The position numbers and the translations under genes are program-made. A stretch of 32,723 nucleotides of DNA from a virus, in IMG/VR virus record IMGVR_UViG_3300005532_000246, positions 1 to 32,723 of that record; one strand, 5' to 3'. The notes beneath the pieces were generated by a model. That model saw only the letters and a list, made by a program, of their open reading frames with translations, was not told the origin of the DNA and made no database searches. Every line of letters starts with the position of its first letter. Positions within the stretch are counted from its first letter, which is position 1. Shown one piece after another: positions 1 through 32,723 of the stretch.

Positions 1-387
1 TCAGACGAGGCCGCCGAGTTCGACCAGCACGGTCGCAACCCGGTCGACCAGCCCCTCGCGCTCGTGGGTGACGCGGTCCCAGTAGAGCGCCCACGCGGGC
101 TTCGCAACCATGTCCTCGGCCGACGTGATCGCGAAGCGCAGGTCGCGCTCGTGTAGGTGGACGAGCTCGTGCACGATCGTCTCGTTCGCCATCCGCTGAT
201 CCCACTTTGGGTAGCCGCGCAGGTCGAGACGGACGGTGGCGACGTCGTAGGTGTCGCCCTCGAGGATGACTTCGGCGTAGGAGCCGGGCGGTGAGGGCCG
301 TTGCCAGTCGACGGTGATCCGCCAGTGGTCGAGTTTTAGCCGGCTCTGCCACACCCGGACGATCTGTTCGATTTTTGCTTTGGTCAC
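1..387 (-). CDS. SprT-like zinc metalloprotease
   Basis: Protein of 128 residues with a clear HELVH zinc-protease motif at residues 73-77 and acidic residues in the later helix (E109/E111) that could give the third ligand. A small protein with this motif and a basic N-terminal region resembles the SprT/Spartan-like peptidases common in phages, which in cells cut DNA-crosslinked proteins; the substrate here is unknown. The start is GTG at 387 and the stop lies exactly at the window edge, so the gene is complete. It is the last visible gene of the leftward operon, 24 bases after the preceding gene. The peptidase fold is a confident call, the SprT assignment less so. Confidence 0.7.
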   Translation of the reverse strand: MTKAKIEQIVRVWQSRLKLDHWRITVDWQRPSPPGSYAEVILEGDTYDVATVRLDLRGYPKWDQRMANETIVHELVHLHERDLRFAITSAEDMVAKPAWALYWDRVTHEREGLVDRVATVLVELGGLV

Positions 388-411
388 GGCCGAACTCCAA
401 GCGCGGTGCGA

Positions 412-723
412 TCACGCACGTCGAAGCTCCGTCACGTTGTCGGGCGGGTCGACGCAGACGAACTCGCGGCGCAGCGTTTCTTCGCTGACGACCTTCGTGT
501 AGCTCTGCCCTCCGAGGTTGATGTAGCCGTTCCTGAGCGCCTTTACGGGCAAGACAGTCCCAGACGTGACGTCCATCCACTCCTGACCAACATGGACTTC
601 CTCGGGTTGCTCAGGAGCGCTTCCCCGCACGAGGTCGGCGTCAGTCAGAGCGCACGCGAACAGAGACTCGCCCCTCACGCCGCGCGGCGCGCGGGACACC
701 CTCGATGCCGAATCCGCGAACAC
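412..723 (-). CDS. hypothetical protein
   Basis: Protein of 103 residues, not recognised. The N-terminal part is basic (RVSRAPRGVRG) and the C-terminal half has alternating hydrophobic residues that suggest a small beta-rich fold (VHVGQEWMDV, NGYINLGGQSYTKVVSEE). The GTG start at 723 lies one base after the upstream stop, with GAGGA as ribosome site, which suggests translational coupling. No cysteines form a zinc pattern and no membrane segment is seen. The N-terminal 20-30 residues are the least certain part. Confidence 0.55.
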   Translation of the reverse strand: MFADSASRVSRAPRGVRGESLFACALTDADLVRGSAPEQPEEVHVGQEWMDVTSGTVLPVKALRNGYINLGGQSYTKVVSEETLRREFVCVDPPDNVTELRRA

Positions 724-724
724 G

Positions 725-982
725 CTAGTCCTCGTCGTTCTCGTCGGGGTTGTCCTGCGTGTACGCCTTGAACGCTTCGTGCGCCGCTTCCAAGTAACGA
801 CGCGACTTCGCGACCTGCTCGTCGAAAGCGTCGAGCGACGAGGGGCCGCGGAGATCCCGCGTCTCGAAGCCGATGCTCGGGAGCGCGTCGTTCGCCCACA
901 CGGTCAGCGTCTCCGAAAGCGCGTAGGTGTCCATCTGCAGCGACTCCGCGATCACGCGCGGGTCGATTTGAGTGCCTTCCAC
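725..982 (-). CDS. hypothetical protein
   Basis: Small acidic protein of 85 residues, not recognised. It is predicted mostly helical (RVIAESLQMDTYALSETLTV, then SSLDAFDEQVAKSRRYLEAA) and ends in a strongly acidic tail (DNPDENDED). The start is placed at GTG 982 because a strong AGGAGG lies 5 bases upstream; a longer frame from GTG 1012 would lack a ribosome site. The segment around residues 12-40 has the spacing of a possible helix-turn-helix, but this is weak. Confidence 0.6.
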   Translation of the reverse strand: MEGTQIDPRVIAESLQMDTYALSETLTVWANDALPSIGFETRDLRGPSSLDAFDEQVAKSRRYLEAAHEAFKAYTQDNPDENDED

Positions 983-1034
983 GGGCTCCTCCTTCTGTTG
1001 TCGATACGGCACTGGAACAGCGATTTCGATTCGC

Positions 1035-1226
1035 TCATGGCCGCGGCCCCGGCACGCCCAGGCCGAGAAGCTCCGGCTTCTTCACCAGCGCGTACCCGTC
1101 CGGCACCGCCTTGCGCGGGTCCTCAAGGATCGCCGCCAACGCCGCAGCGACAGCGCCGGCGGTCTGTCCCTCGTACGACTCGGCCACGTGGCGGGCGTCC
1201 TGCAGAAGACGGGCACGGTCGATCAT
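1035..1226 (-). CDS. hypothetical small protein
   Basis: Protein of 63 residues, not recognised. The N-terminal two thirds are an alanine-rich helix (AGAVAAALAAILEDP) and the tail is proline/glycine-rich. The ATG at 1226 overlaps the stop of the preceding gene in an ATGA junction, so the two are translationally coupled. Gene status rests on this overlap, codon bias and position in the operon. Confidence 0.55.
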   Translation of the reverse strand: MIDRARLLQDARHVAESYEGQTAGAVAAALAAILEDPRKAVPDGYALVKKPELLGLGVPGPRP

Positions 1227-1408
1227 GACGGGTCGTCCTCGTTCGGAAGATCAGTGTCGATCTCCATGTCAATAAACTCGCCGCCGTCACCGTGGAGAAC
1301 GAGCACGTCCGGAGTCGCGTCGTCTGTCACGCAGACGCAAATCGTTACGCGCGCTCCATGCTTGTCGCGAAGCAACTCCGTAAACCCGGTCCAATAGGTC
1401 TCCGTCAC
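1223..1408 (-). CDS. hypothetical small acidic protein
   Basis: Protein of 61 residues, not recognised. It appears to be a small alpha/beta protein: an N-terminal helix (TGFTELLRDKHGA), a strand RVTICVCV, a second strand DVLVLHGDGG, then an acidic tail (DMEIDTDLPNEDDPS). The GTG start at 1408 overlaps the preceding stop in a GTGA junction and its own stop overlaps the next start. These tight couplings are typical of phage early operons. Confidence 0.55.
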   Translation of the reverse strand: MTETYWTGFTELLRDKHGARVTICVCVTDDATPDVLVLHGDGGEFIDMEIDTDLPNEDDPS

Positions 1409-1545
1409 GACGGCTCCTCCTTGATCTCGACGACGATGCCTTTGCCGCCGAGCCAGCGAAGTTCGTCCTCAAAGTCTTCGCGGATCGCCTGCAGGTCTTC
1501 GTCGTCGTGGTAGCTGTCGAAGTCCGCCCAGGCCGTGACTGTCAT
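1405..1545 (-). CDS. hypothetical small acidic protein
   Basis: Protein of 46 residues, not recognised. It is strongly acidic (SYHDDEDLQAIREDFEDELRWL) with a C-terminal strand (KGIVVEIKEE). The ATG at 1545 follows the upstream stop by two bases, and a GAGG-containing sequence lies close upstream. Its stop overlaps the next GTG start by four bases. Such acidic phage micro-proteins are often inhibitors of host proteins, but nothing here shows this directly. Confidence 0.5.
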   Translation of the reverse strand: MTVTAWADFDSYHDDEDLQAIREDFEDELRWLGGKGIVVEIKEEPS

Positions 1546-1547
1546 CC

Positions 1548-1871
1548 TCACGACGGATCCCGCAGGCCGAGTTCCTCCCACCAGCGGTCGGGCGCGTTCT
1601 CGCCGATCGCCGACGGGTCGAGCCGCGCCACCATCCACGGGCTCTCGAAGACGAGGCTGCCGAGCCGGTTGCCGTGGATCTTGATCATCCCCCACGGTGT
1701 GACCTCGGGGTTCGCGCGGTCCTCGACGTTCTCGTAGATCGGGATGACGGCAGTGATGGCGGCGCACGGATCCATCACCGTCTGGCAGTGGTCGCGCACC
1801 CAGCGCGCCACCTGCAGGACGGCCTCCGTCATCGCCTCGCCCGAGGCTGGGACGTGCTGCTTGTCTTCCAC
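1548..1871 (-). CDS. hypothetical protein
   Basis: Protein of 107 residues, not recognised. It begins MEDKQHVPASGEAMTEAVLQ and has an amphipathic N-terminal helix, a probable strand-rich middle (ITAVIPIYENV, PWGMIKIHG) and a Trp-rich end (DRWWEELGL). The GTG start at 1871 is supported by a purine-rich AAAGGGGAAAGG just upstream. That site belongs to the start-associated motif that recurs on this strand. The gene directly follows the DnaB-like helicase gene; no function can be given. Confidence 0.6.
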   Translation of the reverse strand: MEDKQHVPASGEAMTEAVLQVARWVRDHCQTVMDPCAAITAVIPIYENVEDRANPEVTPWGMIKIHGNRLGSLVFESPWMVARLDPSAIGENAPDRWWEELGLRDPS

Positions 1872-1876
1872 GCTGG

Positions 1877-1905
1877 CCTTTCCCCTTTCGGTTTCAGTGA
1901 AGTCG
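1877..1905 (-). promoter_or_regulatory. start-associated motif, copy C
   Basis: On the minus strand this reads GACTTCACT, a short spacer, ACCGAAAGGGG, then the GTG at 1871. It fills nearly the whole gap between the DnaB-like stop and the next start. It is one of seven related copies, all on the minus strand; here the Shine-Dalgarno part is degenerate. Confidence 0.6.
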
Positions 1906-3198
1906 TTACGGGCCGGTCTGCCAGTTGAAGCGCACCTGCGACCCGTGGAACCACAGGTTTTGGAAGCCGATCGGGCCGAATCGGTTCTTGGCGACGATCA
2001 ACTCGGCCTCCGAGCCGGGGTTGTGGTTCTTGTCGCGCTTCCGCCACACGAACCAGATCACCGCCGCTTCCGCTTCGATCATCGCGGAGCCGCGCAGCGA
2101 CGCCATCGTCGGGCGCGGGAACGGGTTGCGGATGTCGCCGGCGCGCGACAGCTGCGACAGCAGCAGCACCGGGATCTCGAACTCGCGCGCGATGTTCGTG
2201 ATCCGCCGTACGCCGTCCTCGAGCTCCTGCCGCTCATACTTCTTGTCGCGCACCCGGATCCGGTGCAGGTGGTCGACGATCAACATGTCGTAGCGCCCGC
2301 GCCGCTGGTTGGCGCGCAGCGACACCGGGTCGACCGCCTCGTCGTCGATCACCTCGAAGTTCCACGAGCCGACGGCGCTGAGCGCGTCCTCCAGCGCGGG
2401 CCGGTACTGGTCGAGGACGCGGCCGGTGCGGACCTCCGTGTACGGGATGCCGAAGGTGGAGATCAGCCGCTCGGTCAGGTCGCGGCGCGACATCTCGATC
2501 GACGCGAACCCGACCCTGGCGCCGCCCTCGCAGGCCGAGCGGAGGAACTGCAGCGCCAGCGCCGTCTTCCCGTCCCCCTGGTAGCCGCCGAGCACGTACA
2601 GCCGTGACGGCATCAGCGGCGACAAGAACTGGAACGGCGGGCTGACACCGACCATGTCCTCGTCGATCGGGTTGGCGAGCTTCTCGCGGAACTCGGCCAC
2701 CAGCTGCTCGGCGGTGAAGACGCTGTCGCTCTTGCGCTCGAGCAGGCTTTGCAGTTCGGACATCCGGCCGTCCGCCTCTTTGATCAGGTCCTCGATCGGC
2801 CCGGGCCGGTCGAAGCCGAGACGGCAGATCTCCTGGCCGGTGCGGATCAGCCCGCGCGCCAGCCAGTTCTCGCGCACCACCTTCGCCCAGTGGCGTGCGT
2901 TGGAGGCGGCCGGGACGATCATCGCGAGCTCCCGGACCCGCTCCGGTCCGCCGACATCGTTGAGGTCGCCCCGCTTGCGCAACTCGTCGGTGACGGTGAT
3001 CGCGTCAACCGACTCGCCGCGCGCGTACACGGAGACGATCGCCTGGAAGATCGCGCCGTGCGACGAGCGGTAGAACTCGCGTCCCCCGAGCAGGTCGCTG
3101 CACGCCTCGACGGCGGCCGGCGAGATCATCATCGCCCCCAACACCGACTCTTCCGCCTCAAGGCTGTGCGGGGCAAGCTGGGCAAGATCAGGCGGCAA
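1906..3198 (-). CDS. replicative DNA helicase, DnaB-like
   Basis: Protein of 430 residues matching the DnaB plan. The N-terminal helical domain starts with PHSLEAEESVLGAM (residues 10-23), the usual opening of DnaB proteins. A linker follows, then a RecA-like ATPase domain with Walker A GGYQGDGKT (204-212), Walker B MLIVDH (305-310), the sensor-like VLLLSQLSR (344-352) and the SLRGSAMIEAEA region (368-378), equivalent to the conserved Arg-finger segment. It should form the ring helicase that unwinds DNA at the phage fork. The TTG start at 3198 overlaps the upstream HTH gene by 11 bases; the DnaB signature near residue 10 supports it. No helicase loader or primase is recognised nearby. Confidence 0.93.
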   Translation of the reverse strand: MPPDLAQLAPHSLEAEESVLGAMMISPAAVEACSDLLGGREFYRSSHGAIFQAIVSVYARGESVDAITVTDELRKRGDLNDVGGPERVRELAMIVPAASNARHWAKVVRENWLARGLIRTGQEICRLGFDRPGPIEDLIKEADGRMSELQSLLERKSDSVFTAEQLVAEFREKLANPIDEDMVGVSPPFQFLSPLMPSRLYVLGGYQGDGKTALALQFLRSACEGGARVGFASIEMSRRDLTERLISTFGIPYTEVRTGRVLDQYRPALEDALSAVGSWNFEVIDDEAVDPVSLRANQRRGRYDMLIVDHLHRIRVRDKKYERQELEDGVRRITNIAREFEIPVLLLSQLSRAGDIRNPFPRPTMASLRGSAMIEAEAAVIWFVWRKRDKNHNPGSEAELIVAKNRFGPIGFQNLWFHGSQVRFNWQTGP

Positions 3199-3676
3199 GC
3201 TGCTGCTTCTGACGCCGACGACGATCCAACACCAGATCCCTCGTCACGCCGAGCACGGCCGCCGCCTGGCGGCCGGTCAAGTCTTCGAGGCCGTTGAGCG
3301 GGTCGGCGGCCTCGCAGGTCGGCGAGATCACGTCAAGGGTTGAGAAGTCGTAGTTCTCGTAGATCTCGCGCAGTTCTGGGTCGCAGTGCCAGAGCAGCGG
3401 GTCGATGAAGGTGACGATCCGGTCGGCGTTGTCGAAGCTGAGCCAGTTCTTGTTCTTGCGGCCCCTGAGGATGTCGGTGATCGTGTCCTCGTGCAGCCCG
3501 ACGAACTCCGCGAGCCGCGCGAGCGAGCCCAGCTCGCGCGCCGACGGAATGTTGTTGTGCTCGTCCATCCACCAGTTGGCGGCCACCCAGTTGCGGATCA
3601 CCCTGGCGATCGGTTCGCGCGGCACCAGTCCGCGCTGCATCGCGCTAGCCCTGTTGAGCGTCTCTCCCCTTTGCAA
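3188..3676 (-). CDS. DNA-binding protein with two HTH segments
   Basis: Protein of 162 residues. The segment SARELGSLARLAEFVGLHED followed by ITDILRGR looks like a Cro/C1-type helix-turn-helix. The C-terminal LTGRQAAAVLGVTRDLVLDRR is a second HTH-like segment of the type that reads short DNA sites. It lies directly upstream of the DnaB-like gene and could be an origin-binding or operon-regulating protein; this is inference. The TTG start at 3676 is chosen because GAGGAGG lies nine bases upstream within a start-associated motif. An ATG at 3640 is possible but has no ribosome site. It overlaps the end of the Hjc-like gene by 32 bases. Confidence 0.7.
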   Translation of the reverse strand: MQRGETLNRASAMQRGLVPREPIARVIRNWVAANWWMDEHNNIPSARELGSLARLAEFVGLHEDTITDILRGRKNKNWLSFDNADRIVTFIDPLLWHCDPELREIYENYDFSTLDVISPTCEAADPLNGLEDLTGRQAAAVLGVTRDLVLDRRRRQKQQLAA

Positions 3677-4022
3677 CGTTCTGGTCCTCCTCGGTTGGTG
3701 AAGTCACGAGTCCGGCCGCACGGCAGAGCTCGACGAGCCACATCAGGTCGACGGTCGCGTAGATGCGCCGCGACCCCTTCGGACGCTGGGCGATCACCCA
3801 GGGCCGTCCGTTCGCGTTCTTAACCGCCTGATCAACCCACGCCTGGCGCAGTTGCAGCGTCGCGTGGGCCTTGCACTCAATCGACACCGGCAGCAGGCCG
3901 CCCTCAACGCGGACGCAGTCATCGAAGCCGCCGCGCTCTCCGTTCGTGCGGCGGCGCCCGCCGAAGAGACGGCCGACGGCAAGCTCAAACGCCTTGCCGC
4001 GCGCACGGTCACGGGCGGCCAT
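3645..4022 (-). CDS. PD-(D/E)XK nuclease, Hjc/RecU-like resolvase
   Basis: Protein of 125 residues with the active-site spacing of small archaeal-type Holliday-junction resolvases and related PD-(D/E)XK nucleases. E13 lies in the first helix (KAFELAVGRLF), D34/D35 in GGFDDC, E49 and K51 in IECK, and Q57 follows in a later helix. Such enzymes cut branched DNA made during replication and recombination, metal-dependently. The ATG at 4022 overlaps the end of the methyltransferase gene by 14 bases. It could also be a general VRR-NUC-like endonuclease; the nuclease fold is more certain than the exact substrate. Confidence 0.72.
   Translation of the reverse strand: MAARDRARGKAFELAVGRLFGGRRRTNGERGGFDDCVRVEGGLLPVSIECKAHATLQLRQAWVDQAVKNANGRPWVIAQRPKGSRRIYATVDLMWLVELCRAAGLVTSPTEEDQNVAKGRDAQQG
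3686..3706 (-). promoter_or_regulatory. start-associated motif, copy B
   Basis: On the minus strand GTGACTTCACCAACCGAGGAGG precisely supplies the ribosome site of the TTG start at 3676. It lies entirely inside the coding sequence of the Hjc-like nuclease, where it encodes VTSPTEE. The motif is therefore kept even where it must also code for protein. Confidence 0.65.
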
Positions 4023-4932
4023 TGAGTCCCGCGAGTAGCGACTGCTGCCCCTCCGCGGCGGCGAGGTTGCGGCACGCGGTCTCGAAGTACGACGGCTTAA
4101 GCTCGATCCCGACGAACCGCCGGTTGTTGCGGAGCGCGCCCACGCCCTCCGATCCAATGCCGGCGAACGGCGAGAACACCAGATCGCCAGGGTTGCTCCA
4201 CAGCTTGACGGCCCGCTCGATCACCCCCAGTTGCAACGGCGCGATGTGCCGCTCGTCCTGGTTGTCGCGAGCAACGGCGGCGTTCAGAACGTCGGTTTCA
4301 CGGATCCCGCCCGGGTAGTGCTGAGACGCCCGGTACCAGACCGGGGCCGCCCATTCGATCCACTCCTCGGCGGTGATCCAACCGTCCGGGTTGCCGTACC
4401 TGTCGCTGACGCCCGCGCGGATCGGCTCAGCGTTCTCCCCCGGCTTCCGGAACTGCAACAAGTAGTCGGCGAGTGCCATGTGCATCTTCGCCGAATCTGT
4501 CGCGAGCGTCTTGAACAGCAGACCATGATCCTTCGTGCGGATCGCCTTCAGCTGCGGGTCTTTGTCGATCGTGACCTCGCCGTAGTAGATGAAGCCCGCC
4601 TGCTCCATCGCGGCGATCACGGCCCCGCGGAAGTCACGGAGGCCGGTGTAGCCGTCGAGGAACTTCACCCGAAGCGTCTGGGTGAGGTGGACGCAACAAG
4701 AGCGACCAGGCTTCAACACGCGCAGCAACTCGGGGATCAGGAACGAGAAGTGTTCAACGAGTTCGTCAACGGTGCGCGAGTTGCCCATGTCGCGCTCCGA
4801 GTCGCTGTAGACGTACATGCCGGGGAACGGCGGCGAGAACACCGCAAGACCCACCGACTCGTCTCCGATCTCGCGAGCGCGCTCGACGCAGTCGCCGAGC
4901 AGCATCGTCCACCGGTCGCCGCTTCTAGTCAC
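4009..4932 (-). CDS. DNA methyltransferase, beta class (N4-C or N6-A)
   Basis: Protein of 307 residues. Motif IV SPPF is at residues 33-36 and motif I FSPFAGIG at 253-260, followed by GIELKPSYFETA. The catalytic motif preceding the AdoMet-binding motif marks the beta class of amino-methyltransferases, and SPPF/SPPY is typical of N4-cytosine and some N6-adenine enzymes. The roughly 200-residue middle contains the target-recognition region. It would methylate phage DNA, for protection from restriction or for regulation. It starts with GTG at 4932, overlapping the helicase stop in a GTGA junction. No cognate restriction enzyme is evident; the adjacent small nuclease looks like a resolvase. Confidence 0.88.
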   Translation of the reverse strand: MTRSGDRWTMLLGDCVERAREIGDESVGLAVFSPPFPGMYVYSDSERDMGNSRTVDELVEHFSFLIPELLRVLKPGRSCCVHLTQTLRVKFLDGYTGLRDFRGAVIAAMEQAGFIYYGEVTIDKDPQLKAIRTKDHGLLFKTLATDSAKMHMALADYLLQFRKPGENAEPIRAGVSDRYGNPDGWITAEEWIEWAAPVWYRASQHYPGGIRETDVLNAAVARDNQDERHIAPLQLGVIERAVKLWSNPGDLVFSPFAGIGSEGVGALRNNRRFVGIELKPSYFETACRNLAAAEGQQSLLAGLNGRP

Positions 4933-6215
4933 GCCGCGACCGCCACCAGGTTCTCAAACATCTGCTCGGCCTGTCGTTGCTTACGCTGCACGTTGTCGAG
5001 GACGGCCTGCTCGCGGTTCGATGCGATGATCGTCACCTCCACTGGATGCGTTTGTCCGTACCGCCAGCAACGGCGGACGGCCTGGTAGTAGGACTCGTAC
5101 GAGTCGGACAGGCCGACGAACACCTGCCGGTGGCAGTGCTGCCAGTTCAGTCCCCATCCGCCGATCGACGGTTTCGTGATCAGCACGCGGACATTCCCGT
5201 TCGTGAACGCGAGCAGCCGGGTTTCCTTCTCGTCCGGGGTGTGCGCCCCGCGGACATCGACGGCGTCCGGGATCGCGGCGGCCAACGAGGTCGACTCCTC
5301 GTTCAAATCGCACCAGACGACGCAGGCTTCGTCGTGGCTGTTCACGATGTCTGCGGCGGCCCGCACGCGTTCGGCGATCGACTCGCGTCGCGCTTGCCGA
5401 CGCTCGCTGAGCGTCGACACCGGCACCGCGAACAGCCGATCCTCCGACACCGCGTCCGCGTCGACCGTCACAACAGACGTGTTGAGTGGCGGAAGCTCAA
5501 AGCCAGAAGCGTCGTAGCCAAGATCGGCGGGAGAGCGCAGAGCCACCGCCCACGACCGGATCCACCGCCAAAACTGGCTCTGCGCGTGGCCTTTCAGGCG
5601 CCAATGGGCGGCGCTGATCCCGTCGTTGATGAAGAACTCCGCGAGCATCTGCCTGCGGGTCAGCACATCCAGAAACTCGGAGTGGCCGCCAAGTTCCTCG
5701 TAGTCGTTCGGAGACGGCGTCGCGGTCGCGCACAAGCGAAATGGCACCTGCCGCGCCCACCGCGTCAGCCGCTCCCGCGTCTTGCCGTCGAAGCTCTTGA
5801 GGATCGACGACTCGTCGAGTACCACGCCCCGCCACGACAGGTCGGCGAAGCGGTCGAGCCGCTCGTAGTTCGTCACGACTATCGCCGCCGACGGGTCGAT
5901 GCCCCGGGGTTCTCGTGCCTGGACGGCCGGGACGCCGAACTTGTGTGCCTCCCGCACCGTCTGCGCCGCCACCGCTAGGGGAGCGAGCACCAGGACCTTG
6001 CCGCCGGTGTGCCCGGCTACCTGGCGCGCCCACTCCAGCTGCATCGGTGTCTTCCCGAGCCCGCACTCGGCGAAGATCGCCGCGCGGCCCTTACGGGTGG
6101 AGAACTGGACGATCTCGCGCTGGAAGTCGTACAGCATGTCCGACGGCTCGCACTCGAAGCCGGCCTCGCCGTGGGTTGCGCGCTTGCGCGCCAGGAACTC
6201 CGCGTACGTCGTCAC
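4929..6215 (-). CDS. SNF2-like superfamily 2 helicase
   Basis: Protein of 428 residues with both SF2 lobes. Seen motifs are DFQREIV near residue 30 (Q-like), Walker A GLGKT (52-56), DES box VVLDES (131-136), motif III CATATP (162-167), NGNVRVLITKPSIGGWGLNWQ (motif V region) and motif VI QAVRRCWRYGQ (378-388). The arrangement matches the compact SNF2/Rad54-like translocases of phages, which remodel DNA or protein-DNA complexes using ATP. The GTG start at 6215 overlaps the HNH gene stop by four bases. The frame stays open far upstream, but that part covers the HNH gene. The role is probably in recombination or replication restart. Confidence 0.9.
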   Translation of the reverse strand: MTTYAEFLARKRATHGEAGFECEPSDMLYDFQREIVQFSTRKGRAAIFAECGLGKTPMQLEWARQVAGHTGGKVLVLAPLAVAAQTVREAHKFGVPAVQAREPRGIDPSAAIVVTNYERLDRFADLSWRGVVLDESSILKSFDGKTRERLTRWARQVPFRLCATATPSPNDYEELGGHSEFLDVLTRRQMLAEFFINDGISAAHWRLKGHAQSQFWRWIRSWAVALRSPADLGYDASGFELPPLNTSVVTVDADAVSEDRLFAVPVSTLSERRQARRESIAERVRAAADIVNSHDEACVVWCDLNEESTSLAAAIPDAVDVRGAHTPDEKETRLLAFTNGNVRVLITKPSIGGWGLNWQHCHRQVFVGLSDSYESYYQAVRRCWRYGQTHPVEVTIIASNREQAVLDNVQRKQRQAEQMFENLVAVAA

Positions 6216-6868
6216 TCGCCGCGCTCCTCGAGTCGCGCCCCCTGAAGGATGAGCGCGTACGCGTACGTGTTGAGCGCCCACTGCCAGTGCGGTCTCTCGG
6301 TGAACTTCGGGTCGAGCGCGAGCGCCGCCGCCTCGCGAAGCTCCTCGTGCGTCTCGGCGTCGTCGATCGGGATCCGGTACGCCGACACCTTCGACTGCGG
6401 CGAGGTCTTCTTCTTCGGATGGTTGACCCGCCGCTGACAAGTCGGGCACTTCTCGCCAGGCTTCGGACGCCCGGCAACAGTGTCGTGCTCGTTCCCATCC
6501 GCGCAGAGGACAGCGAACGGGTCGTGCGCGAAGACGAGGTCGACGATCTCGACGGTGCCGTTCCACAGCAGCCGGTCACCGCGAACGACGATCGCCGCCT
6601 TGTGGCCTCCGACGCCGCCGGTGACTTCGCGGTGATGCTCGCGACAAAGCCCGACACGGTTCGGAACGAGCGTCCCGTCCGGTAGCTCAACCCACCAGCT
6701 GCGCGTCTGGTTGGAGCGCCGCCAGACGTGGTGGCCACCGCCGTCCTCGCGCAACTGGTCGCAGCCGTGAACCATGCAGTTCGGCCCCAGTTCGTAGGCT
6801 GGCAGGTCGCCGCGGTCCTTCACCTCGGTCAGCGGCGTGCCGTCAGGCGTGGTCGGGACGAGCGTCAT
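6212..6868 (-). CDS. HNH-type zinc protein, putative endonuclease
   Basis: Protein of 218 residues. The N-terminal half has C31 and C36 (CMVHGC), a His pair (GGHHVWRR, 46-47), N70 and then CREHH (C75, H78, H79), the order expected for a zinc-stabilised HNH beta-beta-alpha fold. A second CPTC pair lies further on in EKCPTCQRR. The C-terminal 70 residues are helical (ETHEELREAAALAL). It might be a nicking or structure-specific nuclease of the replication module, or a homing-type enzyme. The operon position with 4-base overlaps on both sides argues for a resident phage function. The start is ATG 6868, in an ATGA junction with the HAD gene. Confidence 0.68.
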   Translation of the reverse strand: MTLVPTTPDGTPLTEVKDRGDLPAYELGPNCMVHGCDQLREDGGGHHVWRRSNQTRSWWVELPDGTLVPNRVGLCREHHREVTGGVGGHKAAIVVRGDRLLWNGTVEIVDLVFAHDPFAVLCADGNEHDTVAGRPKPGEKCPTCQRRVNHPKKKTSPQSKVSAYRIPIDDAETHEELREAAALALDPKFTERPHWQWALNTYAYALILQGARLEERGE

Positions 6869-7212
6869 CGCCGCGTCATCTCCTTCAGCGTCAGCACGAG
6901 GTCTGTCCAGTCGCCCTCGAAGCGCAGCGCCCGGTCGTCGAGGTAGACCATCGCGAGCGGTTTGCCTTCGTCGCACCACACCGACAGACGCCCTTTCTGC
7001 AGGTCGTTGCCGAAGCCGCCGTCGTAAAGCTTGTTGAAGATCTCGCGCTCGCCCGCGGCGAAGTTGGCTCGGCAGGAGTGCACGATCACGTCGCGTCCGC
7101 TGCGGAGCAGCGCGCGGAGCGCGTTCTGCGCGCCGGGCAGCCACTCTCCCGGCGTCCCGTACTTCTTGCAGCCGACGAGCGTGTCGTCCCAGTCGATGGC
7201 GATCGTCGGCAT
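6865..7212 (-). CDS. HAD-superfamily phosphatase
   Basis: Protein of 115 residues with the four HAD motifs: DWDDT (D7, D9) as nucleophile and acid/base, HS46C as motif II, K84 in DEGKP as motif III, and LDDR (D92-D93) as motif IV. The short length and lack of a large cap domain suggest a compact phosphatase acting on a nucleotide or on a DNA/RNA end. A role in nucleotide metabolism or DNA-end processing is inferred from the operon. The ATG at 7212 shares a base with the preceding stop (TAATG), so the frame upstream of it is not used. Confidence 0.82.
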   Translation of the reverse strand: MPTIAIDWDDTLVGCKKYGTPGEWLPGAQNALRALLRSGRDVIVHSCRANFAAGEREIFNKLYDGGFGNDLQKGRLSVWCDEGKPLAMVYLDDRALRFEGDWTDLVLTLKEMTRR

Positions 7213-8171
7213 TACGTCCGCCACCAGACGCAGGAGGGGCGGAAGCCGCAAAAATGGCAAGCCCAAGGATGGGTGATCGCGCCAGGCCAGGCCGTGTCCG
7301 GCCCGTACTCGAGGTAGAGCAGCGTCATCTGCCGGACAACGCGCTGCAGCAGCTTCGTTGTCGTCTGGAGCGCCTGCTCGGACGGGTCGATCGCCAGCTG
7401 GGGCGCGTCGACCGGCGTCACCACCTGCGGGTCTTTCGTCTTGGCGGCGACGTGATACTCGACGCGCCGGCCTGTCTCAAGCTGGTAGAGGCGCGCCTGC
7501 AGCAGCCATTCCGGCTTGAGCTCGCGCTTCACCGCCTTCGCGGTCTTGTAGTCGACCACCAGGTCGAGCGAGTGGTAGTTGTCGTCCCACGGCGTGCCGT
7601 GCTCGCGCGTGCCGACGAGATCGATTCCGCCGACGAACGGAACCGGAACCCCGTCGATCATGGTGCGGAAGCGGTGCTCGACCGCCTCCGGCTGCAGCGT
7701 GGGGGCGACCTGCGTCCGGTAGAGGGCGGACAGGTCGGCGCCCTTCTTGCGGATCGTGTCCGGCTTCTCGCGCTCGTCCCAGACGACCTCGTTTACGCCG
7801 CCGTACCGCTCCAACTCCTGCTCCCAGCCGGCGTGGAACGCCTCGACGACCGCCTCGACCGCCAGATCCTCGTGCGTGTCGATCTTCTGGCGGAAGTTCG
7901 TCTCCTGCGCGAAGTGGAAGCCGGTGCCGAGGATCTGCGCGCCGCCCGGCCGCTCCTTCAGGCCGAGGATGTACCGCTGCCGGTACTGCTCCGGGCAGCG
8001 CATGAACATCGACACCTGTGTCGCGCTCAGGTGGTCGACGCCCGCGATCGGCCATGCCCCTGGAAGGCCACCAGAGCCGTTCTCGCGGCTTTCCGGAAGT
8101 AGGGCGACCGAATCCTCGGGTGGCGGTGCCTGGGGGCTCACGAGAGCCCCCAGGAAGTCGGCAGCGTCCAT
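7212..8171 (-). CDS. RecB/Cas4-type PD-(D/E)XK nuclease with Fe-S cysteines
   Basis: Protein of 319 residues. It begins the nuclease fold with LSATQVSMFMRCPEQYR and shows H86, D184 (GGIDL), D207-Y-K209 (VVDYKTAK) and QARLYQ (Q225, Y229), the RecB-family catalytic set. C59 plus a C-terminal cluster C305, C308, C314 (CHFCGFRPSC) match the four cysteines that hold a 4Fe-4S cluster in AddB and Cas4 nucleases. The likely role is 5' or 3' exonuclease trimming of DNA ends for recombination, paired with the ssDNA-binding protein encoded just before it. No cas1/cas2 or CRISPR array is present, so a CRISPR role is not supported. ATG start 8171, one base after the preceding stop. Confidence 0.86.
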   Translation of the reverse strand: MDAADFLGALVSPQAPPPEDSVALLPESRENGSGGLPGAWPIAGVDHLSATQVSMFMRCPEQYRQRYILGLKERPGGAQILGTGFHFAQETNFRQKIDTHEDLAVEAVVEAFHAGWEQELERYGGVNEVVWDEREKPDTIRKKGADLSALYRTQVAPTLQPEAVEHRFRTMIDGVPVPFVGGIDLVGTREHGTPWDDNYHSLDLVVDYKTAKAVKRELKPEWLLQARLYQLETGRRVEYHVAAKTKDPQVVTPVDAPQLAIDPSEQALQTTTKLLQRVVRQMTLLYLEYGPDTAWPGAITHPWACHFCGFRPSCVWWRT

Positions 8172-8172
8172 C

Positions 8173-8694
8173 TCAGAACTGAGCGGTCGCGGCCTGCGCC
8201 GGGGAGGAGGCGGCGCTACCTGCGGCGGACGAGCCGCCTTCGATGTAGCCGACGAACAGGTCGGCGATCGCGAACAGCTGCACCGGCGACGAGACGACGG
8301 CGATGCCGGCGGCGTGCGCCTCGATCGCGCGCGCGAGCGCAGCCGAGCGGTTGATCACCGCGCCGCGGCTGTCGCCGGCCGGGGCCGCCGCTGCGGCCTG
8401 CGGTGCGGCCACCTGTGGCGCCGCGACCTGGGCCGCCGGCGCGCCCTGTGCGGCCTCGATCGAGGTGAGGACGTTGTTCGTGCGTGTCTGCCCGTTGCGG
8501 TCGAGGCGATCCTGGGTCTCCCAGGTGATCGACACCGGCTGGTTGAGCAGTCCGTCCGCGATCTGCTGAAGCTCCGGCTTGAAGGTCTGGTACTTGTTGC
8601 CGCCAGCGTCCCTGTAGGCCTTCAGCACCCAGGGGCCGCTCTGGCCCTGGCCGGTCTTCACTTCGACGCCCGTCAGTGTGACCACCTGCTGCAT
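8173..8694 (-). CDS. OB-fold-like ssDNA-binding protein (putative)
   Basis: Protein of 173 residues and first gene of the leftward operon. The first 75 residues look like a beta-barrel (VVTLTGVEVKTG, GPWVLKAYRD, PVSITWETQD) as in small OB-fold proteins. A flexible Ala/Pro/Gln region (about 85-110) follows, then a helical C-terminal part ending in a low-complexity tail. This barrel-plus-disordered-tail plan and pairing with a RecB-like nuclease suggest an SSB or recombination mediator. The start is ATG 8694 because GGGAGGA lies nine bases upstream inside a start-associated motif; the frame is open further upstream but lacks a ribosome site. Family identity is not certain. Confidence 0.55.
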   Translation of the reverse strand: MQQVVTLTGVEVKTGQGQSGPWVLKAYRDAGGNKYQTFKPELQQIADGLLNQPVSITWETQDRLDRNGQTRTNNVLTSIEAAQGAPAAQVAAPQVAAPQAAAAAPAGDSRGAVINRSAALARAIEAHAAGIAVVSSPVQLFAIADLFVGYIEGGSSAAGSAASSPAQAATAQF

Positions 8695-8703
8695 GTCGGC
8701 GTT

Positions 8704-8728
8704 CCTCCCTACGGTCTGGTGAAGTCGC
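8704..8728 (-). promoter_or_regulatory. start-associated motif, copy A
   Basis: On the minus strand this reads GCGACTTCACC, spacer, ACCGTAGGGAGG, nine bases before the ATG at 8694. It is the most upstream copy of the motif in the replication operon and lies in non-coding DNA. Confidence 0.6.
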
Positions 8729-8895
8729 CAGCGCCACGTCGGAAGCGAAGTGGAAGCTGACTGGCAGAACCGTATCGGCCCGGTCGGACGGAGTAAATGG
8801 GCCACCTAGCCCAACTTCAACTTTGCCGATTGCGAGAGTTGAGGGCCGTGCCGTCAGGAGGGCGTAGGGTTGCCTCCGGAGCACCCAATACACTT

Positions 8896-8915
8896 CCCCC
8901 CGGCCCTCCGGGGGG
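8896..8915. repeat. GC-rich hairpin
   Basis: A perfect 8-bp stem (CCCCCCGG with CCGGGGGG) with a CCCT loop. No T tract follows on either strand, so it is more likely an RNA structure in the leader of the leftward operon, or an attenuator, than a simple terminator. Confidence 0.5.
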
Positions 8916-8920
8916 TGTGA

Positions 8921-8989
8921 AGGTCCTTGTATGTATGTAGGTCCTTCAGAGGTTAAATACTCTCTAAGGAGAAGTTCTTAAGGACCTAC
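8921..8989. repeat. operator-like AGGTCCTT repeats
   Basis: AGGTCCTT occurs at 8921-8928 and 8939-8946 in the same direction and in inverted form at 8980-8987. The last two form a 10-bp perfect inverted repeat (GTAGGTCCTT 8937-8946, AAGGACCTAC 8980-8989). Placement before a repressor-like gene suggests operators for the XRE protein or another phage regulator. Confidence 0.5.
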
Positions 8990-9033
8990 ACTAACCTTCT
9001 GGTCTAGATACGAGCCGACCGCTCGCTCAGGCG

Positions 9034-9062
9034 TTGACCTTCCGATGGGCTTCGTGTACGGT
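9034..9062 (+). promoter_or_regulatory. rightward promoter of the repressor gene
   Basis: TTGACC at 9034-9039 and TACGGT at 9057-9062 are separated by 17 bases, a textbook spacing for the housekeeping sigma factor of high-GC bacteria. Transcription would start near 9069, giving a leader of about 50 bases before the TTG at 9120. The GTTAAC site at 9064-9069 sits on the start point and could be an operator. Confidence 0.65.
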
Positions 9063-9119
9063 CGTTAACGCGGGATCGTGTTAACGATCAAGACAACTCT
9101 TCGGGAAGGGGAACTCGGC

Positions 9120-9458
9120 TTGGACGGGACAGCTGCGGACGACGACTACCGGATCGAGGTCGGCCGTCGGATAGCCCAAGCTCGTAAAGAAGCCCAGATG
9201 AGGCAGGAGGACCTCGCCAGAGAGCTCGGGGTGAGCGTCCGCACGATCTACGCGTATGAGTCCGGAGAGACGCCTCCCCACCGGAACCTTCGCCAGATCG
9301 CGGACATCCTCGGCCGCCCCGTTGACTGGTTCCGTGATGAACCAGAACTCGCGGTCGACCTAGCCGACATCCGGGAGGCCGCTGCCGAGACGGTCGCGCT
9401 CCTGCGCGAGATCCGCGAGGAGGTTCGCGGCCTGCGGGCCGATCTGAAGCTGGCCTAG
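9120..9458 (+). CDS. XRE-family repressor-like regulator
   Basis: Protein of 112 residues. An XRE/Cro-C1 helix-turn-helix spans about residues 12-72, with the core RQEDLARELGVSVRTIYAYE and the usual PVDWF end. A coiled coil follows (about 78-110, LADIREAAAETVALLREIRE) that should drive dimerisation. It likely binds operators in the adjacent control region and decides between leftward and rightward transcription. The start is set at TTG 9120 because GGAAGGGG lies eight bases upstream. A longer frame from GTG 9078 would begin within about nine bases of the predicted transcription start and would be leaderless, so it stays possible. No peptidase domain is present, so control by RecA-type self-cleavage is not expected. 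Confidence 0.8.
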   Translation: MDGTAADDDYRIEVGRRIAQARKEAQMRQEDLARELGVSVRTIYAYESGETPPHRNLRQIADILGRPVDWFRDEPELAVDLADIREAAAETVALLREIREEVRGLRADLKLA

Positions 9459-9463
9459 ACCCT

Positions 9464-9487
9464 CCCTCGGCACGGGCCTCTACGGTG
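9464..9487 (+). promoter_or_regulatory. repeated promoter cassette, copy 1
   Basis: A 24-base block beginning CCCTCGG and ending CTCTACGGTG recurs at 15659-15682 with two mismatches. TACGGT at 9481-9486 fits a -10 box. The GTG start at 9495 lies eight bases downstream, about where transcription should begin. The following gene has no ribosome site, which suggests leaderless expression. Confidence 0.6.
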
Positions 9488-9494
9488 CCCGGCC

Positions 9495-10298
9495 GTGACT
9501 CCCGCCGAGCGTCGCCGCGAGAACGTCCGCATCCTGCTTCGGACGCTGAACGAGCCGTACAGCCCGAAGTCCTCGCGGCCGCTCGCCGAAAGCGGACTCG
9601 CCCCTTCCCGCTTCATCCCCTGCCCCGACTGCCGCCACAACCGGCGCGTCGGACGCGGCTGCCTCGCCTGCGACGGACGCGGCTACCGTCCTCGCCGCAA
9701 GGGCGATCCGGAGGTCGACGGCTACGCCGCCAAGCCGGTGACGGTCGAGCCGAAGCCGCGCGTCTCGCCGATGTCGCCGGCGCGCCTCGACGCCGCGCTC
9801 GCCGCCGTCACTCGCAACCTGCTCGCCTACGACGGCCTGATCGACCCGTACGAGGCCGAGGGATGGGAGCGGGAAGTCGAGGCCCGCAACCGCAGCGGCT
9901 CCTACCAGGCGCTCGAGCGGGCACTTGACCGGATGCAGCTAGAGATCCCGCTCGGCCGTTCGTTCATCACCTGGGTCTACTTCAGCGGCCTAGCGCCGCG
10001 CCTGAACGCCGCCGGCCGCCACCTCGACGACCTGCTCGTCGACTGGCTCGCGGCGCGGATGCCGGGGAAGATCTGGATCCCGAAGCCCTACTTCGACGCG
10101 CAGCAGGCCGAGCGCGCGCAGCGGGTGCGCGAGCTTTTGGCCGCCGGCTGGGAGGAGGACGCGATCTGCGCCGAGGTGGGGGTGAGCCGGAAGCTGGTAC
10201 GCGCCGAAGCTGCTGCTACACTTCGGGTGTCGTCAACGACCCGTGCCGGCAACGGTGAAGCGCCGGTGAGACAGAGCCTTGGCGCTAGCCATGCCTGA
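9495..10298 (+). CDS. zinc-ribbon and HTH protein, unknown function
   Basis: Protein of 267 residues. C43, C46, C56 and C59 (CPDC and CLACDGRGY) form a DnaJ-like zinc-ribbon pattern. The middle (about 95-190) is helical. The C-terminal region around residues 208-240, RELLAAGWEEDAICAEVGVS then RKLVRAEA, is a clear helix-turn-helix. The combination suggests a DNA-binding regulator of the rightward operon. The start is GTG 9495, directly after a TACGGT promoter and without a Shine-Dalgarno. It follows the repressor gene by 36 bases. No named family is recognised. Confidence 0.7.
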   Translation: MTPAERRRENVRILLRTLNEPYSPKSSRPLAESGLAPSRFIPCPDCRHNRRVGRGCLACDGRGYRPRRKGDPEVDGYAAKPVTVEPKPRVSPMSPARLDAALAAVTRNLLAYDGLIDPYEAEGWEREVEARNRSGSYQALERALDRMQLEIPLGRSFITWVYFSGLAPRLNAAGRHLDDLLVDWLAARMPGKIWIPKPYFDAQQAERAQRVRELLAAGWEEDAICAEVGVSRKLVRAEAAATLRVSSTTRAGNGEAPVRQSLGASHA

Positions 10299-10647
10299 AA
10301 TCGGACGCGGCCACACGGATCTGGGGCAGAAGACGGTTTCGTGGCGCGGCGTTAGCGCCGTCTACAGCGTCGCGGAGTGCGACATCATGCGGGCGCTACC
10401 CCCACGCGAGGCCGCGATCGTGCACGAGCTCAAGGCGCTCTTTGGCGGGGAGATCCTCGACCCTGGCGAGCCAGTCGCCGCTCAGGACCGGCCGCCCGAG
10501 CGCCTTCCAGAACCGGCGGCCGTAGCATCCATCCCCACCCTTGCCCGCAAACGCGGCGAGCCACTACCCGGCCAGACGGCCCTAGGAGTCGACGTTGGCG
10601 CTTCCCTCCGATACTCCGAGCCCGCTGCAGGCGCAGGCGGCCGATAG
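10279..10647 (+). CDS. hypothetical protein
   Basis: Protein of up to 122 residues, not recognised. The centre (VAECDIMRALPPREAAIVHE then LKALFGG) is helical; the C-terminal half is Pro/Ala/Gly-rich and probably unstructured. The frame opens with TTG 10279, with an ATG at 10291 as alternative; both overlap the upstream gene end. Ribosome sites are poor for either, and the end overlaps the next gene by 53 bases. It is a plausible but not a sure gene. Confidence 0.45.
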   Translation: MALAMPEIGRGHTDLGQKTVSWRGVSAVYSVAECDIMRALPPREAAIVHELKALFGGEILDPGEPVAAQDRPPERLPEPAAVASIPTLARKRGEPLPGQTALGVDVGASLRYSEPAAGAGGR

Positions 10648-11086
10648 GTTCGCGAATCAGCGGATGGCGCAGATGGTTCGCGCCGGCCTGCTAGCCGCCG
10701 TCCCTCACACCGCCGACCCGGCAGCCGCTTGGCGCCAGATGTCGGCCGGGTTCGCCTCTCACCCCGACCAGTTGCAGGAGTTCCTTGCTGCGGGCCATTC
10801 GCCGCAGCTGGCCTCCGAGCACGGGGCGGGCGCTGGTGCCGCCACCCCCGCGATCGCGCCCGCCACGACATCGGCGGCCGCGCCGCTCAACGTGCACCTT
10901 CCCGCAACGCTGCTCGCCGGTCCGTCCGCGATCGGCGACGCGCTCCACGGAAACCCTGGCGGCGCGCCAGTGCATCCCGCGTTTCAGGCCGCCGCCCAGG
11001 TGATCGCGCACCTGCAGACGCTCGCGCAGCAAGTGGCGAGCCGGGCGCACCAGATCGCCGATACCGACTACCAGCGCGGCCTGTAA
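10595..11086 (+). CDS. hypothetical Ala-rich protein
   Basis: Protein of 163 residues, not recognised. It has an N-terminal helical part (QAADRFANQRMAQMVRAGLL), a low-complexity Ala/Gly/Thr/Pro middle (about 75-105) and a C-terminal helix (AAAQVIAHLQTLAQQVASRA). TTG 10595 is chosen because AGGAG lies six bases upstream. It ends the short rightward operon, ten bases before a bidirectional terminator. The composition resembles phage structural or internal proteins, but the position next to regulators gives no clear role. Confidence 0.6.
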   Translation: MALPSDTPSPLQAQAADRFANQRMAQMVRAGLLAAVPHTADPAAAWRQMSAGFASHPDQLQEFLAAGHSPQLASEHGAGAGAATPAIAPATTSAAAPLNVHLPATLLAGPSAIGDALHGNPGGAPVHPAFQAAAQVIAHLQTLAQQVASRAHQIADTDYQRGL

Positions 11087-11096
11087 GAGAAACAAA

Positions 11097-11130
11097 AGGG
11101 CCGCCCCCCGTTTGCTCGGGAAACGGCCCT
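11097..11130. terminator. bidirectional terminator
   Basis: An AGGGCCG (11097-11103) and CGGCCCT (11124-11130) stem with internal GTTT/AAAC pairing. On the plus strand it is followed by CGTTTTCGTT and on the minus strand by TTTTGTTT. It separates two convergent operons, ending at 11086 (plus) and 11147 (minus), exactly where a two-way terminator is expected. Confidence 0.8.
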
Positions 11131-11146
11131 CGTTTTCGTTCCGGGA

Positions 11147-12055
11147 CTACCCCACCGGGTCGCCCTGCCGGTCGACCTCCTCAACCACCCGCAACTCGCG
11201 CGCCTTCACCTTGTCGTCGATCACAACCAGATCGGTGAGGCGGGCCTTGACCAGCACGTAGCGCGTCGCGCCGCTGTTGTACGTCGCCGCCATCGCAGGA
11301 CTCGGCGACGCGTGCAGGCCACCACCGCAGACCGGATCCGGGTTGAAGTCGGGAGCCTTCTGCTTCGTGCCGGGTGTGTAGAAGATCCCGGCGGCTCGCG
11401 CCTTCGGCGTTGACAGGTCGTCGTCGACTGCCTTGTAGAGCGTCGCGAAGCCGCGCCGCACCTCGACGCCGTGATACTCGCACCACTCGGCCGGCGACAT
11501 GTCAAGGACATCGGGTACGTCGATGACTACGCCGCCCTTGACCGTCCCGCTGTGTCCGGGCGTCCGGTGTAGCGCGGCGTACTTCGACGCCTCGGCGTGC
11601 GAGTAGCCCCAGAGCACGGCGTGCGAGGAGCCCCTGAGCACGGCGTGCGAGGAGTCCCTGAGCACGGCGTGCGAGGAGCCCGAGAGCTCGGCGTGCGAGG
11701 AGTCCCTGAGCGCGGCGTGCGAGGAGCCCCAGAGCACGGCGTGCGAGTAGCCCCAGAGCACGGCGTGCGAGTAGCCCCAGAGCACGGCGTGCGAGGAGTC
11801 CCAGAGCTCGGCGTGCGAGTAGCCCCAGAGCACGGCGTGCGAGGAGTCCCTGAGCACGGCGTGCGAGGAGTCCCTGAGCTCGGCGTGCGAGGAGTCCCTG
11901 AGCACGGCGTGCGAGGAGCCCCTGAGCACGATGTCTTGCGCGTTGCGCACTACCAACGGCGCAGTGCGTGTGCCGCCGAGTACGACGATCGGTTCGTTGG
12001 GGGGGCGCTTCTTTAGGGCCGCGTCGAGTTCGGCCTGTGTCTTGACCTCAATCAC
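11147..12055 (-). CDS. octapeptide-repeat protein with conserved C-terminal domain
   Basis: Protein of 302 residues. A short N-terminal region (1-46, TQAELDAALKKRPPNEPIVV) leads into 13 exact-length octapeptide repeats (47-150) of the form SSHAVLRD / YSHAVLWG. Position 3 is always His and position 6 nearly always Leu, as expected of a stacked beta-helix solenoid. The C-terminal domain (about 175-302) contains FATLYKAVDDD and VCGGGLHASPSP, which resembles a domain seen in many actinophage accessory proteins. Function is unknown; a DNA-mimic or adaptor role for the solenoid is speculation. The GTG at 12055 overlaps the zinc-finger gene stop and uses AAAGGAGA as ribosome site. Repeat number is likely to vary between strains. 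Confidence 0.8.
   Translation of the reverse strand: MIEVKTQAELDAALKKRPPNEPIVVLGGTRTAPLVVRNAQDIVLRGSSHAVLRDSSHAELRDSSHAVLRDSSHAVLWGYSHAELWDSSHAVLWGYSHAVLWGYSHAVLWGSSHAALRDSSHAELSGSSHAVLRDSSHAVLRGSSHAVLWGYSHAEASKYAALHRTPGHSGTVKGGVVIDVPDVLDMSPAEWCEYHGVEVRRGFATLYKAVDDDLSTPKARAAGIFYTPGTKQKAPDFNPDPVCGGGLHASPSPAMAATYNSGATRYVLVKARLTDLVVIDDKVKARELRVVEEVDRQGDPVG
11606..11917 (-). repeat. 24-bp tandem repeat, 13 units
   Basis: Thirteen in-frame 24-bp units encode the octapeptide solenoid. Units differ mostly as whole blocks: RD versus WG at the end and S versus Y at the start, suggesting shuffling by slippage or recombination. As the period is a multiple of three, the opposite strand is also open throughout, giving a spurious repetitive frame. 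Confidence 0.9.
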
Positions 12056-12297
12056 TTGAGGGTCTCCTTTCGGTAGGTGAAGCCCTGACGGGCCGCTTGC
12101 GCGGGCGACGCCCGTAGGACCGCCATTTCCTTCTTGGCGGCCTCGGCGGCTAGCACGGCGTCTCGGCTGTGTCTGCGGGCGTGGCGCCGTAGGAGCGTCT
12201 CACGTGTCGCCGGCGATGCTGTGTGCCCGCACCAGATGCAGCGAAGCTCAATCGTCCCGCGCTGAACGAGGTGGTCGAATCCGTACTTGTCAGGCAT
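12052..12297 (-). CDS. C2H2-type zinc-finger protein
   Basis: Protein of 81 residues with CIWC followed by RRHARRH, a Cys2-His2-like spacing (C-x2-C-x13-H-x4-H) typical of small nucleic-acid-binding fingers. The rest is helical and basic/alanine-rich (SRDAVLAAEAAKKEMAVLRA). It may bind DNA or RNA and act as a regulator. ATG 12297 has GGAGGA upstream and overlaps the preceding gene by 8 bases. Its last codons carry a start-associated motif used by the next gene, with which it overlaps by four bases. Confidence 0.72.
   Translation of the reverse strand: MPDKYGFDHLVQRGTIELRCIWCGHTASPATRETLLRRHARRHSRDAVLAAEAAKKEMAVLRASPAQAARQGFTYRKETLK
12062..12089 (-). promoter_or_regulatory. start-associated motif, copy D
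   Basis: On the minus strand CAGGGCTTCACCTACCGAAA runs into GGAG, upstream of GTG 12055. It lies inside the zinc-finger gene, coding for GFTYRKE, so the motif and protein sequence overlap. Confidence 0.65.
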
Positions 12298-12427
12298 CGG
12301 ATTCCTCCGCGGCTTCCGGCTCGGGCGGCTCCAGGGAGTCGCAGTAGTCGGCGAACGTCTTCCGTTCGTGGTTGAGACTTGCCGACCAGCCGAGCAGTAG
12401 GTTTGCGTCGAAGAGGCGGTCGTCCAT
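12290..12427 (-). CDS. hypothetical micro-protein
   Basis: Protein of 45 residues starting MDDRLFDANLLLGW and ending in an acidic tail (EPPEPEAAEESDA). Not recognised. ATG 12427 follows the upstream stop by two bases, and its end overlaps the zinc-finger start by eight bases. This unbroken packing and the acidic-tail composition support it as a real gene despite its size. Confidence 0.5.
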   Translation of the reverse strand: MDDRLFDANLLLGWSASLNHERKTFADYCDSLEPPEPEAAEESDA

Positions 12428-12429
12428 CG

Positions 12430-12624
12430 CTAGTTGACCTCCTCGCCGTGGATGCGGAACGTGTGCCCGGCGAAGTCGCGAAGCTCGAACGTCGCGCCGC
12501 TGGCGGACAGCCTGACGATGTGACGGCCCGCGCGCTCCTTCAGGCGCTTGCGCGCCGTCGCGATGTGCGCGGTGACGGCGACAAGGTGCTGTTGCCCGTC
12601 GATGATGACGTAGCTGTGATCCAC
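12430..12624 (-). CDS. hypothetical small protein
   Basis: Protein of 64 residues, probably beta-rich (SYVIIDGQQHLVAVTAH then a helix TARKRLKERA and strands RHIVRLSASGATFELRD). It has the look of a small SH3- or barrel-like fold but no known family is seen. The GTG at 12624 is fixed by AGGAGG eight bases upstream, part of a start-associated motif. The open frame further upstream runs through the hairpin region and is not coding. Confidence 0.62.
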   Translation of the reverse strand: MDHSYVIIDGQQHLVAVTAHIATARKRLKERAGRHIVRLSASGATFELRDFAGHTFRIHGEEVN

Positions 12625-12631
12625 CCTGGTT

Positions 12632-12660
12632 TCCTCCTTCGGTGGTGGGTGAAGCCCTGA
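12632..12660 (-). promoter_or_regulatory. start-associated motif, copy E
   Basis: The minus strand carries TCAGGGCTTCACCCACCACC followed by GAAGGAGG, nearly identical to copy F. The motif follows a 13-bp hairpin directly and precedes the GTG at 12624. Confidence 0.75.
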
Positions 12661-12703
12661 CCCTCCCGGCGCGGGGAGGGGAACTGGGATCGCGCCGGGA
12701 GGG
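12661..12703. repeat. 13-bp perfect hairpin
   Basis: CCCTCCCGGCGCG at 12661-12673 pairs perfectly with 12691-12703. Without a T tract it is not a classical terminator, but it lies directly before a start-associated motif on the minus strand, between two leftward genes. Confidence 0.7.
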
Positions 12704-12736
12704 TTCGCGTTCACACGGCGGGTGTAAACGCGAACC
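12702..12736. repeat. 15-bp hairpin downstream of the 58-residue gene
   Basis: GGTTCGCGTTCACAC (12702-12716) pairs with GTGTAAACGCGAACC (12722-12736) with a single mismatch and a five-base loop. It starts six bases after the leftward gene ending at 12743 and overlaps the next hairpin by two bases. It is probably a terminator or mRNA 3' end stabiliser. Confidence 0.65.
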
Positions 12737-12742
12737 GTGCGC

Positions 12743-12919
12743 CTAGGGCGCGAGATCTACGCGGTGCGGCCAGACGCGCCAGGCGTCGAAAGACTGAGGC
12801 CACGACTCTTCGCCGTGGTAGGGGCAGTCGGGGCGGGCGTCGTCTTCGTCGCAGGGACAGACGAGCTCGGCTGCACGCTCGCGCGCCGCCCGGATCCGCT
12901 CGCAGGCGGTCGGTTTCAT
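12743..12919 (-). CDS. small Cys-rich protein
   Basis: Protein of 58 residues: MKPTACERIRAARERAAEL, then CPCDEDDARPDCPYHGEE, then a Trp-rich end. The cluster C21, C23, C32 with H35 could bind zinc. The ATG at 12919 has AAGGAGG upstream within start-associated motif copy F, which makes it a convincing gene despite its length. It stands alone between two hairpins, like a single-gene cassette. Function unknown. Confidence 0.62.
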   Translation of the reverse strand: MKPTACERIRAARERAAELVCPCDEDDARPDCPYHGEESWPQSFDAWRVWPHRVDLAP

Positions 12920-12924
12920 GGGAA

Positions 12925-12952
12925 TCCTCCTTAGTGGTGGGTGAAGCCCTGA
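12925..12952 (-). promoter_or_regulatory. start-associated motif, copy F
   Basis: The minus strand carries TCAGGGCTTCACCCACCAC followed by TAAGGAGG and the ATG at 12919. It directly follows a 12-bp hairpin (12952-12980). Confidence 0.75.
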
Positions 12953-12980
12953 GGGGCCGCGCCCAGAAGGCGCGGCCCCT
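12952..12980. repeat. 12-bp perfect hairpin
   Basis: AGGGGCCGCGCC (12952-12963) and GGCGCGGCCCCT (12969-12980) with a five-base loop. It abuts motif copy F on the minus strand, the same hairpin-then-motif order as copy E. Confidence 0.7.
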
Positions 12981-13372
12981 TGTGGTGCGGTCGTGTGCTC
13001 TCGCTTCGTATGGTGCGTTAGGTCAGTAGACGCGACTCAAGCACCACCTCCCTTCGCGCCTCCCTTGCGTTGAGTGTGAAGCCCTGACGCCTCGGACCGG
13101 CTCGCCGTGACGCAACTCACGGCTTCCGGGCGCGTTTCGACCCTTGCGGGGAATGCAAGCGAACCGGGCGGGTCGACCGTCAGCGTTTACACGCGCCAAC
13201 GGCCCTGCCTGCCGGCAGTCGTCAGAGGGCTCCCGGCTCGCTCCCCCAAAAGGAGAAGGGTGAGGGGACGGCCCACGGCTTCGCCGGTGAGCTTGTCCTC
13301 CTCCTCAACCCTGCCGAACAAACCGCGCCTCTTCGAGGCGGGGCACTGGGGATCGCCAGCGGCGGCCCTGGT
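12981..13372. other. intergenic region with orphan motif copy G
   Basis: No convincing gene is seen. A seventh start-associated motif lies at 13059-13088 on the minus strand (CAGGGCTTCAC, spacer, AAGGGAGG). It is followed only by an 8-codon frame from a GTG, so it may mark a decayed gene or a leader peptide. A 7-bp hairpin (13104-13123) precedes it. GCGTTTACAC at 13183-13192 also occurs inverted in the hairpin at 12722-12731. This region divides the leftward accessory block from the rightward structural block and should contain divergent promoters, but none is clear. Confidence 0.5.
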
Positions 13373-13951
13373 ATGGCGAACAGGTATCGGCTGCTGCGGA
13401 TTGTCTTCCAGTTCGCCTCCGATGTCAACCCTCCTTCGCCCGAAGATCCCCCGATCCCCCGATCACCAGAGGCCAACTTGTCCCACGATCCCATCCCCAC
13501 CCCTCCCAAGCAGCAGTGCGAGGGCATCTCCAAGAAGACCGGCGAACGCTGCCAGGCCTTCGCCGTACATGGGGAGCGCTTGTGTGCCGGACATGGGGGA
13601 AAGGGCTTCGGTGCAGACCCGGCAGCAGCCGCCAAGAAGTCGGCCCAGATCCGCTCCGGGCAAGCCGAGGCACGCAGGAGAGGGCCGAGGGACGTGTACG
13701 CGCAGGCGCTGGTCGACAACGCCGAGGCGCTGGTCGCCCGGCTGCTCGCGATTGCGCTCAAAGGCGAGGATGACGGCGCTGCTTTGCGTGCAATCGAGCA
13801 GCTGACGTCCCGTGTTCTGGGCAAGCCGAAGGAGACCGTCGAGACGCACGAGCGCCCGGACGAGCTCAAGAAGATCGCCGAGATGACGCCGCAGGAGCGG
13901 GATGCGCTCTGGCGCGAGTTGATGGCGAAGGGCGTGACGCTGGACGCCTGA
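13373..13951 (+). CDS. HGG-motif protein, putative terminase small subunit
   Basis: Protein of 192 residues from ATG 13373. A Cys/His segment C49, C60, C71 and H74 (CEGISKKTGERC, then CAGHGGKG) is the motif seen at the N-terminus of many phage proteins encoded just before the terminase and often annotated as small terminase subunits. A helical region follows (VDNAEALVARLLAIAL, RAIEQLTSRVLGKPKE) that would form the oligomeric ring. It is the first gene of the structural block, about 4.5 kb before the large subunit. The first 35 residues are proline-rich and uncertain; TTG 13478, preceded by AGAGG, is an alternative start. Confidence 0.62.
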   Translation: MANRYRLLRIVFQFASDVNPPSPEDPPIPRSPEANLSHDPIPTPPKQQCEGISKKTGERCQAFAVHGERLCAGHGGKGFGADPAAAAKKSAQIRSGQAEARRRGPRDVYAQALVDNAEALVARLLAIALKGEDDGAALRAIEQLTSRVLGKPKETVETHERPDELKKIAEMTPQERDALWRELMAKGVTLDA

Positions 13952-14006
13952 TCCGGCCGTGACACCCCAACCCCGTTTTCGTGACATCCCCCCGAAGGAG
14001 CGCCGA

Positions 14007-14228
14007 ATGGCCCTCACCGACGCCGAGCGCAAGGCGAAGCAGCGCGCGTACGAGCGCGGCTACGCACGGCAGCCGTGGGACGGCGGGGTCGTTCCATCGA
14101 CGAAGCTTGAGAAGGTCAGGCAGGCGGCCTGGTGTGAGGGGCTGTGGCGGTCGCACGCCGATACCGGGCTCTTCGACTGCCGGCCGAAGCCGGGGACGGC
14201 GATCCCGAAGAAGCACGCGCGGGCGTGA
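14007..14228 (+). CDS. hypothetical small protein
   Basis: Protein of 73 residues. The opening MALTDAERKAKQRAYERGYA is a basic helix often seen in small phage DNA-associated proteins. Single cysteines (WCEG, FDC) do not make a clear zinc site. ATG 14007 is chosen over the upstream GTG 13959 because GAAGGAG lies six bases before it. Function unknown. Confidence 0.62.
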   Translation: MALTDAERKAKQRAYERGYARQPWDGGVVPSTKLEKVRQAAWCEGLWRSHADTGLFDCRPKPGTAIPKKHARA

Positions 14229-14616
14229 CTACGTTGTGACCGCGTAGCGCCAGCCCGCACGGTTGAGCGGAGCAGGGCGCGGCCCTCAACTAGCCGAGTC
14301 GGGGACTCTGGCTCCATCCGTACACACGCGCGCGACCATCGCTCGCCGATCGCGTCGCGCCGGAGGGTCGCGAGCCACACACGCCGGGTCACAGTTGCCA
14401 CGTGCCACCCCCGCGCGGTCACAAGCGCGTCCGAGTCCCGGCCGCGCTGGTACCGAACCCGAACCATCCCCGGCTTCGCCTCCTTGTAACAAATTGTCAC
14501 AAAGGTGACCTCCCCGATTGACACTCCCAGGATTCGAACGCTGGGTGTCGCGGGCTTAGGAGCAGCGGACGGGGAGGCCGTCACTTCACCGAGTCCCACC
14601 CCCCTTTGGTGCGTGA
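14229..14616. promoter_or_regulatory. late-block control region
   Basis: About 390 bases without a gene. It contains two TTGTNACAA palindromes (14484-14502), a GGTGACC palindrome (14504-14510), a consensus TTGACA (14518-14523), an inverted repeat around TTCGAA (14520-14549) and the first of three GAGTCCCAC repeats (14591, 14632, 14641). No good -10 box is found 16-18 bases after the TTGACA, so the promoter position is uncertain. Confidence 0.5.
14484..14502. promoter_or_regulatory. tandem TTGTNACAA operator-like sites
   Basis: TTGTAACAA (14484-14492) and TTGTCACAA (14494-14502) are two palindromic nonamers exactly 10 bp apart, one helical turn, so two protein dimers could bind the same face. 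They lie just upstream of a TTGACA. The A/T-rich sites stand out from the surrounding GC-rich DNA. Confidence 0.55.
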
Positions 14617-14817
14617 ATGTCACAGGCCGCCGAGTCCCACGAGTCCCACTACATGGACAAGGTCGAGTTGTGGCGCAAGGAGGCGTTGGAGCTTCTGGGC
14701 TTCGACGAGCGGACGGCCGAGCATCTGGCGCTTCTGCGTTACTTGGATTTGGCGGCGGCGCGGCGGTTGCGGGCGGCGGGGGCGTCGCTGGAGCAGATCA
14801 GGAGGATTCTGGAGTGA
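14617..14817 (+). CDS. hypothetical helical protein
   Basis: Protein of 66 residues, mostly helical. LRYLDLAAARRLRAAGASLE then QIRRIL resembles a short HTH-like or coiled segment. The ESHESH N-terminus comes from the GAGTCCCAC repeat. The ATG at 14617 lacks a good ribosome site; a second ATG at 14653 (MDKVELWRKE) is an alternative. The stop overlaps the next start (TGATG). Confidence 0.55.
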   Translation: MSQAAESHESHYMDKVELWRKEALELLGFDERTAEHLALLRYLDLAAARRLRAAGASLEQIRRILE

Positions 14818-15026
14818 TGTGGCTGCTGCATCCGTTGGGCGGCCTTGGCTACCAGTTTTGGTCGGGGATCGGCTCGGACGTGTTTCTGCTGGCCCCGCTG
14901 GGGCTGCTGTGGCGGCGCTTCAACTGCCATGAGCCGCGCTGCCCGCGGCTGGTGTTTCGGGCGTCGCCGGACGATCCGGAGCACATGCTGTGCCGCCGGC
15001 ATCATCGGCGGGCGCTCGGGGGGTGA
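14817..15026 (+). CDS. small membrane protein with Cys/His tail
   Basis: Protein of 69 residues. The N-terminal 32 residues are hydrophobic (MWLLHPLGGLGYQFW, DVFLLAPLGLLW) and should form one membrane segment or hairpin. The tail has CHEPRC and CRRHH, a possible zinc site. ATG 14817 is preceded by AGGAGG at a slightly long distance and coupled to the upstream stop. A holin-type role cannot be excluded, but no endolysin lies nearby. Confidence 0.62.
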   Translation: MWLLHPLGGLGYQFWSGIGSDVFLLAPLGLLWRRFNCHEPRCPRLVFRASPDDPEHMLCRRHHRRALGG

Positions 15027-15029
15027 GCG

Positions 15030-15173
15030 GTGTTCTTCGTCGACGGGGATCTGGACGGGCGGCTGGTGGAGCGGCTGGCTTTGTCGGTGCTGCTCGAGCT
15101 TGAGCGGTACCTGGATCTGCATCGGCGGTTCGAGGAGTTCTACGACGCGCGCGAGCGCACCAAGGAGGGTTGA
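15030..15173 (+). CDS. hypothetical micro-protein
   Basis: Protein of 47 residues, probably one long amphipathic helix (RLVERLALSVLLELERYLDL then HRRFEEFYDARER). GTG 15030 follows the upstream stop by three bases and has a G-rich GGGGGG sequence before it. Its end carries the AAGGAGG ribosome site of the next gene. Not recognised. Confidence 0.55.
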   Translation: MFFVDGDLDGRLVERLALSVLLELERYLDLHRRFEEFYDARERTKEG

Positions 15174-15174
15174 G

Positions 15175-15348
15175 ATGGCGGGTGTTCCCGGCCGGGGCGC
15201 GCGGATCGCGGGCCAGGATTACGGCGCGAACGACAGCACGTCCGAGTGGAGCGATCTCGACCTGGGTTCGTCGGGTCTGACGGTGGAGAACTCGAAGGGC
15301 GGCGCGGGTCAGAACGACCAGGAGTCGGCGATCAAGGCGGGCCGCTAG
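15175..15348 (+). CDS. hypothetical Gly/Ser-rich small protein
   Basis: Protein of 57 residues, polar and probably unstructured (GANDSTSEWSDLDLGSSG, KGGAGQNDQES). ATG 15175 follows AAGGAGG at good distance. Its stop abuts the GTG of the next gene. It might be a small virion-associated peptide; no family is recognised. Confidence 0.6.
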   Translation: MAGVPGRGARIAGQDYGANDSTSEWSDLDLGSSGLTVENSKGGAGQNDQESAIKAGR

Positions 15349-15654
15349 GTGGCGACGAAGGTGTCGCTGGTGCTGGGCGAGGCGAACCTGCAGCATTTGA
15401 TCGTCGACTTCACTTGTGACGCGGCCTACCCGGCGGGCGGCTACCCGTTCCCGCCGTCCGGGGTCGGTCTGCGCGAGATCTACGGGGTCGACATCATCGG
15501 CAACCATCCGGGTGTCACCTGCTCGTACGCGGCCGGCAAGCTGAAGCTGTACGGGACCGGCTCCGCGAACCAGGCGGCGGCGACGGAGCTCGCGGCGAAC
15601 TCGACGGTGGTGTCCGCCTCGACGGTGCTGCGGCTGCTCGTCATCGGCCACTAG
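15349..15654 (+). CDS. hypothetical beta-rich protein
   Basis: Protein of 101 residues beginning MATKVSLVLGEANLQHLIVD. Alternating hydrophobic stretches (GKLKLYGTGSA, STVVSASTVLRLLVIGH) suggest a beta-sandwich of the kind found in minor capsid or decoration proteins. The GTG at 15349 abuts the preceding stop with a weak AAGG upstream. It is followed directly by the second copy of the promoter cassette. Confidence 0.6.
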   Translation: MATKVSLVLGEANLQHLIVDFTCDAAYPAGGYPFPPSGVGLREIYGVDIIGNHPGVTCSYAAGKLKLYGTGSANQAAATELAANSTVVSASTVLRLLVIGH

Positions 15655-15658
15655 GGCT

Positions 15659-15682
15659 CCCTCGGCTCGGCCCTCTACGGTG
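15659..15682 (+). promoter_or_regulatory. repeated promoter cassette, copy 2
   Basis: The block begins CCCTCGG and ends CTCTACGGTG, matching 9464-9487 with two mismatches in 24. It starts four bases after a TAG stop, and ATG 15691 lies nine bases after TACGGT (15676-15681). The next gene has no ribosome site, again suggesting leaderless transcription. Confidence 0.6.
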
Positions 15683-15690
15683 GGTCGCCG

Positions 15691-15903
15691 ATGGGTGAGC
15701 GGGTCGATCCTCTGGTGGTGAAGCGCTTCGGCGAGTTCCTGTCGCAGCTGCGGAACGGCAAGTCGTTCGTGCGCGACGGGTCGCCGCTCGAGCGGCCCGA
15801 GTTGCAGCCGGGCTTCGACCAGCTGCAGCACCACTTCGACCGGGCGCTTGTCTGGGCTGAAGAGATCAACGACATCCTGACGGGAGCGCTGCCATGGGAC
15901 TGA
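15691..15903 (+). CDS. hypothetical protein, probably leaderless
   Basis: Protein of 70 residues, helical (VDPLVVKRFGEFLSQLRNG, FDQLQHHFDRALVWAEEIND). Not recognised. It lies directly behind the TACGGT cassette and lacks a Shine-Dalgarno. Its end overlaps the next gene by ten bases. Confidence 0.62.
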   Translation: MGERVDPLVVKRFGEFLSQLRNGKSFVRDGSPLERPELQPGFDQLQHHFDRALVWAEEINDILTGALPWD

Positions 15904-16712
15904 CCGTTCGTTTGGGGCTACTGCTGGCGGCGCTGGTGGCGGTGCTGGTCACCGCCGGGTTCGTCGCCGGGGCTAGCTCCGACAGCACGTCGGCTGTGCC
16001 TGCCGAGACGATCTACGTCCGCAACGTGGCGCAGCAGTACATCAGCGACGCGACGATCAGGCGTGACATCCCCGCCTGGGAGCAGGCGGTCAACCATGAC
16101 TTCGCGCCGGTCTGGCACACCACCCATTACCGGCTGGTGTTCATCGGCCGCAGGCAGGCGCCCGCGGGTGCGCTGTCGGCGGTGTTCGTCACCAAAGGGC
16201 CGGTGAAGGGGGCGCTCGCCTACCACACGGTGACGGCGGGCGCCCCGCAGATCGTGGTGTACGCGGGCACCGCCGACTACTACGGCTACGACAACTCGGT
16301 CAGCTTCACGCACGAACTGTTCGAGCTCGCCGCCGACCCGATGATCTCGGTGACGAACCAGGGCTGGCCGTACGACTACATCTGGTATCCGCACCCGAAC
16401 GGGACGATCAACCGCGAGAGCCAGACGGAGGGGACGGTGTGGGCGCAGGAGGTCTGCGACCCCGTCGAGTCGGACAGCTACCGGATCGACGGCGTCAAGA
16501 TCAGCGACTTCGTCACCCCCGACTGGTTCAACGACGAGGTGAACGGTCCGTACGACCACATGGGCCTCGTGCAGCAGCCCTTCACGATCCTGCCCGGCGG
16601 CTACGCGCAGTTCTGGGACGGCATGAGTTGGAACCTCGTCGAGAACTTCCGCGGGGTCACGACCCCTGACGCGGCCGGGTTCTTGAAGGGCGAGTCCCGG
16701 GAGCGGCCCTGA
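15894..16712 (+). CDS. secreted/membrane-anchored metalloprotease-like protein
   Basis: Protein of 272 residues with an N-terminal hydrophobic stretch (LGLLLAALVAVLVTAGFVAG, about 7-26) after a short basic start, i.e. a signal peptide or anchor. The segment SFTHELFELAADP (about residues 140-152) carries an HExxE motif resembling the SHE-x2-E-x2-DP signature of putative zinc-dependent proteins found in phages and bacteria. The remainder is aromatic-rich and ends with a possible binding region (YAQFWDGMSWNLVENF). It could act at the cell envelope on entry or exit, or in superinfection exclusion. The catalytic role is unproven since the second His is replaced by Glu. Confidence 0.6.
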   Translation: MGLTVRLGLLLAALVAVLVTAGFVAGASSDSTSAVPAETIYVRNVAQQYISDATIRRDIPAWEQAVNHDFAPVWHTTHYRLVFIGRRQAPAGALSAVFVTKGPVKGALAYHTVTAGAPQIVVYAGTADYYGYDNSVSFTHELFELAADPMISVTNQGWPYDYIWYPHPNGTINRESQTEGTVWAQEVCDPVESDSYRIDGVKISDFVTPDWFNDEVNGPYDHMGLVQQPFTILPGGYAQFWDGMSWNLVENFRGVTTPDAAGFLKGESRERP

Positions 16713-16716
16713 GCAC

Positions 16717-17016
16717 ATGACTGGAAGCCTGCGCGGCGCGGTGCTGCTTGATCGCGCTGACACGAAGCGGATCACCCCGCGCTGCCAGTTCGACACGCGG
16801 GGGCTGCGGTGCGAGAAGCCCGCGGCCCTCGTGTTCCAGATCGACGCCGAGCACGGGATGCGGCTGGTTCCGTTCACGGGCGACACGCGCGGCACCGGGC
16901 CGTGCTTCTGCACCCAGCACGGCGCGCTGTTCGAGAAGAAGGCGTACCGGCGCCTGCGGCGGATGACGCGGCTCGCCGGCGCCGCCCCCACGATCAAGAC
17001 CAAGCGGAGGAACTAG
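16717..17016 (+). CDS. hypothetical zinc-finger-like protein
   Basis: Protein of 99 residues with CQFDTRGLRC and CFCTQH, an arrangement (C-x8-C, C-x-C-x2-H) that suggests one zinc site, and a basic C-terminus (KKAYRRLRRMTR, KTKRRN). ATG 16717 lies four bases after the previous stop. It is probably a nucleic-acid-associated protein; no family is recognised. Confidence 0.62.
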   Translation: MTGSLRGAVLLDRADTKRITPRCQFDTRGLRCEKPAALVFQIDAEHGMRLVPFTGDTRGTGPCFCTQHGALFEKKAYRRLRRMTRLAGAAPTIKTKRRN

Positions 17017-17433
17017 ATGGCGGTCACCAAGCTCGCACCGTACAAGGGCAGCTACCTCGGCGGCTACGCGGTGCGGGGTCGTCTGGCGACGAACGTCGCG
17101 ATCGGCATCGGCGCGACGCTGACGTTCGACGTCGACGTGTCCGACCTGGACAACCTCACTGTGCTCGTGCAGCAGTCGGGCGCGGCCAGCGGCGACATTA
17201 CCGTCACCGTCGCCGCGTTCGAGTTCGACGACGCGACGCCGTTCCCGCTCGGCCTTCCGCCGGCGCTGTCGTCCGGCCCCACCTACGACGGCTCCGCGAA
17301 CGTCAACTACCTCGCCCAGTTCGACGCGCGCGGAACGAAGACGGTGCGGGTCAGCGTGAAGAACAACAACGCCGCCGCCCAGACGCTCAAGTTCGTCGAC
17401 GCGTTCGGCGGCTTCACCGGCTCCAACTACTAG
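17017..17433 (+). CDS. putative capsid decoration-type protein
   Basis: Protein of 138 residues, almost wholly beta-rich and soluble (IGIGATLTFDVDVSDLDNL, ASGDITVTVAAFEFDD, TKTVRVSVKNNNAAAQTLKF). It resembles small jelly-roll or Ig-like virion proteins, but this is composition and pattern, not family recognition. A strong GCGGAGG lies before ATG 17017, consistent with high expression. It sits within the run of small genes before the terminase. Confidence 0.6.
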   Translation: MAVTKLAPYKGSYLGGYAVRGRLATNVAIGIGATLTFDVDVSDLDNLTVLVQQSGAASGDITVTVAAFEFDDATPFPLGLPPALSSGPTYDGSANVNYLAQFDARGTKTVRVSVKNNNAAAQTLKFVDAFGGFTGSNY

Positions 17434-17435
17434 AG

Positions 17436-17588
17436 ATGGCCGGGTCGGGTGCCTGGGCGTGGGCGGTGGTCGTCGCCTTCGCCTTGATGGCGCTCGAACT
17501 GCACCGCTTCGGCCTCTACGCCGACATCTGCCTGCAGTGCGGCGGCAAAGGCGACCACCGCGACGACTGTCCCCTCAAGGAGAAGTGA
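17436..17588 (+). CDS. membrane micro-protein with zinc-knuckle-like tail
   Basis: Protein of 50 residues. One clear membrane segment (GAWAWAVVVAFALMAL, about 5-20) is followed by CLQCGGKGDHRDDC, a C-x2-C-x4-H-x3-C pattern identical in spacing to CCHC zinc knuckles if H is the third ligand. ATG 17436 lies two bases after the upstream stop. It is the second small membrane-plus-Cys protein in this block. Function unknown. Confidence 0.6.
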   Translation: MAGSGAWAWAVVVAFALMALELHRFGLYADICLQCGGKGDHRDDCPLKEK

Positions 17589-17776
17589 TGGCACAAGGTC
17601 CCAACCCGAAAGGCAAGAGCCACGCCAGCCACGCCGTCCCGTCCCTGCACAAGCTGCCGGTGCGGTCGACGCCGAAGGTGAAGGCGCGGCCGAACACGGT
17701 TTCGCAGAAGGGGCCGAGCAGCGGCCTGACCACGAAGAAGTTCGGCGGCAACGTCCGCCCGCGCAACACCGACTGA
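17588..17776 (+). CDS. hypothetical basic small protein
   Basis: Protein of 62 residues, very basic and unstructured (NPKGKSHASHAVPSLHKLP, TTKKFGGNVRPRNTD). The ATG shares one base with the upstream stop (TGATG), and its own stop does the same with the next gene. AAGGAGAAG provides the ribosome site. A DNA-packaging or capsid-interior role is possible. Confidence 0.6.
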   Translation: MAQGPNPKGKSHASHAVPSLHKLPVRSTPKVKARPNTVSQKGPSSGLTTKKFGGNVRPRNTD

Positions 17777-17979
17777 TGGCGCGCCTGACCGCGAAGAAGC
17801 GGGACGCGCTCAAGTCCGACCAGTTCGCCGGGCCGGGCCGCTCGTTCCCGATCAACGACAAGGCGCACATCCGCGCCGCCAAGCGCGAGGAGAAGTTCGC
17901 CTCGCCTGCCACCCGCAAGAAGATCGACGCCGCCGCCAAGCGGGCCGGTGTCGGGACAACGAAGAAGAGGAGCAAGTAG
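17776..17979 (+). CDS. small basic protein with LTAKKR...FPI motif
   Basis: Protein of 67 residues. LTAKKRDALKSDQFAGPGRS followed by FPINDKAHIRAA matches a short motif widespread in phage head-gene regions, found alone or at the ends of larger head proteins. The rest is a basic helix (RKKIDAAAKRAGV). Its exact function is not established, but its neighbourhood is consistently head assembly. Confidence 0.72.
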   Translation: MARLTAKKRDALKSDQFAGPGRSFPINDKAHIRAAKREEKFASPATRKKIDAAAKRAGVGTTKKRSK

Positions 17980-18414
17980 ATGGCGATCAGCATCGAGAAG
18001 GCGGCCGAGCTCGGCTTCCACCTCGTCCACGAGGTCGAGGGCGAGATCGCGCGCATCGAGCGCGTGGTCGCCGCCGGCACGCAGGTGTTCGTCGGCGAGA
18101 CCGTTGAGGAGGCGCTCGGCGAGGTGCAGCGGTTCCTCGACCGCTTCCCCGGCGCCCCGAGCCACGTGTCGTCCCGCTCGGACGGCGTGATCGAGTCGCG
18201 CGATGTGCAGGAGGCGCAGTCGGCCTCCGTCGGCACGGCCGGCCCGTCCCCGGCCGCCGACGCCGAGGCACATGCCAAGGCTGACGCTTCGACCGACGGG
18301 GTGGACGCGAGCGGCCTCACGGCCGAGCAGCCGGGCGAGGTCGCAACCGGCCGCGTCGACGCCCCGGCTGAGCCGGAGGCACCGGCGGCGCCCGAGGGCA
18401 CCGTCCAGTCGTAG
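17980..18414 (+). CDS. hypothetical protein with disordered acidic tail
   Basis: Protein of 144 residues. The first 55 residues are a structured helical part (AAELGFHLVHEVEGEIARIE then RVVAAG). The rest (about 60-144) is Ala/Pro/Glu/Asp-rich and disordered. ATG 17980 follows GAGGAGCAAG. It ends nine bases before the terminase start. No recognised family. Confidence 0.62.
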   Translation: MAISIEKAAELGFHLVHEVEGEIARIERVVAAGTQVFVGETVEEALGEVQRFLDRFPGAPSHVSSRSDGVIESRDVQEAQSASVGTAGPSPAADAEAHAKADASTDGVDASGLTAEQPGEVATGRVDAPAEPEAPAAPEGTVQS

Positions 18415-18423
18415 CAAGCGAAG

Positions 18424-20154
18424 ATGGAGAGCGTCACGGGGGTCGTCACCCCCAGCGATCCCCGCGCCCTCCAGGTGCTTGCACAGGAGCTTCGGCTCCT
18501 CCGCGAGATCGACCTCGCGAAACAGCACCCGGCGTTCCTGTTGATGAACGTCGAGTGCGTCGACCAGAAGACAGGCGAGCGGTTCGAGTTCGACCTGTAC
18601 ACGCCTGAGGACGCCGCTCTCGTCGGCAAGCCCGCCCCGGAGCGCACCGGCAAGACGTGGTTCTGGCAGCGGGAGCTCCTCGACTGGAGCATGGAGAACG
18701 GCTTCACGATCGTTCTCAAGGGGCGCCAGTTGGGCGTCACGTGGGTGTACGCCGGCGAGGCGCTCTGGACGCTGCTCACCATGCCCGGCTCGGCCGTCCT
18801 CTGCTACTCGATCAACGAGGACGAGGCGTCCCAGCTGGTGAACCGGGTGTGGGACATGTACGAGTCGCTGCCCGAGCACTTGAAGATGGGGACGACGGTG
18901 CTGAAGCCGTCGCGCGGCCACCGGCCGCACGTCGAGATTGAGCTCAGGCATCCGGACGGCCGCATCTCGTCGATCACCGGCATGGCGTCGACGCCGAAGG
19001 CCGGGCGCGGCCGTACCGCCGCGTTGATCATCCTCGACGAGTACGCGTTCCACCAGTGGGCGCAGCAGAACTGGAAGTCGGTCATCCCGGCGGTCGCCGA
19101 CGGTGCGCGGGCGCGGATCATCTCAACCGCGAACGGCGTCTCGAACGAGACGACCGGCGGCGGCAACTTCTACCACCACCTGTGGGTGAACGCCGGCAGC
19201 ACCTACAAGGGGCTGAAGAAGAAGTTCCTGCGCTGGGATCTGCACCCGCAGCGCGACGAGGCGTGGCGCGCCAGCCTCGTGATGAAGGACGACCAGAAGG
19301 ACGAGGAGTACCCGAACACGCCCGAGGAGGCGTTCCTGCTCTCGGGGCGGCCGTTCTTCGACCGCAAGTCGCTCAAGTTCTACGCCTCGCAGGTGCGCGA
19401 GCCGATCTTCCGCGGCGTCTTCGTCGAGGAGGACGGCACGCTGCCGCGCCGCGCCCGCCTCGAGCAGCGCGACGACGGCGAGGTGTTCGTCTACGAGCTC
19501 CCGATCGGCGAGACCGACGAGGAAGGGGCGCACCAGTACGCGCTGGCGGCCGACAACGCCACCGGTCGCGGCACCGACTTCTCGGCCGCCGCCGTCATCG
19601 ACCTGTCGACGGGCGCGATCGTCGCCGAGATCCACACGAAGATGGATCCCGACCAGTTCGCCGCCCAGCTGCACTACCTGGGGCGCATGTACCACGACGC
19701 GATCATCGCCCCCGAAGACCAGGGCGGCTACGGCATCCCCGTGATCACGGCTCTGCGCGACGGCCGCAACGGTCGCCCGTCCTACCCGCGCCTCTACCGG
19801 CACCGGCGCGCGAACCGCCCCGACCAGGTTGAGTCGACCACCTACGGCTTCCCGATGAACACCGGCACCCGGCCGCAGGTCGTGAACGGCCTGGAGGCGT
19901 GGGTGCGCGAACGCACCTTCCCGTGGGCGACGCCGAACTTCATCAACGAGGCGCCCACGTTCGTGCACCGCGACGTCGGCACGTCGCCCGCGGCCAGCGA
20001 CGGCTGCAACGACGACATGGTGATGACGTGGGGGATCGCCGTTGAGCTTTTCCGCCGCTACGGCCACCACCCGGAGCGGGTGCGCGGCCGCAGCAAGCCG
20101 CAGAACCGCCGCAGATCGAAGTCCTCGAAGCCCGCCTACCCCTGGAGCAACTAG
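18424..20154 (+). CDS. terminase large subunit
   Basis: Protein of 576 residues with both terminase domains. ATPase: LKGRQLGVTW (about 99-108) is the variant Walker A of large terminases, and ALIILDEYAF (about 199-208) is Walker B with catalytic Glu, followed by the ISTANG coupling motif. Nuclease (RNase H-like): ALAADNATGRGTDFSAAAVI near residue 380 (first Asp), APEDQGGYG (second acidic) and GCNDDMVMTW near residue 528 (last acidic pair). It cuts and pumps DNA into the prohead, docked on the portal encoded downstream. The basic C-terminus (SKPQNRRRSKSSK) may bind DNA. ATG 18424 is preceded by a weak AGCGAAG. Confidence 0.95.
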   Translation: MESVTGVVTPSDPRALQVLAQELRLLREIDLAKQHPAFLLMNVECVDQKTGERFEFDLYTPEDAALVGKPAPERTGKTWFWQRELLDWSMENGFTIVLKGRQLGVTWVYAGEALWTLLTMPGSAVLCYSINEDEASQLVNRVWDMYESLPEHLKMGTTVLKPSRGHRPHVEIELRHPDGRISSITGMASTPKAGRGRTAALIILDEYAFHQWAQQNWKSVIPAVADGARARIISTANGVSNETTGGGNFYHHLWVNAGSTYKGLKKKFLRWDLHPQRDEAWRASLVMKDDQKDEEYPNTPEEAFLLSGRPFFDRKSLKFYASQVREPIFRGVFVEEDGTLPRRARLEQRDDGEVFVYELPIGETDEEGAHQYALAADNATGRGTDFSAAAVIDLSTGAIVAEIHTKMDPDQFAAQLHYLGRMYHDAIIAPEDQGGYGIPVITALRDGRNGRPSYPRLYRHRRANRPDQVESTTYGFPMNTGTRPQVVNGLEAWVRERTFPWATPNFINEAPTFVHRDVGTSPAASDGCNDDMVMTWGIAVELFRRYGHHPERVRGRSKPQNRRRSKSSKPAYPWSN

Positions 20155-20457
20155 ATGGCTTTCAACCCGCTCGCAGCCCTCCTCGCCGCCCGCGGCGGTG
20201 CCGCACCGGCACCCGGCGTTCCCGGCGCGCCCGCCGGCCCGCAGGCCAGCGGCGCGCAGCCGAACGTGTCGGCGTTGATCGGGCACATGATCGACCTCGG
20301 CACCCAGGCGATGACGGCCGAGAGGGATCCGCTCGAGAAGGAGGCGCTCTCCAAGATCATCGCGCTCCTGCACGGCTTCGCCGCCCGCGAGCAGAAGCAG
20401 CGGGACGCCGCGATGGGCGCAGGCCCGGCGATCCAGCTGCTACGGCGCCAGGGGTAG
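20155..20457 (+). CDS. hypothetical protein between terminase and portal
   Basis: Protein of 100 residues. The N-terminal 40 residues are Ala/Gly/Pro-rich and disordered. The rest is helical (ALIGHMIDLGTQAMTAERDP, SKIIALLHGFAAREQKQR). ATG 20155 abuts the terminase stop. Position suggests a head-assembly accessory, but no family is recognised. Confidence 0.65.
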   Translation: MAFNPLAALLAARGGAAPAPGVPGAPAGPQASGAQPNVSALIGHMIDLGTQAMTAERDPLEKEALSKIIALLHGFAAREQKQRDAAMGAGPAIQLLRRQG

Positions 20458-20460
20458 ACG

Positions 20461-22362
20461 TTGGCGCTCCAGGACGACGCGAAGGCGCCGATCCGCGAAC
20501 AGGACCGCCCCGCCGTTGAGCGGGTGGTGCGCGACTTCGAGGAGGCGAAGCGCCAGCACGACACCTTCGTCAGCTTCGTTGAGCGGATGTACCGCGCCTA
20601 CCGCGGCGTGCTTGAGAAGCAGTCCGAGGCGGCCCAGTGGACGTCGAAGCTGCACCCGGCCTACGGCCTGCAGCTGGTCGAGTCGATCGTCGCCAACATG
20701 ATCGACGACCGCACTACCTTCCAGATCAAGCCGCGGCCGATGATCGACGACCTCGCTCGCATCGAGGAGTACGTCACCGGTGCTAAGGCACTCGAGAACG
20801 TGATTCGCTACGAGCTCGAGATGGCGCGCTTCTCGCAGAAGCAGCGCCCGTTCGCGCTCCAGAACTCGATCGCCGGCCTGACGGTCGCGAAGATCTCCTG
20901 GGAGTACGACGAGTCCGCCTGTCGCCGCTACGCGCAGCACGAGAAGGAGATCCGCCACCCGGAAACGGACGAGGTGATCGGCACCTACCCGGTTCTGGTC
21001 GCGCAGGAGGACACGCGCGTCGTCCGCGACGGCCCCGGCTTCGAGGTTGTGGATGTGCGCGACTTCTTCTGGCCGGAGAACGCGCAGGACGTGCAGGGCG
21101 CCAAGTACGTCATCCATCGCGTCTGGATGTCGATCGATGAGCTTCGCGAGCTTGAGGCGGCCGGCGTCTACAAGAACGTCGACCAGCTGAGCAACACCCG
21201 CGACATCCAGTCGTGGGAAGGCCAGGTGTGGCGCTCCGACGAGCTTTTCCTCACCAACCGCAAGCGCGGCATGGTCGAAGTGCTCGAGCACTGGGGGCCG
21301 GACGGAAAGGTGACGACGGTCGGCAACCGGCACGTGCTGCTGCGCGCTCCGATGGACAACCCGTACGACCACCGCAAGCGGCCGTTCGTCGTGGCGAGCT
21401 CGATGCCGCAGCCGTTCCAGTTCGTCGGCGTCTCCGACATGGAGGTGATCGAGCCGCTGCAGCGCGCCCTCTGGACGACGCTGAACCAGCGCATCGACAA
21501 CGTGTCGCTGCTGAACAACGCGATCATCATCCTGCGCGACACCGCCGACGACCAGGACTACGAGTTCGCGCCCGGCGAGTTCTGGACGGTCGAGGATCCG
21601 ACCGAGGTTCAGATGTGGCAGCCGAACCCGCTGCCGGCCGAGGTCAGCCTCGGCGCCGAGAACGGCCTCAAGTCGGACATGAACAACGTCACTGGCGGCC
21701 TCGGCCTGATGTCGGGGCAGGACCTGCAGCAGATGGACTCGGCGACCGCGACCGGTGTTTCGACGCTGACGACGATCGCGCAGAAGCGCCTGTCCGCCCG
21801 CCGTGCCCAGTTCGCCTACGCCTACGAGGACGCCGGCCTGCAGATCATCCCGCTGATCCAGCAGTTCATGCGCACCGACCGGATCGTCCCGATCACCGGC
21901 CTTGGCGGCGCGCAGGCGTTTGAGCGGATCTCGCCGGCGCAGGTGCAGGGCAACTACGCCTGCTCGGTGATGTCGATCTCGGAGTCGCTGCTGCGCCAGG
22001 AGCGCCGCGCCGAGCAGCAAGCGCTGTTTACGCTCGCCTTGCAGGCGGCCCCGCTCGCCGCGGCCGTGGGTGCCCCGCTCAACTTCCGCCGCTGGGTGGA
22101 GGATCTGCTGGAGGCGTTCGACAAGGTGGACGCGGACGCCTACTTCTCGTCGACGACACAGGCGCCGCCCGGCCAGGTCGCCGCGCCGGGTGGCGGCGCG
22201 GTCGGGACACCGCAGATCGGCGACATGCCGGAGCCGCCGAGCGCGGGCGTCACATCGCCGCTTGCGACGGCGATCACGTCGCCCTCGAATGCGCTCTCGC
22301 AGTCGCCCGCCGTGATGATGCACCGCGCGCTCGCGCAGCGCGGCGCCGGACGAAACGCCTAA
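20461..22362 (+). CDS. portal protein
   Basis: Protein of 633 residues between terminase and scaffold. The N-terminal AYRGVLEKQSEAAQWTSKLH and then LVESIVANMIDDRTTFQIKP, the central DVRDFFWPENAQD and the long helical TATGVSTLTTIAQKRLSARR region, leading to EDAGLQIIPLIQQF, are typical of the portal families of podovirus-like phages. It forms the dodecameric ring through which DNA is packed and ejected. The C-terminal 100 residues are low-complexity (PPGQVAAPGGGAVG). TTG 20461 is preceded by AGGGG and follows the previous stop by three bases. Confidence 0.9.
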   Translation: MALQDDAKAPIREQDRPAVERVVRDFEEAKRQHDTFVSFVERMYRAYRGVLEKQSEAAQWTSKLHPAYGLQLVESIVANMIDDRTTFQIKPRPMIDDLARIEEYVTGAKALENVIRYELEMARFSQKQRPFALQNSIAGLTVAKISWEYDESACRRYAQHEKEIRHPETDEVIGTYPVLVAQEDTRVVRDGPGFEVVDVRDFFWPENAQDVQGAKYVIHRVWMSIDELRELEAAGVYKNVDQLSNTRDIQSWEGQVWRSDELFLTNRKRGMVEVLEHWGPDGKVTTVGNRHVLLRAPMDNPYDHRKRPFVVASSMPQPFQFVGVSDMEVIEPLQRALWTTLNQRIDNVSLLNNAIIILRDTADDQDYEFAPGEFWTVEDPTEVQMWQPNPLPAEVSLGAENGLKSDMNNVTGGLGLMSGQDLQQMDSATATGVSTLTTIAQKRLSARRAQFAYAYEDAGLQIIPLIQQFMRTDRIVPITGLGGAQAFERISPAQVQGNYACSVMSISESLLRQERRAEQQALFTLALQAAPLAAAVGAPLNFRRWVEDLLEAFDKVDADAYFSSTTQAPPGQVAAPGGGAVGTPQIGDMPEPPSAGVTSPLATAITSPSNALSQSPAVMMHRALAQRGAGRNA

Positions 22363-22391
22363 AGGGGTGATGGCACCTGCCTGACAAGGAC

Positions 22392-22700
22392 GTGACGCGC
22401 GAAGACCTTGCGGTGCGCGCGCACAAGGCGGCGCAGATCGCGGAGAAGCTGCGCGATCTTGCCGGCAGCGAAGGATGGGCGGTGCTGCGCGAGGTCTTCA
22501 CTGCCGCCGAGAGCACCTACTACGCGACGGTCACCCGCCAGCTAATGCGGGGCCGCGACATCGACCAGCGCAAGCTGGACTACAACCGCGGGATCTTCGA
22601 CGGGGTGAAGCAACTCCTCGAGCAGCCCGACAAAGCCGAAGCCGCACTGAAGCGGGCGCTCGACAGGATCGAGGCGTTCGACGCGGCCGAGAAGGAGTGA
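22392..22700 (+). CDS. hypothetical helical protein
   Basis: Protein of 102 residues, nearly all helical (DLAVRAHKAAQIAEKLRDLA, TRQLMRGRDIDQRKLDYNRG). The pattern KLDYNRGIFDGVKQLLEQPD recalls small proteins encoded between portal and scaffold in several phages, of unknown role. GTG 22392 is used here; CTG 22377 after AAAGGGG is an alternative. GAAGGAG at the end serves the next gene. Confidence 0.65.
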   Translation: MTREDLAVRAHKAAQIAEKLRDLAGSEGWAVLREVFTAAESTYYATVTRQLMRGRDIDQRKLDYNRGIFDGVKQLLEQPDKAEAALKRALDRIEAFDAAEKE

Positions 22701-22705
22701 TCTGA

Positions 22706-23812
22706 TTGTCCGAACTGGACTTTGACGGCCTCGAGATCGGCACCGACGACGGTGCCGTCGACGAGGCCTTCGCCGCCGCGTTTCGCCGGGCCGACGGCAC
22801 CGATACCGAAACGACGACCGAAGAGGCGACACCCGACGAAGAGTCGTCGGCCGCCGCGGAAGGACAGCCCAGGGACGAGCAGGGCCGCTTCACGCCCGAG
22901 GTCACCGACCTCGAGGGCGAGGTCGAAGAGAAGGAACAGGAAGGCGAGCAGGAGCAGGAGTCGCCCGCGGCCAGCACTGGCGACCCGCTCGTCGACGAGT
23001 TCCTCGCCAAGTACGACGGGGACATCGAGAAGGCGGTCAAGGCCGCCGCGCACCAGAACGCCCTGCTTGGACGCCAGGCCGACGAGGTCGGCCAGCTGCG
23101 TCAGCAGTTGGAGGAGCTACGCCAGCAGGTCGCGGCGCCGCAGCAGCGGCCCCCGGTGGTGCCGATCACGGCCGAGGTCGTCGAGGAGCTCGACAGTCTC
23201 GCCGTCTCCAACCCGCAGGCGGCGCTGACCAGGGTCGCGCAGCTTGGCGACCCGACCGGCCAGTTGACGGAGCGCGTGATGGATGTCTGGTTCGCGACGA
23301 ACCCGCGCCAGGCGTCAGCCTTCCAGGCGTCGCTGATCGCCCAGCAGACCGAGGCGCGCGTCCGCGCCGAACTGCAGCCGATCGCGGAGCGCGAAGCGCA
23401 GTCCGCCGAGGAGCGTGCGTTCGTGGAGGCGTGGAACGCTGCCGCCGAGCGCGCCCCGGACCTGAACGAGCTCGCGCCGACGATCAAGGAGGTCCTCGAC
23501 GAGCGCCCGGCGCTCGCGAAGACGATCCTGTCCACGACGGACGCAGCCGAGCGCGCCGAGCTTCTGCTCGCCGCGAGAGAGATCGCCGCCGCGCGCAGCG
23601 GCGTCAAGTCCTCGGAGATCCGCCGGATCGCCGAGAAGCAGCAGGCCGACGAGGCCGCCGCCGCCAAGAAGGCGGCGACGCTCGCCAGGCCGTCCGCCGT
23701 CGGGTCGCAGCCCGGCGTGGCGGACAAGGAACTGACCGAGGCCGACCGCATCAAGGCGGGACTCCTCGGCGCGGCCAGCACGTCGATCCTCGACGGGCTG
23801 ACGACCGCCTAG
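22706..23812 (+). CDS. scaffolding protein
   Basis: Protein of 368 residues directly upstream of the capsid gene. It is very acidic with many Glu/Gln and long coiled-coil segments (VGQLRQQLEELRQQV), includes the PRDEQGRFTPE motif common in phage scaffold-like proteins, and is poor in aromatic residues. The C-terminal part (EIRRIAEKQQADEAAAAKKA) is a charged helix likely to contact the coat protein. It should direct prohead assembly and leave before maturation. TTG 22706 has GAAGGAG eight bases upstream. No protease motif is visible in it. Confidence 0.83.
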   Translation: MSELDFDGLEIGTDDGAVDEAFAAAFRRADGTDTETTTEEATPDEESSAAAEGQPRDEQGRFTPEVTDLEGEVEEKEQEGEQEQESPAASTGDPLVDEFLAKYDGDIEKAVKAAAHQNALLGRQADEVGQLRQQLEELRQQVAAPQQRPPVVPITAEVVEELDSLAVSNPQAALTRVAQLGDPTGQLTERVMDVWFATNPRQASAFQASLIAQQTEARVRAELQPIAEREAQSAEERAFVEAWNAAAERAPDLNELAPTIKEVLDERPALAKTILSTTDAAERAELLLAAREIAAARSGVKSSEIRRIAEKQQADEAAAAKKAATLARPSAVGSQPGVADKELTEADRIKAGLLGAASTSILDGLTTA

Positions 23813-23960
23813 CCGCGCGAACCGCGCGAAGATCCGACCGCCCGTACCGGCCCGCGAAGGACACCCGGGGTGCGGTGGATGAAGTCCGTCCGTAGGCCCG
23901 CGAGGACACCCTGACGGATCGGAAGACGCAAATCCCTTCCTTTCCCAAAGGAGCACGAAG
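23813..23960 (+). promoter_or_regulatory. structured leader before the capsid gene
   Basis: A 148-base gap with an imperfect direct repeat (GGCCCGCGAAGGACACCC 23849-23866 and GGCCCGCGAGGACACCC 23895-23911) framed by GATCCG (23831-23836) and CGGATC (23915-23920). It ends with AAAGGAG before the TTG at 23961. This arrangement suggests a folded leader or processing site that raises capsid mRNA level. No promoter boxes are clear. Confidence 0.45.
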
Positions 23961-24550
23961 TTGGCTGTCACCGCACTGACGGGGCAGGTCGACACGAACA
24001 CGATCCTTGTCGACGAGAAGATTGTCGACATGGACGACGTGGTGGGGATGCTCGACCCCCAGACGTCGCAGTTCACGACCATGCTCATGAAGATCGCCGA
24101 GAAGAAGGCGAGGAACCAGAAGGTCGAGTGGCTCGAAGATCAGCTGTTTCCCCGTCTCGCCACCGTCGCGACGGGTGGCTACACGAATGTCGCCACCGCG
24201 ATCCCGGTGACGGCGGGCCAGGGCCAGTACTTCCGGGCCGGCTCGTTCGTTCGCAACGCCCGCACGGGTGAGGGCTTCGTCGTCACTTCGGTGTCGACGG
24301 ACACCCTGAACGTGACGCGCGGTATCGGGGCCGTCGCGGCTGCCGCCGGTAACGCCGGCGACCAGCTGCTCATCGTCGGGAACGCGTCGATGCAGGGCGC
24401 GGGGCTCGGGACGATGAAGGTCGCGAAGCGCGTGATGAACTACAACTACGAGCAGATCCAGCGCGATCCGTACGGGTTCACGAACACCCTGATCGCCACC
24501 GACCTGTACACCGGTGGGGAGCCGGACTACGAGCGCAAGAAGAAGCTGAT
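23961..24550 (+). CDS. major capsid protein, exon 1
   Basis: Encodes the first 196 residues plus two bases of the next codon. Start is TTG 23961 with AAAGGAG upstream. The sequence KVEWLEDQLFPR near residue 54 and the overall length fit the SU10/DUF5309 group of HK97-fold capsid proteins. Joined to exon 2 (25318-25888), the protein is 386 residues. The exons meet inside an Ile codon, giving RKKKLI then EHKRAIEYGLFWG, a continuous helix as in related coat proteins. Without splicing, translation continues for ten intron-coded residues to the TAA at 24582-24584, giving a truncated 207-residue product. Family call is moderately sure; capsid identity rests also on following the scaffold gene. Confidence 0.87.
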
Positions 24551-25317
24551 TGATTCGGTCAGCTTCGTCCGGTGCGCTCTCTAAACTAAACCGGACACAA
24601 ATACCCGTCTATTTTGCGGGAACACCCTTAGAGCCACGCCCCCTCACTAGGAACAGACGGCGTGGATTGGGCGATCCGCAGGAGAAGGAACGATGACATA
24701 TTCGCTGGAGTTCATTGGCGGACTCGTTTGCGGAGAGGGATGTTTTTCTCTCTCGGTCAACAAGCTTCGCCAGTCCAGGGGCGCGGGATGGCTTCGCGTC
24801 ACACCGGTCTTTTCGATGACCATGTGTGATCTCGAAGTGATGAACGGGGTCGCCGACTCGTTTCGAGAGTACGGCCTCCCTGTTTACGTTCGAGATGTCT
24901 TCTCGCCAAGTCGACTAGGAAACCGACCGGCCCTTCGGATTCACGTGAACGGGCAGGCCCGTCTTCTGAAAATCACAGAGGCGCTCCTGCCGCACCTGTA
25001 CGGAGACAAGAAGAAAGCGGCCCAGGCGGTTCACGACTTCTGTCTTCACAGATTGACGCGCGTTGGGGAGTTCAACCCCAAGCATCCAAAGCGCCTTGGG
25101 TACAGGGGGATCGACGACTTCGACATTGACTGCATCGAAAGATGCCGCGATGCGAATAGGTCGAACCGCGAACATGTCCACTCGATAGCCGACCTCAGAG
25201 ACTACAAGATGGGACGCGCCAAGAGGGCGCGGAAGATATAGTCCGACCTCCGATCGAAAGACGGAGAGCCAGGCAGAAATGACCTGGCCCGCCCCGAACA
25301 GGGCGAGTAACAACCTG
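24551..25317 (+). other. group I intron in the capsid gene
   Basis: A 767-base intron. P1: GAAGCTGAT (24542-24550, exon end) pairs fully with GTCAGCTTC (24558-24566), with the diagnostic U-G at the splice site. P10: TTCG (24554-24557) pairs with exon 2 CGAG. P2: GTCCGGT (24567-24573) with ACCGGAC (24590-24596). A core GCGGGAACACCC precedes the stem CCACGCC/GGCGTGG (24634-24640, 24659-24665). GAAGATATAGTCC (25232-25244) matches the conserved 3' P7 strand of phage group I introns. Three hairpins follow (25248-25266, 25269-25287, 25290-25305). The last intron base is G25317. P3, P7 5' strand and P8 were not resolved. Confidence 0.9.
24693..25241 (+). CDS. LAGLIDADG homing endonuclease (intron-encoded)
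   Basis: Protein of 182 residues. FIGGLVCGEGCFSLSV (residues 7-22) is the LAGLIDADG helix and first strand of single-motif enzymes, which act as homodimers; the Glu in CGEG is the metal-binding acid. A later TEALLPHLYGDKKKAAQAVH is also typical. It would cut intron-less capsid genes and so spread the intron. AGGAGAAGG lies before ATG 24693. Its stop codon is formed by the TAG of the intron P7 strand (AGATATAG), so the gene ends within the ribozyme core. Codon use is less GC-biased than in neighbouring genes, consistent with later arrival. Confidence 0.92.
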   Translation: MTYSLEFIGGLVCGEGCFSLSVNKLRQSRGAGWLRVTPVFSMTMCDLEVMNGVADSFREYGLPVYVRDVFSPSRLGNRPALRIHVNGQARLLKITEALLPHLYGDKKKAAQAVHDFCLHRLTRVGEFNPKHPKRLGYRGIDDFDIDCIERCRDANRSNREHVHSIADLRDYKMGRAKRARKI

Positions 25318-25888
25318 CGAGCACAAGCGCGCGATCGAGTACGGCCTCTTCTGGGGCGCCCGCTACCTCGACACGTCGGGTACGAACCCGGTCGGGTACT
25401 CGGGCGGCGTCGTCGAGTTCCTGGCGACGAACATCCACAACGTCGGTGGGGCGCTGACGAAGTCGGCGCTCGACACGTACCTCCAGACGGACCTCCAGCA
25501 CGGCTCGGAGAACAAGGTCCTCTTCTGCTCGCCGACCGCGGCGACGGAGATGTCGGGCTTCCTCCGCGACAACTGGGTTCGTGTGGACGCGAAGACGCGG
25601 CTGTGGGGCGCGAAGGTCGACGCCCTGATCTCGGGCGCCTACGGCTTCCAGATCCCCGTCATCGTGAAGCGCGACTGGAACGACTTCAGCACCGCCAACA
25701 CGCAGTACGGCGGCTGGATGTTCCTGATCGACATGGACTACGTCAAGTTCCGGCCGCTGCGGACGACCCGTCTGCTCCGCAACCGGCAGAACAACGACGT
25801 GGACGGCTACGACGAGGAGTACCTGACCGAGTACTGCCTCGAGCTTCAGCAGGAGCCGGTCCACGCGCTGTACCAGGGCATCCAGTAG
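25318..25888 (+). CDS. major capsid protein, exon 2
   Basis: Encodes residues 197-386 of the capsid protein, starting with the last base of the split Ile codon and EHKRAIEYGLFWGARYL. It contains the C-terminal half of the HK97-like fold (FCSPTAATEMSGFLRD, KVDALISGAYGFQIPVIV) and the conserved end MFLIDMDYVKFRPLRTTRLL. It has no start signal of its own. Stop TAG 25886-25888 is followed by a hairpin terminator. Confidence 0.88.
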
Positions 25889-25902
25889 GCCCTGACGTAA
25901 AC

Positions 25903-25929
25903 GGAGGGGCTGGCTTGTCCGGCCCCTCC
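25903..25929 (+). terminator. hairpin after the capsid gene
   Basis: GGAGGGGCTGG (25903-25913) and CCGGCCCCTCC (25919-25929) form an 11-bp stem with one T-G pair and a CTTGT loop, followed by TCATCTT. Position 15 bases after the capsid stop suggests a partial terminator or mRNA-stabilising end that sets the high capsid level apart from downstream genes. Confidence 0.68.
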
Positions 25930-25955
25930 TCATCTTCCCGAAGGAGTTGATTCGC

Positions 25956-26546
25956 TTGGCGAGATACGTCGCCCGCGCCGCCCGCTACACGCATGGGATC
26001 GGCGAGCCCACCATCGCGCTTGTCAACGGCATCGAGATGGAGACCGGCAAGAAGAGGATCGCGAAGTTCCAGGCCGGCGCCCTGCTCGACCACGAGATCG
26101 AGGCGGGGCTGAAGGCGTTCACGTTCAAGGGACTCGCCGACGGCGTCACCCCGGAGACGCGTCTGTCGGTATTCGACACGCGCGACTACCAGAAGGCGCA
26201 CAAGCTGACGGACGAGGAGCGCGAGGAGATCGAGCGGACGCTCGAGTCGAGCGGCGCCTTCGGGGCCGACTTCATCAAGGTGGAGGAGATCCACGCGGCG
26301 AAGCCGTTCCCGTCCTACGACGAGAAGTCGCCCGAGGAGATCCTGGAGATCGTCGGGGCCGCCGAGATCGACCCGAACGTCGCCTACCGCTACGAGGCCG
26401 AGAACCAGGCGCGCGAGGAGCTTCTCGACGCGTACGTGAAGCTGGGCGCCGACCCGGTGGGTGTCCCGCGCGAACTCGAGAGCCTGTCGCTGAACGAGGG
26501 CGAGAGCATCTTCAAGCCGACCGGCGAACTGATCGTCCGCGCATAG
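25956..26546 (+). CDS. hypothetical protein downstream of capsid
   Basis: Protein of 196 residues, alpha/beta and highly charged. The N-terminal part is strand-rich (EPTIALVNGIEMETGKKRIA) and the middle helical (TDEEREEIERTLESSGAFG). TTG 25956 is preferred over TTG 25947 because GAAGGAG lies nine bases before it. In this position phages often carry head-completion or decoration genes, but no family is recognised. Confidence 0.65.
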   Translation: MARYVARAARYTHGIGEPTIALVNGIEMETGKKRIAKFQAGALLDHEIEAGLKAFTFKGLADGVTPETRLSVFDTRDYQKAHKLTDEEREEIERTLESSGAFGADFIKVEEIHAAKPFPSYDEKSPEEILEIVGAAEIDPNVAYRYEAENQAREELLDAYVKLGADPVGVPRELESLSLNEGESIFKPTGELIVRA

Positions 26547-26975
26547 ATGTCCGAGCGCTGGCGCGAGTGGACACCTCCGGTCGAGATCATCGACCAGCCG
26601 GACGAGGTGATCGTCGAGGGCGACCAGGTGTCGCGCTCGTACAACGTGAAGTGGCCAGCGGAGGCGGTCGCCCGGATCCGGTTCGGCTACCAGTGCTTGA
26701 AGTGCATGGAGCCGCAGGAGACGCCGTTCCCGCGGGAATGCGCCAACCCGATCTGCCGCTACCCGATGCGGGCGCGGCAGGCAGACGACTTCGCGCTCGA
26801 GTTCCAGGGCGAGGAGCAGTTCGTCGGTGACGCCGAGCGGGACCGGCGCGACCTGGAGGCGCTTGAGGAGCGGTCGGCGCGGCGTGCCCACAAGCCCGGC
26901 TCGTCGATCGCCGTCCCCGCCGACATTCGTCGCTCGAAGGGCGGTGTGATCCTCCCCGGGGGCGTCGATGCCTAG
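26547..26975 (+). CDS. zinc-ribbon protein in the head-gene cluster
   Basis: Protein of 142 residues with CLKCMEPQETPFPRECANPIC, i.e. C-x2-C-x11-C-x4-C, a zinc-ribbon-type site, at about 50-70. The C-terminal half is helical and charged (DAERDRRDLEALEERSARRA). ATG 26547 abuts the previous stop. Similar zinc-ribbon proteins occur near the capsid genes of actinophages; function unknown. Confidence 0.68.
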   Translation: MSERWREWTPPVEIIDQPDEVIVEGDQVSRSYNVKWPAEAVARIRFGYQCLKCMEPQETPFPRECANPICRYPMRARQADDFALEFQGEEQFVGDAERDRRDLEALEERSARRAHKPGSSIAVPADIRRSKGGVILPGGVDA

Positions 26976-27087
26976 ACGGGCGGGCAGCCGCGCGCTCACC
27001 AGCAAGACGAAGCGGCAGCGCCAGCGGCGCGGACGCAAGCTCGAATCGCAGAAGCAGCTGCGGGCGAACGCCGCCCGGGGAAGGTGA
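26968..27087 (+). CDS. very basic micro-protein
   Basis: Protein of 39 residues, almost entirely Arg/Lys/Gln-rich (RALTSKTKRQRQRRGRKLES). ATG 26968 overlaps the preceding stop by eight bases and the stop is one base before the next ATG. The extreme charge suggests binding to nucleic acid, for example inside the capsid. The tight packing on both sides supports it as a gene. Confidence 0.52.
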   Translation: MPRRAGSRALTSKTKRQRQRRGRKLESQKQLRANAARGR

Positions 27088-27088
27088 C

Positions 27089-27337
27089 ATGCCGCTCACG
27101 CTCACGCCCGCAACGGTCGGTTCTGTCAGCGGCTCTGTGGTGGCACCGTCCCCGGTGTCGGGTGCCGCGGCCGTCGAGGCGACGCCTGCCATCGGCGCGG
27201 CGGTTCTCGCCAGCTGGAACGTCCTGCTCTGCTCCGACTCGCTGCCCTGCTCCGACTCGCTGGTCTGCTGCGAGCTTGGCGGCGTCACCCCTGACGGCAA
27301 GACGGCGATGATGATCACCCCGGCGACGGTGAACTAG
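27089..27337 (+). CDS. hypothetical protein, Ser/Cys-rich
   Basis: Protein of 82 residues. The N-terminus is repetitive Thr/Val/Ser/Ala (LTPATVGSVSGSVVAPSPVS) and near the end is a short repeat LPCSDSL/LVCCEL with four cysteines. ATG 27089 follows the previous stop by one base with GGGGAAGG upstream. The end ITPATVN echoes the LTPATVG of the start. Not recognised; possibly a minor virion protein. Confidence 0.6.
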   Translation: MPLTLTPATVGSVSGSVVAPSPVSGAAAVEATPAIGAAVLASWNVLLCSDSLPCSDSLVCCELGGVTPDGKTAMMITPATVN

Positions 27338-28231
27338 ATGGCGTACACGCCCACCACCTGGGTCGAGAAGGTCACGGCCGTCGGCCCGACGAACCTGAAC
27401 CATCTGGAGCTTGGCCTGCAGGCGGCGGCGGCGGTCGCGGACTCTGCCCAGGCTGCCGCGAACGCGGCGGCGGCGACCGCGAACGCGGCGATCCCGGCCC
27501 CCGGTGCGCCCGTGGCGAACGGCGCGCTGGTCTGGAATGGCTCGGCGTGGGTGTCACAGCTGGTCGCGAACGCGAACGTCGCCGCGGCGGCCGGGATCGC
27601 CTACTCGAAGCTGGCGCTGGCCGGCTCGATCCAGAACAGCGACATCGCTACGGCGGCGGGGATCGCCCCGTCGAAGATCGGCGGCGGCTACGCGCCGAAC
27701 AAGATCACGGTCGGCACGATCGCGAGCGGTCCCCCCGCGAACCCGAGCGACGGGGACATCTGGATCGCCACTGCGGTCGGTGCCAACGATCAGCGGTGGG
27801 CGTTTCAGTACAACGCCGGCTCGGCGTCCGCCTCCAAGTGGGACTTCATCGGTGGCCCTGAGATGCTGGTCTACTACGGCGGCGGGACGAACTTCACCGC
27901 GAACGGCGCCGCCCAGGAGGATACGACGCTCGGTGGCATCACCACTCCGCGCGCCGGCGACTACATCCTTCGCGCCGCCTTTTACGGCAACGCCTCGTCC
28001 TCGGGCGCCCAGTCGCTCTCCGTGGGCTACATGCAGAACCACGGGTCGGCCTCGGGGACTCTCGCGTCGGTGTCAACGTCCGCCAGCTACAACGTCGCGA
28101 TGTCGTTCGAGGCGCCCCTGAATGGGATCGCCAGTGGGGTTGTGCTGACGCTCTACTACGTGTCGAACGGAACCGGCACGGCTATCGCCTCGGTGCGCTC
28201 GCTGTCCCTGATCCCGGTGCGCGTTTCGTAA
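27338..28231 (+). CDS. tail-fibre/receptor-binding-like protein
   Basis: Protein of 297 residues. The N-terminal 85 residues are an Ala-rich coiled part (AAAAVADSAQAAANAAAATA). Then DGDIWIATA and QRWAFQYNA with SKWDFIGGPEM form the W-x-F-x-Y ... W-x-F-x-GG-P signature seen in actinophage tail fibres. The C-terminal 110 residues form a beta-sandwich like C1q/TNF domains (ITTPRAGDYILRAAFYG, VRSLSLIPVRV), typical of trimeric tips. It probably binds the host surface. It shares its C-terminal layout with the protein at 30726-31388. ATG 27338 abuts the previous stop. Confidence 0.7.
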   Translation: MAYTPTTWVEKVTAVGPTNLNHLELGLQAAAAVADSAQAAANAAAATANAAIPAPGAPVANGALVWNGSAWVSQLVANANVAAAAGIAYSKLALAGSIQNSDIATAAGIAPSKIGGGYAPNKITVGTIASGPPANPSDGDIWIATAVGANDQRWAFQYNAGSASASKWDFIGGPEMLVYYGGGTNFTANGAAQEDTTLGGITTPRAGDYILRAAFYGNASSSGAQSLSVGYMQNHGSASGTLASVSTSASYNVAMSFEAPLNGIASGVVLTLYYVSNGTGTAIASVRSLSLIPVRVS

Positions 28232-28247
28232 GCAGGAAGGAGCCACC

Positions 28248-28511
28248 GTGGCGCTCGACGCTGACACGATTACGCGCCTACAGGCGCTCCAAGCCGACCT
28301 CCAGGCGCAGCACGACCGGACGCAGGCGAGCATCGACTACGTGCAGGGCGTCGAGGCGGCGGTCGAGGCCGCGGGCCTGACCACTCGCGAGCTCCTCGCC
28401 ACCAAGGAGGCGGTGTTCGCCGACCTGCCGGACGAGGACGCCCTCAACGGAGAACTCGCGAAGCTGAACGACGCGCTGAGCGCTATCCAAAAGCTGCTCT
28501 CCCTCTCTTAG
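28248..28511 (+). CDS. coiled-coil small protein
   Basis: Protein of 87 residues, nearly all helical (DADTITRLQALQADLQAQHD, LAKLNDALSAIQKLLSL). GTG 28248 has GGAAGGAG upstream. It could be an assembly factor of the neck or a fibre chaperone for the preceding gene. Not recognised. Confidence 0.65.
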   Translation: MALDADTITRLQALQADLQAQHDRTQASIDYVQGVEAAVEAAGLTTRELLATKEAVFADLPDEDALNGELAKLNDALSAIQKLLSLS

Positions 28512-28523
28512 CAAAGGAGCCGT

Positions 28524-29231
28524 GTGGCGACCTTCGGTTTGACCCTCGCCGACGTGCGCTCGCGTGTCGCGACCGCGATCGGCCTCGACAACACGAACGG
28601 CGGCACCGAACAGGGCTTCATCGACTCCTGGACGAACGAGGCGATTCTCGACTTCCTTGAGCGCACGAAGGTGAAGGTCGAGCAGGCGACGATGACGCTC
28701 ACGTCGCAGCAGGGCGACTACGAGCTTCCGACGGCGGTGCTGGTCGTAAACGACATCACCTGCGTTTCCGCCGCCGACGGCCAGACGGTGCCGCTGGAGC
28801 CGATCCCGATCGAGGAACTGATCTGGCGACGCCGCTACCCGGGCGCGGTTCCCGTCCGCTACTACGCGATGCAGGGCGAGAACCTGCTGAGCCTGTACCC
28901 GACGCCGCAGACGCCGGACACGCTGAACATCTACTACGTCCCCGTCCCGACGCTGCTCGCGAACGCGACCGACACGCTCGCGGGCACCGGCGTCCCGCCG
29001 GTCTTCCACTACATCATCGAGCTCTACGTCAAGTGGAAGGCGGCGTCGTACAACAACGACGCCAACTCGCAGAACGGGATGGTGTTCCTGCAGCAGTACC
29101 AGACCGAGGTGCGCAAGGCGCGCGGACGCATCCGCCGGATGCAGGGCCGCCGCCGCCCGGCCGCCCAGGCGGGACGGCGCACGCGGCGCAAGTACTACCC
29201 GGCCTACCCAAGCCAGGACACGGGAGCCTAG
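28524..29231 (+). CDS. head-tail adaptor, P22 gp4-like
   Basis: Protein of 235 residues. The N-terminal helices (LTLADVRSRVATAIGL, FIDSWTNEAILDFLER) followed by a beta part (QGDYELPTAVLVVNDITCV) and a C-terminal helical segment (HYIIELYVKWKAAS, NSQNGMVFLQQYQTEVRKAR) follow the plan of phage adaptor proteins that bind under the portal. The Arg-rich C-terminus (RGRIRRMQGRRRP) would lie against portal or DNA. GTG 28524 has AAAGGAG upstream. It links the portal to the hub encoded next. Confidence 0.75.
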   Translation: MATFGLTLADVRSRVATAIGLDNTNGGTEQGFIDSWTNEAILDFLERTKVKVEQATMTLTSQQGDYELPTAVLVVNDITCVSAADGQTVPLEPIPIEELIWRRRYPGAVPVRYYAMQGENLLSLYPTPQTPDTLNIYYVPVPTLLANATDTLAGTGVPPVFHYIIELYVKWKAASYNNDANSQNGMVFLQQYQTEVRKARGRIRRMQGRRRPAAQAGRRTRRKYYPAYPSQDTGA

Positions 29232-30725
29232 GTGGGGGCGCCGTTCCCCGTTCTCGAGTCCTACCTCGGCTTCATGCGCGACCTGCCGCGCCACCAGTTG
29301 CCGGGCGGGATCCTCTGGGACATGGTGGACTGGATCCCGCAGTTGGATGGCGCCGCCCGCCGCCGCTTCGGCTGGTCGGCCGTCGACGCCAGCACGTTCA
29401 GCGTCCGCAACGCGTCCGCCACCAACTACGGGTCGATGGTCGCCTACGCGCCGTACACGGCGACGGGCGCCGAGATCGTCGCGGTCACCAGCAACGGGTA
29501 CCTGATCAAGATCCCGGTGTCGACCGGCGTCGGCGCCTACGTCGGCACGGTCACCGCGAAGGCGCGGCCGGTGTTCCACCGCGAGAAGCTCGTGATCATG
29601 GATCAGAGCCACGTCCCGACGTTCTACTCGGGCAACGGGGCGGCCCTGACGAGCGCCTCCGGTGGGCCGCAGGCGGCGTGCGGGACGCTGTTCGGTGACT
29701 ACACGCTGCTCTGCAACACGGCCGCGAACCCGCAGCGCGGCTACTTCTCGGCGGCCGGCGACCCGACCACCTGGGACACCACGAACTCGTGGATCGACAT
29801 GCCGGGAAAGATCATCGGCGTCCAGGGGCTCCGCAACGCGATCATCTTCTTCACCGGCAGCCAGGTCTGGCGCGTGCGCGGCGACACGCCGCCGCAGTTG
29901 AACGTCGTCGGCAACCTGATCAAAGACCACCTGTACGACACCGGTCTGCTCGACGAGCGGTCGATCGCCACCTACGGCGAGCAGGTCGTGTTCGCGAACA
30001 CCGAGGGGATCTGGCTGACCGACGGCGCCAAGGTGACGAACCTCGCCGAGCGCGGCGGCATCCTCACCTACTGGCAGTCGTTGCTCAAGAACTACCAGTC
30101 GTCGTGGACGATCGCGGGCGGCGTCTACCGCGGCTACTACACCGTCTCGGTCTCCGACGGGTCCGGCAACAACATCGACTTCCTCGTCTGCGATCTCTCG
30201 CAGGGTCACTGGTTCCGCTTCAGCGACATCGTCGCCACCATGTTCGCCCACGCGACCGGACTCGGCGAGAGCAGCTACTTCGTCGGCCCGAACGGGTACG
30301 TCGGCAACCTCGCCAACATCTGGGGCGTCCAGTCGTCCACCGACCAGGGCGGCGCCGTCATTCTGCCGTCGCTGGAGACGCCGTTCTTCCGCGGCTGGCA
30401 GCGGTTTCACCGCAAGTGGATCCCGACCGACGCAACCTCGGTCTGGCAGCGCATCTACGTCAACTACGACGCGCCCGGCGCCGGCAGCGGGCTCAGGCTC
30501 GCGTACACCACTAGTTCGGAGGCGGGTGCGCCGTACACGACGATCGGCGACCTGCCGACCACCACCGCGCCGACGCGTACACGCATGGTGATCAACCCGA
30601 ACGGCGGCGCCGTGCCGGCGCGCGGGATCGGCTTCAAGATCTACCAGGCGGCCGGGATGACGCCGACCGACCTGCGCTTGAACGATGTCGAGCTCGAGTA
30701 CTACACGAGAGAGGGGAGCCGCTAG
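29232..30725 (+). CDS. tail hub / stabilisation protein, P22 gp10-like
   Basis: Protein of 497 residues. Repeated WD/propeller-like blades are visible (GSMVAYAPYTATGAEIVAVT, NGYLIKIPV, REKLVIMDQSHVPTFYSG, GLRNAIIFFTGSQVWRVRGD, GEQVVFANTEGIWLTDGAK), as in the beta-propeller hubs of P22-like tails. The C-terminal 100 residues form a beta domain (QRIYVNYDAPGAGSGLRLAY). It would close the portal-adaptor channel and carry the fibres. GTG 29232 abuts the adaptor stop, implying coupling. Assignment is by fold pattern and gene order. Confidence 0.72.
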   Translation: MGAPFPVLESYLGFMRDLPRHQLPGGILWDMVDWIPQLDGAARRRFGWSAVDASTFSVRNASATNYGSMVAYAPYTATGAEIVAVTSNGYLIKIPVSTGVGAYVGTVTAKARPVFHREKLVIMDQSHVPTFYSGNGAALTSASGGPQAACGTLFGDYTLLCNTAANPQRGYFSAAGDPTTWDTTNSWIDMPGKIIGVQGLRNAIIFFTGSQVWRVRGDTPPQLNVVGNLIKDHLYDTGLLDERSIATYGEQVVFANTEGIWLTDGAKVTNLAERGGILTYWQSLLKNYQSSWTIAGGVYRGYYTVSVSDGSGNNIDFLVCDLSQGHWFRFSDIVATMFAHATGLGESSYFVGPNGYVGNLANIWGVQSSTDQGGAVILPSLETPFFRGWQRFHRKWIPTDATSVWQRIYVNYDAPGAGSGLRLAYTTSSEAGAPYTTIGDLPTTTAPTRTRMVINPNGGAVPARGIGFKIYQAAGMTPTDLRLNDVELEYYTREGSR

Positions 30726-31388
30726 ATGGCGCTGTTCGGCAACGCCGAGATCGACATCTCGCAGCTGCCGATGGCCGACATCGCGGCCTGGCTGGAACTC
30801 AACCCGCCGCAGCTTCCATACAGCAGCCTGAGCGGGATCCCGGTCGCCGACCTGACGCTGCAGAAGTACAACCTGTCCCAGTTCGCGCAGCTGACGCCGA
30901 AGGAGGGCCAGGAGGTTCTGCTCGAAGTCGACGTGACGAACGGGATCCTCTGGCGTGTCCGCTACTCGAAGCTGAACGCCGACGGCTCGGTAAAGACGAG
31001 CCCGTACGTGTGGGAGGCATCGGCGGGCGCGGCCCCGCTCTCGGTGGTGGGCGCGACCTGTTCGGCGACAAACGCCTCGTGGATCGACTTCACCGGCGGC
31101 GCGATCACGATCCCGCGCCCGGGCGACTACCTGATCGACTACGGCGCCCAGGTCACCGGCGGCAACGCGAACAAGTACATCCAGTGTCTCGCGAACGGCG
31201 CCCAGGTCGGCGAGATCTACTGGTCGACCGTCACCGGCGGCAGCTTCAACCCGCCGCTGGTCGGCGGCACGGCCGCGACCGGCCTGCCGGCGGGGTCGGT
31301 GATCAAGATCCAGGGGTTGGGGGGCGACACGTCGACCGCGACCTTCACGAACGGCTTCGTCCGCATCCGCCCGATCCGCATCAACTAG
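30726..31388 (+). CDS. tail-fibre-like protein, shorter paralogue
   Basis: Protein of 220 residues. The N-terminal 75 residues contain ISQLPMADIAAWLELNPPQL. The W-x-R-Y ... W segment (GILWRVRYSKL, PYVWEASAGA) and the C-terminal beta-sandwich (ITIPRPGDYLIDYGAQV ... FVRIRPIRI) match the protein at 27338-28231. It probably attaches to the hub through its N-terminus and contacts the host by its tip. ATG 30726 abuts the hub stop. Confidence 0.7.
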   Translation: MALFGNAEIDISQLPMADIAAWLELNPPQLPYSSLSGIPVADLTLQKYNLSQFAQLTPKEGQEVLLEVDVTNGILWRVRYSKLNADGSVKTSPYVWEASAGAAPLSVVGATCSATNASWIDFTGGAITIPRPGDYLIDYGAQVTGGNANKYIQCLANGAQVGEIYWSTVTGGSFNPPLVGGTAATGLPAGSVIKIQGLGGDTSTATFTNGFVRIRPIRIN

Positions 31389-31397
31389 GAGGAGAGG

Positions 31398-32243
31398 TTG
31401 CTCGCATCTGCCGGCTCGGGGCTTGGCGCCCCGGCGTTCCGTCCGCCTTCTCTGCCGAGTCCGTCGCCGCCGCCTACGTCGGCGCCGTCGGCTGCTGGCA
31501 CCGGTGGGACGGGCGGCACGGGTGTGTCGTCGCCGACCGCTCCCGACTACCAGAACGCGCTCGCGCAGGATCCGGCGTACCAGCAGGCGCAGGCGAACTA
31601 CCAGGCGGCGATCACGGCCGCCGGGGCGGCGCGCGACGCGGGCACGAACCAGGCGCTGATCCAGTTCGGCGCGGTGCCGGACTTCGCCAGCGTCGGTGCG
31701 CAGCTTGGCCTGACGCCCGGCCAGATCGCGGCGATCACCGGCGAGATCGACCCGAGCACGTCGACGCTCGCCGACCAGTACACGCGCGCCGGCGACTCGG
31801 TGCTCGGCCAGATCAACCAGAAGCACAGCCAGGCGCTCGCCGCGCTGCGCGCGCAGCTTGCCGCCCGCGGGATGCTTGAGTCGGGCGCGACCGGCGTCGG
31901 CTCGGCGCTGGAGGGCCAGGGCTACCAGTCGAACCTGACCAGCGCCTACAACAACCTGCTCAACTCGCTGCTCGGCCTGCAGGACACCTACGAGAAGTCG
32001 GCCGAGACGGGACGCGACACGCTGCAGCGGGCGCTCGAGGCCGCCTACAACACGGCGGTCGGCGCCGCCGAGAAGGATCCCGGCGCCTACGCGCAGCCGC
32101 CGACGCCCCCGGGTGTGGGCGGCTCGACCGGCTCGACGCTGCCCGGTTCGACGGTCGCCAGGCTCGTGCACCATGCGCTCTCGCCGCGCCTGCGCGCCAC
32201 CAACCCGATCTCCGAGCACGGCCTCGGCATGGGGTTCGCCTAG
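31398..32243 (+). CDS. putative internal virion / ejection protein
   Basis: Protein of 281 residues. The N-terminal 55 residues are Pro/Ser/Gly-rich and disordered. The rest is helical and Ala/Gln-rich (PAYQQAQANYQAAITAAGAA, HSQALAALRAQLAARGMLES), with YNNLLNSLLGLQDTYEKSAE resembling the helical proteins that podoviruses pack inside the head and eject. TTG 31398 has AGGAGGAGAGG upstream. Minor tail protein is the alternative. Confidence 0.62.
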   Translation: MLASAGSGLGAPAFRPPSLPSPSPPPTSAPSAAGTGGTGGTGVSSPTAPDYQNALAQDPAYQQAQANYQAAITAAGAARDAGTNQALIQFGAVPDFASVGAQLGLTPGQIAAITGEIDPSTSTLADQYTRAGDSVLGQINQKHSQALAALRAQLAARGMLESGATGVGSALEGQGYQSNLTSAYNNLLNSLLGLQDTYEKSAETGRDTLQRALEAAYNTAVGAAEKDPGAYAQPPTPPGVGGSTGSTLPGSTVARLVHHALSPRLRATNPISEHGLGMGFA

Positions 32244-32723
32244 ATGGCCGCCTCGACGACTGTCGTCAAGAACGCGGCGCCGGTAACGACGGCGCAGCTG
32301 CGCCAGTACGGTCTGACGCCCGCCCAGCTGCGGCAGATGGTGTCGTCGGAGGTGGCGGCCCAGCTGGCGCCGACGAAGGCGGCGATCCAGCAGGGACAGA
32401 AGACGACGGACGCCCAGTTCGGGCAGCGCGAGCAGGCGGTCAAGAACCTGAGCGTCGACTACGCGAATCTGCTGAAGGGGATCGGCCCGCAGGTGCAGGC
32501 CGACTACGGCAACGCGGCGAACGCGATCGCCGACTTCGGCAGGGGCTTCTCGGGCGCGGTCGACCAGCAGGCGCAGAAGGGCGAGCAGGCGACGAACGGT
32601 CTGCTGTCGGTGGCGGGCGCCCCCTCCGCACAGGTGGGCGCCGTCGACGCGCACATGGCGCCGCCCGCCGACCCGTTGTACGGGATGCGCGGCGCGATCC
32701 CGGCCGGGGCGCTGACCCGCGAG
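32244..32723 (+). CDS. helical virion protein, truncated by the window
   Basis: The first 160 residues of a protein that continues past the edge. It starts at ATG 32244 directly after the previous stop. The N-terminus is helical and Gln/Ala-rich (TTAQLRQYGLTPAQLRQMVS, QQGQKTTDAQFGQREQAVKN), like the preceding gene product, so both may be ejection proteins or tail components. The complete length and C-terminal domain are not visible. Confidence 0.6.
   Translation, partial: MAASTTVVKNAAPVTTAQLRQYGLTPAQLRQMVSSEVAAQLAPTKAAIQQGQKTTDAQFGQREQAVKNLSVDYANLLKGIGPQVQADYGNAANAIADFGRGFSGAVDQQAQKGEQATNGLLSVAGAPSAQVGAVDAHMAPPADPLYGMRGAIPAGALTRE

Follow-up and report, generated by a model that had tools for sequence, protein, structure and literature searches.

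Seven copies of the hexamer CTTCAC upstream of a Shine-Dalgarno (SD) sequence, all on the minus strand, were found in the non-structural arm (1.9-13.1 kb) of IMGVR_UViG_3300005532_000246, a linear record of 32,723 bases (68% G+C) from an uncultured phage, called the window here. We give about an even chance to the reading that this repeat is a bipartite translation-initiation signal, acting in mRNA on leftward non-structural genes that start translation on their own.

The left part of the window carries mostly leftward genes and makes up the non-structural arm. These genes encode a DnaB helicase (1906-3198), a RusA-like resolvase (3645-4022), a DNA methyltransferase (4009-4932), a DNA helicase (4929-6215), an exonuclease (7212-8171) and several small uncharacterised proteins, and a divergent HTH repressor gene (9078-9458, plus strand) lies among them. 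Rightward genes for head and packaging fill the right half; the terminase (18424-20154), the portal (20461-22362) and the virion proteins are encoded at 18-31 kb, on the strand opposite to the CTTCAC copies. The gene calls are our selection among the open reading frames, and their details may be wrong. One leftward gene (11147-12055, minus strand) contains a long array of 24-nt repeats at 11521-12000, encoding eight residues each (SSHAVLRD-like), fused to DUF7666. At 14510-14560 (minus strand), CCCAGCGTTCGAATCCTGGG looks like the T-arm of a tRNA and is possibly an attachment site; ARAGORN found no tRNA in the window, and no integrase was recognised in it.

The 5' bases of the seven CTTCAC copies lie at 13081, 12946, 12654, 12082, 8724, 3703 and 1902, and the original prediction of seven minus-strand copies held at every site. 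Its observation that the four right and three left copies begin differently was also borne out, with TCAGGGCTTCAC in the former and NGACTTCAC in the latter. On alignment, T-N3-G-R-CTTCAC was common to all seven, and in six of them ACC followed CTTCAC by a few bases, with the SD after it. Six copies lead to a start codon on the minus strand. TCAGGGCTTCACCCACCACTAAGGAGG (12917-12952) leads to ATG 12919 of a 58-aa ORF (12743-12919), TCAGGGCTTCACCCACCACCGAAGGAGG (12622-12660) to GTG 12624 of a 64-aa ORF (12430-12624), and TGGCGACTTCACCAGACCGTAGGGAGG (8692-8730) to ATG 8694 of a protein without a family match (8173-8694). Two copies lie inside upstream genes, as had been noticed from the sequence: TCAGGGCTTCACCTACCGAAAGGAG (12053-12088), within gene 12052-12297, precedes GTG 12055 of the DUF7666 repeat protein, and TCGTGACTTCACCAACCGAGGAGG (3674-3709), within the RusA-like gene, precedes TTG 3676 of a protein with a weak HTH match. 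TAACGACTTCACTGAAACCGAAAGGGG (1869-1908) begins at the stop codon of the DnaB gene and precedes GTG 1871. The last copy, GTCAGGGCTTCACACTCAACGCAAGGGAGG (13059-13088, minus strand), was said to lack a start codon, and it is indeed followed by no ordinary gene start, only by a possible 9-codon ORF running from GTG 13047 to TAA 13018. With this possible leader ORF (13018-13047, minus strand) placed after the copy at 13081 and ahead of the hairpin that precedes gene 12919, the layout resembles that of an attenuator.

CTTCAC stands 21, 24, 21, 24, 21 and 25 nt before the starts at 12919, 12624, 12055, 8694, 3676 and 1871, respectively. A start codon had been predicted 5-9 bases beyond the motif; six copies do lead to one, but the SD-to-start distance at these is about 6-10 nt. 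CTTCAC is present in all seven copies, but the literal combination CTTCAC...ACCGAAGGAGG occurs just once in the window, so the SD half is loose, variable and ordinary, and CTTCAC is the strict part of the motif.

The arrangement CTTCAC-N7-12-GGRG-N7-11-DTG, which was set after the motif had been seen, matched six times in the window compared to a mean of 0.11 and a maximum of 1 in dinucleotide shuffles. The scrambled hexamer CACTTC in the same arrangement gave zero matches, and the plus strand of the window held none of the motif-SD-start arrangement. Because this pattern was defined post hoc, a test of any 6-mer is fairer. Among all 6-mers upstream of SD and start sites, CTTCAC ranked top (7 of 40), a count never reached in 200 shuffles, where the best 6-mer scored 2-5; this test is somewhat lenient, as the shuffles contained fewer SD and start sites (mean 25 vs 40). 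Unselected high-GC sequence, with seed matches left out of the counts, gave two matches to the arrangement in 285 kb of viral loci and four in 308 kb of bacterial loci, or about 7-13 per Mb vs about 180 per Mb in the window. Relative to shuffled sequence, scrambled hexamers and unselected high-GC DNA, the motif is thus strongly enriched.

The two in-gene copies, at 12082 and 3703, fall in different codon phases (ACT-TCA-CCA and GGC-TTC-ACC), and the encoded protein therefore does not explain the conservation of the motif. Paralogous genes sharing one start region were rejected as a source of the copies, as the six proteins downstream of the motif are mutually unrelated. The constraint is therefore on the nucleotides themselves. 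The motif is asymmetric, not palindromic, and stands in sense orientation throughout. In predicted RNA folds, the 12-nt block was unpaired at 0.49-0.80 compared to a background mean of 0.37, lay above that mean at all seven copies, and was more open than the same offset at starts without the motif (Mann-Whitney p = 0.001, six vs fourteen). An Rfam search gave no credible match.

Strong hairpins were predicted next to two copies on the minus strand, each ending on the initial T of its copy: AGGGGCCGCGCCT / GGGCGCGGCCCCT (12951-12979) at the 12946 copy, and ACCCTCCCGGCGCG / CGCGCCGGGAGGGT (12660-12704) at the 12654 copy. A hairpin as a component of the motif was rejected, the stems at the other five copies being weak or within background. 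The two hairpins may terminate the preceding transcript or stabilise it. A long near-perfect inverted repeat, GTTCGCGTTTACAC-CCGCC-GTGTGAACGCGAAC, lies at 12703-12740 (minus strand), and its GTGTAAACGC is found again near 13190.

The HTH repressor was considered as a binder of the motif but is not a promising one, since the sequence that it likely recognises as operator, AAGGACCT/AGGTCCTT, is different. These half-sites occur three times within 8921-8987, the probable operator region of the repressor gene (three AAGGACCT half-sites), and nowhere else in the window, which suggests that the repressor would read something other than CTTCAC. Taken together, the nucleotide-level constraint, the asymmetry and sense orientation, the separate repressor operator and the predicted openness of the block favour a role at the RNA level, related to translation.

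We then considered which genes carry the motif. There are 21 leftward genes, and 13 of the 15 without the motif overlap or abut the preceding gene, whereas four of the six with it come after a gap of at least 34 nt. The gaps before motif genes are -32, -4, 34 and 118 nt plus two long ones; the two motif genes that overlap the upstream gene are those starting at 12055 and 3676. The motif thus tends to mark starts that are unable to rely on stop-start coupling. The gene at 982 is uncoupled and has a strong SD, yet is without the motif, which, like the two overlaps, speaks against this reading. None of the rightward structural genes of the window carries the motif, so the host ribosome has no general requirement for it.

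In the mechanism that we propose, the sequence T-N3-G-R-CTTCAC, then ACC, which is short, predicted to be largely unpaired and located 21-25 nt ahead of the start codon, would serve as an open landing block, and the SD after it, complementary to the 16S tail, would form the second part. The signal would mark leftward non-structural genes that need their own initiation, as opposed to stop-start coupling, and would probably raise or time the loading of 30S subunits on these genes. Since the 16S tail cannot pair with bases that precede the SD, the exact conservation of CTTCAC demands an additional reader, which may be the 30S or a factor on it. Action on RNA, promotion of initiation and this reading of CTTCAC are what we infer from where the motif lies, its statistical excess and its predicted structure. 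The two-part model is directly testable with reporters, given that the core is strict and lies outside the SD, the spacing is almost fixed and the block is predicted to be single-stranded. A bolder version, which we put forward quite tentatively, is a translational regulon spanning the phage, in which single-stranded CTTCAC on six or seven mRNAs would be recognised by one phage factor or a modified 30S and translation of the non-structural genes switched as a set; private start codes of this kind would then have evolved in many unrelated phages.

Several of these features would also fit an RNA operator for a phage-encoded trans-acting regulator, a protein or small RNA acting as repressor or activator of translation in the manner of RegA or RegB. 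The motif is confined to one gene set in one arm, CTTCAC is strict though unable to pair with the 16S tail, several small uncharacterised proteins are encoded in the same arm, and T4 offers precedents: about 30 mRNAs have initiation regions where RegA competes with ribosomes, and early initiation regions are cut at GGAG by RegB (PMC3014915). However, RegA sites are variable, and A+U rich for RB69, unlike the strict CTTCAC block (PMC3014915), and no RNA-binding regulator was identified, with no RegA-like protein among the proteins scanned. We regard an RNA operator as possible but well short of probable. A DNA element, either an operator or part of a promoter for leftward transcription units, is unlikely. 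The related cluster K ESAS occurs with putative SigA promoters and inverted repeats (PMC11373665), and in an unrelated record (L095/L166) a repeated leader lies just downstream of a TTGACA-like box. The window motif, in contrast, is non-palindromic, always in sense orientation and at near-fixed spacing to the start codon; two of its copies are inside coding sequence, the likely repressor operator has a different sequence, and a check covering promoters of the sigma-70-like type found no -35/-10 pair at the copies.

T4-type phages carry mobile regulatory cassettes, and the copies could be footprints of recombination or gene insertion, that is, gene-start cassettes shared for the shuffling of small genes. 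The copies at 12082 and 12946 match at 23 of 25 bases, including an upstream GCGGCCC, and the four right copies fall within about 1 kb, mostly next to small genes without family matches. But the left copies, situated in the core replication genes, have no more than the functional block in common, and the spacing to the start is kept while the flanks differ; we consider such footprints quite improbable. If the copies were simply strong SDs of the ordinary kind, preceded by C/A-rich bases by chance, the variable, ordinary SD half would be accounted for, but CTTCAC lies outside the SD and exceeded every control, which leaves this explanation the least credible of all, with very little probability.

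A nucleotide comparison of bases 1-20000 of the window with phage records gave no match, and no close relatives were found through the 8173-8694 protein, the terminase or DnaB. The best DnaB relatives (L044 and L045, 44% and 42% identical) were searched for the motif and are without it; an apparent CTTCAC match in both looks, in our reading, like a tRNA anticodon arm. The pattern CAGGGCTTCAC-N-AAGGAG matched once in each of 32 viral stretches and had a second copy in none. With looser patterns, nearly all matches in viral and bacterial genomes were single copies, save for a duplicated leader, ATGGCCTTCCCCCGCTTCACCAACCCAAGGAG, before two genes in L166 (1560-1610 and 2311-2360; also in L095), whose second copy follows the TTGACA-like box. 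Two other candidates were set aside: a GGGCAGGG match in L283 is part of a different hairpin, and six same-strand dispersed repeats with core TCCGCCAATCCGTGTTC in the L047 record (L064-L069), some of them before starts, look host-type and not like start signals.

A distant relative on an 84-kb contig (L039; L059-L063, contig G005) has a start-associated set of its own. Five same-strand sites (9096, 53488, 57949, 60734 and 67276) consist of a hairpin with a constant GGGCAG loop and a variable G/C stem, followed by AGGAGGTAGTGG, with a start ATG in four of the five. Two stem pairs vary on both sides, and the covariation score was reached by 30 of 500 shuffles. This set suggests, with small counts, that phages evolve private start signals.

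Among known systems, the cluster K mycobacteriophages carry 11-19 copies of a 13-bp start-associated sequence (SAS) at the RBS position (PMC3203893), the role of which was still called ill-defined in a study of Adephagia (PMC11373665). The original prediction likened the window motif to this SAS in concept but not in sequence, and the comparison agrees. In both, copies are numerous in the non-structural arm and nearly all point the same way; they lie before unrelated genes, include an SD and are conserved beyond pairing with the 16S rRNA (PMC3203893). In the window, as in cluster K, copies are restricted to that arm, and six of seven lie immediately before gene starts in the direction of transcription. 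The cluster K SAS is, however, an uninterrupted 13-mer, GGGATAGGAGCCC, that sits 3-7 nt from the start codon, mostly an ATG, whereas CTTCAC stands 21-25 nt from ATG, GTG or TTG, upstream of a loose SD (PMC3203893). The consensus GGGATAGGAGCCC, with at most two mismatches allowed, was absent from all seven copies. Cluster K SAS genes mainly have gaps of over 50 bp to their neighbour, a trait that the gaps before motif genes do not share, three copies overlapping or sitting close to upstream genes (PMC3203893). The 17-bp imperfect inverted repeat of the ESAS also has no counterpart here, as strong hairpins occur at two copies only, with different stems.

A further SAS, present in ten copies in Microbacterium cluster EF phages, is again an unusually conserved motif at RBS positions before some starts, but neither its consensus GGGAAAGGACCCC nor the linked upstream ESAS (GTAGAG core) was seen at the window copies (PMC7302621). 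Eight gene starts of Citrobacter phage Mordin similarly share a 26-bp extended RBS-like repeat, CCAACAATCCTAAACTGGAGAATCTA, which differs in sequence, host and length (PMC4611695). The closest match in layout is the repeat of Microbacterium cluster EC phages, found 12 times in small intergenic regions, all similarly oriented and located ahead of the RBS, 21-30 bp before the start codon; the repeats of cluster EI are about 30 bp (PMC7302621). As judged by sequence, with the EC repeats compared by layout, the window motif matches none of the published consensuses. It belongs with the SAS, EF, EC and Mordin repeats in the broad start-associated class, being a phage-specific repeat at unrelated gene starts that is conserved beyond the SD. 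Repeats of this class have been described since 2011 in several groups of phages, with no function known for them, and the present set suggests that private start signals occur in uncultured phages too.

Follow-up and report, generated by a model that had tools for sequence, protein, structure and literature searches.

The window analysed here, to which all coordinates refer, is the whole 32,723-base virus record IMGVR_UViG_3300005532_000246 of IMG/VR. Its late genes match those of phage SU10 (SU10_portal (Pfam, E 7e-31), SU10_MCP and SU10_adaptor, together with a terminase), and a DnaB helicase and a DNA methylase are encoded in its left part; a tRNA search found none and an NCBIfam search gave no match. 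The SU10-type major capsid gene lies in two exons, separated by a group I intron that carries an endonuclease gene of its own (Table 1). Read on from exon 1 without splicing, the capsid frame that opens at TTG 23961 comprises 207 codons before the stop at 24582-24584; with 24550 joined to 25318 it specifies a 386-residue capsid protein, interrupted at codon 197. These are the lengths of the unspliced and fused products that an earlier note on this DNA had given, and translation confirms them. Elsewhere in the window, a 302-aa open reading frame on the minus strand (11147-12055) contains many octapeptide-like repeats (SSHAVLRD, SSHAELRD, YSHAVLWG and others), possibly those of a beta-helix-like fibre or binding protein.

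Table 1. Features of the interrupted capsid gene, its intron and the intron-borne gene
Feature	Coordinates	Strand	Evidence
Capsid exon 1, SU10-type major capsid protein, TTG start	23961..24550	+	Pfam SU10_MCP, E 8.7e-13
P1, exon 24542-24550 with intron 24558-24566, 9 bp, U24550-G24558 at the 5' splice site	24542..24566	+	sequence; MFE fold
Group I intron, 767 nt	24551..25317	+	homologue comparison; covariance model
P10 strand UUCG, pairs with 3' exon CGAG 25318-25321; 4 bp, one G-U	24554..24557	+	sequence
P2, 24567-24573 with 24590-24596	24567..24596	+	MFE fold
In-frame TAA ending the unspliced capsid frame, in the P2 loop, upstream of P3	24582..24584	+	reading frame
P3 5' strand CCCGUCU, pairs with AGAUGGG 25207-25213	24604..24610	+	complementary strands swapped for other complementary strands in relatives
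P4, 24615-24619 with 24676-24680	within 24615..24680	+	MFE fold; P4 motif in relatives
P5, 24625-24627 with 24669-24671	within 24615..24680	+	MFE fold
P5 extension, 24634-24640 with 24659-24665	within 24615..24680	+	MFE fold
LAGLIDADG homing endonuclease gene (HEG), 182 aa, in the P6 region	24693..25241	+	profile against I-MsoI/I-CreI/I-CvuI; predicted fold like I-CreI
P7, 25200-25204 (GACUA) with 25239-25243 (UAGUC)	25200..25243	+	covariance model; compensatory changes in relatives
P8, 25215-25220 with 25226-25231	25215..25231	+	covariance model; fold
P9, 25248-25252 with 25262-25266	25248..25266	+	covariance model; fold
P9.1 (GCCAGGCAGAAAUGACCUGGC), hallmark common to BAKA, LittleE and IMG/VR introns	25268..25288	+	sequence comparison
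P9.2, 25290-25294 with 25301-25305	25290..25305	+	fold
Terminal G of the intron	25317	+	sequence
Capsid exon 2	25318..25888	+	SU10_MCP match in 3' part, E 6.4e-7; contiguous with exon 1 in 30 homologues

The intron borders are fixed by comparison with intron-free capsid genes, a check that the earlier note had proposed along with a covariance-model search. The 386-aa joined capsid retrieves 30 loci from IMG/VR, at 29-63% identity, and in every one of them the capsid gene is a single contiguous frame across the joint, which there reads AAGAAGCTGAT(C/T)GAGCA(C/T)AAG or a close variant. The window reads AAGAAGCTGAT followed directly by CGAGCACAAG when 24550 is joined to 25318, so that exact removal of the intron restores the gene as it stands in the 30 homologues; the empty capsid site is AAGAAGCTGATCGAGCACAAG, and an exact empty site occurs in 23 contigs. 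Four adjacent joints restore the same peptide, KKKLIEHKR; the joint is set at 24550/25318 because it alone leaves U as the end of the exon and G as the end of the intron. The frame-restoring joint claimed in the earlier note is thus borne out, as are the 9-bp P1 with its U24550-G24558 pair, the 4-bp P10 and the terminal G25317, all of which can be read in the sequence.

P1 and P10 by themselves could arise by chance: a P1-type hairpin is found at 12 of the 5064 T positions of the window. The 5' half of the intron has a folding z-score of -3.9 that beats all shuffles, with P2, P4, P5 and the P5 extension present in the minimum-energy fold, and the 3' half, in which P7, P8, P9, P9.1 and P9.2 are formed, has a z-score of -4.1 that likewise beats all shuffles. 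P3, which spans ~600 nt, is made up of other strands, again complementary, in most of the relatives examined (CUUGGC/GCCGAG, AUCGCG/CGCGAU, CCUCGG/CCGAGG and others). The 30 intron-free homologues, these z-scores and the blind covariance-model match that is described below place the whole far beyond chance.

Rfam at its gathering threshold does not match the window intron, and a permissive search with RF00028 gives 21 bits against a cut-off of 50, which is a database convention rather than a defining trait of group I introns; the 5' half was misaligned in that search because of the insert in P6. The minor tail gene intron of BAKA/Optimus, for which splicing has been shown by RT-PCR (PMC3706429), also scores just 28.6 bits with RF00028, so that this cut-off does not discriminate within the lineage, for which the general model appears weak. 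A second model (R1) was built on the P7-P3'-P8-P7'-P9 domain of 25 related introns in viral contigs, with the window left out. Those contigs were found by two short intron motifs, one derived solely from the window, the other shared with BAKA, and window-like 3' cores are therefore to be expected in them; the covariation is independent of the way in which they were found. R1 matches the window at one place, 25194-25268 (59.4 bits, E 5e-13), and also matches the splicing-proven introns of LittleE and BAKA at ~34 bits; it finds no match in eleven intron-free capsid loci and none in the ten whole records behind capsid relatives. In the R1 alignment of 25 sequences 95.2% of cells are paired and both sides vary in 13 of the 16 pairs; none of 500 shuffles is as good, and sliding the partners destroys the signal. 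P7, normally near-invariant, takes the compensatory forms GAACA/UGUUC and GAUCA/UGAUC in two introns of the family (L067 and L056). A stringent search with a 5'-core DNA pattern returned no matches, and a blastn search of phage records with the window stretch matched the 3' core alone in Mycobacterium phages, with one further hit in an Alicyclobacillus phage. The core of the window intron combines the R1 match over the P7 guanosine-site helix and P8, the long-range P3 and the P4-P5 fold. Sequence and covariance model support the earlier note in taking the element for a group I intron in a capsid gene, with exact borders, and presumably a self-splicing one.

The earlier note overlooked the endonuclease gene in the P6 region. 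Its protein begins MTYSLEFIGGLVCGEGCFSLS, and AGGAG lies at the usual distance upstream of its ATG. On its own the sequence gives 13.7 bits with Pfam LAGLIDADG_1 (below the cut-off of 23.1), matches to PDB meganucleases near E 0.01 and a match to phrog_5046 at E 2e-6; as a profile with five relatives it matches I-MsoI along its length at E 1.6e-9, and I-CvuI and I-CreI as well. These relatives were reached only by way of the intron motifs and a two-row alignment; tblastn against phage records, and scans of IMG/VR and of genome contigs with one sequence, found none. The structure was predicted from the six-row alignment, which raised the pLDDT from the 49 of a poor single-sequence model to 70; confident mainly over residues 1-124, it resembles I-CreI-type enzymes (Foldseek: E ~3e-7, probability 1.00). 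The motif reads FIGGLVCGEG, and E15, before its last glycine, is invariant in the window protein and its relatives (six sequences); the acid at this position is catalytic in I-CreI. Motif, profile and fold concur in the LAGLIDADG class. The HNH label that phrog_5046 would confer was rejected, there being no Pfam HNH match while profile and fold searches return LAGLIDADG enzymes; phrog_5046 and phrog_12980 are both entered as "HNH endonuclease" in PHROGs, and the members found here are LAGLIDADG proteins by profile and fold. The third-position GC of the endonuclease gene is 0.68, against 0.94 for the capsid gene, which is consistent with a foreign origin, a newcomer. Its last 13 codons coincide with P7, P3', P8 and J8/7, and its TAG stop, 25239-25241, starts the 3' strand of P7. 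In another contig (L206, 781-1758 and 1917-2480) a gene for a relative of the enzyme lies directly behind an SU10-type capsid gene, with no detectable intron core; a free-standing stage, or collaborative homing, is a possible account of that arrangement.

These facts very probably describe a group I intron that splices itself and moves by means of a LAGLIDADG homing endonuclease, and that interrupts codon 197 of an SU10-type capsid gene. Shown for this reading are the exon borders set against homologues, the core pairings with their covariation, the family and fold of the enzyme and the many intron-free target alleles, and it is the endonuclease gene that presumably makes the intron mobile. 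Counting against it are the scores below cut-off with RF00028 and with Pfam LAGLIDADG_1 and the HNH label of the family in PHROGs. An alternative, unlikely but the most substantial of those considered, is that the intron splices and no longer homes, its endonuclease being inactive or mismatched to its target and the element vertically inherited. Two observations lean that way: the window protein has Cys (VCGEG) in place of the first acid of the motif, and no second virus with the same intron at the same site was found among the capsid relatives in IMG/VR or in the ten whole records behind them. Against it, the open reading frame is full length and preceded by its AGGAG, E15, the catalytic acid, is retained together with the I-CreI fold, and target alleles free of the intron are plentiful; moreover, I-DmoI-type enzymes also lack the first acid. 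That the capsid gene is broken, by an inert insertion or by an error of assembly, so that the record represents a dead phage or a chimera, might be suspected where there is a single metagenomic record, but is highly improbable: the two exons stay in frame across a U/G joint that is unique, and every helix of the core is intact and covaries with relatives, as would not be expected of a random insertion. Least probable of all is the production of both parts without RNA splicing: an open frame from ATG 25550 would allow a second protein, but this first listed start in the exon 2 frame lies deep inside the capsid sequence and every homologue is a single chain, and an intein is impossible because the interrupting frame ends at 24584 and the endonuclease frame starts anew at 24693.

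For the mobile intron, the working of the parts can be proposed from their sequences and from what is general to their families. P1 would present the U-G 5' splice site, guanosine bound in P7 would attack after U24550, and the 3' end of exon 1 so released would be held in line by P10 and attack after G25317; in infected cells these two guanosine-initiated transesterifications would join U24550 to C25318 and so yield the 386-residue capsid protein. The efficiency of splicing might, as the earlier note proposed, set the capsid dose. On unspliced RNA, ribosomes would meet the stop codon of the P2 loop and terminate ahead of P3, which would keep them off the core; the introns of T4 offer a precedent for this. 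The endonuclease, if it follows the habit of its family, would cut the conserved site in capsid alleles that lack the intron, and repair would then copy the intron in. Because the last 13 codons and the stop of its gene are written on the ribozyme core, translation of the enzyme should be incompatible with splicing of the capsid message on any one RNA.

The earlier note had held a capsid gene to be an unusual place for a phage intron, and this does not stand. Splicing of the capsid intron of the mycobacteriophage LittleE (gp13/gp14) has been shown by RT-PCR and N-terminal sequencing, in a paper that also refers to a capsid intron of the lactococcal phage Tuc2009 (PMC3706429); among crAss-like phages, the Delta and Zeta groups have group I introns in their MCP genes, recognised by endonuclease domains, and the Delta group typically has introns in the MCP and other core genes (PMC7886860). 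The relatives found of the window intron also lie mostly in major head protein genes. The LittleE intron resembles that of the window in being of group I type, in the major capsid gene, with a LAGLIDADG gene and the same P7-P9.1 core (R1 34.2 bits); it differs in its HK97-like capsid gene, in its site, in a longer P7-P8 region and in an endonuclease gene on the opposite strand whose product is not detectably close to that of the window (24.5% identity, E 0.6). The BAKA intron shares 79% of its P7'-P9.1 sequence with the window over 63 nt, but is 265 nt long, lies in a tail gene and lacks an endonuclease gene. The closest endonuclease found, at 28% and on the same strand, belongs to an intron in a phrog_9953 major head gene (L173/L203, IMG/VR 3300009177_000151); there too the 3' end of the endonuclease gene runs into a closely similar core (67.3 bits, for a sequence that was in R1), whereas the capsid family and site are others and the endonuclease stop is a TGA just before J8/7. 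Introns with a closely similar 3' core do occur in SU10_MCP genes, as in the window (L123/L137, L141/L163 and L162), but at a different insertion site: the 3' exon of L162 starts at SU10_MCP position 44, whereas the exon 1 match of the window runs to ~114. The crAss-like introns have the major capsid gene in common with the window and belong to different phages. The spliced LittleE intron with its LAGLIDADG gene and the crAss-like MCP introns make this a kind already known; the window example is distinct from the known ones in capsid family, site and orientation of the enzyme gene.

A survey of relatives extends the comparison. Sixty-seven motif-found IMG/VR introns with a readable downstream frame of at least 50 aa were clustered and 20 representatives compared with PHROGs; 37 of the 67 belong to clusters represented by a major head protein, a count that close relatives inflate, in a survey that is blind to the host gene but not to the intron lineage. 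The head-protein families are ten (phrog_1357, 1328, 10, 247, 2263, 752, 29, 267, 9953 and 212); the other hosts are tape measure (6), BAKA-type minor tail (3) and terminase (1) genes, and a few of the remaining, unassigned frames are endonucleases, not exons. Introns that carry LAGLIDADG relatives (L203, L204 and L208) adjoin major head genes too. A preference of this intron family for capsid genes would accordingly be a lead rather than a proven fact, and a better lead than the single capsid intron offers. We consider it tentatively, at somewhat short of an even chance, that a widespread phage lineage, marked by the P9.1 hallmark CAGGCAGAAAUGACCUG, has specialised on capsid genes of many unrelated families at many sites, and that a phrog_5046-like LAGLIDADG subfamily travels with part of it. 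Two observations stand beside the survey. Lysinibacillus phage LysYB1 (OP628075) has a group I core (L179, 1944-2043; R1 25.9 bits) immediately after the CDS annotated as major capsid protein and ahead of a feature that bears no other annotation than "similar to HNH nuclease"; the capsid gene of that phage may be split and misannotated. Six contigs (L074, L143, L064, L053, L034 and L067) each hold several intron cores within a few hundred to ~2000 bases, which suggests genes with several introns in a row. For the SU10-type capsid genes the window adds a well-bounded and testable intron, and it illustrates how easily intron-split capsid genes are misannotated as truncated.
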